From the NCBI RefSeq assembly GCF_009735625.1, contig NZ_CP046244.1:434001-498000 (forward strand): a DNA stretch of 64,000 bases, read 5' to 3'. The notes under the pieces were generated by a model. That model saw nothing but the letters and a program-made list of their open reading frames with translations, was not told where the DNA came from and ran no database searches. The position numbers were made by a program, and so were the translations under genes. Source of the stretch: Moorella glycerini. Its GTDB lineage: Bacteria; Bacillota; DSM-521; Neomoorellales; Neomoorellaceae. Numbering within the stretch: position 1 is the first letter of the stretch; each line of letters begins with the position of its first letter. Of this stretch, positions 1 to 64,000 are shown piece after piece.

Positions 1-100
1 GGCGCACCTGACTCAGGCGCAGCTTTTTATTGGTAAATTCCTGGCCGCAGAAAAGGCACTGGTAGCGTTTGTTATACAAGGGTTCAATGGAAGCTGCCAC
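1..100 (-). CDS. DUF2225-like protein, N-terminal fragment at window edge
   Basis: The minus strand reads from a GTG at 98-100 off the window edge. The 33 visible residues include EPLYNKRYQCLFCGQEFT followed by NKKLRLSQVR. This CxxC knuckle next to a basic stretch resembles the start of Firmicutes DUF2225 proteins, a cytosolic family of unknown function. A GGAAGG-like ribosome site lies 6-7 bases before the GTG, and an in-frame stop lies just upstream at about 131-133, so this start is the likeliest. Only the start is visible, so the family call is tentative. Confidence 0.5.
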   Translation of the reverse strand, partial: MAASIEPLYNKRYQCLFCGQEFTNKKLRLSQVR

Positions 101-237
101 TTCAATCCCTTCCCGCAGTTTTCTCGGCTACAGTTTACCTTATTCTACGTCCTGCTCCAACTTCCTACCACGAAAATAAGATTTTTTCCTGCTTCTCAGC
201 GTTACCCTTCACTGCCGAATGAAACAAATTTACCAAT

Positions 238-342
238 AGTGAACGCCATCAGCCACATTATGGGCCTCCTGCTGGCGATCATAGCCGTCCAGATGGGCGC
301 CTCCGGCCTGCTGGAACTCTTCCCAGGGATGGGACGGTAAAA
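238..342 (+). pseudogene. MarC-family membrane protein, C-terminal remnant
   Basis: The plus strand carries an open frame ending in TAA at 340-342. It encodes IMGLLLAIIAVQMGASGLLE and then LFPGMGR. This looks like the last transmembrane segment of MarC/YhcE-type inner-membrane proteins (family resemblance recalled, not searched). The frame continues a few codons upstream without a plausible start or the other five membrane segments, so it is a leftover 3' end. It converges on the terminator of the SLH gene. Confidence 0.45.
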
Positions 343-402
343 AAGGCGGGGCAGGGCAGGTTTCCCTCCGGCGCTGGCTGCGCCGCATCCTGCCCTGCCC
401 CG
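338..402 (-). terminator. Rho-independent terminator of the SLH-protein gene
   Basis: A 14-bp GC-rich stem (347-360 with 389-402) has a smaller GC hairpin in its loop. On the minus strand it is followed by a run of T (the A-run at 339-344). It lies 40 bp past the stop of the 737-residue gene. Confidence 0.8.
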
Positions 403-441
403 ATTGTCAGCCGGATTACCCGTTCGGAAAAGAATAGCCAT

Positions 442-2655
442 TTACGGTTTTACTTCCAGAGCCCGGATCAGGGCGGCAGCGGCTTCGGCGCGGGTCACAA
501 TATGGTTCGGTTCGAAGGTAAAGCCATTGCCCTTCAGGATACCTAAACCCCACGTCAAGGCCACATAGCCGAGGGAACCGGGGGATAGGGAGCCGGCATC
601 ACTGTAGGGCACTTTGTAGATCCCCTCCGCCAGGGCGGCGCGCTCCAGGTTGAGGAAGCGAATCATGAACTTCGCCAGGGTTTCCCGGCTGACGGTAGCC
701 CCGGCCTGCAGGTCTTCCTGCAGCCACTTCTCCTCCCTGGCCCGCTTCAGGATCTCCTCATCCTTCAGGTCTTTATAACCCCAGACGCCGTTCCTGGCCA
801 TGAGCATGGCCCGCAGCAGGGAAACTACGGTAACATTCTCGTCGGGGTGAAAGGCTTCGCCGTATTCACCGAAGATCCCGGCCTGGCCCAGGAGGTTGAT
901 TTCTTTTTCGGCAAAATTGCCGGCAATATCGTTAAAGCGATAGGGCCGCGGCTGTTGCGCCACGGGTTTACCCTCCCAGTCCAGGAACTGGCCGGTCCTG
1001 GCATCCAGCATGTCCGAGGTGGTATAGCCGGGGTCACCCAGGGGCTGGTACACAAGGCGTAATTCACCCTGACCCGGACCGCCCGGGCTGTAGATTTGGG
1101 TATAGCTCATGGTCAGGGGGCGTTTTTTCAGGAAGGCTTCGACGGCTTGCTGCCCATCGAGGATATTTGTGGCTACCGGAAAAGCAAAATTGCCCCAGTT
1201 AAGGTTGTAGCTGGTGATGCGCCCTGCCACCGCGTCCACTGTTACGTTGATGCCGTTGCCGGGGAAAGGGATGCCGTTGACCAGGCGGCGGTAGTAGAAG
1301 TACTGGACAGCCGGGTTCTGGCCATCCTCCATGATTACCGGCTCCCAGCCGGGCCGGTAGTTTTCATCCAGCTGTACTTCCTTGAAACGCTGCGGTTGCA
1401 CCTTCTGCAGGAAGTCCTCGGCCAGGCGCTGCGCTGCTTTGCGGTCCAGTTTACCGCCCCTGTCACTCCCGGAGGGGGCAGAGGACAGGTCAAAGCCCAG
1501 CAGTTCACCATTGCTGGCATTGACCCTGGCGCTCATATAACCGGGTTTTCCCGGCTCGGGTTTATCGCTGCTCCAGTTCAGATTCCAGCTGCGGATTTCC
1601 GGGTCCTGCCAGTCGGCGTAGAGGTTGGCCCCGCGCAGGGTCAAGCCGGCCGGGATATCCACCCACTTCTTTATAGCGGCGATGGCTTCTTCCCGGCTGA
1701 TAAGTTTGGCCGTTTTTTCGATTTCCTTCATTTCTTCAGGGCTTAAGGGTTTGGGCTGGACGTCACCCTGGGAAAATGCGGCTTTACGGGCCATCTCCCC
1801 GGCGTATCCCATCCCGCCGGCACCGCCTTTATCAAACCACCCGCCGTTGCCCAGATCAAGGGGTGCACCGCTCAGGGCATCGATCAACCCCCGGGAGGGA
1901 TGGCTGAGCCGGTAAACCAGCAACACCGGGCGTTTCTCCCCGGCGGCCAGGGGCCTGTAAGGGGGCTGCAGGTAATACTGCAGTTCCAGCATGCCGGTGC
2001 CGGCAAATACCTGCCGCGCCCTTTCCGGAGAAATGGCTCCTGTGGCCGCAGGAAAATCGGCTTTCGTCCAGTTGAGGTTATAGTTCGTTACCTGGCCGTC
2101 ATCGCCACGGACGGTTATCGTCACGTCATTACCTGGGAAGGGAATACCATTGACTACCCGCTGCCAGCGGAAGGTATAAGTAACCGGCCCGTAATTATTT
2201 ATAGGCAACAGCCTGTTATTGTCAGGTAGCAGTTGCAATTCCGGCAAATACCTGGCGGCCAGCTGGTTTAACAGTTTCTCTGCCACCTTGCGGGCTTCAG
2301 CGGCAGAAATAGCCGGCAGCCGCAGGCCCGGTTCGGGCCTTTTCTCGGGCTTCCAGGTGTTCATGTTAATGATTTCGCCGGTGCTGGCGTCAACATCGGC
2401 GTTAAAACTGCCGCCCGGTTCCGCGGGCTCGTTCCAGTGCAGGGACCAGGTCTGGCGGCCGTCGTAGCTGTTAAAACTGGAAGTAAAGCGCGAATACTCT
2501 TTAGAAATTTCAAAGTTGTCTTTGACCGTCCGGATGGCCTGCTCCAGGGTAACAACCGGCTTATCCTCCGCCACGGCTAAACCGGCAAAGAGGGATACCA
2601 GTAACAGGACCACCAGGCCCCAGGCCAGAAAACGTTGCCAGATTTTCGCCACCAT
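442..2655 (-). CDS. Secreted YcdB/YcdC-repeat (PepSY-like) protein with C-terminal SLH domains
   Basis: The 737-residue protein has a clear signal peptide: KIWQRF, a hydrophobic LVVLLLVSLFAGLAVA core, and likely cleavage near residue 29. Two related regions follow (about 35-270 and 320-560). Each contains the pattern NGIPFPGN..VTV then G.ITSYNLNW, as in the YcdB/YcdC repeats of Gram-positive bacteria. The C-terminus (about 585-737) holds two S-layer-homology-like motifs, one beginning FNDIAGNFAEKEI and one ending FEPNHIVTRAEAAAALIRAL. It is probably exported and held on the cell wall through the SLH part. The ribosome site GGAGG lies just before the ATG, and a terminator follows. The function of the repeats is unknown; they may bind or inhibit proteases. 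Confidence 0.8.
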   Translation of the reverse strand: MVAKIWQRFLAWGLVVLLLVSLFAGLAVAEDKPVVTLEQAIRTVKDNFEISKEYSRFTSSFNSYDGRQTWSLHWNEPAEPGGSFNADVDASTGEIINMNTWKPEKRPEPGLRLPAISAAEARKVAEKLLNQLAARYLPELQLLPDNNRLLPINNYGPVTYTFRWQRVVNGIPFPGNDVTITVRGDDGQVTNYNLNWTKADFPAATGAISPERARQVFAGTGMLELQYYLQPPYRPLAAGEKRPVLLVYRLSHPSRGLIDALSGAPLDLGNGGWFDKGGAGGMGYAGEMARKAAFSQGDVQPKPLSPEEMKEIEKTAKLISREEAIAAIKKWVDIPAGLTLRGANLYADWQDPEIRSWNLNWSSDKPEPGKPGYMSARVNASNGELLGFDLSSAPSGSDRGGKLDRKAAQRLAEDFLQKVQPQRFKEVQLDENYRPGWEPVIMEDGQNPAVQYFYYRRLVNGIPFPGNGINVTVDAVAGRITSYNLNWGNFAFPVATNILDGQQAVEAFLKKRPLTMSYTQIYSPGGPGQGELRLVYQPLGDPGYTTSDMLDARTGQFLDWEGKPVAQQPRPYRFNDIAGNFAEKEINLLGQAGIFGEYGEAFHPDENVTVVSLLRAMLMARNGVWGYKDLKDEEILKRAREEKWLQEDLQAGATVSRETLAKFMIRFLNLERAALAEGIYKVPYSDAGSLSPGSLGYVALTWGLGILKGNGFTFEPNHIVTRAEAAAALIRALEVKP

Positions 2656-3079
2656 GCTCTTCCTCCTTCGTAAATAAGATATGCGAAGTGAGAAGTATGA
2701 GGTTAAAGTCCCTCAGGCATATCGCCCACTCTCCTTCCCCGGCTTCCGGATAATCATTCCCCACAATCATATAGACGGGCTGACCGGGGAAAAAGTTCCC
2801 AAAGGAGGGCTCCCCTGCCTGTCCTTTTTTACCCTTCCTGTACCTGGAACAGTTATATTTCTTTACCCTGAACACTGAATGATAATATCTTTCACCCCCT
2901 TTGCAAACTATCACGTCCTATCTGTGTTTATAGAAATTCTTTAGGGGAGGGGCTTTTCCTCGGGAAAACAACGTACTTTTCAGTAATTTTTTCGTTTTAT
3001 TCGCTGGCTAAAGTTTGCCTTATATATTGCCCGCCAAAGAAAATAATGGTATTATTTAGCCAGGGGGAGGAGATTACGC
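2656..3079. other. Divergent intergenic region
   Basis: These 424 bp separate two divergently transcribed genes and should hold both promoters. Open frames here have no ribosome site and look like noise. Only the rightward promoter (3027-3055) is clear enough to list. Confidence 0.5.
3027..3055 (+). promoter_or_regulatory. Probable SigA-type promoter of the coiled-coil membrane protein
   Basis: TTGCCC (3027-3032) and TATTAT (3050-3055) are 17 bp apart and upstream of the strong ribosome site GGGGGAGGAG (3063-3072) and the ATG at 3080. Confidence 0.45.
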
Positions 3080-3655
3080 ATGCCCGAAGAAGCAAGAAAA
3101 GAAATAGCTGCCGGTAGCGATGAGCATGGTTTCTACAGGGGTTTTGATCCTTTTGGCTATATAATCCAGCAGCTTAATAACATAGATGCTCGTTTTGAAG
3201 CTCGTTTGGACAGGATTGAAGCAAGGATCGACAAGCTGGATAACAAGATCGATACCCAGGTAAATGCCTTGCGCCAGGAGATGCAGCAAAACGACTCTTC
3301 CCTGCGCCAGGAAATGCAGAAGCACTACGCGACCCTGCACCAGGAAATGCAGGAGGGTTTCAAAGTCTTGCAGCAGGCTGATATCGCCTTACGTCAGGAA
3401 ATGCAGGAGGGTTTCAAAGTCTTGCAGCAGGCTGATATCGCCTTACGTCAGGAGATGCAGGAGGGTTTCAGAGTCTTGCAGCAGGCCGATTTCGCCTTAC
3501 GTCAGGAGATGCAGGAGGGTTTCAAAATTTTGCAGCAAGAGGATAAAACCCTGGGCCGGGAAATCCAGGGCCTGCAGCGGTGGGCTATAGGCATCATTAT
3601 CGGTTTAGGCGGAGTGATCGTTTCCCTGCTGGCCACCCTGGCCAGGCTGAATTAG
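3080..3655 (+). CDS. Small coiled-coil protein with C-terminal membrane anchor
   Basis: The 191-residue protein begins with a charged head. A long heptad-rich coiled coil follows from about residue 28 to 160, then one C-terminal membrane segment (WAIGIIIGLGGVIVSLLATL). Inside the coil four 18-residue units are repeated (QEMQEGFKVLQQADIALR and variants). Tail anchoring implies that the coil faces the cytoplasm. Similar short Clostridia/Moorella proteins are annotated as hypothetical, and I do not recognise a function. The start is fixed by an excellent ribosome site, and a palindromic terminator follows. Confidence 0.75.
   Translation: MPEEARKEIAAGSDEHGFYRGFDPFGYIIQQLNNIDARFEARLDRIEARIDKLDNKIDTQVNALRQEMQQNDSSLRQEMQKHYATLHQEMQEGFKVLQQADIALRQEMQEGFKVLQQADIALRQEMQEGFRVLQQADFALRQEMQEGFKILQQEDKTLGREIQGLQRWAIGIIIGLGGVIVSLLATLARLN
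3341..3556 (+). repeat. Four in-frame 54-bp tandem repeats inside the coiled-coil gene
   Basis: Units start at 3341, 3395, 3449 and 3503, each 54 bp (18 codons). Units 1-3 are almost identical in DNA, and unit 4 diverges in its second half. This suggests recent expansion by slippage or unequal recombination. Confidence 0.9.
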
Positions 3656-3694
3656 GGGGAGCTTAACCAATACTAAAACTCCTAAAATTAGCCC

Positions 3695-3716
3695 GGGGTA
3701 GCTATATAGCTACCCC
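3695..3716. terminator. Palindromic terminator, possibly bidirectional
   Basis: A perfect 22-bp palindrome (GGGGTAGCTAT and its complement) is flanked by AATTTTAT on the right and by ATTTTAGG on the left when read on the minus strand. It lies between the convergent coiled-coil and glycosyltransferase genes. Confidence 0.75.
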
Positions 3717-3782
3717 AATTTTATGCTTAAGTATTTTTATCCCTAAAAATTTAGCCGCCTTTTGTCCTATTAAAAAGCGCTT

Positions 3783-5126
3783 CTACCCTTCCCCTCTACC
3801 GCGGTGCTGGTTTACCAGGGCGGCCCGGCGCTGGGGCAGGTCATAGCGGCCTGCCAGGGGTAAGGGCTGCTCCCGGGGCGGGTCTCCAGCCGTAGAAGGC
3901 GTAAAGCGCCAGAGGCGGGCTACCACTGAAGGCCGCTCCGGCCAGGAGGTGCGCCGGTACTGGCTGTAAACCTCCTGGTAGACATCAGCCGTCCGCCGGG
4001 CAATACTGTCCCAGTCGTAAACTTCCGTTACCAGGCGGCGGCCGTTGGCCCGTAACCTTTCCGCCAGGGCTTCATCCCGTAATACGGCCAGGATATTATC
4101 GGCCAGGGAACCGGCATTACCCGGCAAGGCGCGCATACCGTCAACGCCATGGGTGATGATCTCCGCCAGGCCGCCCGTCTCGCTGGCCACCACCGGCGTC
4201 CCGGCCGCCATGGCCTCCAGGGCCACAATACCAAAGGGCTCGTACAGGCTGGGGAAAACGGCCACCCGGGCGGCGCGGTAGAGCTGGTTGCGGGTATGAT
4301 CGTCAATATAGCCGGCAAAATAGACCTTGTGGCTAATGCCCAGCTCCCGGGCCCGGTTCTGGAGCTGGCCTTCCATGGGTCCCTGGCCGGCCACCACCAG
4401 CTTGGCCTCCGGGCAGGCGGTTAAGATGCGGGGCATGGCCTCCAGGAGGACCTGGACCCCCTTTTCGATTACCAGGCGGCCGACGAAGAAGATAATCTTT
4501 TCGTGGGGCGCGGCGTAACGCTGCCGCACCATTGGATCAACGGCCACGGCCCGGAATTTCTGGCTGTAAACCCCGTTGGGGATAATGGTAATTTTATCGG
4601 CCGGCAGCTGGAATAACCCCTGGACCTCCTGGCGCATATGCTGGCTACAAACGATTACCCGCCAGGCCTCATAGGTCAGCCACCATTCCACACTGTTAAT
4701 GTAGCGCTGCATGTCATTATATAAGCCCCGATTGCGGCCGGCTTCGGTAGCATGCATGGTGGCAACCAGGGGCAAGCGATAGGCATGTTTTAAAGCCCGG
4801 CCGGTAAAGGCTACCAGCCAGTCATGGGCATGGATAATCTGGAAGGGGCCATATTTACGCATGAGGATCATGGCTTCTTCCAGGAACCGGGCATTGAGTT
4901 GCAGCACCCAGGTGAGAAAATCGGGGGCATGAACGGGGTAGGCTTCCACCCGGTGGACAATTACCCCGTTTTCCCGGCTTTCTGCAGCCTGGCCGGGCCG
5001 GCCCATGGTCAGCACATGGACATCATGGCGTAGACGCGCCAGGGAAAGGGCCAGGTCCTCCACATGCCGGGCCAGGCCGCCGACACTCTGGGGGGGATAT
5101 TCCCAGGAGAGCATTAAGATCCGCAT
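3783..5126 (-). CDS. GT4-family glycosyltransferase
   Basis: The 447-residue GT-B protein has a glycogen-synthase-like N-terminus (LSWEYPPQSVGGLARHVEDL, residues 6-25), a nucleotide-sugar domain with FVGRLVIEKGVQVLLEA, and the EPFGIVALEAMAAGTPVVAS signature of the retaining E-x7-E motif. It probably transfers glucose or another sugar from a nucleotide sugar in the cytosol. The acceptor is unknown; the nearby glycogen synthase and GalT (within 10 kb) hint at storage polysaccharide. The ribosome site AAGGTGG lies before the ATG. The C-terminal 40 residues are basic and poorly conserved in appearance. Confidence 0.85.
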   Translation of the reverse strand: MRILMLSWEYPPQSVGGLARHVEDLALSLARLRHDVHVLTMGRPGQAAESRENGVIVHRVEAYPVHAPDFLTWVLQLNARFLEEAMILMRKYGPFQIIHAHDWLVAFTGRALKHAYRLPLVATMHATEAGRNRGLYNDMQRYINSVEWWLTYEAWRVIVCSQHMRQEVQGLFQLPADKITIIPNGVYSQKFRAVAVDPMVRQRYAAPHEKIIFFVGRLVIEKGVQVLLEAMPRILTACPEAKLVVAGQGPMEGQLQNRARELGISHKVYFAGYIDDHTRNQLYRAARVAVFPSLYEPFGIVALEAMAAGTPVVASETGGLAEIITHGVDGMRALPGNAGSLADNILAVLRDEALAERLRANGRRLVTEVYDWDSIARRTADVYQEVYSQYRRTSWPERPSVVARLWRFTPSTAGDPPREQPLPLAGRYDLPQRRAALVNQHRGRGEG

Positions 5127-5218
5127 CAGCAGCCACCTTAATTAATTTTTTACCTTTTTATTTTGGCAACCTCAGCTAATCTTATACCGCTGGACTAGCC
5201 GGCGGGAAAAGATAATTA

Positions 5219-5416
5219 TCACCCACCCACCAAAGGTTTGATAATTTTGAGCCTGTCACCAGGCTGCAAGGTATATATTTGATACTCTTGCTGCAAAAGT
5301 TTATGTTCATTGACCCACACAGCTACTTGCCCCGGTAATCCTATTTCCTTTAATATATCCATAACCGTGGAACCCGGTTTTACATTATATACTTTATTGT
5401 TAACAATTATTTCCAT
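5219..5416 (-). CDS. MoaD/ThiS-family small sulfur-carrier-like protein
   Basis: The 65-residue ubiquitin-fold protein ends in the Gly-Gly tail (KPLVGG) required for thiocarboxylation in MoaD and ThiS. Its start overlaps the end of the AOR gene by 10 bp, so the two were translationally coupled. MoaD-like genes next to AOR genes usually serve the tungsten/molybdenum pterin cofactor of that enzyme. Because the AOR here is broken, this gene may now be idle. Confidence 0.8.
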   Translation of the reverse strand: MEIIVNNKVYNVKPGSTVMDILKEIGLPGQVAVWVNEHKLLQQEYQIYTLQPGDRLKIIKPLVGG

Positions 5417-7429
5417 GCTTGCCTCCCCTCTGGTAACAGCCAGCCCAGGGACAACTCTTGTAATTTTGCTGCCGTCAGGTTACCGCTGACTGGGTCCCAC
5501 CCAGCCAGACGATAGTACTGATCCAGAGCTTCTTTGAACTTTTCCTTATTGATACTTATTCCCATGGAGGGGCCATCCGGCATTGGTGCAAAGAAACGTT
5601 GCGGCAGTCCATCTTGTTCCTTGCCAAAACCTTCCCGGGCATTAAAGTACCTCATCATGTTCAAACGTCTTTCGCCGGTTTGCATTAATTCAGTTAAGGA
5701 AGTTTCCCAGCCAAGCCCGCTACGGCAAAGCGTAAGTAAGTCTTCTGGGCCATATAGCTGCCAGGAAGGTCCCCAGGCAAACTGGTAGAGGCAAAGTATA
5801 TCTGTAATTGAATAAAAACATTGAGTTAGAAAAGCAAAACGTACTTTTTCAGCATCTAAGTCCCAGGAATTATCATAACTCTGCCAGGCCCCGATTTGAG
5901 CTAAACGTTGGGCTTCAACGCTATCCGGAGGTAAAGTTAATACCGGATCATGTTCACTCGATTGATGATCAGCCCCGAAGGGATTAACTGCATAAATTAT
6001 GCCGACTGCCGGTTTAAATTGAGGCATATGGGCTGGAATTTCTGACCCTTTTACTGCCATTACCAAATCAGCCGCCCCTTTACCAATTCTTTGCGCGGCC
6101 CTGAAACTACCTTCAGCCAGCAAATAGCCAAGGCCTTCCCTGGTAGCAATCATGGTAACTAGTCCAGTTACTGCTTCGGCATTACCAAAACTCAAGTCAA
6201 GGCCTCCGGTATCCGCTTTGGTGAGCATCCCCTTTTCATAACATTCCATGGCAAAAGCAATGGTTGCCCCGCAAGATATAGTATCAAGCCCGTACATATT
6301 ACAGAGTTGATTGGCTATGGCAACTGGCTCCAGGCTGGTAACACCGCAATAGGAACCCATGGCAGCACAAGTTTCGTATTCCGGACCGCCGTAACGGCTA
6401 TCAACTTTACCCGGTATGGATACGACACGCTTGCATCTTATGGCACACGCGTAACAAGTATCCCTTTTTTTAAGAATAGTTGCGGCCATAGTCGCCCCAC
6501 TTAAGTTTTCAGCTCCTTCTGGAAACCAACCGGAAGTAAAATTCCTGGTAGGTAGAAAGCCCGCTTCATGATTACCGATTAAATCCCCGTCAGTACCATA
6601 CTGCCCCAAAGAACTCACGGTACTGTTGGCAGCTAACCTTTTGGTAATCCCCCGGGTTAGAGAGCGAAAGCCTTGGGGGTCTACTGGCACTCTTGGTTTA
6701 GCCTTACGTACCACAACGGCCTTCAGATTTTTAGAACCCATAACCGCCCCCAAACCAGTACGACCATTGGCGCGGCTGCATCGATTAAGTATACAGGCAA
6801 AACGCACCAGGTTTTCCCTAGCGGGGCCAATCTGCGCAATCTCAATATTTTTACTGCCTAATTCATTTTAACATAGCCATTTGAACTGTTCCTTCCCCCT
6901 GATGTTCCTTTAAGCAGCTAGCAGCATAAGCGCTAACACCTGGCAAGAAATCTTTCATGGACCCTTCAATCTCAAAATAACTATCGCCAATTATAGATAA
7001 TGCTTTTACTCTCTTTAACCGCATTTGCTCAGCCAGGTCCCTTTGTAAAAATTCTTTGTTGCTATCATCATTATCTCCTCCAGCTAGAACAGTAAGGACC
7101 TCGGGTTTAATCTCCCTTATTTTTGCTTCCACTTCTAACGCCGTATTTAACTTTAATCCGGGAATTTCTTTGATATCAACTAGCCGGCCGGACACGGCTA
7201 CCCAGACTGGAAAAGCAGCCTCACCTGTAAGTACTAAACCATCATAACCCGCCAGTTTTATCATGCGGCTACGTGACCATATACCAGGTCACAATGTAAG
7301 CCGTTTTCAGAAGCTACGAGCACTACTGCTGGGGCACTACCCGGGATGGGAGTACCCGCCAGGGGGCCTGCCATAATTAACAGGGGCTTATCTAACAAAC
7401 AACCACTTTGAATATCTTCTACTAAATAT
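5407..7429 (-). pseudogene. Aldehyde ferredoxin oxidoreductase (AOR family), 3' part of a split gene
   Basis: This is the large C-terminal part of a tungsten-pterin AOR. The visible iron-sulfur motif is CYACAIRCKR, and other AOR features are LVRFACILNRCSRANGR, GLGAVMGSKNLKA and AGYDGLVLTGEA. It is broken in three ways. First, the N-terminus is missing because IS1380 copy 1 abuts at 7430; the missing 5' part lies at 20444-20568 on the other strand. Second, the frame shifts near 7262, where GHVAA runs to a stop while the next frame gives MIKLAGYD. Third, it shifts again in an A-run near 6863, after MAMLK. The two frameshifts could be sequencing errors; the IS break cannot. AOR oxidises aldehydes to acids with ferredoxin. 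The MoaD-like gene overlaps its 3' end. Confidence 0.9.
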
Positions 7430-9124
7430 CCTGAATCCGTGATAATAACAACTGGGTAGAACTCGCACTAACAGTAAATGGTATTAACAGTTATATTTAA
7501 CATCTGCTGATACATTGAATTGGGTCTAAAGTTGATTATGTGGACGAAGGCTATTTACTCTTACCTTGGGTCCCCTGGATAAGGGAATAACAAAGTAGAC
7601 CTCTCGTCCTAAGAGGCTTGGAGCCTGCTTATACAGCTAACTGGAGCTAGAAGTTCTGTATTAAGCCAACGCTTTATATAGGTACCGGAAAGCTGGATAC
7701 CACGGGCTGTGCTGCCCAAATCGTAATTTGACCTGCCGGGCGTGGTGAACCAGCCGGGACGCTATGGTAATCAGGTTTTGTATAACGGTACGCAGCCGCC
7801 GGCGTTGAGCTTTCTTATTGCGCAGCGGTACCTCCTTTAGCGGGAGGCTAAACTGCCCCAGAAGCCTTAGAATGTTGTAGGCGAAAACACCCAGGTGTAG
7901 CACCAGGTCATTGGTGGCAAACTTGCCGCTGGGCAGCCGTTCCAGGTCTAAATCGTTTTTGATTTCACTGTGGAATTGCTCACTGGTGCCGTGGTCGTGG
8001 TAGAGGGTAATGATATCCTCCACCGGGTCGGGTAAAGTGGTCCAGTAGGTTTCGACCTCAATTTCCGGGACCAGGAGAAGCTGGCCGTTTCGTAATATCG
8101 TCCGCTCGGTGACCTTATACACCAGACGGACAGGGGTGTCAGCACCCTCGATTTTCACCATCTGGTGCCCCCGATAGACGGTTTTTCCCTCCCGTTCTAG
8201 GGTGGCGGTACCATTTTCCTTGGCAATGGCCAGCCAGGCCTCCGGCGTTTCCTTGCGCAGGTTACGCTTAATGATAAAATCGGCTTTGATTTCCGGGTCC
8301 AAACAGACCTGGAGATTATCCTGGCTGTCATTACCGCCATCCATCCGTACTAAAAGTGGCAGCGAAGTGATAGCGCGAGCAAAGGTTAGAGCTTGTCGCA
8401 GGAACTCCGGCGTCCCTTTTTGGCAATGCTGTTTCCCGGCCCGCAGTTCGGTATGGACGCAGTAGCCTTCCCTACCGAGGTAGGCGAAGATAGGCGCATA
8501 ACCGTCGTAGCCCTTATAGGTCCTGGAAACACCCTCTTTCTTGGAATTTGAATTATCAAAGGGAGTAACATCAATATCCAAAGGGACATATTGGCGCTTT
8601 AGTTCCCTGGAACCCAGGGTAACAGGAGTTACCGGTGCCTTAAGTTTCTTAAGGAACCTGGCCGTTTCCTCGAGGATAATCTCCTGGTAGGGTACACTAT
8701 GAGCTATCATATCCAGGCGCTGGCGCAGGGTAGGGCTTGAAGGCACATCCTGAATACCCAGCGCCGCAGCGAAGAAGGGGTCATCCCGAAAAAGCTCAAT
8801 ATGGTCAAAATCACTGCGACCCTGGCAAAGCAGGCCCACGTAAGAGGTGATAACATCCCCGTGAGAAATATCCGGAGAAGAAACACCAGGTATCCGGGTC
8901 TTATTTAGCCTGAGTTTCAGAGCAGTATGATCAATGATTTCCCCCACCAGAGCCAGTCCGGCAACGGGGGTAAGGTGTTCATCAGACTGTTCAATGATGA
9001 ATTTCATGGCCGCACCTCGCAGGTGAACATGGATTCGTTTGCCATCCAGCCTATTATACCTTATTTTTCGCGAGGTTTTGAGCCATATCCAGATATTTTG
9101 TTATTGGGTTGTCACGGATTCAGG
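7430..9124 (-). mobile_element. IS1380-family element, copy 1
   Basis: The element is 1,695 bp with ends CCTGAATCCGTGA...TCACGGATTCAGG, in the opposite orientation to copies 2-4. Flanks differ on the two sides (AAATAT at left, TTATA at right), so there is no target duplication at this copy. The left flank matches the complement of copy 2's left flank, and the right flank matches the complement of copy 2's right flank, which shows recombination between copies. Confidence 0.92.
7661..9007 (-). CDS. IS1380-family transposase (copy 1)
   Basis: The 448-residue DDE transposase starts MKFIIEQSDEHLTPVAGLAL. It has YVPLDIDVTPFDNS (first Asp region), VRMDGGNDSQDN (second) and YHDHGTSEQFHSEIKNDLDL, the Y-(2)-R/H-(3)-E-(6)-K-like region with the catalytic Glu. 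The protein is identical to those of the other three copies. A TATAAT-like box lies about 40 bp upstream of the ATG, inside the element. Confidence 0.92.
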   Translation of the reverse strand: MKFIIEQSDEHLTPVAGLALVGEIIDHTALKLRLNKTRIPGVSSPDISHGDVITSYVGLLCQGRSDFDHIELFRDDPFFAAALGIQDVPSSPTLRQRLDMIAHSVPYQEIILEETARFLKKLKAPVTPVTLGSRELKRQYVPLDIDVTPFDNSNSKKEGVSRTYKGYDGYAPIFAYLGREGYCVHTELRAGKQHCQKGTPEFLRQALTFARAITSLPLLVRMDGGNDSQDNLQVCLDPEIKADFIIKRNLRKETPEAWLAIAKENGTATLEREGKTVYRGHQMVKIEGADTPVRLVYKVTERTILRNGQLLLVPEIEVETYWTTLPDPVEDIITLYHDHGTSEQFHSEIKNDLDLERLPSGKFATNDLVLHLGVFAYNILRLLGQFSLPLKEVPLRNKKAQRRRLRTVIQNLITIASRLVHHARQVKLRFGQHSPWYPAFRYLYKALA

Positions 9125-9169
9125 TTATAGATAAACTGGAAGGCAAAAATAAATGTTCTGGCCATAGTA

Positions 9170-9211
9170 GCCAGGGGCCCCGGAGATTGACCCGGGGCCC
9201 CTGGCTTTATT
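9170..9211 (+). terminator. Terminator hairpin used as group II intron target
   Basis: A perfect 14-bp stem (9170-9183 with 9192-9205) is followed by CTTTATT and then, beyond the intron, TTTTTT at 11100-11105. Its T-tract has been split by the intron. In the order before inversion it lay downstream of the DUF1638 gene now at 22278-22916. Confidence 0.8.
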
Positions 9212-11099
9212 GTGCGCCCGGCATGGGCGTTAACTTAGTGGTGAAAGTCCACTGCAGGCGAGGCAGCACAGTCTGTTAGCCAAAGGCAAGGGTGTCCATC
9301 GCGAGGTGGAATCTGAAGGAAGCCGGAGGCAAAGCCACGGCCCGATGAACAAGAACCCCATACGAGGCTAGACCGTCCGGATGAGCTGGCAATACACAGC
9401 GAAATCCCAGGCTGCCAAGGGGCGGTAGAGTAGATGGGGCGGGCGCGGGGTGAAGGTTAACGCTCTTACCCGGGGAGACCTGCCGGGTAGGCCAGGGAAA
9501 GCTGGTAACCCGTGTCGAAAGGCACGACTGAACCGGCAGGAGTCAGCAGAAGGCATAGTACCCTGGGGGTCATGAACCGCAGGGGAAGGCCCGAACATCA
9601 AGTCAGAGGTGAAACGATGCGTTCGCGAGAAGGACGAAGACAGCAGAAAACCCCGGAAGGGGCCTGCCCACGGGAGGAAGTGGTGAAGCCGCAGGGGACC
9701 GCGGGAGGGCCGAGTTCTTCTCCGGCACAAAGCGGAACGTCACCTCGCAGAGGCCAAGGTAGCGGCCTGATGGAACAGGTGGTGGCCAGGAGTAACATGC
9801 TGGCCGCTCTAAAGCGTGTAGAGCGGAACGGAGGCGCGCCCGGCGTAGATGGCATCCCGACCGAACGGCTTCGGGACCAAATTCGTACCGAATGGCCGCG
9901 CATCCGGGAAGAACTGCTCGCAGGAACCTACAGACCGAAGCCCGTGCGCCGGGTCGAAATCCCGAAACCCGGAGGAGGCAAACGGCTGCTAGGGATACCC
10001 ACCGTAATGGACCGCCTGATCCAGCAGGCGCTCCTGCAAGTATTGACGCCCATTTTTGACCCGCAGTTCTCAGAAAACAGTTTCGGGTTCCGACCCGGAA
10101 GGAGAGCCCATGACGCGGTAAAGAAGGCGCGACAATACGTAGAAGAAGGATACGAATGGGCGGTGGACCTGGACATCGAGAAATATTTTGACCGGGTAAA
10201 CCACGACATACTCATGGCCCGGGTGGCCCGGAAAGTAACGGATAAGAGGGTACTTACCCTTATCCGCCGCTATCTTACCGCAGGCGTCATGGTGAAGGGA
10301 GTGGTCATGGAGACGGCAGAAGGGACGCCCCAGGGCGGACCCTTAAGCCCGCTTTTGGCCAACATCCTCCTGGACGACCTGGACAAAGAGCTGGAAAAGA
10401 GGGGCCACAAGTTCGTCCGTTACGCCGATGACTGCAACATCTACGTCAAAAGCAAACGGGCGGGAGAAAGGGTCATGGCCAGTATCCGCAACTTCCTGCA
10501 GGAGCGGTTAAAGCTCAAGATTAACGAGCAGAAGAGCGCGGTAGACCGGCCGTGGAAACTAAAATTCCTGGGGTTTAGCATGTACAAAGCCAAAGCCGGA
10601 GAAATCCTTATCCGTCTAGCGCCGCAAACCATTGAACGGGTTAAGATGAAAATTCGGGAGATAACTTCCCGGAATAAGCCCGTAAGCATGGAAGAGCGCA
10701 TAGAGCGGCTAAACGCCTACCTGGGTGGATGGATAGGATACTTCGCCCTGGCCGACACGCCCAGCACTTTCAGGAACTTGGAAGGCTGGATGCGGAGAAG
10801 GCTACGCATGTGCCTCTGGAAGCAGTGGAAGCGAGTACGGACCAGGTACCGCGAGCTACGCGCATTGGGATTGCCGGATTGGGTGGTGCATAATTTCGCC
10901 AACGCCCGCAAAGGGCCGTGGCGAATGGCCCATGGGCCAATGAATAGAGCCCTGGGTAATGCCTACTGGCAGTCCCAGGGCCTGATGAGCTTAACCGAAC
11001 GTTATCAAAGTCTTCGTCAAGCTTGGTGAACCGCCGGATGCGGACCCGCATGTCCGGTGGTGTGAGAGGACGGGGGCTAGCCGCCCCCTCCTACTCGAT
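9212..11099 (+). mobile_element. Group II intron, bacterial class C-like
   Basis: The 5' end GTGCGCCCGGCATGGGCG is the standard group II start. The 3' end has a domain V-like hairpin (11029-11060 region) and finishes CTACTCGAT. It encodes one reverse transcriptase. Insertion directly behind a terminator stem is the known habit of class C introns. The 5' leader (about 400 bp) is structured RNA. Confidence 0.88.
9617..11029 (+). CDS. ltrA: Group II intron reverse transcriptase/maturase
   Basis: The roughly 470-residue protein has reverse transcriptase blocks including RRVEIPKPGGGKRLLGIPTV, SFGFRPGRRAHDAV, TPQGGPLSPLLANILLDDLD and the catalytic FVRYADDCNIYV. A maturase (X) domain follows. There is no HNH endonuclease domain at the C-terminus, as usual for class C introns. 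The ATG at 9617 is preferred because AGAGGTG lies just upstream; the frame is open further 5' into intron RNA. It reverse-transcribes and helps splice its own intron. Confidence 0.93.
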   Translation: MRSREGRRQQKTPEGACPREEVVKPQGTAGGPSSSPAQSGTSPRRGQGSGLMEQVVARSNMLAALKRVERNGGAPGVDGIPTERLRDQIRTEWPRIREELLAGTYRPKPVRRVEIPKPGGGKRLLGIPTVMDRLIQQALLQVLTPIFDPQFSENSFGFRPGRRAHDAVKKARQYVEEGYEWAVDLDIEKYFDRVNHDILMARVARKVTDKRVLTLIRRYLTAGVMVKGVVMETAEGTPQGGPLSPLLANILLDDLDKELEKRGHKFVRYADDCNIYVKSKRAGERVMASIRNFLQERLKLKINEQKSAVDRPWKLKFLGFSMYKAKAGEILIRLAPQTIERVKMKIREITSRNKPVSMEERIERLNAYLGGWIGYFALADTPSTFRNLEGWMRRRLRMCLWKQWKRVRTRYRELRALGLPDWVVHNFANARKGPWRMAHGPMNRALGNAYWQSQGLMSLTERYQSLRQAW

Positions 11100-11107
11100 T
11101 TTTTCCG

Positions 11108-12949
11108 CTAGCGCACCGCTATCCGGTATTCCCGCAGCCAGGTGTCGGCCTGGGCAAGATAAGCGAAGAGCTGGGGGGCGCTCATGAGCTGGCCGAACCA
11201 GGGCAGGTCGAAGGGCTCTTCCTTCTCCGCCAGGGCACGGATGGCCGGCACGTCGATGAAGGGCAGCAGGGGCGAACCGGGATCGTTCAAAATCTCCAAC
11301 AGCCAGGTGCGGACGGCCTCCAGGTAGGCCGGGTTGTAGGTCTTGGGGTAGGGGCTCTTGCGCCGCTGCAGGACTTCCTCCGGTAGCACCCCGCGTAAAG
11401 CCCGGCGCAAGATGCCCTTTTCCATCTGGCCCCAGAATTTCATCTCCCAGGGGATATTCCAGACATAATCTACCAGTCGGTGATCGCAGTAGGGCACCCG
11501 GACCTCCAGCCCCACGGCCATGCTCATGCGGTCCTTGCGGTCCAGGAGTACCGGCATAAAGCGGGTCAGGGTAAGGTAGGAAAATTCTCGCAGGCGGGCG
11601 CTCCGGGGGTCCTCCCCTGGCAGGCGGGGTACTTCCTCCAGGGCTTCCCGGTAGCGCCTGGCCACATATTCCTCCGGACGGACCAGGGCTTTAAGATCGG
11701 GAGAAAGGAGGCGGATCCTCTCGTGGCCGGCCCGGGTCCAGGGGAAGGTAGCCAGGGCCATGGCCTTTTCACTTCTAAACCACGGGTAACCGCCGAAGAC
11801 CTCGTCGGCAGCCTCGCCGGACAGGGCAACGGTGGCTTCTTTTTTAATTTCCCGGCTAAAGAGGTACAGGGAAGAGTCCACATCAGCCATTCCCGGCAGG
11901 TCCCGGGCGCGCATGGCCGTAGTCAGAGAGGTTACCAGTTCGGGGGTGTCGATAAAGACGTAGTGGTGCCTGGTACCCAGGTAGCGGGAAACGAGTTCTA
12001 CCCAGGGGGCATCGCTGTTGGGCTGGAAATGGCTGGGCCGGAAATAACGGTCATTGTCGACGTAGTCTACCGACCAGGTATGGATGGGCCCAAGACCCCG
12101 CTCCTGAAAGGCCCGGGCGGCAAAGGCGGTAACGGCGCTGGAATCCAGCCCCCCGGAGAGCAGGGTGCAGACGGGCACATCGGCTACCAGCTGCCGCTCT
12201 ACCGTATCCTGCAAAAGCTGGCGGACTTTAGCGGTAGTGGTTTCCAGGTCATCCGGGTGGGGCCGGCTTACCAGGGCCCAGTACTGGTGCTGGCGGATGC
12301 CCTGGCGGTCATAAATCAGGTAGTAGCCGGGTTTCAATTCGGCTATGTTGCGGAATACCCCGTGTCCCGGCGTGCGGGCCGGTCCCAGGACAAAAACTTC
12401 GGCCAGCCCTTCGGCGTCCACCTCCGCTTCCACTGCCGGGTGCGCCAGCAGGGCTTTCAATTCCGAACCAAAGAGGAAGGCACTGCCCCTTTGCGTATAA
12501 AAGAGGGGTTTGACGCCCAGGCGGTCCCGGGCCAGGAAAAGGCTTTGCCTGGCCTCATCCCAGATGGCAAAGGCAAAAATACCATTAAAACGCTCGACGC
12601 AGGCTGGCCCCCATTCCATATAGGCCGCCAGCAGTGCTTCCGTATCCGAGTGTCCCTGGAAGGTATAACCATGGCTTTTGAGCTCCCGGTGCAGGTCGGG
12701 TGTGTTGTACAGCTCACCGTTATAGGATATGACAAAGGTCTGGTTGCCGCGGTGGCGTACCATGGGCTGGCCGCCGCCGGCAGGATCAACGACAATCAGG
12801 CGGCGATGGCCCAGGGCGGCCCGGGGGGAAAGCCACACCCCGGAGGCATCCGGCCCGCGGCAGGCCAGGGTGGCTGTCATGGCCTCCAGGACAGGCTGTT
12901 GCCGGCTTAGATCCACCTCCCAGTCCACCCAGCCGGTGATGCCACACAT
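11108..12949 (-). CDS. asnB: Asparagine synthase (glutamine-hydrolysing)
   Basis: The 613-residue protein starts MCGITGWVDW. Cys2 is the glutaminase nucleophile, which fixes this start even though the frame is open 33 codons further upstream; GGGGAGGG precedes it. The N-terminal class II amidotransferase domain (to about 210) is followed by the ATP-pyrophosphatase synthetase domain with LLSGGLDSSAV. It makes asparagine from aspartate, ATP and glutamine, although AsnB-like proteins in polysaccharide clusters may amidate other targets. It lies upstream-adjacent to glgA in the same direction, with a group II intron just past its stop. No damage is seen. Confidence 0.9.
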   Translation of the reverse strand: MCGITGWVDWEVDLSRQQPVLEAMTATLACRGPDASGVWLSPRAALGHRRLIVVDPAGGGQPMVRHRGNQTFVISYNGELYNTPDLHRELKSHGYTFQGHSDTEALLAAYMEWGPACVERFNGIFAFAIWDEARQSLFLARDRLGVKPLFYTQRGSAFLFGSELKALLAHPAVEAEVDAEGLAEVFVLGPARTPGHGVFRNIAELKPGYYLIYDRQGIRQHQYWALVSRPHPDDLETTTAKVRQLLQDTVERQLVADVPVCTLLSGGLDSSAVTAFAARAFQERGLGPIHTWSVDYVDNDRYFRPSHFQPNSDAPWVELVSRYLGTRHHYVFIDTPELVTSLTTAMRARDLPGMADVDSSLYLFSREIKKEATVALSGEAADEVFGGYPWFRSEKAMALATFPWTRAGHERIRLLSPDLKALVRPEEYVARRYREALEEVPRLPGEDPRSARLREFSYLTLTRFMPVLLDRKDRMSMAVGLEVRVPYCDHRLVDYVWNIPWEMKFWGQMEKGILRRALRGVLPEEVLQRRKSPYPKTYNPAYLEAVRTWLLEILNDPGSPLLPFIDVPAIRALAEKEEPFDLPWFGQLMSAPQLFAYLAQADTWLREYRIAVR

Positions 12950-13179
12950 AAATAAATCCCTCCCCAGCAGGCTGTTAAAAACGCCCTTAAATTGAAACCC
13001 TTCCTCTGGACGCCGTTGCCCACCGGGGTTACGCCCTTGCAACCCCAAACGGGTTCCATGATGATCTTATGCAGGGAGGGGGAAAAAGTGCGGGAAAAAT
13101 ACCTGCCCGGGCTGGTCCCGGGCAGGCGGAACTGATATATCCCGGCGTTTCGCAACGTAAGCGCCGGTAACAGTTCCTT

Positions 13180-14643
13180 TTACCCCGCTTTAACCTGGGT
13201 AGCCATCCTCTTCTGGAGGGCTTCCCGGTACATATCTTCGTATTGACCGGCCGAGGCGTTCCAGGAAAAGTCGGCTGCCATGCCCCGCCGGACCAGATTA
13301 CGCCACTCCTCCGGCTCGTTCCGGTAAACGTGGAGGGCGCGATTAATGGTATCCAGGAGGGCCTGGGGCTGGTAATCGCGGAAGGAAAAGCCGTTACCGC
13401 TCCCCGGGTACTGGTGAAAATCCTTGATGGTATCCTCCAGGCCGCCCGTAGCCCGGACCACCGGTACGGTGCCGTAGCGCAGGCTGATCATCTGGCCCAG
13501 GCCGCAGGGTTCAAAGCGGGAGGGCATGAGGAAGATATCGCAGCCGGCATAAATCCGCTGGGCGAGTACCGGGTCAAAGCCGATTTTGACGGCCATTTTA
13601 TCCCGGTATTTGACCTTGTAACGGGAGAAAAGCTGCTGGTAATAATCCTCGCCGCTGCCCAGGAGGACGAACTGCACATCCTGCTGCAGCAGGGGGTCGA
13701 GAATGGCCGCCAGGAGATCCAGTCCCTTCTGGTTCACCAGGCGGGAAATGAGGCCCAGGAGGGGTCCATCCTTGACCGGCAATTCCATCTCCCTTTGCAG
13801 GGCCGCTTTGTTCTCCTTTTTCTTCTCCAGGTGCCCGGCGTCGTAATTGACGGCCAGGCGCGGGTCGGTGGCCGGGTTGAACTCCTGGTAGTCAATGCCG
13901 TTCAAAATTCCCCGTAGATCCGCGGCGCGTTTCCTCAGCAGGCCGTCCAGGCGTTCCCCGTATTCGGGAGTCTGGATTTCCAGGGCGTATTTCTTGCTGA
14001 CGGTGTTGATTAAATCAGCGTACAGGATCCCGGCCTTCATGAAACTGACCTGGCCGTAAAACTCCAGGCGCTCGGGGGTAAAAAATTCCTCGCCCAGGGC
14101 CATAATCTTCAAGGTGTGGCGGGGGAAGGTCCCCTGGTACTGGAGGTTATGGATGGTATAAATGGTTGCCGTTTGCCGGTAAAAGGGGTTATCCTCGTGC
14201 TTGACTTTGAGGAAAAGGGGGATGGGGCCCGTCTGCCAGTCATTGCAGTGGATAATATCCGGCTGGTATCCCAGCCAGGGCAGCATGGACAGGACGGCCT
14301 TGCAGAAAAAATTAAAACGGGCTGCGTCATCGGGATAGCAGTACATGCCGTCCCGGCAGAAGAACTTGTAGTTATCGATGAGGTAAACAGGTACGGGGTG
14401 ATCTCCTGCCAGCTGCGCCTGGCGGATAATGGCCGTTTCCAGGCTGCCATCCATTTCCACCGGCAGGTCGGTGAGGTAGTCGACATTCTTGACCTGGCGG
14501 TAACGGGGCATAGCCACCCGGACCTCGTGGCCCCGGGCGGCCAGGGCTTTGGGGAGGCTGCCGGCCACGTCGGCCAGGCCCCCCGTTTTGGCCAGGGGGG
14601 CTACTTCGGATGAAACCAGCAAAATCTTTAAGGGCTCGGTCAT
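13180..14643 (-). CDS. glgA: Glycogen synthase
   Basis: The 487-residue GT5 enzyme has the ADP-glucose-binding KTGGLADVAGSLPKAL motif at residues 18-33, YTIHNLQYQGTFPRHTL, and the C-terminal FEPCGLGQMISLRYGTVPVV with the conserved E/C region. It extends alpha-1,4-glucan from ADP-glucose in the cytosol. The ribosome site AGGAGGAAGG lies before the ATG. It follows galT and precedes asnB in the same direction; 133 bp with a hairpin separate it from galT. Confidence 0.95.
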   Translation of the reverse strand: MTEPLKILLVSSEVAPLAKTGGLADVAGSLPKALAARGHEVRVAMPRYRQVKNVDYLTDLPVEMDGSLETAIIRQAQLAGDHPVPVYLIDNYKFFCRDGMYCYPDDAARFNFFCKAVLSMLPWLGYQPDIIHCNDWQTGPIPLFLKVKHEDNPFYRQTATIYTIHNLQYQGTFPRHTLKIMALGEEFFTPERLEFYGQVSFMKAGILYADLINTVSKKYALEIQTPEYGERLDGLLRKRAADLRGILNGIDYQEFNPATDPRLAVNYDAGHLEKKKENKAALQREMELPVKDGPLLGLISRLVNQKGLDLLAAILDPLLQQDVQFVLLGSGEDYYQQLFSRYKVKYRDKMAVKIGFDPVLAQRIYAGCDIFLMPSRFEPCGLGQMISLRYGTVPVVRATGGLEDTIKDFHQYPGSGNGFSFRDYQPQALLDTINRALHVYRNEPEEWRNLVRRGMAADFSWNASAGQYEDMYREALQKRMATQVKAG

Positions 14644-14702
14644 TAGCCTTCCTCCTATATTTCGGAAGTCAGAGGCAGGAAGTACGAAGTCGGAATTCCC
14701 GT

Positions 14703-14725
14703 AGGAACTGGCTAGGCCAGTTCCT
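14703..14725. repeat. Perfect 10-bp-arm hairpin between galT and glgA
   Basis: AGGAACTGGC (14703-14712) and its complement (14716-14725) are separated by TAG. There is no T-run on either side, so a terminator is not shown; it may be an mRNA processing or stability hairpin. Confidence 0.5.
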
Positions 14726-14776
14726 GATTAAGTCTCCAGACTTCCATCATTTTCGTAGTTTACTTTATAGGGGGCG

Positions 14777-15811
14777 TTATACCCTACGGTTAGCTTCAGC
14801 CTGGCTCTCCTGATCCAGTTTAATTTCGTTCAGTGACTGGGCGGCGATTTCCGGTGGCGTGGGGTTAATGTACATATCCGTCCCCCATTCAAAACCGGCA
14901 ACAATGGTCAGCCTGGGCAGGAGTTCAAAATGCCAGTGGTAGATACTGTCCTCCTGGCGCAGGGGCGCTGTATGCAGGACCAGGTTAAATGGCGGGTCGT
15001 TAGCCGCCTTTTCCAACCGATCCAGTACGTCCTGGAGGATGGCGGCCAGTTGCTCCAGCTGCTCATCTTCGCAGGCGCCGAAACTGGCCTGGTGGCGCCG
15101 GGGCATGATCCACATTTCCATCGGGAAACGGGAGGCGAAGGGGCAGAAGGCCAGGAATTCTTTATTAAAGGCCACGACACGGGCCCCTGTTTCCAGCTCT
15201 GCTTCGATAAGGTCGCAGAAAAGACAGCTTTCTTTTTCCTGCCAGTAAGCTTTAAGCCTGGCCATTTCCCGGTTAACGGCTGCCGGCACCAGGGGTGTGG
15301 CAATGAGCTGGCTGTGGGGGTGTTCCAGGGAAGCCCCGGCGGTAGGGCCGTGGTTTTTAAAGAGCTGGATGTATTGGAGCCTTTTGTCCCGCTTCAGCTG
15401 CAGGTAACGCTGCCGCCAGGCCTTGAGAACCTGGACGGCATGCTCGGGAGCTAGAGCGGAGAAAAAGGTATCATGATCAGGCCCCTCGATGATAACCTCA
15501 TGCACACCGGTACCGGTCATGGTCTGGTAAATCCCTTTACTTTCCCTGCCCACCTCCCCGCTGGCCGTCAGGGCGGCATATTTGTTGGGTACCACCCGCA
15601 CCTGCCAGCCAGGGGTATCAGGTTCCGTGCTGGCGGCGCGGAAGGCCAGAACTTCCGGCGGTGTTTCCTTTTCGTGGCCGGGGCAAAAGGGGCAGTTGGC
15701 GTTGCCATTCTTTTCTTTATGAGGAGGCTTGAAGTCCGAAGGCCTTTTGGCCCGTTCGGTGGCAATGATTACCCAGCGCTGGCTCACCGGGTCCTGGCGT
15801 AATTCGGGCAT
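14777..15811 (-). CDS. galT: Galactose-1-phosphate uridylyltransferase
   Basis: The 344-residue HIT-superfamily enzyme has the active-site EHPHSQLIATPLV (HPHSQ, catalytic second His), the zinc-ligand-like CPFCPGH near residue 40 and CLFCDLI near 200. It exchanges UMP between UDP-glucose and galactose-1-phosphate; in this context it may act on ADP-glucose, as some homologues do. The ribosome site TTGGAGG is present. It leads the galT-glgA-asnB gene row. Confidence 0.92.
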   Translation of the reverse strand: MPELRQDPVSQRWVIIATERAKRPSDFKPPHKEKNGNANCPFCPGHEKETPPEVLAFRAASTEPDTPGWQVRVVPNKYAALTASGEVGRESKGIYQTMTGTGVHEVIIEGPDHDTFFSALAPEHAVQVLKAWRQRYLQLKRDKRLQYIQLFKNHGPTAGASLEHPHSQLIATPLVPAAVNREMARLKAYWQEKESCLFCDLIEAELETGARVVAFNKEFLAFCPFASRFPMEMWIMPRRHQASFGACEDEQLEQLAAILQDVLDRLEKAANDPPFNLVLHTAPLRQEDSIYHWHFELLPRLTIVAGFEWGTDMYINPTPPEIAAQSLNEIKLDQESQAEANRRV

Positions 15812-15866
15812 ACTGGAACCTCCAAATTAAGCAACTTGCTACTAGGTTTTATCTATCCGGGGCAAA

Positions 15867-16469
15867 TTATGCGGTATAAGATTGGCCGTAATCTATACCG
15901 GCGATCAGCCTGGCAAATTGTCGCATCCATTCTGGATTCCCACGCCAGGAGGCGGCAGAAACTAAATTCCCATCCACATACACATTAGATAAAGTTTCGT
16001 TAACTTCACCCCATATAGCTCCGGCGAGAAGAAGATCGGGTTTAATACCAGGATAACCTGTACATATTTTTCCTCTAAGTACACCGGCGGCTATTAAAAT
16101 TTGCGGCCCGTGGCAGGTAACGGCTACGGGCTTATTAGTTATAAAGAAATGCTGTACAATTTTTAGCACTCGCTCATTGAGGCGTAAATATTCAGGTGAA
16201 CGGCCACCGGGGATAACTAGTCCAATATAGTCCTGGGGATCGACTTTATCAAAGGTGGCAGTAAGAAGGAAATTGTGACCTGGCTTCTCGCTATAAGTTT
16301 GCTCTTTTTCAAAGTCATGAACAGCGGTTCGTACAGTTTCTCCAGCCCATTTATTAGGAGAAACACTGTGGACGGTATATCCCAACATAGTTAAGGCTTG
16401 AAAAGGAAAGATGGCTTCATAATCTTCCACATAATCGCCGACCAGCATGAGTATTTTCTTTCCAGGCAT
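15867..16469 (-). CDS. DJ-1/PfpI-family protein
   Basis: The 200-residue protein has the PfpI fold: KKILMLVGDYVEDYEAIFPF at the start and the nucleophile-elbow Cys in AVTCHGPQILIAAGV near residue 118. Family members are deglycases, amidases or chaperones; which applies here is unclear. GGGGAGGGA precedes the ATG. It is divergent from the decayed flavin-reductase operon, and before inversion it was on the strand opposite AOR. Confidence 0.85.
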   Translation of the reverse strand: MPGKKILMLVGDYVEDYEAIFPFQALTMLGYTVHSVSPNKWAGETVRTAVHDFEKEQTYSEKPGHNFLLTATFDKVDPQDYIGLVIPGGRSPEYLRLNERVLKIVQHFFITNKPVAVTCHGPQILIAAGVLRGKICTGYPGIKPDLLLAGAIWGEVNETLSNVYVDGNLVSAASWRGNPEWMRQFARLIAGIDYGQSYTA

Positions 16470-16561
16470 TTTTATCCCTCCCCTTCATTCTATTCCACCG
16501 AGTTATGAGGTGATAGCCCGGGGAGGCAAGATAATGATTATTCAGGAAGGGGATTTAAAAA

Positions 16562-16783
16562 ATTAATATTCGTTATCAGTTATTATCACCTGATTTAAAA
16601 GGGCCGGTGGAATTTATGTTGATTACGGCGCCGCCCAAGGCCTCCACGGGCGAGGAAAATTTCGTCCATGATGGTTATGAATATGGTTTTATTTTGAAAG
16701 GCTCAATGCAAATCTGTATTAATGATACTGAAATTTATCTTTTACACCAAGGCGATGCTATCTTTTTTAGCAGTGGTATTTGA
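16562..16783 (+). pseudogene. Cupin domain remnant of an XRE-cupin-type regulator
   Basis: The open frame RYQLLSPDLKGPVEFMLI, then ENFVHDGYEYGFILKGSMQI and GDAIFFSSGI, ends at a TGA. This resembles the C-terminal sensor domain of XRE-cupin transcription factors, cut off before its usual last strands and lacking the DNA-binding domain. The stop overlaps the start region of the next, also damaged, reading frame, suggesting a deletion fused the two. Confidence 0.6.
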
Positions 16784-17442
16784 TGAAAAAGACAAGGTCA
16801 AATTAACAAAAGGATTAGATTTTATTCTTTTACCGCCCGGTGGTATTGGTAACCTGTTTAGACGATAATGATAAACCCAATATCATTACTCTAGCCTGGG
16901 CCACGCCGGTATCCCACCAACCTTTGATTGTGGCTATTGCTGTATCGCCTAAGAGATATTCCCATGACTTAATTAACCGGAGGCGGGAATTTGTGGTTAA
17001 TTTCCCGGATATCAGCCTGGCGGAAGGAGCCAACTGGTGTGGCCGCAAATCAGGGAAAAAATATGATAAATTCGCTGAAACCAAATGGACCGCCGTCCCG
17101 GGCAAGACAATCAAAACTCCCCATATAGCTGAGTGCTATGCCTATCTGGAATGCAAGGTAACTCAACAGGTTATTGCTGGGGATCATACGACTTTCTTCG
17201 GCGAAGTTGTGGATGCTTACGCGGTTGAGGAAGCTGTCAAGAAAGTAAAGCAAGGGGGACCGCCGGCCTATTACTTTGACCCTGCCAGAATTAAGACATT
17301 GCAGCACCTGGGAGGCGATATGTATGTAACTAATGAAGATAACTATGTTGAATTTGAAGTTAGTGGTGTTATTGATGTATATAAATTAAAAGCCCTAAGA
17401 GAGCCTGTTTTTTACTCCGGCCAGAGTAAAGGGCTCTCTTAG
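16773..17442 (+). pseudogene. Flavin reductase-like protein, probably frameshifted near its start
   Basis: From 16840 the frame encodes a near full-length FMN-binding flavin reductase-like protein: VVLVTCLDDNDKPNIITLAW, then FVVNFPDISLAEGANWCGRK and HLGGDMYVTNEDNYVEF. The expected N-terminus (DEKDKVKLTKGLDFILLP) is present just upstream in another frame, and one extra base near 16836 (CCGCCCGG) separates them. If that base is real, the gene is inactive or starts late at GTG 16840. Homologues use FMN for ferric or flavin reduction. It heads the decayed operon that once continued into MFS, cupin and AOR. Confidence 0.65.
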
Positions 17443-17479
17443 GCCACCCGTAAAATTATTATAACAAGTAATTTAAAAA

Positions 17480-18115
17480 ATGAAAACCGAAGCCCAGTCT
17501 TTTTCCAGCCGTCCTGAATTTGTTGCCTTTCATTAGAAAAGATTTGGGACTATCCCATGAAGTAATTGGTTTTGCCTCTTCCCTGTTTTTCCTGGCGTAT
17601 ACGGGTATGCAAATCCCAGCCGGTATAGCAGCAGATAAATGGGGACCCAAGATCGTTATGGGTGTATCTATTGTCGTGTTTACCTTCTTTAGTTTCCTGA
17701 CGGGGACCATTAATTCTCTAGCTCAATTTATTGCTGTGCGCCTTGGTCTCGGCCTGGGGGAAGGGCTACACTTTTCTCCCAGTATTCGTGCTATCGGCGA
17801 CTGGTTCCCGCCCCAGGAAAAAGGCCGGGCGACTGCCTTTTTCACTACTTCCTGGACGGTAGCTCCAGCCATTATCCCTGTTGTAACTGCTTTTATAGCG
17901 GCGGCCTGGGGTTGGCGGATGGTGTTTTATTTGTTGGCTATCCCCGGCATAGTGGGGATAATCTTCTCAGGCAGGGCAAGGGCAAAGCTGCACCTAGCGC
18001 AACCCCATTCTTGTATTTTGCCTTAATGGCTGTTATTGGCACTATACTTTCCCTTTCTTTAAATGAAAAGCCCATTGCTGCCGGGATGAGTAAAAATTCT
18101 TCTTTGGAGGGTTAA
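17480..18115 (+). pseudogene. MFS transporter, internally deleted
   Basis: An ATG at 17480 gives MKTEAQSFSSRPEF and then stops. The next frame continues with LPFIRKDLGLSHEVIGFASS and membrane segments to residue 140 (WGWRMVFYLLAIPGIVG). A third frame supplies the end (LSLSLNEKPIAAGM...SLEG). About one TM helix near the start and several in the middle are missing. It is a relic of an ACS-type anion:cation symporter. Its last codons hold the ribosome site of the following cupin gene. Confidence 0.75.
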
Positions 18116-18132
18116 ATAAATGCTGATTTATC

Positions 18133-20069
18133 CCCAAGTTCGACAGTTGCTAGGTGAATAATAAGCGCAACAGCTTGTCGCGCAAGGGTTTCAGGGTTCG
18201 GCTTTTGGGGCGCGTGTTACTAGGGACCCTTTCTGGCCTTTGTTTCGACCGCGATTATTTGCGGCGGTTCCTTTATCCCAAGGGTCTTGAAGATATGCTG
18301 CTGTGGCGGGGTTGTTTCCGTCCTTTGGAGTATCCTGCCCTCAGGACCAACAAATTCGCCCAGGTGCATGCGTTCCAGGGTCTGGCGGATGTTCCGCCAG
18401 CTATCCTGCACTTTCGTTTCAGCTACCCGGATTAGGAGCAGTCCCAGCCAGCACAGGAGGACATGGGCATGGATGCGGTCGCTCAGGCGATGATAAATAG
18501 GCCGCAGCTCTAAGGACTGTTTCATGGTACGGAAGGCGTCTTCTACTTCGAGAAGCTGCTTGTAGCCGAGGGCCACGTCTTCCGGGCTTAAAGTATCGTC
18601 CGAGGTCCGTAACAGGTATTTGCCGTCCAGCTTTTCTTCGGCTTTCACCTTGGCCATATCGATATACGGTTGCCCTTTCTTGTCGGTCTTGAGATAGCGG
18701 CCATAGGTGGGATGGGCGATAAGCTGGCAGCAGGCTTTGGTATGGGGTTCGCCTTTAAGGTCGCCGATGGCTTTTAGTTCTTCCTTGAGGCGGGTCAATA
18801 TTTTCTCCCGCTCAAGTCTGTCTTTTTCTGCTTCTTTGGGGTTGCGGACCAGGATATAGCGTACCCTTTTTTCACCGTCGCCGACGATAACTTCTTTGAC
18901 TTCAAGGTTATCTTTGACGGTTTTGTAGCGGCCCGGTCTGGTCAGGGCTTCTTCTACGGTTTCTTTGCCGCTGCGCATCTTTTCGCCGGCAATATAGTGG
19001 CCACCGGCACGCTGGAGGTAGCGAAGGTTATCTTCCGAAGCAAAGCCGCGGTCGACAACGGTGATGACCCGGCCCAGTTGCCAGCCCACCAGGTCCTTTT
19101 TGACTTGCTCGATTACCGCCATATCGGCGGTGTTCCCGGGCCAGACCCAGCAGCGTACTGGGAGGCCTTCCCTGGTGACCGCCAGGCCGATTACAGCCTG
19201 CGGTAAATCCGGCCGGTGGTCCTTGGAGTTGCCTTTACGCCGAAGGTGCTGCTTATGGTCCTCCGGATTATCCTCCTCTTCCACTTCAAAGTAGGTGGAG
19301 GTGGTATCGAAGTACAGGAGATCTACTTCCAGGTTAAAGAGGTGGGCCACGGCGAAGAAGATATCCTTTTGTATCTCTTCCGCAGCCTCCAGTAAGAAGT
19401 CCATGGCCCGGTAAAGGTGTTGCACCGGTACCTCCGGGAGGCCGGGAATGAAAACGTCGTGGCTGACCCAATCCTCGGTCTTAAGTTTACTGGCCGGGTG
19501 CAAAGCCCGGTTGGCTACCATGGCGAAGATGGCCCGTTCGACCGGATTCTGGAACTTACGTTTGGCCAGCAACCTGACTAAAACGTCGCTAATACCCAGC
19601 CGGTTCCACAGTTCGTTTAATACCCAGGCGCCGCCCATAGGCCGGCTGGAGACAAATTTCAGGGGAGTGCTGCCGTTTAACTCTCCTTGGGTGCGCAAAA
19701 CCTCTTCCGGTCCCAAAAAACGCGTAATACTCTTTACCAGGCGGACCAGGGCTTCCCGGTCTACATCCTCTTCGCGGCCGAAGTTGAATAGTACTTTGGC
19801 TTTCGGATAGCCGGCTTGGGGGTCCCAGACGTTGTGGGCAAGCTGGATATAACGGACAACAGAGCCGTCCTTGTTTTTGCGGGAAATAGTTCTTATGTAC
19901 ATGTCTATATTATAGCGCATGTACTACATAGCCATCAAGCTCTAATTCCGGAATCGTGTGCCTATGTGATTTTTGATTTTTGAGCTCTCCCAAGAGCGGG
20001 AAACGTTGATTTATAAGGTTTCTTCATCTGAAAAGCAGCCATTTTTGCCTAGCAACTGTCGAACTCGGG
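18133..20069 (-). mobile_element. IS1634-like element in the cupin gene
   Basis: The element is 1,937 bp with 22-bp terminal inverted repeats (CCC[A/G]AGTTCGACAGTTG then CTAGG; one mismatch). The 5-bp target repeat TTATC flanks it at 18128-18132 and 20070-20074. Confidence 0.88.
18220..19902 (-). CDS. IS1634-like transposase
   Basis: The roughly 560-residue DDE transposase begins MYIRTISRKNKDGSVVRY. It has the block VDLLYFDTTSTYFE (first Asp), the block GRVITVVDRGFASEDNL (second), and a C-terminal YKQLLEVEDAFRTMKQSL with the catalytic Glu region. The ATG at 19902 is preferred to one 18 bp upstream, because a TATAAT-like box lies between them. It is distinct from the 548-residue element at 31834-33719. 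Confidence 0.88.
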   Translation of the reverse strand: MYIRTISRKNKDGSVVRYIQLAHNVWDPQAGYPKAKVLFNFGREEDVDREALVRLVKSITRFLGPEEVLRTQGELNGSTPLKFVSSRPMGGAWVLNELWNRLGISDVLVRLLAKRKFQNPVERAIFAMVANRALHPASKLKTEDWVSHDVFIPGLPEVPVQHLYRAMDFLLEAAEEIQKDIFFAVAHLFNLEVDLLYFDTTSTYFEVEEEDNPEDHKQHLRRKGNSKDHRPDLPQAVIGLAVTREGLPVRCWVWPGNTADMAVIEQVKKDLVGWQLGRVITVVDRGFASEDNLRYLQRAGGHYIAGEKMRSGKETVEEALTRPGRYKTVKDNLEVKEVIVGDGEKRVRYILVRNPKEAEKDRLEREKILTRLKEELKAIGDLKGEPHTKACCQLIAHPTYGRYLKTDKKGQPYIDMAKVKAEEKLDGKYLLRTSDDTLSPEDVALGYKQLLEVEDAFRTMKQSLELRPIYHRLSDRIHAHVLLCWLGLLLIRVAETKVQDSWRNIRQTLERMHLGEFVGPEGRILQRTETTPPQQHIFKTLGIKEPPQIIAVETKARKGP

Positions 20070-20393
20070 TTATCCTGGAGAAATCAAAACTGACTGGGGA
20101 AAAGTAATAACATTTATTAAAAAAGAATTACCTGCTATGACCATGATCGAATGCGGTATCTTTGAATGTCAACCTGGTTCCAGCCTGGCAAGGCATGTTC
20201 ATGAAAATGGAGATGAGTATTGTTACCTGTTTGCAGGTCAAGGGATTTTTGAGATCGGCGGCCAGGAATATGAAGTAGAAGCAGGCCAGACAATTAAAAT
20301 TCCCAGAGGGGTAGAACATCGTTCATTTAATAATGGGGAACATACTTTTAGAAGTTTTTACGTAGTTTGCCCGTAAATAAATTTGAGATTATC

Positions 20394-20422
20394 TTAAGGC
20401 GTGGGCAATGCCCACGCCTTAA
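20394..20422 (+). promoter_or_regulatory. Perfect hairpin between cupin and AOR start
   Basis: Arms of 14 bp (20394-20407 with 20409-20422) sit in the short gap between the cupin stop and the AOR ribosome site. There is no T-run, so it is more likely an mRNA processing or stability hairpin than a terminator. Confidence 0.55.
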
Positions 20423-20443
20423 AATAACGAGAAGGAGATAGTC

Positions 20444-20568
20444 ATGGCGGGATTTCAGGAAAAGATGTTGCGCATTGATTTGCAGCGGAATAACGTTAGC
20501 GAAGAAAGATTACCACTTAAATGGTATTCCCAGTATCTTGGCGGTTTGGGTTTGGGTTTAAGATATTT
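20444..20568 (+). pseudogene. AOR, 5' part of the split gene
   Basis: ATG at 20444 with GAAGGAGAT upstream gives MAGFQEKMLRIDLQRNN, then EERLPLKWYSQYLGGLGLGL, the usual AOR N-terminus. IS1380 copy 2 enters after 20568. Joined to 7423 and below on the minus strand, with one ATATTT copy removed, the frame continues without break as GLGLRYLVEDIQSG. The fragments therefore belong to one gene of about 710 codons. Confidence 0.9.
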
Positions 20569-22263
20569 CCTGAATCCGTGACAACCCAATAACAAAATAT
20601 CTGGATATGGCTCAAAACCTCGCGAAAAATAAGGTATAATAGGCTGGATGGCAAACGAATCCATGTTCACCTGCGAGGTGCGGCCATGAAATTCATCATT
20701 GAACAGTCTGATGAACACCTTACCCCCGTTGCCGGACTGGCTCTGGTGGGGGAAATCATTGATCATACTGCTCTGAAACTCAGGCTAAATAAGACCCGGA
20801 TACCTGGTGTTTCTTCTCCGGATATTTCTCACGGGGATGTTATCACCTCTTACGTGGGCCTGCTTTGCCAGGGTCGCAGTGATTTTGACCATATTGAGCT
20901 TTTTCGGGATGACCCCTTCTTCGCTGCGGCGCTGGGTATTCAGGATGTGCCTTCAAGCCCTACCCTGCGCCAGCGCCTGGATATGATAGCTCATAGTGTA
21001 CCCTACCAGGAGATTATCCTCGAGGAAACGGCCAGGTTCCTTAAGAAACTTAAGGCACCGGTAACTCCTGTTACCCTGGGTTCCAGGGAACTAAAGCGCC
21101 AATATGTCCCTTTGGATATTGATGTTACTCCCTTTGATAATTCAAATTCCAAGAAAGAGGGTGTTTCCAGGACCTATAAGGGCTACGACGGTTATGCGCC
21201 TATCTTCGCCTACCTCGGTAGGGAAGGCTACTGCGTCCATACCGAACTGCGGGCCGGGAAACAGCATTGCCAAAAAGGGACGCCGGAGTTCCTGCGACAA
21301 GCTCTAACCTTTGCTCGCGCTATCACTTCGCTGCCACTTTTAGTACGGATGGATGGCGGTAATGACAGCCAGGATAATCTCCAGGTCTGTTTGGACCCGG
21401 AAATCAAAGCCGATTTTATCATTAAGCGTAACCTGCGCAAGGAAACGCCGGAGGCCTGGCTGGCCATTGCCAAGGAAAATGGTACCGCCACCCTAGAACG
21501 GGAGGGAAAAACCGTCTATCGGGGGCACCAGATGGTGAAAATCGAGGGTGCTGACACCCCTGTCCGTCTGGTGTATAAGGTCACCGAGCGGACGATATTA
21601 CGAAACGGCCAGCTTCTCCTGGTCCCGGAAATTGAGGTCGAAACCTACTGGACCACTTTACCCGACCCGGTGGAGGATATCATTACCCTCTACCACGACC
21701 ACGGCACCAGTGAGCAATTCCACAGTGAAATCAAAAACGATTTAGACCTGGAACGGCTGCCCAGCGGCAAGTTTGCCACCAATGACCTGGTGCTACACCT
21801 GGGTGTTTTCGCCTACAACATTCTAAGGCTTCTGGGGCAGTTTAGCCTCCCGCTAAAGGAGGTACCGCTGCGCAATAAGAAAGCTCAACGCCGGCGGCTG
21901 CGTACCGTTATACAAAACCTGATTACCATAGCGTCCCGGCTGGTTCACCACGCCCGGCAGGTCAAATTACGATTTGGGCAGCACAGCCCGTGGTATCCAG
22001 CTTTCCGGTACCTATATAAAGCGTTGGCTTAATACAGAACTTCTAGCTCCAGTTAGCTGTATAAGCAGGCTCCAAGCCTCTTAGGACGAGAGGTCTACTT
22101 TGTTATTCCCTTATCCAGGGGACCCAAGGTAAGAGTAAATAGCCTTCGTCCACATAATCAACTTTAGACCCAATTCAATGTATCAGCAGATGTTAAATAT
22201 AACTGTTAATACCATTTACTGTTAGTGCGAGTTCTACCCAGTTGTTATTATCACGGATTCAGG
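20569..22263 (+). mobile_element. IS1380-family element, copy 2
   Basis: The element is 1,695 bp and appears base-identical to copy 1 in inverse orientation. Flanks differ on the two sides: AGATATTT at left, TATAAGG at right. The right flank TATAA matches the complement of the right flank of copy 1 (9125-9129). Confidence 0.92.
20686..22032 (+). CDS. IS1380-family transposase (copy 2)
   Basis: This is an intact 448-residue DDE transposase, identical in sequence to copy 1. It and copy 1 are the inverted pair that bounds the 11.4-kb inversion. Confidence 0.92.
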   Translation: MKFIIEQSDEHLTPVAGLALVGEIIDHTALKLRLNKTRIPGVSSPDISHGDVITSYVGLLCQGRSDFDHIELFRDDPFFAAALGIQDVPSSPTLRQRLDMIAHSVPYQEIILEETARFLKKLKAPVTPVTLGSRELKRQYVPLDIDVTPFDNSNSKKEGVSRTYKGYDGYAPIFAYLGREGYCVHTELRAGKQHCQKGTPEFLRQALTFARAITSLPLLVRMDGGNDSQDNLQVCLDPEIKADFIIKRNLRKETPEAWLAIAKENGTATLEREGKTVYRGHQMVKIEGADTPVRLVYKVTERTILRNGQLLLVPEIEVETYWTTLPDPVEDIITLYHDHGTSEQFHSEIKNDLDLERLPSGKFATNDLVLHLGVFAYNILRLLGQFSLPLKEVPLRNKKAQRRRLRTVIQNLITIASRLVHHARQVKLRFGQHSPWYPAFRYLYKALA

Positions 22264-22277
22264 TATAAGGTATTTGG

Positions 22278-22916
22278 CTACCACCGTCTCGTCGTAAACG
22301 TTGTCCCGGGAGGCACCTGCAAGAACAGATGATCCCATGGCCCCCGCAACAGTTGCTGCAGGTAATCTTTATGTCCACGGGTGTTCTCAAGGTTTAACCC
22401 TAGTTTTTCCGCTGCCTCACGCGCCGCTTCCCTCGCCGCATCTTCCCTCCGCCGCCCAGTATTTATATACACCATTCGGCGGTAATGGCGGAAAAGGTGG
22501 CGCATCAATCTGCTACCTCGCTCTTCGCCATAGCGGGAAAGGCAACGTTCATACTCCCGTAGCAGGTTTTCTTCTCCGGCCAGCCAGCCGGCAGATAAAA
22601 AATAGGTGTCTGGCCCCCACTGCTGCCGGGCCTCCGGTGAGCCCAGTAATAAAGGTATGCAATCTTCGACCTTAGGGATAATTAGGGGCGCTGGTCCAGC
22701 CCGCAGGCCTTCCAGGGCTCCGCCGCAGAAACCGTAGCCCAGTAACACCAGTTCACTACCGCAGGTGCCATCGATGGCCTCCTGTAAAGCCTGCCGCAAC
22801 CGGTCCGGTGAGCGGTGCAACCCCTGATCCAGGAAGTGAAATTCATAACATTGCGGAGCTAAAGCTATAAGTTCTTCTTCCATAACTTTACAGGCAATAA
22901 CTCGATATCGACCCAT
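22278..22916 (-). CDS. DUF1638-family protein
   Basis: The 212-residue protein starts MGRYRVIACKVMEEELIALA and has LVLLGYGFCGGALEGLRAG and LIIPKVEDCIPLLLGS. It resembles DUF1638 proteins, which often neighbour corrinoid methyltransferase genes. The two conserved Cys regions could bind metal, but the function is unknown. It ends 14 bp from IS1380 copy 2, so the native 3' end is doubtful. Another frame (NVYDETVVAKYLI) stays open across the end and would continue over the reconstructed junction at 9125 with DKLEGKNK. A frameshift near 22305 is possible. Confidence 0.7.
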   Translation of the reverse strand: MGRYRVIACKVMEEELIALAPQCYEFHFLDQGLHRSPDRLRQALQEAIDGTCGSELVLLGYGFCGGALEGLRAGPAPLIIPKVEDCIPLLLGSPEARQQWGPDTYFLSAGWLAGEENLLREYERCLSRYGEERGSRLMRHLFRHYRRMVYINTGRRREDAAREAAREAAEKLGLNLENTRGHKDYLQQLLRGPWDHLFLQVPPGTTFTTRRW

Positions 22917-23143
22917 TATCGATTACTGCTCCCTTAATCGGTCACACACCGCCCGGCCTAACATCCGGCTATAACAACACTGGTCGTGGCGCCCTCACCT
23001 GACAACTGGGCAAGGTTAATTCTATACTATCACTTATTTCATGAATCGTGAAGGTGGCAGTAGCCCCCCAGGAGGGGTTTCCCACAAAGGCTTCCTTGCA
23101 ATAGTGTTTACCTGGGGCACGAAGCCAAATTTTGGACCTCCGG

Positions 23144-24991
23144 TTATGGTAATAAAAGCAGCTTCATAAACACATCCTGGAAGGACGGCCGGGTCATGAG
23201 TTCAATATAGCCCACCCGGCGGGCTATTGTTTCACCCCGCTGCCTTTCGGCCAGGGAAAGGAGGGCCAGCCGCGCCCCGGTGCCGGCAGCGTTGCCCACC
23301 TGGCGGAAGGCGCCCAGGGGAAGTTGGGGGAACATGCCGATGGTAATGGCGCTTTCCAGCTTCAGGTGGGTACCAAAGGCCCCGGCGACCACCACTTCTT
23401 CCAGGTCGTCTACGGTGAGGCCCGCTGCCTCCAGGAGCAGCAGGGTACCGCTGGCGATGGCTGCCTTGGCCAGCTGGATCTCGCTGATGTCCTTCTGGGT
23501 TACCACCAGGTCGCTGTCAATGCCGGTTTCCTCAGCCGGTACCAGCAGGAATTCCGCCGGGCCACCCCCGGCAGGTCGCCTTACCCGGGGATGATTTAAA
23601 TCCAGCCGGCCGCTGGCGTTGAGGACGCCGGTGCGGTAAAGCTCGGCCACGGCATCCAGGATGCCGGAGCCGCAGATGCCCAGGGGCGGTGCGCCGCCAA
23701 TGCTCTCCCAGTAGACCTCCCGCCCGTCGTCACTTAAGCGCACGGCGGCGATGGCCCCGGTAATGGCGCGCATCCCCTGGGCAATGTGGGCGCCTTCAAA
23801 GGCCGGCCCTGAAGCGCAGGAGCAGGAAAGCATTTTACCGCCGTAGCTTAAAACAATTTCCGTATTGGTACCGATATCCAGGCCCAGGGTGACTTTGCGG
23901 GCCTCGTCAAGGCGGCTGCCCAGGATCATGGCCACATGGTCGCCGCCGACAAAGCCGGCTATTACCGGCTGGAGATAGACATAGGCTCCCGGGCTGAAGT
24001 TTAAACCCAGGTTCCGGGCTTTCACTTCTACCGGGGTGGTCAGGGCCGGGACGTAGGGGGCCCGGGCCAGCTGGGCCACCGGCAGGTGCAATAACAGGTG
24101 GTGCATGGCGGTGTTGCCCACGATGACGGCTTCTTCTATGTCTGCCGGGGTTACGCCGGCCTGCTCGGCCAGGGTGGCGGCCAGCCGGTTCAGCCCTTCG
24201 ATTGCTACTTCCTGGATGCGCCGGTAGGCGGCTTCTCCCTCCAGGGCATAGCCCAGGCGCGCCATGACATCTTCGCCGTAGGCGATCTGGGGGTTCATGA
24301 TGCCGTCGGCAGCCAGGGTGGCCCCGGTTTCCAGGTTGATCAGGAAACCGGCTACCTTGGTGGTCCCCAGGTCGACAGCCAGGCCCAGGGGCGGCGGCGC
24401 CGGCCGGCCGGCATAAATGTTGATCACCTCTGTACCGCGGACCGTCACCACGCCGCTGCCGCCGGCCGCCAGGGGCTCCGTCGCTAAAGCCAGGTTAAAA
24501 TCTACCTCCGGGCGGTCCAGGCCATAAGCGGCCTCCAGCTCGCCGGCCACCTGCTGCCAGAGAGGCCGGGGGGTTTCAATGGTCGTCCTGGTTAACGGCA
24601 GGTTATACCTTTTAACCGGCGCTTCCGGGACTACTGCGACATCCAGCCCTTCTACCTGAAGTTGCTGCACGCCAAGCATGGATTCCGGCGGAATTTCCAC
24701 TTTCAGCGGTCCCTGGATGACTGCCTGGCAGGCCAGGCGATAGCCCTGTTCCAGTTGCTCCGGCTTCAAGAAACGCTTTTCCGCCGGCGTCGGCTCCCCG
24801 GCGTCGCCGGCGGCTACCCGTACCCGGCAGCGGCCGCACAGACCCCTGCCGCCGCAGGGTGCCGTCAGGCCCCCGGACCCCAGGGCCAGCCCTATTTGCT
24901 GGGCCGCGGCTAAAATAGTCTGGCCGGCCGCAACCTGGGCGCGCCGGCCCACCGGCTGGAAATCAACCAGCACTTCCTTCAAACTTAGCAC
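23144..24991 (-). CDS. RACo-like reductive activator of corrinoid proteins (2Fe-2S + ASKHA domain, DUF4445)
   Basis: The 615-residue protein has a plant-type ferredoxin domain with Cys46, Cys52, Cys55 and Cys88 (APCGGRGLCGRC, RLACQ). A linker and an ASKHA ATPase-like domain follow, with LAVDLGTTKVAGFLI and GLDIGTNTEIVL, then CGSGILDAVAEL. Known RACo proteins use ATP and an electron donor to reduce inactive Co(II) corrinoid back to Co(I). This is the expected service enzyme for the corrinoid proteins of the island downstream. The GTG/ATG-type start overlaps the AraC-type gene by 29 bp, so the two were coupled. It looks intact. Confidence 0.9.
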   Translation of the reverse strand: MLSLKEVLVDFQPVGRRAQVAAGQTILAAAQQIGLALGSGGLTAPCGGRGLCGRCRVRVAAGDAGEPTPAEKRFLKPEQLEQGYRLACQAVIQGPLKVEIPPESMLGVQQLQVEGLDVAVVPEAPVKRYNLPLTRTTIETPRPLWQQVAGELEAAYGLDRPEVDFNLALATEPLAAGGSGVVTVRGTEVINIYAGRPAPPPLGLAVDLGTTKVAGFLINLETGATLAADGIMNPQIAYGEDVMARLGYALEGEAAYRRIQEVAIEGLNRLAATLAEQAGVTPADIEEAVIVGNTAMHHLLLHLPVAQLARAPYVPALTTPVEVKARNLGLNFSPGAYVYLQPVIAGFVGGDHVAMILGSRLDEARKVTLGLDIGTNTEIVLSYGGKMLSCSCASGPAFEGAHIAQGMRAITGAIAAVRLSDDGREVYWESIGGAPPLGICGSGILDAVAELYRTGVLNASGRLDLNHPRVRRPAGGGPAEFLLVPAEETGIDSDLVVTQKDISEIQLAKAAIASGTLLLLEAAGLTVDDLEEVVVAGAFGTHLKLESAITIGMFPQLPLGAFRQVGNAAGTGARLALLSLAERQRGETIARRVGYIELMTRPSFQDVFMKLLLLP

Positions 24992-25484
24992 CCCCTATTT
25001 TGCGGAACACGCTGGGCGTGTACCCTTCCTGCTTTTTAAATACCTGGCTGAAATAACGGGCGTCGTGATAACCGACCCGTTCGGCTATTGCCGCTACCGG
25101 CAGGTTGGTATTTAACAGCAATTCTTTAGCTGCTCTCAGGCGTACCCTGGTCAGGTAGTCTATGAAGTTCTGGCCCTTAACCTGCTTAAAGAGGCGGCTG
25201 AAATAACAGGGATTTAAATATACCTGCTGAGCGACTTCTTGCAGGGTGAGATCCTGGCTGAAGTTGGCTTCGATAAACTTGCTGGCCCGTTCAATAAGGG
25301 AAGAATTGCGTTGTTCCCTGCTGGCTACTACCTGATCTACCAGGACCATCAGGCGCTCCAGGACAAGCTCACGCACAGCCGCCCGGTTATCCAAAAATTC
25401 GCTGCTGCCGGCCAGGGTGAGGTTGGAAACGGCCTCCGGGTCGGCTCCGCCTTCCAGGGCGGCATTGGCTGCCAGGGCAACCAT
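24963..25484 (-). pseudogene. AraC-family regulator, 3' part (gene split by IS1380 copy 3)
   Basis: The C-terminal part has two helix-turn-helix motifs of an AraC DNA-binding domain (LTLQEVAQQVYLNPCYFSRL; VAAIAERVGYHDARYFSQVF) after a short sensor-like region (VALAANAALEGGADPEAV). IS1380 copy 3 with TGGAA duplications cuts it off from its first 16 codons at 27185-27232. It overlaps the RACo-like gene and probably controlled it. A new start at the internal ATG (25482-25484) is possible but has lost the native promoter. Confidence 0.85.
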
Positions 25485-25489
25485 TGGAA

Positions 25490-27184
25490 CCTGAATCCGT
25501 GACAACCCAATAACAAAATATCTGGATATGGCTCAAAACCTCGCGAAAAATAAGGTATAATAGGCTGGATGGCAAACGAATCCATGTTCACCTGCGAGGT
25601 GCGGCCATGAAATTCATCATTGAACAGTCTGATGAACACCTTACCCCCGTTGCCGGACTGGCTCTGGTGGGGGAAATCATTGATCATACTGCTCTGAAAC
25701 TCAGGCTAAATAAGACCCGGATACCTGGTGTTTCTTCTCCGGATATTTCTCACGGGGATGTTATCACCTCTTACGTGGGCCTGCTTTGCCAGGGTCGCAG
25801 TGATTTTGACCATATTGAGCTTTTTCGGGATGACCCCTTCTTCGCTGCGGCGCTGGGTATTCAGGATGTGCCTTCAAGCCCTACCCTGCGCCAGCGCCTG
25901 GATATGATAGCTCATAGTGTACCCTACCAGGAGATTATCCTCGAGGAAACGGCCAGGTTCCTTAAGAAACTTAAGGCACCGGTAACTCCTGTTACCCTGG
26001 GTTCCAGGGAACTAAAGCGCCAATATGTCCCTTTGGATATTGATGTTACTCCCTTTGATAATTCAAATTCCAAGAAAGAGGGTGTTTCCAGGACCTATAA
26101 GGGCTACGACGGTTATGCGCCTATCTTCGCCTACCTCGGTAGGGAAGGCTACTGCGTCCATACCGAACTGCGGGCCGGGAAACAGCATTGCCAAAAAGGG
26201 ACGCCGGAGTTCCTGCGACAAGCTCTAACCTTTGCTCGCGCTATCACTTCGCTGCCACTTTTAGTACGGATGGATGGCGGTAATGACAGCCAGGATAATC
26301 TCCAGGTCTGTTTGGACCCGGAAATCAAAGCCGATTTTATCATTAAGCGTAACCTGCGCAAGGAAACGCCGGAGGCCTGGCTGGCCATTGCCAAGGAAAA
26401 TGGTACCGCCACCCTAGAACGGGAGGGAAAAACCGTCTATCGGGGGCACCAGATGGTGAAAATCGAGGGTGCTGACACCCCTGTCCGTCTGGTGTATAAG
26501 GTCACCGAGCGGACGATATTACGAAACGGCCAGCTTCTCCTGGTCCCGGAAATTGAGGTCGAAACCTACTGGACCACTTTACCCGACCCGGTGGAGGATA
26601 TCATTACCCTCTACCACGACCACGGCACCAGTGAGCAATTCCACAGTGAAATCAAAAACGATTTAGACCTGGAACGGCTGCCCAGCGGCAAGTTTGCCAC
26701 CAATGACCTGGTGCTACACCTGGGTGTTTTCGCCTACAACATTCTAAGGCTTCTGGGGCAGTTTAGCCTCCCGCTAAAGGAGGTACCGCTGCGCAATAAG
26801 AAAGCTCAACGCCGGCGGCTGCGTACCGTTATACAAAACCTGATTACCATAGCGTCCCGGCTGGTTCACCACGCCCGGCAGGTCAAATTACGATTTGGGC
26901 AGCACAGCCCGTGGTATCCAGCTTTCCGGTACCTATATAAAGCGTTGGCTTAATACAGAACTTCTAGCTCCAGTTAGCTGTATAAGCAGGCTCCAAGCCT
27001 CTTAGGACGAGAGGTCTACTTTGTTATTCCCTTATCCAGGGGACCCAAGGTAAGAGTAAATAGCCTTCGTCCACATAATCAACTTTAGACCCAATTCAAT
27101 GTATCAGCAGATGTTAAATATAACTGTTAATACCATTTACTGTTAGTGCGAGTTTTACCCAGTTGTTATTATCACGGATTCAGG
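25490..27184 (+). mobile_element. IS1380-family element, copy 3
   Basis: The element is 1,695 bp with a perfect 5-bp target duplication TGGAA (25485-25489 and 27185-27189). It differs from the others at least at one base near 27155 (GTTTTACCC against GTTCTACCC). Confidence 0.93.
25607..26953 (+). CDS. IS1380-family transposase (copy 3)
   Basis: This is an intact 448-residue transposase with the same protein sequence as copies 1, 2 and 4. It lies opposite to the AraC gene it interrupts. Confidence 0.92.
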   Translation: MKFIIEQSDEHLTPVAGLALVGEIIDHTALKLRLNKTRIPGVSSPDISHGDVITSYVGLLCQGRSDFDHIELFRDDPFFAAALGIQDVPSSPTLRQRLDMIAHSVPYQEIILEETARFLKKLKAPVTPVTLGSRELKRQYVPLDIDVTPFDNSNSKKEGVSRTYKGYDGYAPIFAYLGREGYCVHTELRAGKQHCQKGTPEFLRQALTFARAITSLPLLVRMDGGNDSQDNLQVCLDPEIKADFIIKRNLRKETPEAWLAIAKENGTATLEREGKTVYRGHQMVKIEGADTPVRLVYKVTERTILRNGQLLLVPEIEVETYWTTLPDPVEDIITLYHDHGTSEQFHSEIKNDLDLERLPSGKFATNDLVLHLGVFAYNILRLLGQFSLPLKEVPLRNKKAQRRRLRTVIQNLITIASRLVHHARQVKLRFGQHSPWYPAFRYLYKALA

Positions 27185-27232
27185 TGGAAGTTTAATTGGA
27201 AGTTTATGTGTTTGTAAAGCAGAATCAGGCAT
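27185..27232 (-). pseudogene. AraC-family regulator, first 16 codons
   Basis: ATG at 27230-27232 with AAAGGTGAT directly upstream reads MPDSALQTHKLPIKLP into the IS border. Removing copy 3 and one TGGAA restores the frame to MVALAANAALEGG at 25484. The complete protein would be about 189 residues. Confidence 0.8.
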
Positions 27233-27521
27233 ATCATCACCTTTAGGTTTAGCCTATCCATATATCTCCCTGTTTCGTTCTCTTAAGAGGTTGCTATAAA
27301 TTTTGCATAACTATTTTAATATTCCTATAATAACTTCCTTGAATTAAATCTCCACGCACGGTCATAATTCTTCTCACATAAAAACCTTCTCACATAAAAA
27401 CTTTAAGTTAGAGATAATTCTCGTCGCTGTAAAGGTAAAAGCCTCAGCTGAAATAATCTGTATTTGACTTTAATAACGCATTATATATAGTCTCTACGTT
27501 TTTCTTTATGAAGAAATTATT

Positions 27522-27576
27522 GGTGGTGAAAGGTAGGGTTTTTAACTCCTCCTATCCTTTCACCACCGAGTTTTTT
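27522..27576 (+). terminator. Terminator-like hairpin (H3) downstream of a corrinoid gene
   Basis: A stem of about 16 bp (27522-27537 with 27551-27567, one bulge) has a T-run at 27571-27576 on the plus strand. No plus-strand gene precedes it. Read on the minus strand it lies about 110 nt past the corrinoid gene at 29354 once IS copy 4 is removed, and it resembles hairpins H1 and H2. Confidence 0.6.
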
Positions 27577-27637
27577 ATTATGACAGCAACTTAGTTGTTA
27601 GTCCATCCATAATAAAATTCTGGCCTGGAAGCAAAGA

Positions 27638-29332
27638 CCTGAATCCGTGACAACCCAATAACAAAATATCTGGATATGGCTCAAAACCTCGCGAAAAATA
27701 AGGTATAATAGGCTGGATGGCAAACGAATCCATGTTCACCTGCGAGGTGCGGCCATGAAATTCATCATTGAACAGTCTGATGAACACCTTACCCCCGTTG
27801 CCGGACTGGCTCTGGTGGGGGAAATCATTGATCATACTGCTCTGAAACTCAGGCTAAATAAGACCCGGATACCTGGTGTTTCTTCTCCGGATATTTCTCA
27901 CGGGGATGTTATCACCTCTTACGTGGGCCTGCTTTGCCAGGGTCGCAGTGATTTTGACCATATTGAGCTTTTTCGGGATGACCCCTTCTTCGCTGCGGCG
28001 CTGGGTATTCAGGATGTGCCTTCAAGCCCTACCCTGCGCCAGCGCCTGGATATGATAGCTCATAGTGTACCCTACCAGGAGATTATCCTCGAGGAAACGG
28101 CCAGGTTCCTTAAGAAACTTAAGGCACCGGTAACTCCTGTTACCCTGGGTTCCAGGGAACTAAAGCGCCAATATGTCCCTTTGGATATTGATGTTACTCC
28201 CTTTGATAATTCAAATTCCAAGAAAGAGGGTGTTTCCAGGACCTATAAGGGCTACGACGGTTATGCGCCTATCTTCGCCTACCTCGGTAGGGAAGGCTAC
28301 TGCGTCCATACCGAACTGCGGGCCGGGAAACAGCATTGCCAAAAAGGGACGCCGGAGTTCCTGCGACAAGCTCTAACCTTTGCTCGCGCTATCACTTCGC
28401 TGCCACTTTTAGTACGGATGGATGGCGGTAATGACAGCCAGGATAATCTCCAGGTCTGTTTGGACCCGGAAATCAAAGCCGATTTTATCATTAAGCGTAA
28501 CCTGCGCAAGGAAACGCCGGAGGCCTGGCTGGCCATTGCCAAGGAAAATGGTACCGCCACCCTAGAACGGGAGGGAAAAACCGTCTATCGGGGGCACCAG
28601 ATGGTGAAAATCGAGGGTGCTGACACCCCTGTCCGTCTGGTGTATAAGGTCACCGAGCGGACGATATTACGAAACGGCCAGCTTCTCCTGGTCCCGGAAA
28701 TTGAGGTCGAAACCTACTGGACCACTTTACCCGACCCGGTGGAGGATATCATTACCCTCTACCACGACCACGGCACCAGTGAGCAATTCCACAGTGAAAT
28801 CAAAAACGATTTAGACCTGGAACGGCTGCCCAGCGGCAAGTTTGCCACCAATGACCTGGTGCTACACCTGGGTGTTTTCGCCTACAACATTCTAAGGCTT
28901 CTGGGGCAGTTTAGCCTCCCGCTAAAGGAGGTACCGCTGCGCAATAAGAAAGCTCAACGCCGGCGGCTGCGTACCGTTATACAAAACCTGATTACCATAG
29001 CGTCCCGGCTGGTTCACCACGCCCGGCAGGTCAAATTACGATTTGGGCAGCACAGCCCGTGGTATCCAGCTTTCCGGTACCTATATAAAGCGTTGGCTTA
29101 ATACAGAACTTCTAGCTCCAGTTAGCTGTATAAGCAGGCTCCAAGCCTCTTAGGACGAGAGGTCTACTTTGTTATTCCCTTATCCAGGGGACCCAAGGTA
29201 AGAGTAAATAGCCTTCGTCCACATAATCAACTTTAGACCCAATTCAATGTATCAGCAGATGTTAAATATAACTGTTAATACCATTTACTGTTAGTGCGAG
29301 TTCTACCCAGTTGTTATTATCACGGATTCAGG
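27638..29332 (+). mobile_element. IS1380-family element, copy 4
   Basis: The element is 1,695 bp with a perfect 5-bp target duplication AAAGA (27633-27637 and 29333-29337). It lies only 21 bp past the stop of the corrinoid-protein gene. Confidence 0.93.
27755..29101 (+). CDS. IS1380-family transposase (copy 4)
   Basis: This is an intact 448-residue transposase identical to the other copies. It is convergent with the methyltransferase operon, so read-through from either side could give antisense RNA. Confidence 0.92.
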   Translation: MKFIIEQSDEHLTPVAGLALVGEIIDHTALKLRLNKTRIPGVSSPDISHGDVITSYVGLLCQGRSDFDHIELFRDDPFFAAALGIQDVPSSPTLRQRLDMIAHSVPYQEIILEETARFLKKLKAPVTPVTLGSRELKRQYVPLDIDVTPFDNSNSKKEGVSRTYKGYDGYAPIFAYLGREGYCVHTELRAGKQHCQKGTPEFLRQALTFARAITSLPLLVRMDGGNDSQDNLQVCLDPEIKADFIIKRNLRKETPEAWLAIAKENGTATLEREGKTVYRGHQMVKIEGADTPVRLVYKVTERTILRNGQLLLVPEIEVETYWTTLPDPVEDIITLYHDHGTSEQFHSEIKNDLDLERLPSGKFATNDLVLHLGVFAYNILRLLGQFSLPLKEVPLRNKKAQRRRLRTVIQNLITIASRLVHHARQVKLRFGQHSPWYPAFRYLYKALA

Positions 29333-29353
29333 AAAGATACAGATTGACAAAAA

Positions 29354-29980
29354 TTAACTATATACACTCTTACATATTTTAACTCCCGTCACAGCATCGT
29401 TAGCATAAAAATCTGCACCAGTAAATTTGCGAACTGTCTCGTTGCAGATAGTTCCTCCAATGATTATTTTTACCTGTTCTCGCAATCCAGCCTCCGTTAT
29501 CGCCTCTACTACGTTTTTCATTTCTGGGTAGGTGGAGTTTAATAACGCGCTTAGACCAAGAACTTTTGCTCCGGTTTCGCGCACTGCTTCTACGAATTTC
29601 TCGGCGGGCACATCCACTCCCAGATCAACAACTTTGAATCCGTGGCTCCGTAATAGACTCACAACAATATTTTTACCAATATCGTGAATGTCATTTTTGA
29701 CAGTACCAATTACCACCGTCCCAGCAGATCGTTCCGCAACCCCGCTGCTTTCCATAAGCGGCTCCAGCTTTTGCATGACTTCTTTCATGATTTCGGCCGA
29801 AAACATCAGCTCCGTTAAAAAGTATTGATTGGAAGCAAAAAGATCGCCGACAGCCACCATTCCTTCGTTACATTCGCTAATGATTTTTTCAGGTGAGGCT
29901 CCCTGTTCGAGCATTTTATCCACAAGTTCATATACCTTTTTTTCATTGAGGTCCCGTAAAGCTTCTGCAAGGGCTGTCAT
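29354..29980 (-). CDS. Corrinoid (methyl-carrier) protein, unit A
   Basis: The 208-residue protein has an N-terminal helical cap domain (about 1-85) and a Rossmann B12-binding domain with TVKNDIHDIGKNIV (the DxHxxG motif whose His ligates cobalt), LSALLNSTYPEMK and IIGGTICNE. It carries the methyl group between the UroD-type methyltransferase (19 bp upstream, same operon) and the CH3-THF methyltransferase. The ribosome site GGAGG lies before the ATG. It is related to MtvC/MtbC-type proteins and looks intact. Confidence 0.92.
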   Translation of the reverse strand: MTALAEALRDLNEKKVYELVDKMLEQGASPEKIISECNEGMVAVGDLFASNQYFLTELMFSAEIMKEVMQKLEPLMESSGVAERSAGTVVIGTVKNDIHDIGKNIVVSLLRSHGFKVVDLGVDVPAEKFVEAVRETGAKVLGLSALLNSTYPEMKNVVEAITEAGLREQVKIIIGGTICNETVRKFTGADFYANDAVTGVKICKSVYS

Positions 29981-29998
29981 TAATTAATTCCTCCTTAT

Positions 29999-31357
29999 TT
30001 ACCATGATAACAGCCAATTATAGGCCATTCGCTCGAGCCTTTCCCAATTTTTCTTTATTAACTCTTCATCTCCGGGAATAGCCCATTCGGCTTTTTTAAT
30101 TTCCCATGGCGTTACCACGCGAGGTTCAGGTAATTTTACTCCTGGCGGTATATTTGGATTAGATTTTGGCTCCGGAGGAGGACCGTCGGAGTACCTGCCG
30201 TATTCCATAACTGCATCAATCAAAGCCCGGAAATTCTCGGGTTTCGTATCTTCCGGGATATGGCCTCCGCCATGAGGAATCCATCCCCCATCTTTACCGA
30301 CAGTTTCGCATAATAGTTTCACCCGGGCGCGGACTTCATCCGGGGTACCTAAAATCAACATTTCGTTGGGTATTCCGCCGGTAATACACTGCTGGTGTCC
30401 AAAAGCTTTCTTGGCTTCGAAAATATCAGCCTCATTGTCAATATCGCATAGTACTTTACCCCTGGGCAATTCAGCTATATGATGCCAATGCGGGCCCCAG
30501 TTGCCTTCCAGGAACACACGGAATGTATAACCAGCTTCAATCAGCATCTCGACGCCCTTTTTGAAAGTTGGCCAGTAGAAAGTATCAAATTGCTTGGGTG
30601 ATAAGAAGCAAGGTTTATGCGTTGCGACAAAAATCGGATACCTCTTTAGCGGGTCGGCAGTGGCGAGAGCCCTGTTAATGAGATCCGGTAATAAAGCTTC
30701 GCAAGCTTCGATAACGTTGTCGGGCTGCCTGAACATATCTCGCATGATACCATTGAGGCCACGGAGATTATCTGACAGGAAGTCAAAGGGGGCAGCGAAG
30801 TTGCCCATTACCGGTTGCGGCATGCCTACTTCGGCGGCTAACCGGGCGCCTCTTTCCCTGTTTATGGCACCAACAATACCTTGCGCCATCCCCGATTTTA
30901 AGAATGCCATGTAAGAACGTATAGAGCCTCTTTCTTTAAACTCACCGAGTATACGGGGAAGATAGCGCTCCATCCTAAAGGTCACAGGATCATCTATCAT
31001 CAGACGGTATTCATCTTCTTTCATGTACTCGGCTTCGACAAATTGCTGTAAAGACTTGGGCGTAATGTCGCGCCCCGGGACTTTATAGAGGCGATAATCT
31101 ACGACATCCCAGTTGGGGGACCACTGCAAATTGGTTCTAAATGTGTCCAGTTCCGGATACTTTTTGGCGAATTCGATCTCTACTTTAGCCCAGATCTCCG
31201 GGTCATACATAATTTCCTGGTACGTATAGCCCGAGGCTTTTTCGGCGAAATAAGTGGTATTAAATGCAATGGGTATCCGGTCCGTAGGCTCCAGTGCAAT
31301 TGCAGCCTGATAACGCCCCAACCGTTGATTAAATAGCGCTTTAATTTCGTCAGCCAT
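29999..31357 (-). CDS. UroD-family methyltransferase, unit A (with fused C-terminal tail)
   Basis: The 452-residue TIM-barrel protein is of the uroporphyrinogen decarboxylase-like methyltransferase group, in which MtbA, CmuA and O-demethylase methyltransferase I fall. Visible conserved blocks are PTDRIPIAFN, HKPCFLSPKQFDTFYWPTFK, FLEGNWGPHWHHIAELP, CDIDNEADIFEAKKAFGHQQ then CITGGIP, and DGGWIPHGGGHIP. The His/Cys/Glu residues there are the likely zinc ligands, but I cannot assign them. A tail of about 60 residues (EPRVVTPWEIKKAEW to YNWLLSW) follows the barrel. It shares an operon with the corrinoid gene, and the ribosome site TTAGGAGGG is present. Confidence 0.88.
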   Translation of the reverse strand: MADEIKALFNQRLGRYQAAIALEPTDRIPIAFNTTYFAEKASGYTYQEIMYDPEIWAKVEIEFAKKYPELDTFRTNLQWSPNWDVVDYRLYKVPGRDITPKSLQQFVEAEYMKEDEYRLMIDDPVTFRMERYLPRILGEFKERGSIRSYMAFLKSGMAQGIVGAINRERGARLAAEVGMPQPVMGNFAAPFDFLSDNLRGLNGIMRDMFRQPDNVIEACEALLPDLINRALATADPLKRYPIFVATHKPCFLSPKQFDTFYWPTFKKGVEMLIEAGYTFRVFLEGNWGPHWHHIAELPRGKVLCDIDNEADIFEAKKAFGHQQCITGGIPNEMLILGTPDEVRARVKLLCETVGKDGGWIPHGGGHIPEDTKPENFRALIDAVMEYGRYSDGPPPEPKSNPNIPPGVKLPEPRVVTPWEIKKAEWAIPGDEELIKKNWERLERMAYNWLLSW

Positions 31358-31460
31358 AAAAACCCTCCTAAACTAAGTTTTTAGCTTAAAGTTAAATCAT
31401 GGTCTTTATTTCATTAGACCCCTCCTCTTTGAAATGTAGTATTAATTTAAATTAAATAAC

Positions 31461-31833
31461 TCATGCAGTTGCCATCTTTGTCCTTACAATAACGGCTCTT
31501 TTTTCATCCATAAAGGCAATCAAAGCCCCGCACAACGCATAGGTTGTGGCGATTGCCATCAGGACGACAAAATAGTTATTTCCGGTCAGATCGAGTATTA
31601 GCCCTAGGCTGATTGGAAATACCACCGAACCTAACTGGGCTATTCCATTATAAAAACCCATAGCGCTGCCTGCCTGAGGCCCGGCGACAGATTCTGCCTG
31701 CAATGTATTAAGGGGAATACCTAAAAATGGTGCTATTAGACCCTTCGCCAGCATAATTCCCCACAGTAAACCGGTATTTGTCGTAAGTGCCAAAGCTACG
31801 GTTATTATGGCTACGCAAGCTGAGCCCATAATA
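31461..31833 (-). pseudogene. MFS transporter 1, C-terminal part (interrupted by IS1634-type element)
   Basis: These are the last about 120 residues of a 12-TM major facilitator, ending FMDEKRAVIVRTKMATA. They are nearly the same as the end of the intact neighbour at 34951. The first 182 bp (31652-31833) are also present at 33720-33901, the target duplication made by the IS. The rest of the gene is at 33720-34815. Confidence 0.88.
31652..31833. repeat. 182-bp target duplication, left copy
   Basis: It is identical by eye to 33720-33901 and in the same orientation, directly bordering both ends of the IS. One further base (C) matches by chance or belongs to the IS end. Confidence 0.9.
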
Positions 31834-33719
31834 CCTGACTTTATCAGTTGAATCCCTAGAACCCGCATAAAACCTAGAAAAATAGAAAACAAGACGCGCA
31901 TTTTGCCACTACAACCGGTCCTGCCAGCGGGCAGCAAACTCCTCTACACGGGTAATGTTTCCCGGCGGTGCAATCCGCATTAGGCGCAGGATCTTTTTGC
32001 TCAACTCTGTACTCTGGGTCTTGATAAAGAACACCTCTCCTTTGATCTCTACCTCGGCAAAGTTGAGGGAGTTTAACGCTTCCCGGATTTCTGCCGGCGA
32101 GGCATTTTCCACCGCTTGCCGGAGCTTGAATTCCAGAGTGCGTTCGAGAAGAAAGGCGAGGAAGCAAATTACAAAGTGTCCTTTAATCCGCCTTTCGGTC
32201 CAGTGAAAAACCGGCCGGACTTTCAGGGTGCTTTTCATGACGCGAAAAGATTCTTCAATCCGCCACAGGTTATGGTAAGCATCCAGGATGTCTTTGGCAC
32301 TCATTTCTTTCTCGCTGGTCTGGATGCCGTAGTAGCCGTCAAATTGTTTGTCCCGGGCAATGGCTTCTTCGTCCAGTATCCACGTGCCCGTACAGTCTAT
32401 TTCTTTGAGGTATTTCTTGCCGCCACGTTTGTTGCTGGCCTGGATTTTGGCCTTGCTTTCTAAAAGGGTTTGGGCTTTCTCGATTAACCTTTCCCGGTCG
32501 GCCCGGTCTTTTTCCGCCCGCCGGCTGGAGTAGGTGACGATCAGTTTTTCGGGTAATTTGTATTTTTTCCCTTCAGCGGTGAATTCGTTTATGTACTCGA
32601 TAACCTTGTAGCGAAGGACTTCTCCTTCATCGTCCTTTATCTCCTGGTAGCCATTTTCGTCCAATATCATATCGGTAATCTCTTTTTTCATGCTCTTGAT
32701 GCGGGCGGCAAAGATGTAGCTGTAGCCCCGTTCCACTATGCGTTTTAAGTTAAGCTTGCTGTTGATCCCCCGGTCGGCGACGATGATCACCCGGCGCAGG
32801 CCAAAACGTTTTTCCAGCTTTTCTAAGGCCGTCTCCAGGGTCTTGCCGTCAAAGGTATTGCCGGGGAAAAGCTCATAGCCAATGGGCCGCCCCTCGCAAT
32901 CAATAAGCAGGCCCAATACCACCTGGACTTCGTTGAACTTACCGTCTTTACTGAAGCCGAAATCGCGTAAAGTGTCGGCTTCGACGCTGGCAAAGGAAAA
33001 GGTCGTTACATCATAAAAAACCACATCCACCTGCATGTTAAAAAGGTGGCGGTTCTTTTGGAACATCTCCTCCTCCAACAACTCTTTATACTCGCAGAGT
33101 AAATCCAAGGAGCGGTAGAGGTGGTTTAAGGCTACGTCGGGTAAACTGGCATAACGGTGCTGGTAGTTGTAGGTACCTAATTTACTCCTGGGTTCAAGGA
33201 GGTGCTGGATAGCCATAAGAAAACTGGCGTCGCTTAATTCGAATTGTACCTTACGTTTGGCACTGATCTTCTTTAAAAGTTTGGGTAGCTCAAATTGGTT
33301 CCAGATCTTCTGGTAGACCACATAGCCCCAGTTCTTGATCTGCGCCTCGGAAAAGCTGGCTAAACTGGTCACCTCCCTGGCCTTGGACAATTCTAAGAGG
33401 CGCTTACCAAGTCTTTGAAAGCTGGGGTTGTTTTCAATCTCGTCCAGGCGACCGAGATTGAGGAGGACCTTGTGTTTAACAGCTCCATTTTCCCGGTAAG
33501 ATTGGACTAGCTGGACGTACTGGTGGTTTTTGGTTTTAGTTATTTTGATGAACATGCTTAAATGATACCACTAACATTGCCTATTGTCTAGATAATATTT
33601 GGTATTTCACAATATTAGTTGCCACTACGTTTTTCGCTTTTTGGGCTATTTTTAACGCCCAAAGCTAGATTTTATCTGGGTTCTTGAATCAGTAAAATGT
33701 CGCAACTGATAAACTCAGG
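31834..33719 (-). mobile_element. IS1634-family element with long target duplication
   Basis: The element is 1,886 bp. Its ends CCTGA[C/G]TTTATCAGTTG form 17-bp inverted repeats with one mismatch. It is flanked by 182-bp direct repeats of MFS coding sequence. Long, variable target duplications are a published trait of IS1634 and IS1549. Confidence 0.92.
31909..33555 (-). CDS. IS1634-family transposase
   Basis: The 548-residue DDE transposase begins MFIKITKTKNHQYVQLVQSY. Its catalytic blocks are VDVVFYDVTTFSFASVEAD, RRVIIVADRGINSKLNLKR and YHNLWRIEESFRVMKSTLKV. It is distantly related to the transposase at 18220. Confidence 0.9.
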   Translation of the reverse strand: MFIKITKTKNHQYVQLVQSYRENGAVKHKVLLNLGRLDEIENNPSFQRLGKRLLELSKAREVTSLASFSEAQIKNWGYVVYQKIWNQFELPKLLKKISAKRKVQFELSDASFLMAIQHLLEPRSKLGTYNYQHRYASLPDVALNHLYRSLDLLCEYKELLEEEMFQKNRHLFNMQVDVVFYDVTTFSFASVEADTLRDFGFSKDGKFNEVQVVLGLLIDCEGRPIGYELFPGNTFDGKTLETALEKLEKRFGLRRVIIVADRGINSKLNLKRIVERGYSYIFAARIKSMKKEITDMILDENGYQEIKDDEGEVLRYKVIEYINEFTAEGKKYKLPEKLIVTYSSRRAEKDRADRERLIEKAQTLLESKAKIQASNKRGGKKYLKEIDCTGTWILDEEAIARDKQFDGYYGIQTSEKEMSAKDILDAYHNLWRIEESFRVMKSTLKVRPVFHWTERRIKGHFVICFLAFLLERTLEFKLRQAVENASPAEIREALNSLNFAEVEIKGEVFFIKTQSTELSKKILRLMRIAPPGNITRVEEFAARWQDRL

Positions 33720-33901
33720 AAAAACCCATAGCGCTGCCTGCCTGAGGCCCGGCGACAGATTCTGCCTGCAATGTATTAAGGGGAATACCTAAAAATGGTG
33801 CTATTAGACCCTTCGCCAGCATAATTCCCCACAGTAAACCGGTATTTGTCGTAAGTGCCAAAGCTACGGTTATTATGGCTACGCAAGCTGAGCCCATAAT
33901 A
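33720..33901. repeat. 182-bp target duplication, right copy
   Basis: Pair of 31652-31833. Deleting the IS and one copy restores an open MFS frame. Confidence 0.9.
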
Positions 33902-34815
33902 CACACCGCTTTGCGGCGTTTTAATAAGTCACAAAGAAAACCGGCTAGTGTTGGCCCAAATAAGCCTACCATACTTGAAGCTGCAAAAATGGAAGCCGCG
34001 ACCACCAGCGAAAATCCACGCACCTTGGTAAAATAGGCAATAATCCAGGTTGTATATCCTTGATTGGCACCGATTGATAAGAAACAGGCAATACAACCCA
34101 ATAAAAATGACCGTTTTAATACCAGGGATAAAAAGCTCTGCATAGTCACCGGTTTAGTAGCATCGCCGCTTCCCGCGCCGATTGCCCCCTTTGGACTGGC
34201 CTTGGCTATCCCGCGCTCTTTGGCAAATAAAAGTACGACAATTGCTACTGCAAGGGTCATAATTCCAGCATATATGAAGCCCATTTTCCATGAAGTACGG
34301 ATTACCGGCGCCAGGGCACCGCTAGCAATGGCTGCACCTAAAGTCGGACCTGTCATCATGATCCCCATGGCAGTCGCCCTTGCGCTTTTAGGAAACCATC
34401 CCAGCTGGAATTTCACTCCGGCCGAAAACAATGCGCCGCTTCCCGCTCCCGCAATCATGCGCAATATAAAGAGGGTCGCGTAGCTGTTGCCGAAGGGCAA
34501 AAGGAGAGTAAACAGGCCGGAAATAATCGATGATAATCCTAAAGTCAAACGGGGCCCGAACCGGTCCACAAACCATCCGGAAACGAAATTGGAAATTACA
34601 TAGCCGATGTAGAAGGCTGTCATCAGCCCTCCCGCTGCAGTCATACTCAAATTCATGGCCGGCGCCGCAACAGGGATGGCTGTCGGCCAAACGTTCCGAT
34701 CAACAAAGGAAACAGCGTAGCTTAACATACACAGGGCAATTATAACCCAGCTGTACCAGGTTATTGGCATTTCGTCGACGCGCGTGGCTTCCGAAGGCCT
34801 GTTTTCTAACGCCAT
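33720..34815 (-). pseudogene. MFS transporter 1, N-terminal part
   Basis: From ATG 34815 (ribosome site AAGGAGGAAGG) the frame covers about 10 of 12 TM segments (ITWYSWVIIALCMLSYAVSF..., GWFVDRFGPRLTLGLSS) and ends just beyond the IS border in GSAMGFS. It is a very close paralogue of the transporter at 34951; differences cluster around residue 190. Its fold and the RFGPR motif place it with anion:cation symporters, so it probably once imported an organic acid. A truncated protein is unlikely to work. Confidence 0.88.
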
Positions 34816-34863
34816 TCTCGCCTTCCTCCTTAAGTGGCTTTACGGCAAGCCAATAAAATGTCC

Positions 34864-34930
34864 TTAGTGTTCCGATAGCAAATTGGTAATTGTAACCGCA
34901 GTCATAATCCTTTTGTCAAAGTAAACAGGG
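34864..34930 (-). pseudogene. Remnant of the 3' end of a CH3-THF methyltransferase gene
   Basis: The minus frame reads YFDKRIMTAVTITNLLSEH then stop, matching DKKIMTAVTTTNLLLGN near the end of the enzyme at 36285-37082. Similar DNA continues on to about 34838. A methyltransferase-MFS pair was therefore duplicated in tandem and the second methyltransferase copy lost. Confidence 0.75.
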
Positions 34931-34950
34931 ATGGTGGCTTCCACATCAGT

Positions 34951-36240
34951 TTAAGCTGTTGCAGTTTTTGTATTCACGATAGTTGCACGCTTCTCATCCA
35001 TAAACGCAATGAGCGTACCACACAGGAGATAGGTGATGGCAATAGCCATCAAAACGATGAAATAGTTATTTGCCGTTAAGTCAAGGATTAAACCGAGGCC
35101 TATCGGAAAAACCACCGAGCCTAACTGAGCTATTCCATTATAAAAACCCATAGCGCTGCCTGCCTGAGGCCCGGCGACAGATTCTGCCTGCAATGTATTC
35201 AGGGGAATACCTAAAAACGGCCCTATGAGGCCCCTGACCAGCATAATTCCCCACAACACACTGGTATTGGTGGTAAGAGCCAATGCAACTATTATCAAGG
35301 CAACACCCACTGCACCTACTAAACACACCGCTTTGCGCCGCTTTAATAAGTCACAAAGAAAACCGGCTAGAGTTGGACCAAACAGACCAACCATGCTTGA
35401 AGCAGCAAAAATTCCACCTGCTACAACCAGCGAAAAACCACGCACCTTGGTAAAATAGGCTATGATCCAAGTAGTAAACCCTTGGTTAGCGCCAATGGAT
35501 AAGAAACAGGCAATACAACCCAATAAAAATGACCGTTTTAATACCAGGGATAAAAAGCTCTGCGTTGTCACCGGTTTGGTAGCATCGCCGCTTCCCGCGC
35601 CGATTGCCCCCTTTGGACTGGCCTTGGCTATCCCCCGCTCTTTGGCAAATAATAGCACGGCTAATGCTACTACAATGGTCATAATACCTGCATAAGTAAA
35701 AGCGGTTTGCCATCCGGAAGTACGGATTACCGGCGCCAGGGCACCGCTGGCAATGGCTGAGCCTAAGGTCGGCCCCGTCATCATAATCCCCATGGCAGTC
35801 GCCCTTGCGCTTTTAGGAAACCATCCCAGCTGGAATTTCACTCCGGCCGAAAACAATGCGCCGCTTCCCGCTCCCGCTATAATGCGCAATATAAAGAGGG
35901 TCGCGTAGCTGTTGCCGAAGGGCAAAAGGAGAGTAAAAAGGCCTGTAACAAGCGATGATAAACCCAGGGTCAAACGGGGTCCGAACCGGTCCACAAACCA
36001 TCCGGAAACGAAATTGGCCACTACATAGCCGATGTAAAATGCAGTCATCAATCCCCCTGCAGCCGTCATGCTCAATTTCATAGCTGGTGCTGCAACAGGA
36101 ATGGCGGTAGACCAAACGTTCCGGTCAACAAAGGAAACAGCGTAGCTTAACATACATAAGGCAATTATAATCCAACTGTACCAGGTTATTGGCATTTCGC
36201 TGGTGCGTGTGGCTTCTACGGGTTTATTTTCTACTGCCAT
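34951..36240 (-). CDS. MFS transporter 2 (organic anion symporter-like)
   Basis: The 429-residue protein has 12 membrane segments. The signature loop FVSGWFVDRFGPRLTLGL lies between TM2 and TM3, with FAKERGIAKASPKGAIGAG in the central loop. Family members import organic acids with protons or sodium; the operon suggests a methylated or methoxylated acid. The gene follows the CH3-THF methyltransferase by 45 bp and is presumably driven by the SigH-like promoter at 37162-37190. It is a near twin of the broken transporter downstream. Confidence 0.88.
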   Translation of the reverse strand: MAVENKPVEATRTSEMPITWYSWIIIALCMLSYAVSFVDRNVWSTAIPVAAPAMKLSMTAAGGLMTAFYIGYVVANFVSGWFVDRFGPRLTLGLSSLVTGLFTLLLPFGNSYATLFILRIIAGAGSGALFSAGVKFQLGWFPKSARATAMGIMMTGPTLGSAIASGALAPVIRTSGWQTAFTYAGIMTIVVALAVLLFAKERGIAKASPKGAIGAGSGDATKPVTTQSFLSLVLKRSFLLGCIACFLSIGANQGFTTWIIAYFTKVRGFSLVVAGGIFAASSMVGLFGPTLAGFLCDLLKRRKAVCLVGAVGVALIIVALALTTNTSVLWGIMLVRGLIGPFLGIPLNTLQAESVAGPQAGSAMGFYNGIAQLGSVVFPIGLGLILDLTANNYFIVLMAIAITYLLCGTLIAFMDEKRATIVNTKTATA

Positions 36241-36284
36241 CTTTTTTCATCCTTTCTTAATCAAGTCGTCTTCCAGTTTATAAA

Positions 36285-37082
36285 TTAGTCCTCCAATTTA
36301 CCTTTACGGTAAGACATTAAAAAGTCCTTGCCAAACCGATCATTACCCAATAATAAATTGGTAGTTGTAACCGCAGTCATAATTTTTTTATCCAGGGGAT
36401 CAAGAATAGCGGCATCCATACCGAAAGCCATGCTAATCGTTAAAAAATAACGGTTGATAAGCTTCCTTTTAGGCATGTTATATGAAATGTTGCTTAATCC
36501 CGATACCGTTTTAACCTTAAATAAACGCTTGATCTCAGCCACGGATTGGAAAAATATACTCGCATTTGTATGGCTTGCTGCCAGGGGTAGTACCAGGGGG
36601 TCGATATAAAGGTTATTCAGGTCATAATTGTACTTGGTCAATATTTCGATCATGCGTTCCGTAATCCTGACCCTATCTTCCGCAGTTTTGGGGATGCCAT
36701 TTTCATCTGCAGTTAGACCAATTACCGGGCACTGGTATTCAATTATCAACGGTAACATTCCCTCAAGACGGTTTTTCTCTAGAGATACGGAGTTTATCAT
36801 GACTTTGCTTTTGTCCCCCGCGACAGTATCCAAACCCTTTTTAATCGCTTCAGCCGAAGTACTGTCGATGCAGAGGGGAATATCTGTCACCTCCTGAACT
36901 GTACGCACAAGCCATTCCATATCATCCACTTCATTGCAATGGGCCGTATTCAAATCTAAATAGTCTGCTCCGGCCTCTACTTGCTTAAGCGCCAGCTCTT
37001 TTACGGCAGCAGCATCTTTGTCATTAATAATTTGACAGATATTAGGAATTGCACTATTAAGTTTTTCGCCAATAATTAACAT
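36285..37082 (-). CDS. Methyltetrahydrofolate:corrinoid methyltransferase (MtvA/AcsE-like)
   Basis: The 265-residue pterin-binding TIM barrel has ALKQVEAGADYLDLNTAHCN, DIPLCIDSTSAEAIKKGL, VMINSVSLE and the pterin-site SGLSNISYNMPKRKLINRYF. It moves a methyl group between corrinoid protein and tetrahydrofolate. In acetogens this delivers substrate methyl groups to the Wood-Ljungdahl pathway (the MtvA or methyltransferase II role). It is the only such enzyme found intact in the island, so it may serve several corrinoid proteins. First gene after the SigH-type promoter. Confidence 0.92.
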   Translation of the reverse strand: MLIIGEKLNSAIPNICQIINDKDAAAVKELALKQVEAGADYLDLNTAHCNEVDDMEWLVRTVQEVTDIPLCIDSTSAEAIKKGLDTVAGDKSKVMINSVSLEKNRLEGMLPLIIEYQCPVIGLTADENGIPKTAEDRVRITERMIEILTKYNYDLNNLYIDPLVLPLAASHTNASIFFQSVAEIKRLFKVKTVSGLSNISYNMPKRKLINRYFLTISMAFGMDAAILDPLDKKIMTAVTTTNLLLGNDRFGKDFLMSYRKGKLED

Positions 37083-37161
37083 CTACTATGTCCCTCCACA
37101 TTTAAAATCTCTATTTAAGAAGCAATCAAGGCTGTCCCACCTTGTCTTCTTGTTTATACAT

Positions 37162-37190
37162 ATATTCTACTTCAATTTGATAATTCCTGC
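37162..37190 (-). promoter_or_regulatory. SigH-type promoter before the CH3-THF methyltransferase operon
   Basis: On the minus strand GCAGGAATT (37190-37182) and GTAGAATAT (37170-37162) are 11 bp apart. This fits the Bacillus SigH consensus RNAGGAWWW-N11/12-RNNGAATWW. It lies about 80 bp before the start codon at 37082. Confidence 0.7.
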
Positions 37191-37226
37191 TAAGGTAACA
37201 ATTTTTTTGCCGGTGTTTATAAAGAG

Positions 37227-37258
37227 GCCGCCGTAAAACGATGGCGTTTTACGGCGGC
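37227..37258. terminator. Strong hairpin terminator between transporter and methyltransferase operons
   Basis: A perfect 14-bp stem (37227-37240 with 37245-37258) has loop ATGG. A T-run follows on the plus strand (37264-37270) and only a weak one on the minus strand. Both flanking genes are on the minus strand, so it probably ends the GPH-transporter transcript. Confidence 0.65.
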
Positions 37259-37288
37259 ACTGCGTTTTTTTACCTTCGAGCTGAAAAA

Positions 37289-38677
37289 CTAAATTGCTAC
37301 CGCCTTTCTTTGCTCAATCTCATTTTGATAGGCAATAAGCTTTTCTTTTGTCAACCTGTAGCCCAGCGCTACTATTAATGCCGAGACTAATGCAAAAATA
37401 CCCGGGATAAAAAGGAAGACATTGATTACTGCGTTTTTGAGTTCTAAAGAAGCAGTATTGGGATTGGCTCCTGCGACGAAGCCAGCTGCAGCCAGGACCA
37501 TAGGGATTATGGTCCCCCTTGATATAATCGCTGTTTTAAGCGAGAGGTTCATCAGGCCCATAACAAAGGAGGAGGCATTTTTCCCGGTTTTCCATTCTCC
37601 ATATACCGAAACGTCCGAGTACAGGCTTACCATGACAGCCGCCAATTCCCCAAGCAGTAATCTTGCAATTAATACTACTATAAAAAACAATATCAGGTTC
37701 ATGGCAACAAATTTACATATGATCAATGAGGCAGCCAGGCCAAAAAGGCCAATAACTGATGCAGTTCTTGTTGATACCGCTTTAGCCAGCGGGCCGGCAA
37801 TATATGCACCTATTACCTGAGCTATGGCTCCCAGCAAGAGATAAGTCGGAAACAGTGCCATGTTCTGGGCAACATAGGTGAAGTAATACGCCGCCGCTGC
37901 TGTCATAATGAAATTTACCATATACCTAAAAAAGTCCCCGATCAACAGTACGATAAGGGGTGGGTTTTGAAAAAGAGTCTTTAACATATCGCCAACGGTG
38001 ACTCTGCCTGATGCCGACGCGGCAGCGCCTTGTATTTCTTCTGCTGTAGGTTCATATCCCTCGGTAATCTTAAATACTGTCCAGTATCCGATCATCATCA
38101 GGAAAGCCATAATTCCTGCTAATAACGTATACCCTAACACCTCATTATTAGTGACTTTGCCAAGGTAAATCGCCAGAGGAGGGCCGATATAGGAAAAGAA
38201 GACGCCTGATAGGGAAGTCCAGGCACCACGTCTTGAAGCCAATAGACTACGCTCATCAGGATTATTGGCCAGGACCGGGATTAAAGAAACGTTTGCCACC
38301 CAGGGGATATTCCATACAATATGACTTAAGATAAATCCGGCACAAATAATTGCCGCCGCAACCGGTTCTGGACCGATTTTTGTATACTGAAACATGTACA
38401 GCACCACAACAAACGGCGGAGCTATGAGCATCCAGGAGCGATTACGACCCCATTTTAATGGTTTCGTACCGCTAATAATAGCACCGTAAAATGGAGATAA
38501 AACCGCATCGACGATACTTGTTATCGACCCGATAAGGGCAACCATAGGAAGCGAAAACTTTGCTACGTTTGTTAAAAAGAATACAAACAAAAAAAGTTCA
38601 ACGCTTGTCATTAGAGAGAATCCAAGGTCGCCAATGCCATAAAAATTTCTTATGGCCTTGCTTAACGGTTTCTTCAT
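37289..38677 (-). CDS. GPH-family cation symporter 1
   Basis: The 462-residue 12-TM transporter is of the glycoside-pentoside-hexuronide:cation type. It has FYGIGDLGFSLMTSVELFLF in TM1, SIVDAVLSPFYGAIISGT (the D-x4-P motif of the family) and YSDVSVYGEWKTGKNASSFV, the Y.D...Y.EW.TG signature. GPH members import sugars or related compounds; several in anaerobes sit beside methyltransferases, where the cargo is unknown. The ribosome site AAAGGAGAG is present. Second of two GPH genes in a row. Confidence 0.85.
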   Translation of the reverse strand: MKKPLSKAIRNFYGIGDLGFSLMTSVELFLFVFFLTNVAKFSLPMVALIGSITSIVDAVLSPFYGAIISGTKPLKWGRNRSWMLIAPPFVVVLYMFQYTKIGPEPVAAAIICAGFILSHIVWNIPWVANVSLIPVLANNPDERSLLASRRGAWTSLSGVFFSYIGPPLAIYLGKVTNNEVLGYTLLAGIMAFLMMIGYWTVFKITEGYEPTAEEIQGAAASASGRVTVGDMLKTLFQNPPLIVLLIGDFFRYMVNFIMTAAAAYYFTYVAQNMALFPTYLLLGAIAQVIGAYIAGPLAKAVSTRTASVIGLFGLAASLIICKFVAMNLILFFIVVLIARLLLGELAAVMVSLYSDVSVYGEWKTGKNASSFVMGLMNLSLKTAIISRGTIIPMVLAAAGFVAGANPNTASLELKNAVINVFLFIPGIFALVSALIVALGYRLTKEKLIAYQNEIEQRKAVAI

Positions 38678-38985
38678 AAAGGCACTCTCCTTTAGTAAAA
38701 TTTATATTGTTGTTTTACCAGCTAAAATTTTAGAATAGCCTGCAAAAACTAGTTTTCCTGTTTTTTTCGTCCAACAGCCAGGTCCAGCCCACCTGTCGAT
38801 TCCTCCCACCCCCTTTTTAGTTTATAATCCTCCGCATTAGAGCACAGCGATCACCTGTATATTTCGTTTATAGTTAAACACCTCCCTCAAAATGTTTTAC
38901 GACTTCGTTAATCCACCATTACGGGATGTGCCTCCGGGTGATATGATCGGCATATAAGACGCCGGGCAAAGTAAATAATTATCCA
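38678..38985. other. Intergenic region between two GPH transporter genes
   Basis: These 308 bp have no gene. Short frames with neither start nor ribosome site are present, and a possible ribosome site GGGAGGTG near 38883 has no following start codon. I see no clear promoter or terminator. Confidence 0.5.
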
Positions 38986-40338
38986 TTAGGAGAGCTGAGC
39001 GCTAACCCTGCTTTTTATCTCTTGCTGTAATAGTCTTACTTTATCCTTAGTTAAGGGATAAAAGTACATAATCACGGCTGCTAATATACTAACAAGCATG
39101 GGCAGTACAGCAGTCATCGTCCTAATGTTTTGGATTATTACTGGGTCTTTCGTACCCGCAACAAAGCCGATATAGGCAAGTCCGTATGCTGCTATCGCGC
39201 CACCTAACAATACCCCAATTTTAATCGGGAAAATAAGAAGGCCCATATTTACAGCTCTAACACTTTTTCCTGTTTTCCATTCGCCATAATCAGCAGTATC
39301 CGAGAAAAAAGCCGGTATTGTCGCATTGGCCAGCCCGTAGCCGAACTGCGCCACAGTCACAAAAGCTATAAATAAAACAGCATTTTTCCCGGCAAAAAGA
39401 TATACCAGCAACATACCTAAAAACCAGAAAGCAACACCTAAAATATACGTTATCTTTTTGTCATATTTTATTGATATATACTGGGAGACACTATTCCCTA
39501 TAAATCCACCCATAAAAGTAACCGGGAGATAAAGGGAAATCAGCATTAGGTTACCAACAACATACCTGAAATAGTACATTCCAAAACCGGTCAGGATATT
39601 AGTTGCCGTTAATAGGGTTATATTTGATAACATTAAAATAAGCAAAGGTTTATTTGTTCCAAGCTGAATAATGATCTCTTTTACGCTTGGCGATTTCTGT
39701 CCCTTCGTAGCACCGGGCCGGTCATAATCTTTAGCGAGGTAAGCCAGCCAGTAAAGGCCACCGATGACGATGGCACCGTAAATAATCACTGTTAAGAAAT
39801 AACCTCTGGCATCGTTACCGCCGCCCAGAAACGCGATTAGTGGTACAGTAACGGCGCCCCTCAACGCCTGGCCCAGGGTCGCGCCCTGCCCTCTCCTTAC
39901 CGCTAGTTTTGCCCTTTCATCCTGGTCAGAGGTAAAGGTCGGCAGCAAGGCAAACCGGGAAGTGGAGCAAAAATTGACAAATACATACGATAGTATATAG
40001 GCTGTGCTAAGATAAGCAACCTTAATAGACATACTTACGTTTAAATCAGTAAACATTAGCAAATTAAAGACAACTACCAAAGGTGCGGCTATAAAGAGCC
40101 ATGACCTGTACTTTCCCCACGGAAGGTTGCTCTTTTCAACAATCATGCCGATAATAGGTACATCAATAACGTCTACGATTCTGCCAATCAACAAAATTGT
40201 TGCTACAACGGCCGTAGGGATCAACGCAGTATCTGTTAAAAAAAAGGCAATATATTGTACTCCCATCGTTGTCAAGAATCCGAGTGCAAATTCTTGAAAA
40301 AAATACGCAAAATATATAACGTTACTTAAGCCTGCCAT
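38986..40338 (-). CDS. GPH-family cation symporter 2
   Basis: The 450-residue 12-TM protein has the same family signatures: GRIVDVIDVPIIGMIVEKS, and FFSDTADYGEWKTGKSVRAV near residue 340. It diverges clearly from the transporter at 37289, so the two are not a recent duplicate and may carry different compounds. Hairpin H1 separates it from the broken corrinoid gene upstream. Strong ribosome site GGGGGGAGAAAG. Confidence 0.85.
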   Translation of the reverse strand: MAGLSNVIYFAYFFQEFALGFLTTMGVQYIAFFLTDTALIPTAVVATILLIGRIVDVIDVPIIGMIVEKSNLPWGKYRSWLFIAAPLVVVFNLLMFTDLNVSMSIKVAYLSTAYILSYVFVNFCSTSRFALLPTFTSDQDERAKLAVRRGQGATLGQALRGAVTVPLIAFLGGGNDARGYFLTVIIYGAIVIGGLYWLAYLAKDYDRPGATKGQKSPSVKEIIIQLGTNKPLLILMLSNITLLTATNILTGFGMYYFRYVVGNLMLISLYLPVTFMGGFIGNSVSQYISIKYDKKITYILGVAFWFLGMLLVYLFAGKNAVLFIAFVTVAQFGYGLANATIPAFFSDTADYGEWKTGKSVRAVNMGLLIFPIKIGVLLGGAIAAYGLAYIGFVAGTKDPVIIQNIRTMTAVLPMLVSILAAVIMYFYPLTKDKVRLLQQEIKSRVSAQLS

Positions 40339-40381
40339 TTCTTTCTCCCCCCTAAGGTTACCTGGATTTTCCGGCCTCCAA

Positions 40382-40459
40382 CAGCAATATTCTTACGAAA
40401 GAAGGTAGGCAGTGGTGGAAGTTGTAGTTTGCAGGACAATTATCCACCTTCCACCACTG
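40382..40459 (-). ncRNA. Conserved intergenic hairpin H1
   Basis: Read on the minus strand, CAGTGGTGGAAG (40459-40448) pairs with CTTCCACCACTG (40421-40410). A small TTCTT-TCGT-AAGAA hairpin and AATATTGCT follow. The same arrangement recurs at 44105-44182. It is not a classical terminator (no T-run) and lies about 55 bp past a corrinoid gene. It may be an RNA stability or processing element. Confidence 0.55.
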
Positions 40460-40511
40460 ATTTTAAGCCGGGGTTTAAAACGAAGACACGACCGGCCGCT
40501 CTTACAGGAGA

Positions 40512-41139
40512 TTAGCCAAAAACGCGTTTACAAAAGCTTACTCCCGTCTGAGCGTCGGTAGCAAAGGCGTCAGCGCCTGTATAGCGGCGGACAATCTCAC
40601 TGCAAATCGTACCGCCGATAATGATCTGGACCTGATCCCTTACCCCTGCTGCGGTAATGGCATCAACCACACTTTTCATCTCCGGGTAGGTGGAGTTGAG
40701 GAGGGCACTGAGACCCAATACCTTTGCCCTGGTCTCACGCACTGCATCTACAAATTTCTCGGCCGGTACATCAACGCCAAGGTCTACGACCTGGAAGCCA
40801 TGACTGCGCAGGAGCTTGACAACTATGTTCTTGCCAATGTCATGGATATGTGCCTTTAACAGTACCGATCACTACTGTCCCGGCTGACTGTTCTCCCCCG
40901 CCGATACTCGCCAGCAGCGGTTCCAGCTTGGCCATAACGCCCTGCAGGATCTCGGCGGAAAACATCAACTCTGTTAAGTAATACTGGCCGGAGGCGAAAA
41001 GGTCCCCTACGGCTGCAATTCCTTCATTGCACTCTTTGATAATATCCACGGGAGAGATACCCTGTTGGAGTTTTTCATCTACAAGGGCACTTACTCTGTC
41101 TTCGTTTAAATCTCTCAAGGCTTCTGCAATATTGGTCAT
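40512..41139 (-). pseudogene. Corrinoid protein, unit B, frameshifted at the cobalt-binding motif
   Basis: The N-terminal cap domain (MTNIAEALRDLNEDRVSALV...) runs into TVVIGTVKGTYP and a stop near 40840. The rest (HDIGKN..., LSALLNSTYPEMK, IIGGTICSE) is in the next frame. Compared with paralogues (GTVKGDIHDIGKN), one base is gained and the Asp codon altered near 40855. This breaks the DxHxxG loop itself. Either a dead gene or a sequencing error. It sits 17 bp after the unit B methyltransferase. Confidence 0.85.
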
Positions 41140-41156
41140 ATTTATGTTTCTCCTTT

Positions 41157-42521
41157 CTACTGACTAAGCAGCCAGCTGTAGGCCATCCTCTCGAACCGAT
41201 CCCACCACTGCTTGATCAACTGCTCATCGCCAGGAATTGTCCAGCCATTTTCCGCCTTGATGACTTCCCACGGTGTAACAACACCTGCCTCGGGAAATTT
41301 TACGTATCCTGTCCCCGCCGGGGCAGTCTTGGGCGCCGGGGGTGGGCCGTCATGGTACCTGCCGTATTCCATTACAGCGTCGATAAGGGCGCGGAAGTTT
41401 TCCGGTCTGGTATCCTGCGGGATGTGACCGGGACCATTGGGTATCCAGCCACCGTCCTTGCCGACAGTTTCGCACAACAGCTTGACCCTCTCGCGGACCT
41501 CTTCAGGACTACCCAGGATCAGCATGTCGGTAGGAATGCCACCAGTAATGCACTGCTGGAACCCAAAATCTGATTTGGCTTTAAAGATATCGGCCTCGTT
41601 ATCGATATCACACAGGACTGTCCCTTTGGGGAATTCCGCCATATGGTGCCAGTGCGGGCCCCAATTACCTTCCAGGAAGACCCGGAACTTATAGCCCGCT
41701 TCAATCAACTTCATGACACCCTTCTTGAATGTCGGCCAGTAGAATGTATCAAATTGCTTTGGCGACAGGAAGCAAGGCTTATGGGTAGCGATGAAAATTG
41801 GCAACTGCTTTTGCGGATCGGCGGTAGCTAAGGCCCTGGTCAATTGAAATTCTAATATCACCTCGCAAGCCTCGAGGACGTTATCCGGCTGCCTGAACAT
41901 GTCCCTCATAATCCCATTAAAGCCACGATAAGCATCGGATAGGAAATCAAAAGGCGCGGTAAAGCCACCCATAACCGGTACCGGCATTCCAGCTTCATTT
42001 TTCAACCGGGTAACTCGTTCCCGGTTTATCGCGGCGACCATCCCCATGGCTATGCCCGACTTCAAAAAGGCTACATAGGAGCGGGTGGAACCTCTTTCAC
42101 TGAACTCGCCAAGGATGCGAGGCAGATAAACATTCATCCTGTAACCTGCCGGGTCTTCGATGAACATCCTGTACTCATCAGCCTTCATCCATTCCTGCTC
42201 ATTAAACTGCTGCAAGGATGTGGGCGGAAGATCACGCCCCGGGACTTTCCAGAGGCGATGGTTTGTAATATCCCAGGGAGGAGCCCAGGAGATGTTGGTC
42301 CGGAACGTATCCACCTCCGGGTACTTTTTCGCGAAGTCAACTTCCATTTGGGCCCAGATTTGGGGATCGTACATAATCTGCTGATACGTGTAGCCTGAGA
42401 TTTTTTCAGCAAAATAGTTAGTCGCGAATGCTAGAGGCACGCGATCGGTAGGCTCCAGGGCAATAGCTGCCTGGTAACGTCCCAGCCTCTGGTTATAAAG
42501 TTCCTTGACCTCGTTCGACAT
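41157..42521 (-). CDS. UroD-family methyltransferase, unit B (with fused tail)
   Basis: The 454-residue protein is closely related to unit A: it has PTDRVPLAFATNYFAEKISG, HKPCFLSPKQFDTFYWPTFK, FLEGNWGPHWHHMAEFP and FQQCITGGIP. It also ends with the extra tail (AGVVTPWEVIKAENGWTIPG to YSWLLSQ). It should move a methyl group from an unknown donor to the neighbouring corrinoid protein, but that partner is frameshifted, so it may use another. Strong ribosome site TAAGGGAGG. It sits between MFS transporter 3 and the corrinoid gene in one direction. Confidence 0.88.
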   Translation of the reverse strand: MSNEVKELYNQRLGRYQAAIALEPTDRVPLAFATNYFAEKISGYTYQQIMYDPQIWAQMEVDFAKKYPEVDTFRTNISWAPPWDITNHRLWKVPGRDLPPTSLQQFNEQEWMKADEYRMFIEDPAGYRMNVYLPRILGEFSERGSTRSYVAFLKSGIAMGMVAAINRERVTRLKNEAGMPVPVMGGFTAPFDFLSDAYRGFNGIMRDMFRQPDNVLEACEVILEFQLTRALATADPQKQLPIFIATHKPCFLSPKQFDTFYWPTFKKGVMKLIEAGYKFRVFLEGNWGPHWHHMAEFPKGTVLCDIDNEADIFKAKSDFGFQQCITGGIPTDMLILGSPEEVRERVKLLCETVGKDGGWIPNGPGHIPQDTRPENFRALIDAVMEYGRYHDGPPPAPKTAPAGTGYVKFPEAGVVTPWEVIKAENGWTIPGDEQLIKQWWDRFERMAYSWLLSQ

Positions 42522-42559
42522 CTGAAATTCCTCCCTTAGTTGTAATTAACAGTCTACAT

Positions 42560-43843
42560 TTAAGCAGCCGCCGTTGGCTTTGTAGTCACTTTAACAGTCT
42601 CTTCCATTCCAAAACCGACAAGCAGACCAACCACCAAATAGGCTGTGGCCAGCGACATCAAGACAATGAAGAAATTCCCACCGCTAACATCGAGGAGCAA
42701 CCCCAGCACTACCGGGAAAATTACCGACCCTAACTGGCATATTCCATTGTAAATCCCCATGGCCCTCCCGGCATAAGGCCCTACCACTGTTTCTGCCTGC
42801 ATGGTGTTAATAAGACTTAAAAACGCCCCGATTATAATCCTAAGGACCAAAAATGTTGTTAACAAGGCAACATTCGTAGTGAAAAGCAAAGCGGCAGTAA
42901 AAACGAATCCACCAACGGCGCCTATATAACAGGGCTTTTTACGCGCCTTTAACAGGTCGGAAATTATCCCGACGGAAGTACCAGTAAATAAAGCAACTAA
43001 ACCTGTCCCCGCAAGAAGCGCTCCTGCCTTAGCCAGAGAAAACCCCTGGACTTTGGTAAAATAGAGCATAATCCACGTAGTCCACCCCTGGCCAATACCG
43101 ACCATCACCATCTGTGCAACACAACCTACAATGAACGAGCGCTTTAAAAGGACAGCAAGCAAAGCTTTCCTGTCTGCCGCTTTTTCTTCCGGGGTTAATA
43201 CCCGCACCGATTTAGAGGCAGTACCCAAAGCAGATCCTCTCTCTTTAGCAAAAAAGAAGGTGAGCACAGCTACTGTCAGGGTTACAAGCGCAGCTATTTT
43301 AAAACCTGTTTGCCATCCTTTGGCCTGAATTAGAGGAGCAAAGGCACCGTTAGCTATAACCCCGCCTAAAGCCGGTCCGGTCATCACTAACCCCATGGCC
43401 GTTGCCCTGGCTTTCTGCGGGAACCATGCCAGTTGAAACTTCACACCACCTGAGAACAATGGGCCAGCCGCAATACCTGCGCCTACACGCAAGAGAAAGA
43501 TCGTAACGTAACTACTTGCGAAGGGGATCAAAAGCGTAAACAAGCCGGTAAAAAACGAGGCTGCAGCCAGCGTCTTCCGCGGGCCAAAACGGTCGACAAA
43601 AAAGCCTGAAAAGAAATTAGCGGCAACGTATCCAATATAAAAAGCGGTCATTAAGCCTCCAGCTTGGGTCATACTCAGCTTCAAAGCGGGAGCTGCAACC
43701 GGGAGTGCTGTTGACCATACGTTTCTGGAGACAAAAGAAACCGCATAACTCAGCAGGCATAGCACTGCTACGACCCAACTATACCAAACGAGCGGCAGCT
43801 CTTCTGTCCCAGGATTTCCTGGCTTGTCTTTTGCTAATGTCAT
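42560..43843 (-). CDS. MFS transporter 3
   Basis: The 427-residue 12-TM anion:cation symporter-like protein has VWYSWVVAVLCLLSYAVSF, ANFFSGFFVDRFGPRKTLAA and MQAETVVGPYAGRAMGIYNG. It is clearly homologous to transporters 1 and 2 (same domain plan, same GRAMG/GSAMG end motif) but not a recent copy. First gene of the unit B row: MFS, methyltransferase, corrinoid protein, two GPH transporters. Ribosome site AGGAGG. Confidence 0.87.
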   Translation of the reverse strand: MTLAKDKPGNPGTEELPLVWYSWVVAVLCLLSYAVSFVSRNVWSTALPVAAPALKLSMTQAGGLMTAFYIGYVAANFFSGFFVDRFGPRKTLAAASFFTGLFTLLIPFASSYVTIFLLRVGAGIAAGPLFSGGVKFQLAWFPQKARATAMGLVMTGPALGGVIANGAFAPLIQAKGWQTGFKIAALVTLTVAVLTFFFAKERGSALGTASKSVRVLTPEEKAADRKALLAVLLKRSFIVGCVAQMVMVGIGQGWTTWIMLYFTKVQGFSLAKAGALLAGTGLVALFTGTSVGIISDLLKARKKPCYIGAVGGFVFTAALLFTTNVALLTTFLVLRIIIGAFLSLINTMQAETVVGPYAGRAMGIYNGICQLGSVIFPVVLGLLLDVSGGNFFIVLMSLATAYLVVGLLVGFGMEETVKVTTKPTAAA

Positions 43844-44104
43844 TTTTTCTCCTCCTACCTTTTAAATCTAGTCTAAACGTCCTATCGCGTCATCTCATGT
43901 CTTAAATTGCGCGTTTAATCTTGTATAAACCAGATTTCCCATAATTATCTCGGTATCCATTATTTTATTTAGGCAAAGGATTAAATTCATTCTTTTGGAT
44001 GCATTCGCCCAATTGGTGACATTTGCCACATGTGCAACACTAATTACGTTTGGCTTCTAATAAGCCAGCTGGATAATGGAATGGTGTATTATCCGGCCCG
44101 TAAT
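43844..44104. other. Upstream region of unit B
   Basis: This AT-rich gap should carry the unit B promoter. A start site is not obvious, and no SigH-like box like those elsewhere is seen. Confidence 0.4.
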
Positions 44105-44182
44105 AGCAATATTCTCTCGAAAGAGTGTTACCAGTGGTGGAAGTTGTGGTTTGCTAGACAATTCCACACCTTCCACCACTGG
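44105..44182 (-). ncRNA. Conserved intergenic hairpin H2
   Basis: Minus strand: CCAGTGGTGGAAG (44182-44170) pairs with its complement at 44143-44131. Then come the small hairpin CTCT-TTCG-AGAG and AATATTGCT. It has the same order of parts as H1, with changes in the small stem. It lies about 75 bp past the truncated corrinoid gene at 44256. Confidence 0.55.
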
Positions 44183-44255
44183 AATTTGCAGGTGATTTTG
44201 TGGTATGATAATGGGTAGTCCGGCTTCGAAATTAGGAACTAGTTATTGCAGGCAA

Positions 44256-44549
44256 TTAAGCATAAACGCGCTTACAGAAATTCACTCCAGTCTGAGCATC
44301 GGTAGCAAACGCATCAGCACCGGTATACTGGCGAACAGTCTCGCTACAAATCGTACCGCCGATGATGATCTGGACCTGATCCCTTAGCCCCGCTTCGGTA
44401 ATGGCATCAACGACACCCTTCATCTCCGGATAGGTGGAGTTTAGCAGGGCACTGAGACCCAATACTTTTGCACCGGTTTCGCGCACTGCGTCCACGAACT
44501 TCTCGGCCGGTACATCTACGCCAAGGTCCACAACTTGGAAGCCATGGCT
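44256..44549 (-). pseudogene. Corrinoid protein, truncated at its N-terminal half
   Basis: Only the part after the DxHxxG loop remains: GFQVVDLGVDVPAEKFVDAV, LSALLNSTYPEMK, IIGGTICSETVRQYTGAD. It is very close to the unit B corrinoid protein. Homology stops at about 44549, where unrelated sequence begins. There is no cap domain and no His ligand, so it cannot carry cobalamin in the usual way. Confidence 0.85.
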
Positions 44550-44895
44550 ACCAGGAAAGATTTCGGGTTAAAAAAATTATTGCAGAGGCCCGGAAGCTGG
44601 GTCTCGAGGTAAGAGAAGTCACCCAGGTCGTTTAACAGTTGCATTCTCCAGAAGGATTAACCCGGCTGATGCAAGTTCATGCATTTGCTAACTTGTTATT
44701 GCCTTTTTACGCCTTAACTGGTAGTAATAATTCTTGGCAAAGATCAATTGATTAGAGTTATTTTCGTACTAACAATAATCATACTCAACTAAATTACGCT
44801 CATACCGACCTATGTTATGTGCACACCGAAGCGAGAACCTTTTTTGGACAAAGAAGCAACGGCCTACTAGCACGATTGAAGCCGCGCTTCTATAG
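44550..44895. other. Junction region with an orphan plus-strand fragment
   Basis: These 346 bp lie between a truncated corrinoid gene and the nitroreductase gene. From 44550 the plus strand reads ERFRVKKIIAEARKLGLEVR then EVTQVV and a stop at 44633-44635. This looks like the end of some foreign gene brought in by the rearrangement; I do not recognise it. The rest is AT-rich without features. Confidence 0.4.
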
Positions 44896-45561
44896 TTACA
44901 AATCTATAAACCTTACAACTTCACTAATTGGCCTGCGCGGGCTTCTGAATTTATTCTGGGGATGTTCATAGTCGATATAACCCAGGGCAATCCCGATGAC
45001 AATGGCCAGTTCCGGCGGGACTCCTAACTCAGCCCGGATTAAATCAGGATAAGCCGCCATCTGAACCGCAGTCGCTGTGCCCAAACCATACTGTGCGGCT
45101 GCCAGCATAATGCTCTGCGCAAGCAAACCGAGATCAAACATCGACCAGGCTGTCAGGGTACGATCCATGCAGAGAAAAATGACGGTGGGTGCCCCGAAGA
45201 ATTTAAAGTTTAATTCCGTAAGGGCCCGTCTTCCTTGCTCATCATTGCGATCGATTCCGAGGGCATTAAAGCGCTTCCTTCCCAGTTCTTGCGTACGTTC
45301 CTTTAAAGCAGGAGGCCATTCTTGGGGCCTGCTGATATCCGGGTTAACCGGGACATTTTTGCTAAAATTCCCCAGATAAGCCTCCCGCAACCTCTGTAAA
45401 GCGCTTCCGCTGGCAACAAAGATTTCCCAGGGTTGAGTATTAGCCCATGAAGGAGCGCGCAATGCCCCTTCCAGTACAGTATAAATTGTATTCCTGTCCA
45501 CAGGTTCAGGTTTGAATGTGCGGCATGTAAAACGGGAATTCAGCGCGTCCATCACATTCAT
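44896..45561 (-). CDS. Nitroreductase-family FMN enzyme
   Basis: The roughly 221-residue protein starts MNVMDALNSRFTCRTFK, with the RxxxRxF flavin-binding start, then LRAPSWANTQPWEIFVA and GLGTATAVQMAAYPDLIRAE. The start at 45561 is chosen because GTGGAGGG precedes it by about 10 bases; six more codons exist upstream. Family members reduce nitro groups, quinones or enoates with NAD(P)H. It forms a pair with the flavodoxin-fold gene 28 bp upstream. Role in the island unknown; redox supply or aromatic side-chain reduction are guesses. Confidence 0.85.
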   Translation of the reverse strand: MNVMDALNSRFTCRTFKPEPVDRNTIYTVLEGALRAPSWANTQPWEIFVASGSALQRLREAYLGNFSKNVPVNPDISRPQEWPPALKERTQELGRKRFNALGIDRNDEQGRRALTELNFKFFGAPTVIFLCMDRTLTAWSMFDLGLLAQSIMLAAAQYGLGTATAVQMAAYPDLIRAELGVPPELAIVIGIALGYIDYEHPQNKFRSPRRPISEVVRFIDL

Positions 45562-45589
45562 ATTTTTTATACCCTCCACTCAAAAAAGT

Positions 45590-46258
45590 CTATAACCAAC
45601 CTTTTTCTTGTATATAGCGGTACTCCCACTCCCAGACATCTTTATTTCTAAGGATCACCTGGCGGTAATGGTTGCGCAGCCGCTCCTGTTCTTCTAGCTG
45701 CTCGGGAAACTCTCGCTTCTCAGCAATGGCCCGCGCCAGGGTCACACCTAGATCCCGCGCTCGGCTAAGTAGCTCTGCCTCCTCCGGCAACAGGCCTCCA
45801 GGTATTGTACATGCCATCCGGTCTACAACCTGTACTCCTATCCGCCGCAACACTTTCTCCATATAATTGGCCGCATCTTCATGGCCCGAACCGTTTGCTG
45901 TACTTATCACCATCCCGTATTTTCCTGCCAGGCGTTGACAGTGAATGGCGTTTGCCAGCCGATCAAACCATGTCTTGAGCTGCGCCGTAATATGGCCGGC
46001 ATAAACCGGACTACCTAAAATTATTCCTTCCGCCTGTAATATTTCACCAAATAAAGAGTTAAAACTGTCTTTCTGAATACACTCGCCCAGCTTATGACAT
46101 TTGCCGCAACCAAAACAGTAATTAATTTTACTTTCACTTAAATCGACATATTCCGTCTCCGCACCTTCGAGTTGCGCTCCAGCCAGGACTTGCTTGAGAA
46201 GCTGGGCAGTCCGGCTATTGTTTTTCCTAGGGCTACCGCAAAGAGCAAATATTTTCAT
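45590..46258 (-). CDS. Flavodoxin-fold NAD(P)H-dependent FMN reductase-like protein
   Basis: The roughly 222-residue protein starts MKIFALCGSPRKNNSRTAQL (FMN phosphate loop). CFGCGKCHKLGECIQ follows, and GIILGSPVYAGHITAQLK is the isoalloxazine region. The CxxCxxC-like stretch is typical of iron-sulfur flavoproteins, which pass electrons in methanogens and acetogens. The ATG at 46258 with GGTGG before it is preferred to the longer frame. A decayed relative lies at 54632-54766. It could feed electrons to the corrinoid activation system; this is inference. Confidence 0.83.
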   Translation of the reverse strand: MKIFALCGSPRKNNSRTAQLLKQVLAGAQLEGAETEYVDLSESKINYCFGCGKCHKLGECIQKDSFNSLFGEILQAEGIILGSPVYAGHITAQLKTWFDRLANAIHCQRLAGKYGMVISTANGSGHEDAANYMEKVLRRIGVQVVDRMACTIPGGLLPEEAELLSRARDLGVTLARAIAEKREFPEQLEEQERLRNHYRQVILRNKDVWEWEYRYIQEKGWL

Positions 46259-46616
46259 AGCCACCGGTTGCCTGAAGGGGCAACCCCTTACCCTCCTCGT
46301 AATTTTTTGTCTGGATGTAACCGTGAGTGCCGGCAGCAAAGAATAGCTTCAGCGTTCTTGATATTCTGGCATACCCTCTGCGTAAGTCAACCTGGTTGGT
46401 CCGGGCTTACCCTTAAACACCCCCCAGATATTATTAACCCCTGCCCTTTTATACTACCAATTGTCTTCTCATTTAGATATATATACTGTCTACCTGTCTA
46501 TAATACTTTTGTTAGTAAATTAATATGACATTCATTTACCAATTCCTGCCTTGTTAACAAAAGAACTAGATTGTTTTTTCTGTTTTCCGACTATTGCTCT
46601 ATATAAGACTACCTGC
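46259..46616. other. Intergenic region with weak SigH-like -35 element
   Basis: There is no gene in these 358 bp. On the minus strand GCAGGAATT (46549-46541) is a good SigH -35 box, but the -10 place reads GTCATATTA, a poor match. The region resembles 54770-55030, upstream of the decayed flavodoxin-fold gene, so these are duplicated copies of one control region. Confidence 0.45.
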
Positions 46617-47873
46617 TCATACCGCAGTCCCATATTCTTTAGTAGCATCTACCCACACTTTAACAAGCTCGGGGTTACATTCGTCTAAGGCAACGCTGGC
46701 CGACATTATGAAACCGCCATTCTTGCCGAGGGCCTTGCACATTTTCCTGGTATACTCCCGCACTTGTTCATGAGAACCACCCTCAAGCAACGATACCGGG
46801 AAACCGCCTACTATCGTCATTACGTCGCCTACGATTTCCTTCACCTTGAACATATTGCTGCTTTGGAACATGCCGATCGTCTTGCCCTTTGGCAACTCCC
46901 GCAGGTACTCGAGGCGCTGGTCCCAGACGCCTTCATAAAACGGGTATGGTTTCAGCCCCGCCTTGATGAGATCCAGCATCAGTGCCTTTAACTGGGGCCA
47001 GTAAAAAGTCTCAAACTGTTCTATGGACATGAACCCGTCTGAACCGCGATGCAGCGGGATAAAGATTAGTTTTCTCCCGGTCGCGCTGGTAGTCTGAATA
47101 ACCTGTTCCACTGAGAAGCGGCGGATTTTTTCCTGGGCCGCCAATAACTTGTCCGGGCAGCGGTACATATCCAAAAAAACTCCCCGCATGCCGCGTAAAT
47201 TGTCGGCCAGAAGGTCAAAAGGCGCCAGAGTGGTTGCACCAAAGACCCGCACATCTACCGGGAAGCCCAATGCCTCCATCCGGCGGGCATACTCTGCAGT
47301 CCGGGTCGCCGACTGCGCATACCAGTCCGCTACCTTTAACAGGGCTTCCAGCGCCGAACGCAGGGACGGTTTGTTAAGCACTGCAACCCCTGCTAGGCCA
47401 CCATATCCTCTCAGGAAAGACGTAAGTACAGGTAAATCGGCAAATCCTTCCAGGGCGCTGTAGATACGCGGGACAAACTTGCGCAGCGTAAAGTCGGAAG
47501 GATCTTCGATAAACTCATCATACTCTTCGGCTTTCATGAACTCGCCTTCAACAAACTGAAAGGGCTGGTCCGGCCCCAGGCCGTAACCGGGCCACTTGGT
47601 CTGCCGGTCGCCCAGTATTACGCTCGGCATGTGAGTACCAAATGTACCTATTCCAAAGGCAGCGTCCGGCTGGTAGTAGAGAGCCCATTTTTCGAGGAGT
47701 TCCTGTGCCTTATCAGGGTTGTCATGCAGTTCCTGTTTGGTGACGCCGCCAAGACGGGCCAGCATGTAACTGAAATTCAATGTAATGGGCACCCGGTCCG
47801 GTACCTTCATGTCGTACGCGTCTAAAATACGCTGGCGGCGCTCCGCCAGGAGTTTTTCAGGAGAGGTGGTCAT
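46617..47873 (-). CDS. UroD-family methyltransferase, unit C (no tail)
   Basis: The 418-residue protein has VPDRVPITLNFSYMLARLGG, IPLHRGSDGFMSIEQFETFY, PFYEGVWDQRLEYLRELPKG and IVGGFPVSLLEGGSHEQVRE. It lacks the about 60-residue tail of units A and B; it ends directly after WVDATKEYGTAV. It differs from A/B also in PLHRGS in place of THKPC, shared with units D and E (PLHKG). A different substrate class is plausible. Its start is 3 bp behind the corrinoid gene stop, so both are translated together. It resembles unit E most. Confidence 0.86.
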   Translation of the reverse strand: MTTSPEKLLAERRQRILDAYDMKVPDRVPITLNFSYMLARLGGVTKQELHDNPDKAQELLEKWALYYQPDAAFGIGTFGTHMPSVILGDRQTKWPGYGLGPDQPFQFVEGEFMKAEEYDEFIEDPSDFTLRKFVPRIYSALEGFADLPVLTSFLRGYGGLAGVAVLNKPSLRSALEALLKVADWYAQSATRTAEYARRMEALGFPVDVRVFGATTLAPFDLLADNLRGMRGVFLDMYRCPDKLLAAQEKIRRFSVEQVIQTTSATGRKLIFIPLHRGSDGFMSIEQFETFYWPQLKALMLDLIKAGLKPYPFYEGVWDQRLEYLRELPKGKTIGMFQSSNMFKVKEIVGDVMTIVGGFPVSLLEGGSHEQVREYTRKMCKALGKNGGFIMSASVALDECNPELVKVWVDATKEYGTAV

Positions 47874-47876
47874 TTG

Positions 47877-48512
47877 CTATTTCACCCCCGTCCACTGTTT
47901 GGCAATCGTTACCGCCGCCACGGCGTCAGGACCGTAGGCATCGGCTCCGGCGAAGGCCCGTATGTGTTCGTCCACCGAACCGCCGCCGACCATTATCTTA
48001 ACTTCATCCCGCAGGCCGGCCTCTTTAATGGCAGCCACCGTTTCTTTCATGGTCGTATGGGCCACGGTCAAGAGGCCGCTCAGACCCACCACCTGGGGTT
48101 TGAAAGACTTGATATGTTCCACAAAGGTTTCCGGTGGCACATCCACGCCGATGTCCAGGACGTCGAAACCGTTCACCTCCAGCATAAACGTTACGATGTT
48201 CTTACCGATGTCGTGAATATCCCCTTTTACAGTGCCTATCAGGACTTTGCCGCCTTTCTTGCCATCCGCGCCAGACGTACGAAGGTAGGGCTTAACTTCG
48301 CTCGAAATTTGCGTCATTATTTCCCCTACGTAGACCAAATCCGGAAGAAAATACTTCCCCTCCTGAAACCGTTCCCCCACTATTACTGTGGCCTCCCGGC
48401 ATTCCTCCAGGATGGCCGCAGGATCGCTGCCGCCTGCCAGCATCTCCTTGACCAACTTTAGAGCTTCCGCCTCACGCAGATCGGCAATGGCATCTACCAG
48501 CTTCTTATCCAT
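47877..48512 (-). CDS. Corrinoid protein, unit C
   Basis: The 211-residue protein has a cap domain (ADLREAEALKLVKEMLAGG) and a B12 domain with GTVKGDIHDIGKNIV, GLSGLLTVAHTTMKET and MVGGGSVDEHIRAFAG. It precedes its methyltransferase; in units A, B and D the order is reversed. Ribosome site GAGGGGG. It looks intact, with the cobalt-ligand His in place. Confidence 0.9.
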   Translation of the reverse strand: MDKKLVDAIADLREAEALKLVKEMLAGGSDPAAILEECREATVIVGERFQEGKYFLPDLVYVGEIMTQISSEVKPYLRTSGADGKKGGKVLIGTVKGDIHDIGKNIVTFMLEVNGFDVLDIGVDVPPETFVEHIKSFKPQVVGLSGLLTVAHTTMKETVAAIKEAGLRDEVKIMVGGGSVDEHIRAFAGADAYGPDAVAAVTIAKQWTGVK

Positions 48513-48687
48513 TTCTTGACCCCCTCACTTGTTAGACTTCTCTTATGGGCGAATATACCCCTTGACATCCGCAAGCCGCCCCATTCCCGGAGGGAGGCAT
48601 CAACAACTCGCCATGTTCACCCTACGGCGTTTGCCGACAGCATTCGACAACAATTCCAATCTAAAGCTTGTTATATAGTAGTAAAAA

Positions 48688-50028
48688 CTAGGATGATGCA
48701 GCCCTGGTGTCAGCCTGAGACTTGAAGTTTCTTTGGGAAATTCTTAATCCATTAAGTGCTACAAGGGTGGCGATTATACGGAGGGTTATAGCCAGCGCTA
48801 ATGACCACTTATATGCGCCAGTAAGGTCTCTGATAAACGCACCTACGTAGGGGCCTAAAACGATCCCTAGCCCTACTGAAAAGGCGTTTAGCACAGTCAT
48901 GATTGTTCCTATAGATTTTCTCCCAAACAAATAGGGAACGGCCGCATAATGTACAGTGGGCTCGCCTCCAAATAAGAAATACCAGATTGCACCTGCTATC
49001 ATAATCCATGCTACACTTGTGTACCCCAGATAAAATACGGCAATCATTACTCCAGATGTAAAATACACTATTGGAAGAGTCCTCCAGGGTCCTCCAATTC
49101 TATCCATCAGATTACCCCATATCAATCTCCCGGCAGCGCCGGCGAGGGCGGTGAGGGTTAAGAACATTGGTACCACTGTTCTTACAACATATTGCCTATC
49201 TGTTCCAGTCTTGGTTAACCCTTCTAATATTATCATAGATACGTTTGTCGTAAAGAACAGGGCTGCGAAAGCTGCACAGAAGAAACATGTATACAGATGC
49301 CAGAACCTTATATCCTTCACGGCCTCTTTCAGAGTAAAGTGCTCTTTCCCAGCCGGTGTTGTCTTTTCTCCCGCCCCGCTTTTGGGCTTCTGCCCGAAAG
49401 GTACCCAATCAGGAGAGGGCACCTTCCATAACATAACCCCTCCATAAAGTACAACGAATCCTATACATGCCAGAATCCGGAAGAGGTTAGAAAAACCCAG
49501 GCTCTTTATCAAAACCGCTGTAATAGGTGCATAAATAGTTGTTGCCAAACCTGTCCCGGCAGCAGCTATCCCCATTGCTGTTCCAATCTTGTCGGGGAAC
49601 CACCTGGCCATTGTAGCAGGCCACGTGCCACCATACAGCCCGATTCCGAATCCAATGACTGCACTACCGATATACCAGTAGTACTTGGCTGCAACCCATT
49701 CCATCGGAGTTAGCGTCAGCGACACAATTACCGCACCTGCCACAAAAATAGCACCCGCCAGCGCCAGTGGGATTTTGGGACCATATTTGTCAAAAAGCAG
49801 ACCGGCAATCGGTGGTCCAATTACCATACTACCGACGCCTGTTAAAGATGAAGCAAGGGCTACTTGGGCAACTACGTTTAATTTATAATGCTCCATAATA
49901 TAGGGGTAGAACAGCGTCCATAAGCCAGTTATATAAACACTCATACCTATGATAAATGCTGCTACCGGATAGAACCACCTATACCTTTCTCCGGCACCTT
50001 TGTCCAACAACACTTTCTGTGCCTCCAT
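48688..50028 (-). CDS. MFS transporter 4 (oxalate/formate antiporter-like)
   Basis: The roughly 446-residue protein starts MEAQKVLLDKGAGERYRWFY. It has 12 membrane segments with VALASSLTGVGSMVIGPPIA and RLIWGNLMDRIGGPWRTLP, and a long central loop (PKSGAGEKTTPAGKE). OFA-type members carry small organic acids. The frame is open for 53 codons further upstream, but that part overlaps a corrinoid-gene remnant, so the start at 50028 is preferred. It follows the remnant in the same direction and precedes the unit C corrinoid gene. Confidence 0.83.
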   Translation of the reverse strand: MEAQKVLLDKGAGERYRWFYPVAAFIIGMSVYITGLWTLFYPYIMEHYKLNVVAQVALASSLTGVGSMVIGPPIAGLLFDKYGPKIPLALAGAIFVAGAVIVSLTLTPMEWVAAKYYWYIGSAVIGFGIGLYGGTWPATMARWFPDKIGTAMGIAAAGTGLATTIYAPITAVLIKSLGFSNLFRILACIGFVVLYGGVMLWKVPSPDWVPFGQKPKSGAGEKTTPAGKEHFTLKEAVKDIRFWHLYTCFFCAAFAALFFTTNVSMIILEGLTKTGTDRQYVVRTVVPMFLTLTALAGAAGRLIWGNLMDRIGGPWRTLPIVYFTSGVMIAVFYLGYTSVAWIMIAGAIWYFLFGGEPTVHYAAVPYLFGRKSIGTIMTVLNAFSVGLGIVLGPYVGAFIRDLTGAYKWSLALAITLRIIATLVALNGLRISQRNFKSQADTRAASS

Positions 50029-50077
50029 TCTAAAGAATTCATTCTTAATTGAGTCCTTGTTGGGGCCGGCACCGGCA

Positions 50078-50173
50078 TTATTTTCCGAATACTTCCGTAG
50101 CCACCTTAACTCCATCAGTGACCGTGGTGGCAAAATAGTCGGTGCCTGTTCCAGCCAATCAGCACCTTGGTGT
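50078..50173 (-). pseudogene. Corrinoid protein remnant 1 (C-terminus)
   Basis: On the minus strand TKVLIGWN is followed, after a small deletion and frame change, by GTDYFATTVTDGVKVATEVF then GK and a stop. This matches the end of the unit D corrinoid protein (GADYFATTASDGLKVANEVF). Nothing else of the gene remains here. Confidence 0.75.
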
Positions 50174-50415
50174 CTAGTTGCCGGCAACTACCCTCAGTTC
50201 TGTCAATGCTTATACCTGTTAATACCAATTTGAGTGCTGCATAATTTACATCTACTTTATGTTTTCGCAACCGCAACGCAACTTCATATACCGGAAGGAA
50301 ATTATTTAGATAAAATCTGACCTAGCCTCATATACCAGTCTATACAAAAGCATCTACTGTCCCCTTGATCATCAGGACACAAACGAAAAGAGAAGTAAAT
50401 TTTTTAGCAAAATAC

Positions 50416-51771
50416 TTAAAAAGTCGGACTTCGTCTTGCCTGAATTTCTATTCTTATTTGGTTGACTCTTTCCTCCTTCAGAGGATAGAACAGTACCGTT
50501 ACTAACGCGAGCGCACCAAAAATGCCAGGAACGAATGTTGCTATTGTACTGATGCCCCTGCTCAATTCAGCAGTAGGTTGTACATTAGCAACATAGCCAA
50601 TGGCAGCAAGGGCAAAACCGTTCACCGCCCCAGCTAAGGCCACTCCAATTTTAATCGGGAGCGCACTCATGGCCATAATTAGCGCCCTGGCGTTTTTACC
50701 CGTTTTCCATTCAGCATATTCCACAGTATCTGCAAACAAAGCTGCTTGTATTGATTGATCTATATACACACCAAACGTGGCTATGGCACAAAGGACTATA
50801 AATGTTATGGCATCCCTGGCAAATAACCATGCTAATAGCAAACATATGGTTTCAGTAGCCACGCCAATTATATATGTTGTCTTTTTGGGAATCTTCCTGG
50901 CTATTAATTCACCAAAAATAGCACCCAGTAGTCCTGCTATGTTTACAATTGGGAAGAAAGCGCTCACCAAAAGCATGTTACGGGCTACATATTTGAAATA
51001 ATAGACAGCAAATCCTAGCAATGCCCACCTGGAAGTAAAACGTAGTGACTCTACGAGCATCAATACAAGCAGGGGAGGATTCGTAAAAACCTGTATTAGC
51101 ATATCCTTTAAAGTTATCGTCTCCTTTTTACTTTCCGGTCTTGGCCCAGCATCAAAAGGCTTTATAATATGAGCCACTAACCTGTAACCTAGCACCTGTA
51201 AGATGGTGAATATAATGATCGTTAACAAGAAACCCTTTGCTTCGTTGCCAGCACCTAGAGCAATAATCAGAGGCATAGCAATAAGACCGAAAATTATCTG
51301 AGCTATTGAGGTGGTCTGTGCTCTCCTGGAAGAAAGGCGTACCCTGTCAACCGGATCATTGGCTAAGACAGGTATAAGGGCTACATATGCTGACCAGGCA
51401 AAATTTACGGAAACATGTGCCAACACATAGGCTGTTCCCAAAAAAATTGCTTTAGCGCCGACAGTCATATTAAGATTAGTAAACATTAATATAAATAATA
51501 TTGCCGTACTAAACGGGCAAATCAATATCCACGAACGGTATTTACCCCATTTCATATTTGATTTTTCAATAAGCCCACCAACAATAGGTACAGACACAGC
51601 ATCAGCAATCCTAGCAATTAATAAGATTGTTCCTACGGTGGCCGCCCCAATGCGCGCCACATCAGTAAGAAAATAGGCATAATAGTTTACTGCTACCGCC
51701 ATCATGATGGAAAAACCCATTTCCCCGATGCAGAATAAATTTATAACACTAGCTTTCAGTTTCTCAGCCAC
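50416..51771 (-). CDS. GPH-family cation symporter 3
   Basis: The 451-residue 12-TM transporter has NLFCIGEMGFSIMMAVAVNY, ARIADAVSVPIVGGLIEKSN, and the family signature LFADTVEYAEWKTGKNARAL. It is homologous to the two other GPH transporters in the island. It lies between two corrinoid-gene remnants, so it probably arrived or survived during a rearrangement. Ribosome site GGAGGGGAG. Cargo unknown. Confidence 0.85.
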   Translation of the reverse strand: MAEKLKASVINLFCIGEMGFSIMMAVAVNYYAYFLTDVARIGAATVGTILLIARIADAVSVPIVGGLIEKSNMKWGKYRSWILICPFSTAILFILMFTNLNMTVGAKAIFLGTAYVLAHVSVNFAWSAYVALIPVLANDPVDRVRLSSRRAQTTSIAQIIFGLIAMPLIIALGAGNEAKGFLLTIIIFTILQVLGYRLVAHIIKPFDAGPRPESKKETITLKDMLIQVFTNPPLLVLMLVESLRFTSRWALLGFAVYYFKYVARNMLLVSAFFPIVNIAGLLGAIFGELIARKIPKKTTYIIGVATETICLLLAWLFARDAITFIVLCAIATFGVYIDQSIQAALFADTVEYAEWKTGKNARALIMAMSALPIKIGVALAGAVNGFALAAIGYVANVQPTAELSRGISTIATFVPGIFGALALVTVLFYPLKEERVNQIRIEIQARRSPTF

Positions 51772-51804
51772 AGCGCTCCCCTCCTTTATTTATTTTGTAT
51801 TAAG

Positions 51805-51968
51805 TTATGGTACGGGGGTTGAACCCAATTCGATATAGTTGCCGCCGATGAACACCTTGGTATCCAAACCAACGTCCCGGATCGCCCTAATGGTTTCTTT
51901 CATCGCCCCGTGGTAATCATATTAATGACGCTGTTGTTTAAATACTCTGATATGTCCTGTTCTCTCAT
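51805..51968 (-). pseudogene. Corrinoid protein remnant 2 (middle part)
   Basis: The minus strand reads AMKETIRAIRDVGLDTKVFI and GGNYIELG before a stop at 51805. This matches ALKETIDVIRGEGLNTKVII and GGNYINETV of the unit D corrinoid protein. A piece in another frame (NNSVINMITTG) precedes it. No cap domain or cobalt motif remains. Confidence 0.75.
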
Positions 51969-51990
51969 CTTGTCCCCACAAATATCATTC

Positions 51991-52029
51991 CCAGCTTCGC
52001 TGGAAGTCTATGACTTCCAGCGAAGCTGG
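51991..52029. repeat. Perfect 18-bp inverted repeat
   Basis: CCAGCTTCGCTGGAAGTC (51991-52008) and its complement (52012-52029) have loop TAT. There is no T-run on either side. It lies in the region of gene debris upstream of GPH transporter 3; it may be a hairpin of a lost element. Confidence 0.7.
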
Positions 52030-52275
52030 CTCGAAGGACAACATCATCGACGGCAGAAGGTTCGTCACTCGAAAGCCGTTCCTCTTTTCAGCCCGTTTAA
52101 CGCCGTCAACCTGGCCACCCTTCCGAAAAGGCTTTAAACTCTGTGCAACAGGATGAGTGGCATACAGTCCTGTAGTCTTGTTGGGGACGACCAGGACCCA
52201 TACCTGTCAAAGAACAATCCCTTACTCTGTAGCTCAAATCTAGGGAGTCCTGTCCAATCCTTAAGCCGCTAAACC

Positions 52276-52899
52276 TTATTGACCAAACACCTCATTAGCC
52301 ACCTTAAGGCCATCGCTAGCGGTGGTGGCAAAATAATCCGCACCTACATGCTGTTTTACCGTCTCGTTGATATAGTTGCCACCTATTATCACTTTGGTAT
52401 TCAAGCCCTCACCTCGAATAACATCGATGGTTTCCTTCAACGCCGGCTGGCAACTCGTCAGCAGCACGCTCATGCCCACCAGAGGTGCTCCCGTTTCCTT
52501 TATAGCCTCCACAAACTTCTCCTTGGGTACGTCTACACCCAGATCCACAACCTTATACCCCGAACCTCTAAGAAGCATTATCACGATGTTCTTACCTAGA
52601 TCGTGGATGTCCCCCTTAACCGTACCGATGACAATCGTCCCTTTATGTTCGGTTCCCTGTCCGGTTAAATGGGGCCCTAAAAGATCCATAGCTCCCTTCA
52701 TAATCTCGCCGGCCATAACTAGCTCGCTCAAGAAATAATCGCCACGCTCAAAGCGGTTGCCTACTTCTACCATCCCTTCTTGCAAAGCCTTAACAATCTC
52801 CAAAGAGGCTGCTCCGTTCCCCAATAGCTCCTTAACCCCGGCTAATACCTGTTCCTCTTCCAGTTCAGCCATGGCTTTGGTTAAGGTTTCCCTGGACAT
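52276..52899 (-). CDS. Corrinoid protein, unit D
   Basis: The 207-residue protein starts MSRETLTKAMAELEEEQVLA with GGAGGAG before it, which favours this start over one 10 codons upstream. The B12 domain has GTVKGDIHDLGKNIVIM (cobalt ligand His present), MSVLLTSCQPALKET and IIGGNYINETVKQ. Third gene of unit D after methyltransferase and tail gene. It is the closest intact relative of remnants 1 and 2. Confidence 0.9.
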   Translation of the reverse strand: MSRETLTKAMAELEEEQVLAGVKELLGNGAASLEIVKALQEGMVEVGNRFERGDYFLSELVMAGEIMKGAMDLLGPHLTGQGTEHKGTIVIGTVKGDIHDLGKNIVIMLLRGSGYKVVDLGVDVPKEKFVEAIKETGAPLVGMSVLLTSCQPALKETIDVIRGEGLNTKVIIGGNYINETVKQHVGADYFATTASDGLKVANEVFGQ

Positions 52900-52977
52900 A
52901 TTTATCTCCTCCATTCCTCTATCACGCATTGTGGTACGATGGCTTCGCTACACCGGGCTCGAGGCAATTCTTTTACG

Positions 52978-53151
52978 CTACCTTTGTACCCAGAACCATA
53001 TGAAAGCATAAGCAAAAGCATCCAGTTTTTCCCATTCAGCCTTTACTATCTCCTCATCCCCGGCCAGCTCCCCGAACTCTTCCTTCTTGATCCTCCAGGG
53101 TAAGCAGGTGCCTGGTTCGGGTACAAAAGAGGTTATCTTGCTTTCTCCCAT
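52978..53151 (-). CDS. Stand-alone 57-residue tail domain of the UroD-family methyltransferase
   Basis: ATG at 53151 with ribosome site AAAAGGAGG (53163-53171) encodes MGESKITSFVPEPGTCLPWR, then IKKEEFGELAGDEEIVKAEW and EKLDAFAYAFIWFWVQR. It aligns with the C-terminal tails of unit A (LPEPRVVTPWEIKKAEWAIP...ERMAYNWLLSW) and unit B. In unit D the methyltransferase stops exactly before this tail (53188), and the tail has become its own gene 36 bp downstream, ahead of the corrinoid gene. It has one aromatic end (FIWFWV). It may be a docking piece for the methyltransferase or corrinoid partner; the function is not known. Confidence 0.85.
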   Translation of the reverse strand: MGESKITSFVPEPGTCLPWRIKKEEFGELAGDEEIVKAEWEKLDAFAYAFIWFWVQR

Positions 53152-53187
53152 CGGTACCTAATCCTCCTTTTATGGTATATTCGACCC

Positions 53188-54372
53188 TTAATAAACCCCG
53201 TACTCTCGTGCTGCTTCTGTCATAGCAATAATGTTCTCCCGCTTGGCATCACCCATTACCACGCCTCCTGGACCAAGGACAAATCCGCCATCGCAAGCCA
53301 GCTCATCAATGGCGCGTTTTACACAATCCTTTACTTCTTGCGGCGTACCGTAGGTCAAAAGGGTAGTGGGAACACCACCGAACAGACAGAACCTGCCGCC
53401 GAGGATCTCCTTCGCCTTCTTAGCGTCTGTTGTATCGATTACGAAGACAATGCTCTTTTCCGGAAGCTCGGCGATCTTATCCAGGTAGGGCGTCCAATCA
53501 CCTTCAGCAAAGAACCACGTCCTCTTACCTTTAGCCCAGAGACCTTCGATTACTGCTTTCAAGGTCGGCCAGTAAAACTTCTCCCATTGCTCCCTGCTCA
53601 GGAAGGGATAGGCGCCCTTGTGTAACGGAGCGGAGCACGGCAGGGTCGTGTCTCCCCGGGAACCGATCATGGCGTAGGCGATATTATGAGGCACAAGAGC
53701 TTCACAGGCGGCCAGAACCTTTTCCGGCCGGCGCCTGAGGTCGGTTAGAATACCTTTGGTACCCCGCAAGGTGTCTCCCAGCGTATCGAAGGGCGCTTTA
53801 GTGAAGCCACTTGTACCTGCAACTAACCCATATTCTTTTCTCCATCTTTGGGCCGCAGCGCCCATTATATTGCCTTGCATGGCATAAGCCGCCGCACTCT
53901 TGAGGAGGGCGATACTGGCACGGTAGGATCCCGGCTCCGCAAACTCTTCGTTGATACGCGGTAAATAATTCTTAACCAGCCATCCCGTGGGATCAGCTAT
54001 AAAATCGTCATACTCATCCGGCCCCATATATTCTGCCTCTACATACTGAAAAGTGGATTCCTTGGGTAGATGGAAGCCAGGAAAACGGTATAACTTAGAG
54101 CCAAATGCATCAAACATGGGTGGCCACCATAAAGAGGGTCCTCCCCGGAAAAGGTCAAAGTCCAAATCGCGCAGGACTCTGTCAATTTCTTGGGTCGTTA
54201 TTTCAATAGCTTTATTTAAATCGTAATATATCTCCTGTAAATAAGTATCTGTATATTTAACTATCCATTCTCCCACGGAGAAGCCAACCGGAACCTTATC
54301 CGGCTTCCCGCATTCCAGAACTGTAAGGTAACGATTCAGCCTCTCTTGAAAAAGTTTCTCTTTATCGCTCAT
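53188..54372 (-). CDS. UroD-family methyltransferase, unit D (tail encoded separately)
   Basis: The 394-residue protein has GKPDKVPVGFSVGEWIVKYT, APLHKGAYPFLSREQWEKFY, FFAEGDWTPYLDKIAELPEK and FCLFGGVPTTLLTYGTPQEV, and ends EAAREYGVY. It is the shortest of the five and the most diverged. A tail gene and a corrinoid gene follow in the same direction with good ribosome sites, making a three-gene unit. Its partner after the barrel is therefore the 57-residue protein. Ribosome site AAAGGAGGG. Confidence 0.86.
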   Translation of the reverse strand: MSDKEKLFQERLNRYLTVLECGKPDKVPVGFSVGEWIVKYTDTYLQEIYYDLNKAIEITTQEIDRVLRDLDFDLFRGGPSLWWPPMFDAFGSKLYRFPGFHLPKESTFQYVEAEYMGPDEYDDFIADPTGWLVKNYLPRINEEFAEPGSYRASIALLKSAAAYAMQGNIMGAAAQRWRKEYGLVAGTSGFTKAPFDTLGDTLRGTKGILTDLRRRPEKVLAACEALVPHNIAYAMIGSRGDTTLPCSAPLHKGAYPFLSREQWEKFYWPTLKAVIEGLWAKGKRTWFFAEGDWTPYLDKIAELPEKSIVFVIDTTDAKKAKEILGGRFCLFGGVPTTLLTYGTPQEVKDCVKRAIDELACDGGFVLGPGGVVMGDAKRENIIAMTEAAREYGVY

Positions 54373-54631
54373 TTTCGGTAGCCCTCCTTTGTTTTTTCTT
54401 CTGCTTCGGTACTCTTATGTTGGATATCGACCCGAATTACTTGCAGGAACTGAGATAAACTAGGCGATTCAATCTCTTGAACTACTAAATTATTAAGTAG
54501 GCAGATGTAGTCCCCCCTCTTCGTGGTTTACCAAAATTAACGAATGCTGATATATCTACCACCTATTCCCTAGATAGCTTTCACCAGGTGACGTCCAATT
54601 GCCTGGTTTCTCCACCTGCCCAAAAGGCGCT

Positions 54632-54766
54632 CTATAACCAACCCTTCTCCCTCCAATAACGCTGCTCCCACTCCCAGGCATCCTTATTTCTAAGGATCGC
54701 TTGCCGGAAATAATTTCGCCTCCTATGACTTTTTCTAGGGCTATTGCAAATAGCAAATATTTTCAT
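54632..54766 (-). pseudogene. Internally deleted relic of a flavodoxin-fold reductase gene
   Basis: ATG at 54766 starts MKIFAICNSPRKS. The frame then jumps to NYFRQAILRNKDAWEWEQRY and WREKGWL, the two ends of the protein at 45590-46258 (MKIFALCGSPRKN and NHYRQVILRNKDVWEWEYRY). About 170 codons between them are gone, leaving 44. It lies downstream of the unit E methyltransferase as the intact gene does of unit C. Confidence 0.85.
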
Positions 54767-55033
54767 GGTCCTGGTTGCCCGAACGGCAACCTCTTCACCC
54801 CCTTTAGCTTGGTAATTATTATTAAACTTTTCATCTTTTTCCTCTCTAATTGTCTATCTATATAAATTATATGCTCGCTACTTGTCTATCCATAATAGAT
54901 TATTGTGTTTAATTTATTTGACATTTATATGCCGATTCCTGCTTTGTAATAAAAGATCTATCAATTTTTTATTTTAGTTTTCTGATCATTAGTCCTTTTG
55001 CTTACTTACCATGGGAGAGACGGGCCGCTCCGA

Positions 55034-56290
55034 TCAGGTATATACTCCATACTCTTTGGTAAAGTCGAACATGGCCCTTATGTTCTCTATTTTGGCGTCC
55101 TCCACATTTACTGAAGAATCCATTATAAAACCGCCTTTTTTACCAACCACATCGATCAATTTCCGGCAATAATTCTTCACTTCTTCAGGAGTCCCCAAGC
55201 ACAACAATGATATAGGGACATTACCCCGCAGGCATATCCGGTCACCGAGAATCTCCTTTGCCTTAAAAATATCTGTATTTTCTAACTGGTAAACAACCTT
55301 ACCCGGCGGTACATCCCGCATTATTTCAAGCCGTGATGTATGGTCGGCTTCTACAAAAACTACCGGATTCATCCCTTCAGCAACTAAACCCACTATTAAT
55401 TCTCTTAAAGTAGGCCAATAGAAAGTCTTGAACTGCTCTTCGTTCATAAAATTATCGGAACCCTTATGGAGAGGAATAAAGATTCTGGGATTGCCACTTC
55501 TCTTCCCGGCGGCGACTCCCATCTCAATCATCCATGGTGTTAGCACGTCGAGCGCTTTAAGCAGTTTTTCGGGACGGCGGTACATATCCAACATGATACC
55601 CCGGGTACCCCGGAAGTAATCTCCTAATGTATCAAATGGTGCCTGGGTAGTGCCGCCGTTTGATAGGGGAAATCCCCTCTTCCTCATTTCCTGGTTATAT
55701 TTACTTGCATAAGTTGCGGAGCGCAATGCGGCTTCCCCGGCCTTTTTAAGTGCCTCCAGGGCTTGCTGTACTTCTTCGGTACCGAAAGGCGCCAGGGCAT
55801 TCAGCCTACCGTAGTTATAAATATATTTCATGGGGGCTATTTTACTTAACGGTTCCAGCGCCCCACAGATCCGCGGCAGGTATTTTCTTATAATCCAATC
55901 AGTAGGATCTTTAATGAAATGATCATATTCTTCGGGTTTCATATATTCATCTTCTACAAACTGGTATGGCATATTAGGTTTTACGCCTCTTCCAGGCCAT
56001 CTCAGCTGTTTAAAATCAAGAACGTCAAGGATGGGGCCTAAAAACCGAAGGCCAAACGGATTTTCAGCTAAATCGGGCTCAAAATCTTCATGCACTTTAA
56101 TTGCTGCCGTCATTATTTTTTCAGGGTCATACATGTATTCTTCATAGGTTATACCTGCGTAGCGTGCTGGGAAAAAACCCCATCCTACTACAATGGGTAC
56201 CCTGTCTGGAACCTGGAGAGCAATTGCATCTTCTACCCTTTTTAACCTTTCTTGGTATAACTCCTCAGGTCTCTTGACCATATTGGGCAA
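55034..56290 (-). CDS. UroD-family methyltransferase, unit E (no tail)
   Basis: The 418-residue protein has VPDRVPIVVGWGFFPARYAG, FIPLHKGSDNFMNEEQFKTF, VFVEADHTSRLEIMRDVPPG and CLRGNVPISLLCLGTPEEV. It ends DFTKEYGVYT without tail. Same length and plan as unit C, also downstream of its corrinoid gene and upstream of a flavodoxin-fold gene (here decayed). Units C and E thus look like an old duplicate. Ribosome site AAGGAGGG. Confidence 0.87.
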   Translation of the reverse strand: MPNMVKRPEELYQERLKRVEDAIALQVPDRVPIVVGWGFFPARYAGITYEEYMYDPEKIMTAAIKVHEDFEPDLAENPFGLRFLGPILDVLDFKQLRWPGRGVKPNMPYQFVEDEYMKPEEYDHFIKDPTDWIIRKYLPRICGALEPLSKIAPMKYIYNYGRLNALAPFGTEEVQQALEALKKAGEAALRSATYASKYNQEMRKRGFPLSNGGTTQAPFDTLGDYFRGTRGIMLDMYRRPEKLLKALDVLTPWMIEMGVAAGKRSGNPRIFIPLHKGSDNFMNEEQFKTFYWPTLRELIVGLVAEGMNPVVFVEADHTSRLEIMRDVPPGKVVYQLENTDIFKAKEILGDRICLRGNVPISLLCLGTPEEVKNYCRKLIDVVGKKGGFIMDSSVNVEDAKIENIRAMFDFTKEYGVYT

Positions 56291-56340
56291 CCCTCCTTAA
56301 TTTAATATTTAAATATATCAACAAAAACTCCTCCAGGAAT

Positions 56341-56964
56341 TTATATCCATTCTTTAGCAAGCCGGACACCCTGCTGTGCATCTTTTGCATAGGCATCTGC
56401 TCCTACATATTTGGCAACTTCTTCATTTGTAGGTGCTCCGCCAATTATTATTTTTACCTGTTCTCTCAACCCGGCTTCTTTTATCGCGTCCACAGTCGCT
56501 TTCATAGCTTCAAACGCTACGGTCAATAGAGCACTCATACCAACTATGTCGGGCTTTACCTCTTTAATTTTGTCAATAAACTTTTGCGGCGGGACATCTA
56601 TGCCAAGATCAAATACCTGAAAACCGTTGGCTTCCATTAGAAAAGTTACAATATTTTTCCCGATATCATGAAGGTCACCTTCTACTGTCCCAATAACTAC
56701 CTTCCCAATATATGTGGTTTCTACGTCCTTTTCTAAGTTGGATTTTACAAGTTCAGAAATTTGCCGGAGAATCTCACCACTCATCAGCAAATCCGGAATA
56801 AAATACTCTCCTCGCTCGAAACGTTTGCCGACAAGATCTGTTGCCTCCTTGCAAAGTTCCAGGATAGTTATCGGGTCAGTTCCTCCGTCCAGCAACTGTT
56901 TAGCTGTCATTATTGCTTCTTCTTCTTGGAGATTAGCAATAAACTCGACTAATTTCTCAAACAT
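56341..56964 (-). CDS. Corrinoid protein, unit E
   Basis: The roughly 207-residue protein starts MFEKLVEFIANLQEEEAIMT; the ATG at 56964 with GGAGG before it is preferred to the longer frame. The cap domain is followed by GTVEGDLHDIGKNIVTFL (His present), SALLTVAFEAMKAT and IIGGAPTNEEVAKYVG. First gene of unit E. A 3.3-kb transposon lies 75 bp upstream of it, between it and a SigH-like promoter at 60501-60529. Confidence 0.9.
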   Translation of the reverse strand: MFEKLVEFIANLQEEEAIMTAKQLLDGGTDPITILELCKEATDLVGKRFERGEYFIPDLLMSGEILRQISELVKSNLEKDVETTYIGKVVIGTVEGDLHDIGKNIVTFLMEANGFQVFDLGIDVPPQKFIDKIKEVKPDIVGMSALLTVAFEAMKATVDAIKEAGLREQVKIIIGGAPTNEEVAKYVGADAYAKDAQQGVRLAKEWI

Positions 56965-57163
56965 TCTACTAACCTCCCCGTAGTAATTGTTTACGATCAA
57001 TCCAAGCATCCAACCGGAGTCTATGGTCATGGGATAAATTGTCATTTAGCACACTATCATCCTTAAAACTAGTCCTAACTTTATCAATTTAAAATATCGA
57101 GATAACATGTAACAGTTCCCCCAAAGTGATATAATTTTAGCAAATTATTCTGGGGGGCTGTTT

Positions 57164-57694
57164 ATGCAACTGGTATACAATTTCGGTATTTCCCTGGAGG
57201 ATTATGCTGCCCGGGGTAAGAAAAATGAGTTTCCCGTCATAGAGTCTTGCCCTATCTGTATGGCCCGGCAGGCTCTAAAGCGGCATGGTTTTTACTGGCG
57301 TAATGCCGGTAGTGACTCGGAAAAGTGGCTACAGCTGCCCATCTGCCGCTTTTGGTGCCGCTCCTGCCGGCACACCTTCTCTCTTTTGCCTTCCTTTCTC
57401 CTGCCGTATTACCAGTATTCCCTTAAGTTCATTCTGGACTGTCTCATATATTTCTTCTCCAAGGCCCGCCTCCTTATTTACTACCAGCTGCTCCAGTTCT
57501 ACCGCCGCCGTTGGGCGAAGAACATGAATTGCATCCAGGCCTTCTTCCGGGAGCAGGGTTACCAGGAAATAATCCCGCCGGAATTTAAACAAAGGGCCAT
57601 AAAATTGCTGGAAATGATTGCCGCGTTCCCCAACGCCGAAACCTTTTCCCAAAGGTTCCATAATCATTTCCGGCGCAATTTTATGGCTAATTAA
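57164..57694 (+). CDS. Zinc-ribbon protein of the compact transposon (DUF6431-like)
   Basis: The 176-residue protein has two CxxC knuckles: ESCPICMARQALKRHGFYWR and CRFWCRSCRHTF, forming a likely zinc ribbon near residues 27-70. An aromatic helical region and a basic tail follow. Similar small proteins often precede transposase/ATPase pairs in Clostridia and are named DUF6431. It may bind DNA or choose targets; no TnsA-like nuclease or TniQ motif is seen. The ribosome site GGGGGGCTG lies before the ATG at 57164. Confidence 0.7.
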   Translation: MQLVYNFGISLEDYAARGKKNEFPVIESCPICMARQALKRHGFYWRNAGSDSEKWLQLPICRFWCRSCRHTFSLLPSFLLPYYQYSLKFILDCLIYFFSKARLLIYYQLLQFYRRRWAKNMNCIQAFFREQGYQEIIPPEFKQRAIKLLEMIAAFPNAETFSQRFHNHFRRNFMAN

Positions 57695-57776
57695 TTTTAC
57701 CATGCTTTCCCCGGTTCCGTAAAGCCTCCCTGCTACATTAGCCACCACACACCTTTTGCCTGTCCTGGGGGACAGG

Positions 57777-57816
57777 TTAAGGTTAAACTGGTAAATGACC
57801 GGACCGGTTAACCTTA
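57777..57816. promoter_or_regulatory. Inverted repeat ahead of the transposase gene
   Basis: TTAAGGTTAA...CTGGT and ACCGGTTAACCTTAA form an imperfect dyad just upstream of the transposase ribosome site. It is a possible operator or translation-control hairpin inside the transposon. Confidence 0.45.
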
Positions 57817-57836
57817 AATCCTGGGGAGGGGTTGTG

Positions 57837-59093
57837 ATGGACGAGAAGGACCGGGAAAATATCGCTCTTTTTCGCTTTAGCTTGATTGCGCCGTTGTTGC
57901 AGGGTCAGGTAGCCAGCAGGAAGGCCTACCTGGAGAGTATTACGGCCAGACCCCATGAAGTACCGTATTATGGCCTCTGCGACTATAGCCCCCAGACCAT
58001 TGCCAGCTGGCTCAGGGATTACCGCCGCGAGGGGTTTGAGGGGTTAAAACCGAAAAGGCGTTCTGACCGGGGAAGGCCGCGGGCCTTATCCCCGGAGTTA
58101 CAGGAGCAACTCCTGGCCCTGCGCCAGGAGGAGCGTTCCTGTCCGGCTTCTGTCTTTTATGAACAACTGGTGGCTAAAGGTGTTATTTTACCGGACGCCG
58201 TTTCTTACGCTACCATTTACCGTTTCCTGAAATCCAGGGGGCTTTTAGGCCGGGAGATGCGGCGGGAGCCGGAACGGAAACGCTTTGCCTATGATACGGT
58301 GAATACCCTCTGGCAGGGGGATGTGGCGGCCGGGCCTTACCTTCGCGTTGGCAACAAAAAGGTGGCTACTTTCCTCTTTGCTTTTATCGATGATTGTTCC
58401 CGCCTGGTGACTTTTGCCCAGTTTTTTACTTCCGAGAAGTTTGAGTCTTTGAAGGTGGTCTTCAAGGAGGCTATCTTACGCCGGGGCATTCCGCAGATGG
58501 TCTACGTGGATAATGGTAAAATCTATCGTTCGGAGCAGCTGCAGCTGGCCTGCGCGGCCCTGGGGATAGCCTTGATCAATACTAAACCCTATGACCCGCA
58601 GAGCAAGGGTAAGATCGAAAGGTTCTTCTTGACCGTCAGGCAGCGTTTCTTGCCCCTGGTTAAAGATGAACACCTTAAATCTCTGGATAACTTGAACCGC
58701 TCTTTCTGGCAGTGGCTGGAGGAAGATTATCACCGCCAGGTCCACAGTGCTTTGGGTATGAGCCCCCTGGATAAGTTTATGTCCCAGTTCAGCCAGGTTA
58801 AGATGGTGAGCGACCCGGCTGTTCTGGAGCCGCTTTTTTTCAAGCGGGAGGAACGGCGGGTACATCATGATGCTACTATCTCCATTAACAAGCGCCTTTT
58901 TGAGGTGCCGCCTCAATTTATCGGCAACCGGGTGGAGGTGCGCTTTGACCCGGAAAAACTGGAGCGGGTCTTGATTTTTGTGGCCGGTAAAGAGGTGGCG
59001 GTGGCACAGCCGGTGGCGCTCAGTGTTAACGCCCGGGCAAAGCGGGAGAGCAAACTTTCTTTTGCCAGCTTACAGGGAGGGGGCCAAAACTAG
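57837..59093 (+). CDS. DDE (rve-type) transposase of the compact transposon
   Basis: The 418-residue protein has an N-terminal helix-turn-helix region (TIASWLRDYRREGFEGLKPK) and then an integrase core with Asp in LWQGDVAAGPYL, Asp in MVYVDNGKIYRSEQ and Glu in SKGKIERFFLTV. A C-terminal beta-barrel like Mu/TnsB transposases completes it. The start at 57837 follows GGGGAGGGG. It cuts and joins transposon ends, presumably helped by the ATPase gene that overlaps its end by one base pair of spacing. Confidence 0.9.
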   Translation: MDEKDRENIALFRFSLIAPLLQGQVASRKAYLESITARPHEVPYYGLCDYSPQTIASWLRDYRREGFEGLKPKRRSDRGRPRALSPELQEQLLALRQEERSCPASVFYEQLVAKGVILPDAVSYATIYRFLKSRGLLGREMRREPERKRFAYDTVNTLWQGDVAAGPYLRVGNKKVATFLFAFIDDCSRLVTFAQFFTSEKFESLKVVFKEAILRRGIPQMVYVDNGKIYRSEQLQLACAALGIALINTKPYDPQSKGKIERFFLTVRQRFLPLVKDEHLKSLDNLNRSFWQWLEEDYHRQVHSALGMSPLDKFMSQFSQVKMVSDPAVLEPLFFKREERRVHHDATISINKRLFEVPPQFIGNRVEVRFDPEKLERVLIFVAGKEVAVAQPVALSVNARAKRESKLSFASLQGGGQN

Positions 59094-59094
59094 A

Positions 59095-59895
59095 ATGTAC
59101 CAGGCTTTTTATGGCTTAAAAGGGGCTCCTTTTGGCAAGGAGCTAAAACCCCAGGATGCCTTCCTTTCCTGCAGTTTAAAAGAAACGAGGGCCCGGCTGG
59201 AGTATTTATCCCGCGTCCGGGGCATGGGGGTCCTGGTGGGGGAACCGGGAGCCGGTAAGACCTTTGCCTTGCGGGTCTTTTGTGCTAATTTAAACCCGGC
59301 CCTCTTTAAGGTTATTTATTTGCCCCTGGCCACAGGGACGGTCATGGATTTTTACCGCGGTTTGGCCCGGGGCCTGGGGGAAGAACCGTCTTTCCGCAAG
59401 ATTGACCTTTTTCACCAGATCCAGCAGGCGGTCCAGGTGTTCTTCCGGGATAAAAAGATTACGCCCGTCTTCATCCTGGATGAGATGCACCTGGCTAACC
59501 CCAAATTCCTGCTGGACCTGGCCCTGCTCTTTAATTTCGCCATGGACGCCTTTAATCCTTTTATCCTGGTCCTGGCCGGCTTGCCTTTTTTGTTGAGCCG
59601 CTTGGAGTTGAACCAGACCCAGTCTCTGGCCCAACGCCTGGTGGTTCGCTTCCAGGTGGAACCTTTAAACCGTGAGGAGGTGGGCGCCTACCTGGAGCAC
59701 CATTTATCCCTGGTGGGGGCTACCAGGCCTTTATTTGAGCCGCCTGCCGTCGAGGCCATCGCTTCTCGCTCCCGCGGCTGGCCGCGCCTGGTGAACAACC
59801 TGGCCCTGACTTCCCTCCTCTGGGGCGCCCAGCTTAAAGCCCAGCTGATTAGTGCTGATGTGGTCCGCCAGGCAGCTGCCGAAATTGGCCTCTAA
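59095..59895 (+). CDS. AAA+ ATPase of the compact transposon (TniB/TnsC/ExeA-like)
   Basis: The 266-residue protein has Walker A GEPGAGKTFALRVF (near residue 48), Walker B PVFILDEMHLANP, and sensor and arginine regions towards the end (SRSRGWPRLVNNLALTSLLW). It corresponds to the target-selection ATPases of Tn7/Tn5053/IS21-like systems and to ExeA. It starts one base past the transposase stop, so both are made together. The longer open frame upstream overlaps the transposase and is not used. Confidence 0.88.
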   Translation: MYQAFYGLKGAPFGKELKPQDAFLSCSLKETRARLEYLSRVRGMGVLVGEPGAGKTFALRVFCANLNPALFKVIYLPLATGTVMDFYRGLARGLGEEPSFRKIDLFHQIQQAVQVFFRDKKITPVFILDEMHLANPKFLLDLALLFNFAMDAFNPFILVLAGLPFLLSRLELNQTQSLAQRLVVRFQVEPLNREEVGAYLEHHLSLVGATRPLFEPPAVEAIASRSRGWPRLVNNLALTSLLWGAQLKAQLISADVVRQAAAEIGL

Positions 59896-59906
59896 GGGTG
59901 GTGGCT

Positions 59907-60209
59907 ATGCTTAAGCTTGCTTCCCCCAGAGACGTGGAAAGTCTCCTGGAGATCCTGGCTTTCGTCCTCTGGGCGAATACTTCTGGTTCCTACGGTGAGG
60001 AATTGGAACGCCCGGTATTGGATTTCGCCCGCGACCTTTACGCTGAATTGCTAAAATACCTGGAGTCTTTCTATACCGCCCGCGAGGAACCCCATTATTA
60101 CAGCTTTATTTGCCAGTTGCAACTGGAACAAGGATTTGATTTCCAGAGAAAACGCCTGGCTGCCCTTGATAAAAAATTGGCGGAACGGTTCAAGGCCCCT
60201 TCTTTTTAG
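59907..60209 (+). CDS. Small acidic protein of the compact transposon, unknown function
   Basis: The 100-residue protein starts MLKLASPRDVESLLEILAFV and is mostly helical, with aromatic and acidic residues (LYAELLKYLESFYTAREEPH) and a basic end. No motif is recognised. It starts 11 bp past the ATPase stop, and the ribosome site is GGGTGGTGG. A GTG three codons earlier is also possible. Being the last gene of the operon inside the inverted ends, it belongs to the element. Confidence 0.65.
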   Translation: MLKLASPRDVESLLEILAFVLWANTSGSYGEELERPVLDFARDLYAELLKYLESFYTAREEPHYYSFICQLQLEQGFDFQRKRLAALDKKLAERFKAPSF

Positions 60210-60500
60210 GCCGCGTTGAGCGGCTTTTTTCTTTGGGGATTTTATTGTGCTAATGTGCAATTCCTGAGAATTTGGGGTGCTGTAATTTGATAATCTTGCA
60301 GTTTGTGCCGGCGGCGTGAGTTACTTTAATTTGAAAAACGGTGGTTAATTTAATGTGCTAAATGACAATAAATTATTGATCCTGGTTGACTTTTACTCCA
60401 CTTTAACTCACCTCAACTGCTACACAATTCATCTAATTGAGGTAATTGGGCCTCAATTCAAGAGACTTAAACTTGTATGCCGGTCTATACATTTACTCTA

Positions 60501-60529
60501 GTATTCTACTCATATTTGATAATTCCTGC
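60501..60529 (-). promoter_or_regulatory. SigH-type promoter, now separated from unit E by the transposon
   Basis: Minus strand GCAGGAATT (60529-60521), 11 bp, then GTAGAATAC (60509-60501). Without the transposon it would lie about 200 bp before the unit E corrinoid gene. Confidence 0.7.
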
Positions 60530-60596
60530 TTTACCGAACCAAAAAAATTAAAATTTTGTCCCCCTTCCCTTGGGAAAGATATGATAAAGCAGACAG

Positions 60597-61265
60597 TTAA
60601 ACATGAACTTGTCTCCCTTTGGTACTTACAACCCTCATCCCCAGCCAGCGCCGGCAGATGGCCACTCCTTCCCCCGCCTCACGCACCCAGGCGTCGGCAC
60701 CCACATACTGGCAGACACGCTCATTGACCAGGCCTCCTATAAGAACTTTGATCGCAGGTTTAGGAGCCAGCATGCGGATCAGTTGGACGGTCCGGCGCAT
60801 GGATTCAAAAGAAGAAGTCAGTAAAGCAGATAACCCCAAAATCCGGGCGCCTGTTTCCTGGAGAATATTCAAAAAAATGTCAGGCGGGATATCCACCCCT
60901 GCATCGTAGACGCGGAATCCTTCACATCGAAGCAGGGAGATAGTTATGTTCTTACCGATGTCATGGATATCGCCCTCTACCGTACCAAAAACGATATCGG
61001 CTTTACCCGGTTGCTCCTGAGAAATTGGTAAAATGGCCAGCAATGGTTCTAGAACCCGCAGGACCTCCTGGAAAATTTCTGCCGACATTACCAGGTCACT
61101 TAAGAAATATTCTCCCGCTGCATAACGTTCCCCTACGATTTTAAGCCCCTGCCGGCACTCTTCTACAATTTCCAGAGGCGGCTGGTGCTCGCGGAGGGCT
61201 TGCCCGACCAGTTCAAGAACCTTCTTTTCTTCTAATTCTGCCATAGCCATCGTTAAGGGTCCCAA
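60597..61265 (-). CDS. Corrinoid protein without neighbouring methyltransferase
   Basis: The roughly 222-residue protein has a cap domain (MAMAELEEKKVLELVGQALR) and a B12 domain with GTVEGDIHDIGKNITISL (His present), LSALLTSSFESMRRTV and LIGGLVNERV. It is more diverged than the others and has a basic end (RVVSTKGRQVHV). Start uncertain: TTG at 61265 or GTG at 61268, both behind AGAGGTGG; ATG 61250 is the alternative. It follows the GntR regulator with slight overlap of frames and shares its promoter. No UroD-type gene adjoins, so it may be a shared or sensing carrier. Confidence 0.83.
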   Translation of the reverse strand: MGPLTMAMAELEEKKVLELVGQALREHQPPLEIVEECRQGLKIVGERYAAGEYFLSDLVMSAEIFQEVLRVLEPLLAILPISQEQPGKADIVFGTVEGDIHDIGKNITISLLRCEGFRVYDAGVDIPPDIFLNILQETGARILGLSALLTSSFESMRRTVQLIRMLAPKPAIKVLIGGLVNERVCQYVGADAWVREAGEGVAICRRWLGMRVVSTKGRQVHV

Positions 61266-61312
61266 CACAAACCACCTCTCATCTTTATTGGTAGCAGGCC
61301 TGTACCCAGCGG

Positions 61313-62044
61313 CTAAATTACCGTGGGAACCGAAGTCAATTGATACCGATCGCCACGGTATAAACACCATCCCCACCCCACCGGCCGGCCATCCCCGGCC
61401 AGGAGTACCTGCTCCAGCAAGAAGGCCGGCGAACCCGGCGCCACCCGTAAAGCCCGGGCCTCTTCCTCATTAAGGACCGTCGCTTGCAAGACCATTTTAC
61501 TGCTTATCGGAAGAGCCTCGGCATGTTTCTCTACCATCTCCGGGAGTGCCTGGTACTGGAGCTCGTTTTCAAGGATGGGCCGTCCCCGGTCATAGCGGAG
61601 GTATTTCCGGTCATAGGCCAGGGGCTCCCCGCCGGCCAGAAGGGAACGGCGGATATAGAGCACCTTCGTCCCTGCCGGAACTTGTAATTTCCCGGCTGCC
61701 TTTTCCGGCGCGGGAACCAGCCTGGCTTCCAGCAACCGGACACTGGACGTTAAGCCCCGCGCAGCCACCTCCTTGTGGAATTCTTCCATGACAAAAACAG
61801 CGCGGTCCAGCTCGGGCCGGGAGACAAAAGTACCTTTCCCTCGTTCAGTGCGAATGAGACCGGCCCTGGCCAGCTGGCTCAGGCTGCGGCGGACGGTCAT
61901 GCGGCTTAACCCGTATTTTTCGCTCAGCTCTGCTTCGGAGGGCAATGCTTCCCCCGGGCGGTAGTCACCCGCCCTGATCTGGCGTTCCAGAATTTGCGCC
62001 AGCTGATAGTAGGGAGGTACAAAAGAGTTTTTGTCTATAGCCAT
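61313..62044 (-). CDS. GntR-family (HutC/UTRA) transcriptional regulator
   Basis: The 243-residue protein has a winged helix domain (YQLAQILERQIRAGDYRPGE, LPSEAELSEKYGLSRMTVRR) and a UTRA ligand-binding domain (TKVLYIRRSLLAGGEPLAYD to the C-terminus). Such proteins bind operators near their own genes and release on ligand binding. Placed at the head of the island, with a SigH-like promoter at 62200-62228, it may sense the methylated substrate or a product. Target genes cannot be read from sequence alone. Confidence 0.87.
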   Translation of the reverse strand: MAIDKNSFVPPYYQLAQILERQIRAGDYRPGEALPSEAELSEKYGLSRMTVRRSLSQLARAGLIRTERGKGTFVSRPELDRAVFVMEEFHKEVAARGLTSSVRLLEARLVPAPEKAAGKLQVPAGTKVLYIRRSLLAGGEPLAYDRKYLRYDRGRPILENELQYQALPEMVEKHAEALPISSKMVLQATVLNEEEARALRVAPGSPAFLLEQVLLAGDGRPVGWGWCLYRGDRYQLTSVPTVI

Positions 62045-62199
62045 GTGTTAACCACCTCACTCAGGTAGGAGTAACCAGTAGTAGGTATATCTTGAGCAAA
62101 AACCATTTTTTTAAAGTCAGGACATCGGAAATCTGATACTTACCGGCATTTTTTCGTTTAACAATCCTGGGTTTCAAAAAAGCATTATCGTTTATACAG

Positions 62200-62228
62200 C
62201 TATTCTCCATTTATTTAATAATTCCTGC
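62200..62228 (-). promoter_or_regulatory. SigH-type promoter before the GntR-corrinoid operon
   Basis: Minus strand GCAGGAATT (62228-62220), 11 bp, then GGAGAATAG (62208-62200). It lies about 155 bp before the GntR start. Confidence 0.7.
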
Positions 62229-62439
62229 TTAAGGGGAAACTAACAGCAGCATTAATTTAGTTCAAGCCGAGCACTCGCTGCTACTACGTTTTTTCTCTTG
62301 TGTTTTTTATAACTTGAAGATCCCATCTGGCAATTAGGCGGCCGTATCCAGAGCCAGGATCACGATCTTTCCACCCGCCATGATGCTTATCTCTATCCCC
62401 GGAAAGGCCGGTAAACATGAAGCCCTTTTTTGCTCGCCT
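62229..62439. other. Intergenic region upstream of GntR operon
   Basis: No gene can be supported. A short minus frame ending MAGGKIVILALDTAA (about 62339-62385) has no ribosome site and may be debris. Confidence 0.4.
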
Positions 62440-62478
62440 TTATAAAATTAAAAGGCCCCGGCTAAGTCCAGGGGGCCT
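62440..62478 (-). terminator. Terminator of the CBM25-like gene
   Basis: A GC stem (AGGCCCC at 62453-62459 with GGGGCCT at 62472-62478) is followed by TTTTAATTTT on the minus strand. Confidence 0.8.
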
Positions 62479-62510
62479 CTAGATCACTGTTATGGATAGG
62501 AGGCTTGCTT

Positions 62511-62900
62511 TTACTTGCGTCCCGGCAGGTTGCCGTTGTGGATTTCAAAGCTCCAGTTGAGGCCGTTATTGTTGTCCCAGTTGTTGGCGCTGTCCTTGAA
62601 GCAGATGTTCAGGCGGCTGCCGTCTTCCACCCGGATGTTTTTCACCCAGCCGTAGCCGGTACGCTCCATGCGGTAATCATAGATATTCTGCCAGCTATTG
62701 GCGTCCCCGTAACCGGTATGCAGCCATACCTGGTCGGCGCCGCAGGCATCCAGGAGACCGTGGTAAAGGATGGTCACTTCGTCGCCGGCGGTAATGGGTA
62801 CCGGGTCCACCACCACCCCGCCGGGATATTCGGCCGCCCGCATCTGCTGCAGGCGCGTCCCTTCATCACTCACAAAGCGGCTGCGGTTTTTATCGCCCAA
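62511..62900 (-). CDS. Stand-alone CBM25/CBM53-like starch-binding protein
   Basis: The 129-residue protein is a single beta-sandwich: AGDEVTILYHGLLDACGADQ, VWLHTGYGDANSW, and the ending CFKDSANNWDNNNGLNWSFE typical of starch-binding CBM25/53 modules. It has no signal peptide and no catalytic domain, so it probably binds glycogen inside the cell. This fits the glycogen genes in the left part of the window. A terminator follows. Confidence 0.75.
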   Translation of the reverse strand: MGDKNRSRFVSDEGTRLQQMRAAEYPGGVVVDPVPITAGDEVTILYHGLLDACGADQVWLHTGYGDANSWQNIYDYRMERTGYGWVKNIRVEDGSRLNICFKDSANNWDNNNGLNWSFEIHNGNLPGRK

Positions 62901-63059
62901 ATCTATAACCTCCCCAGGGAAAGTTGCTAAAATTAGTTTCCCTGGAGCGAGGCGGGGCTATGCAAAAATGCTACCTTCTCGCCGGTCCGGTAATAGCGCT
63001 GCTCTCAGACACCAGGCGCGAAAAATGAGTTTAGAGATGCAGGTCGGTTCTTTAGGAAC

Positions 63060-63881
63060 TTACCGTCTTTCCAACCAGTCTTTACTGGCATATTTCGCCC
63101 TTAACTCCTCCAGGCGCCCTTTTTCCCCATCTGTCAGCTCTCCCCGTATAAATTCTAAGCCGTAGAGCCTGGTAAAGGCCCGGGCTATACCGGCCTTTAT
63201 TTCCCCTTCTTCGACCCGGCGGCCTAAAATTTCCTCCAGGCCGCAGGCCTGGTGGTAAAATTTATCCTTGAGGCGCTGGCGTACGGCTTCCGAAGGCATC
63301 TTCAGGACGGCAAAGAGGTCGTCAACATTTAAGGCGATGACTATCGACCCGTGCTGGAGGACCACGCCCCCTTTGCGGGTCTGGGCACTGCCTACCAGCT
63401 TGCGGCCGCCGCTGGTTATCTCATACCAGGAGGGGGCATCAAAACAGGCAGCCGAAGTATGCTCATCCTGGCCTCCTTTGCGGCCGGAGGCAATCTCCAC
63501 CGGCGCTCCCAGTTCCCTTAACCCCAGGGCCAGGGCCTCCGCCAGGCGCAGGTAAGAAGGGCGAATCCCGCCGGCCATGAGGGGGTGGTCTTCCCGGGCC
63601 ACCACGCTGTAAGTGACTTCATTGTCATGAAGGACGGCCCGGCCGCCGGTTAAGCGGCGCACCAGCCCCAGGCCCCGATCTTTAATAGCCTCCAGGTCAA
63701 TTTCTTTCTCTAACTGCTGGAAATACCCCAGGGAAATGGTTGGCGGCGACCAGGCGTAAAAACGTAAGGTCGGCGGCGTTTTGCCTTCCCGGTGCTCCAG
63801 GAGGATGGCCTCGTCCACGGCCATGTTGGTGTAAGGGTCGGTCACGCCGGTATCTAACAGCCGCCAGGTTTCAGCTGGCAT
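63060..63881 (-). CDS. lipM: Octanoyltransferase/lipoate-protein ligase family (LipM-like)
   Basis: The 273-residue protein has RLTGGRAVLHDNEVTYSVVA (the RRxTGGRA-H motif) and SAACFDAPSWYEITSGGRKL, whose Cys matches the catalytic Cys of Bacillus LipM. GSAQTRKGGVVLQHGSI follows. It transfers octanoyl groups to GcvH or E2 lipoyl domains for lipoate synthesis. The GcvH-linked glycine pathway is important in acetogens. The ribosome site GGAGG lies just before the ATG. Whether it is an LplA-type ligase cannot be settled here. Confidence 0.85.
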   Translation of the reverse strand: MPAETWRLLDTGVTDPYTNMAVDEAILLEHREGKTPPTLRFYAWSPPTISLGYFQQLEKEIDLEAIKDRGLGLVRRLTGGRAVLHDNEVTYSVVAREDHPLMAGGIRPSYLRLAEALALGLRELGAPVEIASGRKGGQDEHTSAACFDAPSWYEITSGGRKLVGSAQTRKGGVVLQHGSIVIALNVDDLFAVLKMPSEAVRQRLKDKFYHQACGLEEILGRRVEEGEIKAGIARAFTRLYGLEFIRGELTDGEKGRLEELRAKYASKDWLERR

Positions 63882-63908
63882 AGATATACCTCCCTGGACC
63901 TGAACGGA

Positions 63909-64000
63909 CTATATGACACAGAAATATTCCTGTTGTCTGGGGTGCCAGTCAACCGGGACAAGGCGAAGGCTGGTACCATCCTCGTCTACTGCGTGTCCCC
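63909..64000 (-). CDS. C-terminal fragment of an unknown protein at the window edge
   Basis: The minus frame reads GHAVDEDGTSLRLVPVDWHP then RQQEYFCVI and stops at 63909-63911, running off the right edge. Not recognised. The gap to lipM is only 27 bp, so the two are probably in one operon. Confidence 0.45.
   Translation of the reverse strand, partial: GHAVDEDGTSLRLVPVDWHPRQQEYFCVI

Follow-up and report, generated by a model that had tools for sequence, protein, structure and literature searches.

Organization of the locus

The DNA analysed here, referred to as the window, is a 64,000-bp stretch from Moorella glycerini, a heat-loving, acetate-making bacterium. It contains two full copies of an IS1380-family insertion sequence (IS), which lie in opposite orientations at both ends of an 11,444-bp segment that carries native genes as well as one piece of an acquired AOR-type gene. 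The relevant features are, from left to right:

5178–5190, plus strand: AATCTTATACCGC (13 bp), left boundary of the acquired AOR island
5407–6864, minus strand: AOR open frame lacking its own N-terminal part; either the back of the same gene or a second AOR joined to it by fusion
6863–7429, minus strand: stretch that continues the split AOR gene on re-inversion; its frame shifts near 7.27 kb and ends in a stop at 6863
7424–7429: AAATAT, half of the AOR-site target duplication (partner at 20563–20568)
7430–9124, minus strand: IS1380-family element copy 1, 1695 bp, with its transposase at 7661–9007 on the minus strand
9125–9129: TTATA, half of the duplication made by the other, intergenic insertion (its counterpart lies at 22264–22268)
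9125–20568: inverted segment, 11,444 bp, recognized by the flank swap and the reversed order in relatives
9206–11099, plus strand: group II intron with a reverse transcriptase/maturase (9512–11029), in the inverted segment near copy 1
11108–13048, minus strand: asparagine synthase (glutamine-hydrolysing), native gene within the inversion
13180–14643, minus strand: glycogen/starch synthase glgA, native gene within the inversion
14777–15811, minus strand: galT-type uridylyltransferase, native gene within the inversion
15871–15883, minus strand: AATCTTATACCGC, right boundary of the AOR island
20444–20568, plus strand: 5' part of the AOR gene that the IS splits; its frame extends into the IS, where it stops, 45 codons long in total
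20563–20568: ATATTT, reverse complement of 7424–7429 and partner half of the swapped 6-bp duplication
20569–22263, plus strand: IS1380-family element copy 2, identical to copy 1 and inverted relative to it, with its transposase at 20686–22032 on the plus strand
22264–22268: TATAA, partner half of the swapped 5-bp duplication

An earlier note, made from the letters of the window, had reported two inverted IS1380 copies at this locus, and both its coordinates and its letters proved right to the base. The two copies show no difference over their 1695 positions. The island boundary AATCTTATACCGC occurs exactly twice in the genome; the two occurrences are now mutually inverted and form a direct repeat only after re-inversion of the segment.

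Copies of the element in the genome

The element ends in the terminal inverted repeats CCTGAATCCGTGA / TCACGGATTCAGG. Its transposase matches the NCBIfam model NF033539 (transpos_IS1380) with an E value of 3e-112 and 375 bits, where the cut-off is 180, and also Pfam DDE_Tnp_1_4, which identifies it as an IS1380-type DDE transposase. The genome harbours 16 full copies, 15 of them identical and one with a single difference, and these form 63 inverted pairs, among which copies 1 and 2 are the closest (13.1 kb). Only distant IS1380 relatives were detected in the plasmid collection (10 records at 60–80% identity), and in none of these did a single place hold 80% of the element.

The target duplication of the IS1380 family is usually 4–5 bp long. 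Here, 13 of the 16 full copies are bounded by their own duplication of 5–6 bp, i.e. are simple insertions, and a fourteenth (L008/L020) consists of a full copy plus a tandem 230-bp tail, with an outer duplication, TAATTA, that matches across the tail. Most simply, this composite would have arisen when one IS inserted into another and the resulting direct copies recombined; read in this way, it implies that copies have recombined elsewhere in the genome too. The flanking target preference, built from 14 sites, is TTAA-like. The reconstructed empty sites of copies 1 and 2 rank among the top 2.5% and 5.3% of places in the window, on a scale on which the 14 source sites themselves range from below 0.1% to 19%, a fit to the preference that is only moderate.

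Target duplications are swapped between copies 1 and 2

Copies 1 and 2 are the sole unmatched copies among the 16: a direct repeat of 4–8 bp was sought at each and found at neither, as the earlier note had said. Copy 1 is flanked by ..CTAAATAT on the left and TTATAGATA on the right, and copy 2 by ..AAGATATTT on the left and TATAAGGTA on the right. Compared crosswise, the flanks do match: on the left, AAATAT of copy 1 is the reverse complement of ATATTT of copy 2 (6 bp), and on the right, TTATA of copy 1 is the reverse complement of TATAA of copy 2 (5 bp). The crosswise identity that had been claimed therefore holds, and it is unique, as this inverted type of match is found in one of the 120 pairs that the 16 copies can form, namely copies 1 and 2, and there at both flanks.

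Chance as the source of these matches was ruled out by controls in which the flanks of the 13 simple copies were mispaired and matched in 1 of 468 trials; random places in the window match at a rate of 0.16%, and a chance match of the direct type was seen in one of 240 ordered pairs (L005/L007). That swapped flanks might be common in this genome was likewise dismissed by means of a second IS family (IS1634 type, 12 full copies), in which 11 copies have their own duplication, one (L114) has none, and no swapped pair occurs.

Swapped target duplications are what an inversion between two inserted copies would leave, and the earlier note had taken the scar to give the order of events, insertion and then inversion. 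The scar alone is insufficient for this, as identical flanks result from replicative intramolecular transposition; swapped duplications by themselves fix neither the order nor the mechanism of events. Such a one-step duplicative inversion would start from one resident IS (either copy), which replicatively attacks a target on the other strand about 11 kb away, so that the second copy and the inversion arise together; as described for IS6/IS26-type elements, each copy is then left with one original and one target flank, and the target repeat is inverted (PMC7986276).

Gene order in related genomes

A check of close genomes for the un-inverted order, as the earlier note had proposed, gave a second, independent line of evidence, and together with the swapped duplications it supports the 11.4-kb inversion. 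The native genes of the interval have the un-inverted orientation in all nine evaluable same-genus genomes out of ten (eight judged by fetched loci and G007 by search coordinates, with the 58% complete G008 left out). In each of the eight fetched loci, the orientation of the left flank relative to the native segment is opposite to that in the window, and in six of them the right-hand markers are oriented as the left flank. The 13-bp AATCTTATACCGC is whole at the empty site, between the same two native flanks, in four of the eight fetched relatives, is present as a variant in one and was not found in three. On the far side, homology stops at 9162 (G001–G003) and resumes at 22289 (G002 and G003), and the intergenic insertion point is intact in none of the relatives looked at. 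The eight loci compared contain no full copy of the IS1380-family element at the two sites, and the group II intron is absent from the corresponding site in the three relatives looked at. No second strain of M. glycerini was found for comparison; strain NMP, with 94% ANI to the type strain, has been reported as a different species (PMC6978639). Two 20-kb stretches of the second contig of the genome, two chromosomal stretches surrounding the window and a stretch of G012 added no useful information.

An assembler that chose the wrong order across the identical inverted 1.7-kb copies, in a chromosome that is really un-inverted, would produce the same swapped flanks, and the order in relatives is what such an artefact would predict. 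Against this, the assembly (3,559,463 bp in two contigs, the second of 50,075 bp) corresponds to the published M. glycerini DSM 11254T, for which the report describes assembly by Unicycler from MiSeq data and 162,721 Nanopore reads with a mean length of 4,155 bp, which exceeds that of the IS (PMC6978639). Matched duplications also bound 14 of the 16 copies, one of them across its tail. We therefore regard an assembly error as very improbable.

The split AOR gene

Re-inversion of 9125–20568 joins the 5' fragment to its continuation in frame (...GLGLRYLVEDIQSG...), and the Pfam domain AFOR_N runs unbroken through the join (residues 7–80 on profile positions 2–78, E 1.5e-13). That re-inversion rejoins an AOR gene in frame, as had been claimed, is thus borne out for the join itself; the rejoined frame covers only the N-terminal part of an AOR, before the frameshift. 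A single intact open frame with N- and C-terminal domains is not obtained, given the frameshift near 7.27 kb and the stop at 6863.

The further claim that one AOR gene was cut into two halves calls for caution. The front (residues 1–145) and the back (5407–6864) together cover intact AORs almost from one end to the other (167/168 for L076 and 151/151 for L120), but the frame is broken near 7.27 kb and conservation jumps between the two parts: against the same eight homologues the back part has 62–76% identity and the front 26–31%, whereas the N-terminal parts of those eight are 57–78% alike. This jump is the remaining basis for suspecting that front and back are two fused AOR remnants, a reading to which the sequences lean slightly. 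A further argument for fusion, that about 74 residues are represented twice on the AOR L120, was withdrawn, as the last 82 residues of the continuation (7429 to 6863) match none of 12 AORs well (best E values 0.019 and 0.036, model score -3.3).

Origin of the inversion

The inversion most probably arose when two resident IS copies in inverted orientation underwent homologous recombination, a model that draws on the identity of the copies, their swapped duplications, the frame re-formed across the AOR site and the un-inverted order in relatives. In this model, two IS1380-family elements would have inserted independently and in opposite orientations, one into the acquired AOR-type gene with a 6-bp target duplication (AAATAT) and the other between genes, beyond asnB, with a 5-bp duplication (TATAA). 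The identical 1.7-kb copies would then have undergone homologous recombination, which flipped the 11,444 bp and exchanged one half of each duplication. It was probably the RecA-type homologous recombination of the host, rather than the transposase, that made the crossover. An IS already interrupted the gene at the AOR-site end, and the opposite end lies between genes, so the flip broke no working gene and mainly separates pieces of an already broken one. Counting against the model are the moderate fit of the reconstructed empty sites to the target preference and the less tidy far side, where no relative looked at has the intergenic insertion point intact.

The closeness of copies 1 and 2 agrees with a recombination frequency that declines with distance, and it also suits the one-step duplicative inversion introduced above. 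Further in favour of the one-step route, how IS1380-family elements transpose has been reported as not known, and ISPme1 apparently does so replicatively (PMC9330008). The copy census points the other way: 13 of the 16 copies are simple insertions, the fourteenth has its duplication across a tandem tail, and no other pair among the 120 carries an inversion scar. These 13 insertions and the composite argue for recombination, because habitual replicative movement within the chromosome predicts more deletions and inversions. The one-step route would also call for a capability yet to be established in this element, and we consider it improbable. If it were true, the locus would be natural evidence for replicative intrachromosomal transposition by the IS1380 family.

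Recombination between resident copies is compatible with a mixed or reversible state, with both orientations present in the culture and the more frequent one represented in the assembly. The two copies, identical and inverted at a distance of 11 kb, could recombine back, and the sequence does not fix the orientation; the single consensus, on the other hand, gives no sign of such a mixture, which we rate as unlikely, if less so than the one-step route. The un-inverted order in relatives is uninformative on this point, as the eight loci compared have no full IS copy at the two sites.

Relation to known IS-mediated inversions

Inversions that lie between oppositely oriented copies of one IS are known from Bordetella pertussis, where those at IS481 have been attributed to homologous recombination (PMC4888882). 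The present case shares this layout and differs in being one small 11.4-kb event, in an acetogen, between IS1380-family copies with target duplications that are readable on both sides. The Drosophila inversion 2z3, generated by Galileo, likewise has two opposite copies with exchanged duplications; there, single target sequences are reported in un-inverted chromosomes, and chimeric copies proved ectopic recombination (PMC2775673). As the copies in M. glycerini are identical, that chimeric-copy test is inapplicable here. Replicative intramolecular (trans) inversion by IS6/IS26-type elements gives the same final layout and flank exchange (PMC7986276), in contrast to which the element here belongs to a different family and 13 of its 16 copies are simple insertions with their own duplications. 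With ISEcp1 and ISPme1 of the IS1380 family (PMC9330008), the element shares a transposase above the curated cut-off of the family, whereas its copies are characterized by 5–6-bp duplications and a TTAA-like flanking preference.

No description of an inversion between IS1380 copies in Moorella was found in the literature searched. Although real, the inversion is a genome rearrangement of an ordinary type. Its value is that of a clean, bookkept example in which none of the 16 full copies is left unexplained and the gene order of relatives confirms the swap. The 16 near-identical copies, with their TTAA-like preference, could help to settle the transposition mode of the IS1380 family.

The IS1380 element and its copies

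The genome, which comprises 3,559,463 bases in two contigs (the second of 50,075 bases), carries 16 full copies of one IS1380-family insertion sequence (NCBIfam NF033539, E 3e-112 for 7430-9124 and 20569-22263), 15 of them identical and one with a one-base difference. Its termini are CCTGAATCCGTGA...TCACGGATTCAGG, and four copies lie in the window.

IS1380 copies in the window and the segment between the first two
7430-9124, minus strand, copy 1
9125-20568, inverted segment, 11,444 bp
20569-22263, plus strand, copy 2
25490-27184, further full copy
27638-29332, further full copy

The two further copies (25490-29332) have the same orientation, are separated by about 0.45 kb and each have their own 5-bp duplication. 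A TTAA-like half site tends to flank insertions on both sides, one base off the 5-6 bp duplication (T 0.75, T 0.65, A 0.65, A 0.62 over the four positions; 28 half sites from 14 insertions). TTAA is the target of piggyBac. One source pairs piggyBac with IS1380-like elements (PMC5718144).

Exchanged target duplications

Of the 16 copies, 13 are each flanked by a 5- or 6-bp duplication of their own. At a fourteenth, L008, the full copy runs straight into the opening 230 bp of another copy, L020, in the same orientation (composite at G000:C1:1626092-1628016), and the 6-bp flanks, TAATTA, match only across the composite. This structure likely arose when one IS inserted into another and recombination between the direct copies then caused a deletion. 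The only unmatched copies are copies 1 and 2, whose flanks match crosswise, AAATAT with ATATTT (6 bp) and TTATA with TATAA (5 bp); the positions and letters that the earlier note gave for these copies and flanks are right to the base. This is the sole inverted-type cross match in 120 copy pairs. A direct-type match occurs once in 240 ordered pairs, between copies L005 and L007, and is taken as chance because both have their own duplications; when flanks of the 13 simple copies are mispaired on purpose, the same case is the single match in 468 trials. At random window places, flanks match at a rate of 0.16%. In the second abundant IS family, the IS1634 type, 11 of the 12 full copies have their own duplication and no swapped pairs were found among the 12. 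The one full copy of this type lacking a matching duplication is L114 (G000:C1:1782471-1784409), and none of the other 11 is a swap partner for it.

Gene order in relatives

The 11.4-kb inversion between copies 1 and 2 is, with high probability, real. When the window was compared by BLAST with the loci of eight same-genus genomes (G001-G006, G009 and G010), the left flank (window ~0.4-5.2 kb or parts of it) and the native genes of the interval (galT and glgA, plus asnB in three genomes) had the opposite relative orientation in all eight, which is the un-inverted order; search coordinates give the same order in a ninth, G007, and G008 (58% complete) was left out as not evaluable. The window's order is thus the derived one. 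Six of the eight loci also place a right-side marker past the native genes, on one contig with them and oriented as the left flank is; the marker is 22.3-22.9 kb in G002 and G003 and consists of parts of 60.6-63.9 kb in G004, G005, G006 and G009. None was counted in G001 or G010. At the G003 locus (L066, 12444-13154), an IS1380 remnant, degenerate but of this type, lies between the asnB side and the DUF1638 gene; it shares the neighbourhood of copy 2 but may be a different insertion.

Origin of the inversion

Inversion between inverted IS copies is a well-known phenomenon, described likewise for IS481 in B. pertussis (PMC4888882). Here, two resident inverted copies probably recombined homologously, inverting the segment between them. 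This accounts for the data and fits because copies 1 and 2 are the closest of 63 inverted IS1380 pairs and because the element seems to have recombined at L008/L020 as well. The flank pattern by itself is no proof: replicative intramolecular transposition in trans would yield the arrangement in one step, and is described as leaving each copy with an original flank on one side and a target flank on the other (PMC7986276). For ISPme1 a replicative mode is indicated, in a source that states the IS1380 pathway to be unknown (PMC9330008). The swapped flanks of the earlier note therefore stand, whereas its order of events, insertion then inversion, was read too strongly from a scar that both routes leave. 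The same caution was raised for exchanged duplications in Drosophila, where chimeric copies settled the point (PMC2775673); copies 1 and 2, in contrast, are identical, which makes that test uninformative here. An assembly error producing the same picture is unlikely, given that the published assembly of Moorella glycerini DSM 11254T (CP046244/CP046245) combined Nanopore reads (mean 4,155 bp) with MiSeq reads in Unicycler (PMC6978639) and that 14 of 16 IS1380 copies have matching duplications on their two sides, in one case across the copy's tail.

The interrupted AOR gene

When 20444-20568 is joined to the complement from 7429 downwards and one 6-bp repeat is dropped, the front of the aldehyde ferredoxin oxidoreductase (AOR) gene is back in frame (...GLGLRYLVEDIQSG...). 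AFOR_N spans the join: profile positions 2-78 align to residues 7-80 (E 1.5e-13) and, with the next frame appended, positions 2-155 align to residues 7-154 (E 1.3e-25). The rejoined frame is broken near 7.27 kb, to which leftover base-calling errors could contribute, and another frame runs on, ending with a stop at 6863. The final 82 residues before that stop have no good match to 12 AORs (best E 0.019) or to a model built from them. The open frame behind (5407-6864) shares 62-76% identity with eight homologues, to which the rejoined N-terminal part shows 26-31%; among themselves, the homologues are 57-78% identical over their first 165 residues. Against four further AORs (L119 to L121, plus L123) the N-terminal part reaches 27-32%, so no close relative of it was found. 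Conservation across the AOR region (5407-7429 plus 20444-20568) jumps abruptly at ~6.86 kb, behind the 82 unmatched residues. Residues 1-145 of the N-terminal part and the back part tile intact AORs nearly end to end (on L076, for example, the first reaches 167 and the second starts at 168; on L120 they meet at 151), which would fit a single gene carrying an odd middle stretch. The earlier note's one split gene is upheld in its in-frame rejoining; from the conservation jump, a fusion of two AORs, possibly of two lineages, has a slightly better than even chance. On either reading the flip broke no working gene, since the IS alone already interrupts AOR and galT, glgA and asnB inside the inversion are all complete.

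Boundaries of the AOR island

Two copies of the 13-mer AATCTTATACCGC, and no more, are present in the genome: one at 5178-5190 and one, inverted, at 15871-15883, where it adjoins an imperfect inverted copy of itself. After re-inversion of the segment, the two become direct repeats bounding an acquired AOR island of ~7 kb, which again points to the un-inverted order as the earlier one. Four of the eight relatives fetched carry the complete 13-mer with the same native flanks on either side (an empty site) and one has a variant; the other three gave no match to its last ten bases.

A group II intron near copy 1

Within 9150-11106, the plus strand has a strong hairpin with a T-run, and a few bases further on a group II intron starts (9206-11099). 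In the three relatives looked at, the intron is absent and the hairpin is kept. Group IIC introns insert behind terminators, and the position of this intron resembles theirs.

Follow-up and report, generated by a model that had tools for sequence, protein, structure and literature searches.

The window analyzed here, a 64,000-nt stretch of Moorella glycerini DNA, contains the genes of UroD-type methyltransferases designated units A to E. This work is centered on unit D, whose genes and associated features, all on the minus strand, are listed below.

52276 to 52929, minus strand: unit D corrinoid protein, MtvC-like (PF02310 and PF02607), directly downstream of the small gene
52978 to 53151, minus strand: stand-alone tail gene of unit D, an open reading frame (ORF) of 57 amino acids, MGESKITSFVPEPGTCLPWRIKKEEFGELAGDEEIVKAEWEKLDAFAYAFIWFWVQR, conserved beside every D-type barrel
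53152 to 53187, minus strand: 36-nt spacer with the Shine-Dalgarno (SD) sequence AAGGAGG at 53163 to 53169
53188 to 54372, minus strand: unit D methyltransferase I barrel, 394 amino acids, PF01208 UroD-type and MtvB-like, a member of a 35-row clade in which all barrels are split from the tail
36285 to 37082, minus strand: MtvA-like methyltetrahydrofolate:corrinoid methyltransferase (NF005719, E 3.9e-98)

The unit D barrel matches PF01208 with 86.7 bits (gathering score 23.9; E 2e-24), and units A, B, C, and E also score above the gathering threshold. The barrel gene ends with ...REYGVY-TAA. The small ORF starts with ATG, 11 nt downstream of AAGGAGG, and this combination of SD and start occurs only once within the 64-kb window. 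A sequence-only reading of the same DNA had proposed that the unit D tail is a 57-residue gene with its own ribosome site, and the ORF at 52978 to 53151 agrees with that proposal. The ORF is in frame with the barrel and is preceded by three in-frame stops (TAA, TAA, and TAG) contributed by the barrel end and the spacer. Between the barrel, the small gene, and the corrinoid protein gene, the minus strand shows neither terminator-like nor promoter-like sites. As in MtvABC systems, a corrinoid protein gene is adjacent and a methyl-H4folate:corrinoid methyltransferase gene is present; the latter, MtvA-like, lies ~15 kb from unit D, while in many relatives it is found directly upstream of the D-type barrel. 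On the plus strand at 57164 to 60209, transposase-like and AAA ATPase-like ORFs (judged from the ORFs only) separate the unit E corrinoid protein from a GntR/corrinoid pair (60597 to 62044) that often adjoins the D operon in relatives.

The small protein was compared with the C termini of the sibling methyltransferases:

29999 to 31357, minus strand: unit A methyltransferase with fused tail, 452 amino acids; tail with linker at ~30002 to 30190
41157 to 42521, minus strand: unit B methyltransferase with fused tail, 454 amino acids; tail with linker at ~41160 to 41354
46617 to 47873, minus strand: unit C methyltransferase, tail-less, with ~27 extra residues before a long extension helix
55034 to 56290, minus strand: unit E methyltransferase, tail-less, with ~23 extra residues at the same place as in C

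In the alignment, units A and B extend 63 and 65 residues beyond the barrel end, while units C and E stop no more than 1 to 2 residues from it, as had been claimed for C and E. The small protein is 44% identical to the A tail and 36% identical to the B tail over 42 to 46 residues. A single-sequence search of its own genome retrieves both (E 4e-9 and 1e-5, respectively); the family profile, whose seed alignment includes both tails, matches them at E 4e-22 and 4e-21. No further convincing tail copy was found in this genome beyond A, B, and D; a weak fourth match (L004) overlaps another ORF and was dismissed as chance. The tails of ~60 residues described earlier for A and B are thus real in extent, but the conserved module comprises only ~45 residues (x-P-W-E-x-K ... 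G-D/N-E ... W ... A-Y-x-F/Y-I/L-W), the remainder being a variable linker. The unit D small protein carries this signature, and its gene lies directly 3′ of a UroD-type methyltransferase. Split barrels terminate at an identical aligned position, so the proposed split exactly at a domain border is borne out.

Several other features of the window were recorded. The reading frame of the unit B corrinoid protein (40512 to 41139, minus strand) shifts at GTVKG|HIHDIGKN, leaving 99 amino acids with the remainder in another frame; this is either a pseudogene or the result of a sequencing error. A second unit B–like corrinoid fragment at 44256 to 44567 (minus strand) contains the C-terminal half only, with 84% identity to the unit B copy across 312 nt. 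Four ORFs, each exactly 448 amino acids long (7661 to 9007, 20686 to 22032, 25607 to 26953, and 27755 to 29101) are possibly copies of one insertion element.

To follow the small gene in the phylum, 398 genomes were searched with the tail profile and with the unit D barrel as query, the D-type barrels found with the latter being at least 51% identical to it. The profile yielded 29 stand-alone small genes and the query 29 D-type barrels, in one-to-one pairing: every one of the barrels has a small gene directly 3′, and every stand-alone gene occupies that position. This is the genome-wide search beside UroD-type genes that had been suggested; no stand-alone tail gene away from a D-type barrel was found in the 398 genomes. 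The usual order in relatives is MtvA-like gene, barrel, tail, and corrinoid protein, with the corrinoid protein or MtvA located elsewhere in a few loci. In close relatives, the small gene is likewise its own short frame, with 65 to 81% identity. Its dN/dS ratio is mostly 0.05 to 0.25 where dS is unsaturated (one recent pair reaches 0.47), so the small protein is conserved under purifying selection. A tail acting in trans on tail-less enzymes was not seen in G003 and G020, which hold tail-less barrels and no tail anywhere in the genome.

A good SD sequence precedes nearly all small genes of the D clade, and the frame of the small gene relative to the barrel is 0, 1, and 2 in 16, 12, and 7 cases, respectively. 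The three relative frames, together with the separate SD, exclude read-through as a general mode of expression; programmed read-through is further contradicted by the multiple in-frame stops. In all 35 members of the D clade, barrel and tail are separate, so the split is not a recent stop mutation. Neither outcome named earlier as refuting (relatives with one unbroken unit D gene, or a small protein lacking conservation) was observed. Two individual cases are of note. At L030:7032-7202 (G024, D-type), the tail frame has no in-frame usual start codon, and a canonical ribosome binding site plus ATG lies one base out of frame. L024 and L026, the two D-type operons of the genome taken as M. thermoacetica DSM 521, have almost the same tail gene and share one downstream spacer sequence, whereas their barrels have diverged further, which reflects recent recombination between them.

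When the scan was widened to a single genome for each species, 80 named loci were obtained. The fused form was found in Bacillota, Deltaproteobacteria (Desulfobacterota), Actinomycetota, Chloroflexota, Spirochaetota, Acidobacteriota, Planctomycetota, Hydrogenedentota, Armatimonadota, Nitrospirota, and Bathyarchaeota or other Thermoproteota, and a second occurrence of the split form was found in Planctomycetota (Pirellulales, Thermoguttaceae). Samples from three further phyla (294, 297, and 300 genomes) contained tails only in fusion with a UroD barrel or beside one, one of these loci being broken. No stand-alone tail without a barrel was found in the genomes searched. Within the tail-bearing clade, the module is always present, in cis or in trans. 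Two fused-tail methyltransferases stand in tandem in one gene cluster at L074/L087 and at L090. In the fused-tail gene L081 (~5490 to 5760; G334:C4:133606-133731), an in-frame TAG stands precisely where the invariant tryptophan is expected (VRQI*EKVDNLGHMYIW), which may be a nonsense mutation, a sequencing error, or amber read-through; L080, its paralogue within that genome, is intact.

In a tree of 128 barrels, 66 of which carry a fused tail, the A/B type comprises 45 rows, every one of them fused (SH-aLRT 100), the D type comprises 35 rows, every one of them split (SH-aLRT 99), and a third clade of 31 rows is a mixture of fused and split forms (SH-aLRT 100); L149 and L155 were counted as split. 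Units C and E fall into a tail-less group. When all split rows were placed in one clade in a 46-row test, the cost was 59.6 log units (p-AU 2.3e-9), and a single origin of the split was rejected. The module thus survives separation more than once. Fused and split forms have been interconverted at least twice, a number that is well supported and rises to as many as ~5 if single metagenome-assembled genomes are trusted. Since fused forms occupy one whole clade and most branches of another, fission is the favored direction of change.

The family is not represented in the resources that were consulted. The 57-amino acid protein matched no Pfam family (PF01208 included) and no NCBIfam family, 25 diverse members of the tail family matched no Pfam family, and the tail profile matched no PDB chain. 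We found no literature on a small O-demethylase subunit, the original description of mtvB (Naidu and Ragsdale 2001) lying outside the coverage of the search. The module is a real small subunit or domain, old and so far without a name, within an enzyme class that is already known.

Among the closest known counterparts is MtvB of the vanillate O-demethylase MtvABC of Moorella thermoacetica. G005, taken as M. thermoacetica DSM 521, has two D-type loci, whose barrels are 77 and 73% identical to unit D. The neighbors (MtvA-like, MtvB, and MtvC) are the same as well. MtvABC has been published as a system of three components, whereas both mtvB-mtvC loci of G005 carry the small gene between B and C. 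The genome of DSM 521 was annotated with Prodigal (PMC4599090), and the locus tags for mtvB and mtvC given in PMC13391211 appear to leave exactly one number between the two genes at both loci. We infer that the barrel, the small gene, and the corrinoid protein correspond to c03170, c03180, and c03190 and to c13020, c13010, and c13000, an assignment for which 12020 in PMC13391211 must be a misprint of 13020 and some gene names there must have been exchanged. With one free tag per locus, the small gene is probably annotated in DSM 521, without a name. The earlier expectation that it is too small for gene finders and probably unannotated is therefore doubtful.

Other relatives were compared as well. 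The closest solved sequence to unit D is the chloromethane methyltransferase I CdmB of Acetobacterium dehalogenans (PDB 9rui; UroD fold, E 1.9e-38), which, unlike unit D, is haloalkane specific; its chain stops at 429, level with the end of the barrel, and bears no tail. Since CdmB is active (PMC13222342), the fold does not in general depend on a tail. MtoB of Methermicoccus shengliensis is an archaeal, MtvB-related O-demethylase of 47 to 48 kDa (PMC8630106). HemE (uroporphyrinogen decarboxylase) and MtaA share the barrel fold, and their alignments end at ~392, before the tail.

The predicted structure places the tail on the barrel. AlphaFold2, run with 70 alignment rows for unit A, gave the fused chain a pLDDT of 95.1 and a pTM of 0.92, the tail having a pLDDT of 88 to 96 with helices at 418 to 422 and 431 to 451 predicted at high confidence. 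In this model, the barrel superimposes on UroD with a Z of 26 over 321 residues and on the MtaA-like 4ay7 with a Z of 24.6; the structural matches are filled by the barrel and stop at residue ~392, leaving the tail outside all of them. Because the D barrel, spacer, and small gene share one frame, they could be folded as a single chain with stops read as glycine. This read-through chain gave a pLDDT of 91.7 and a pTM of 0.91; spacer residues 404 to 417 fall below 50, while the tail (421 to 464) reaches 91 to 96, with helices at 426 to 433 and 440 to 463. The suggested structure prediction of D barrel plus tail, here without the corrinoid protein, thus yields a confidently folded tail. By simple arithmetic, an unplaced tail would limit pTM to about 0.88 to 0.90; both values exceed this ceiling, so the tail is placed on the body in the models. 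The proposal of an independent folding or docking module is partly supported: the module is independently encoded and conserved, and its confident predicted folding in cis and in the read-through chain speaks for a piece able to fold and dock, with a putative partner and role.

Three partly independent hints from sequence comparison point, weakly, to the first half of the extension helix 150 to 181 of D. The strongest couplings between tail and barrel are A155/L156-F50, N141-E39, and P118-V36. The signal is weak (~87 effective sequences, with 6 of the 20 top pairs in the region): one of 14 shuffles was equally good, the top score was exceeded in one shuffle, and the signal did not reappear in the split-only data. 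The coupling test is not significant by itself and may serve as a lead only. Second, R151 and K158 are conserved in 97 to 98% of tail-bearing but in ~30% of tail-less barrels. Third, 12 of 15 tail-less barrels, C and E among them, have 20 to 27 extra residues between positions 138 and 194. As a general replacement of the tail, this insertion would serve only partly, since L166 and L167 lack both. Taken together, the hinted site pairs R151, A155, and K158 of the D helix with F50, L43, V36, and D32 of the tail.

We consider it rather likely that the 57-residue protein serves an MtvB-type methyltransferase I as a small, obligate partner subunit docked on the barrel. Enzymes of this type remove the methyl group of a methoxylated aromatic and pass it to Co(I) on the corrinoid protein. 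The small protein, the same module as the fused C-terminal tails behind their variable linker, would form a short helix and a 24-residue helix packed on the barrel, the likeliest site being the helical extension (D residues ~118 to 181) and particularly the first half of helix 150 to 181. There it may complete the enzyme by stabilizing the extension and by shaping or capping the substrate pocket or the corrinoid entry. Noncovalent docking would suffice, which would explain why the gene can be fused or split. The docking site, the stoichiometry, the catalytic effect, and the aromatic substrate of unit D are inferred.

The small protein could instead be a dissociable docking adaptor that mainly recruits the corrinoid protein (or its activase or methyltransferase II) to the barrel and leaves again in the course of the cycle, the split allowing exchange between systems. 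The conserved order of barrel, tail, and corrinoid protein, the length and the variability or disorder of the linker that joins barrel to tail, and the coexistence of several paralogous systems in the window are consistent with this idea. Gene order alone, however, fits an adaptor and a permanent subunit equally, corrinoid proteins are also used by tail-less relatives, and the high pLDDT and pTM, obtained with no corrinoid protein modeled, suggest that the tail packs on the barrel itself; we regard an adaptor as unlikely. Still less probable is an assembly factor needed for folding or dimerization of the barrel and not for turnover. The extensions of CdmB mediate dimerization and form substrate tunnels (PMC13222342), so the hinted contact would fall on a dimer interface, and the small protein is helical and always co-encoded; a chaperone, however, need not stay covalent, and the tail is fused in more than half of the barrels in the tree. 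A regulatory peptide (sensor or repressor partner) merely sitting in the operon would fit the small size and the GntR-type regulators near many loci but would leave enzyme fusion in many phyla and the strict one-to-one linkage unexplained, making it very improbable. Finally, the small gene might be a functionless remnant of a fused gene that a stop mutation or frameshift broke only recently. The shared frame in the window and a few in-frame single splits in metagenome assemblies (L138, L157, and L161) might point that way, but for the uniformly split D clade this reading is refuted by purifying selection, the SD sequences, and the three relative frames, and its likelihood is negligible.

Evolution has retained the small protein beside the enzyme, so the three-protein scheme of the textbooks has probably missed a fourth component. 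It is conceivable, at somewhat less than even chances, that this component is an essential subunit of the classical vanillate O-demethylase that has gone unnoticed since the system was described, and that the module acts across bacteria and archaea as a micro-domain shifted repeatedly between cis and trans and setting substrate access or corrinoid docking. An active M. thermoacetica MtvB preparation with a Km of 0.09 mM for vanillate is cited in PMC13222342; if the small protein was absent from it, activity in vitro does not strictly depend on the subunit. Should the tail be a real subunit, D-type MtvB expressed heterologously without it may be crippled, and published kinetics would need to be rechecked. 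The module is also a natural case of a cis-or-trans domain, one that has switched independently two or more times at one and the same border, and provides a sequence signature for a large methyltransferase clade so far recognized only as uroporphyrinogen decarboxylase–like. Demethylation of methoxylated aromatics brings lignin carbon into acetogenesis and methanogenesis, and the D-type enzyme is probably used by acetogens for stripping methyl groups from lignin compounds.
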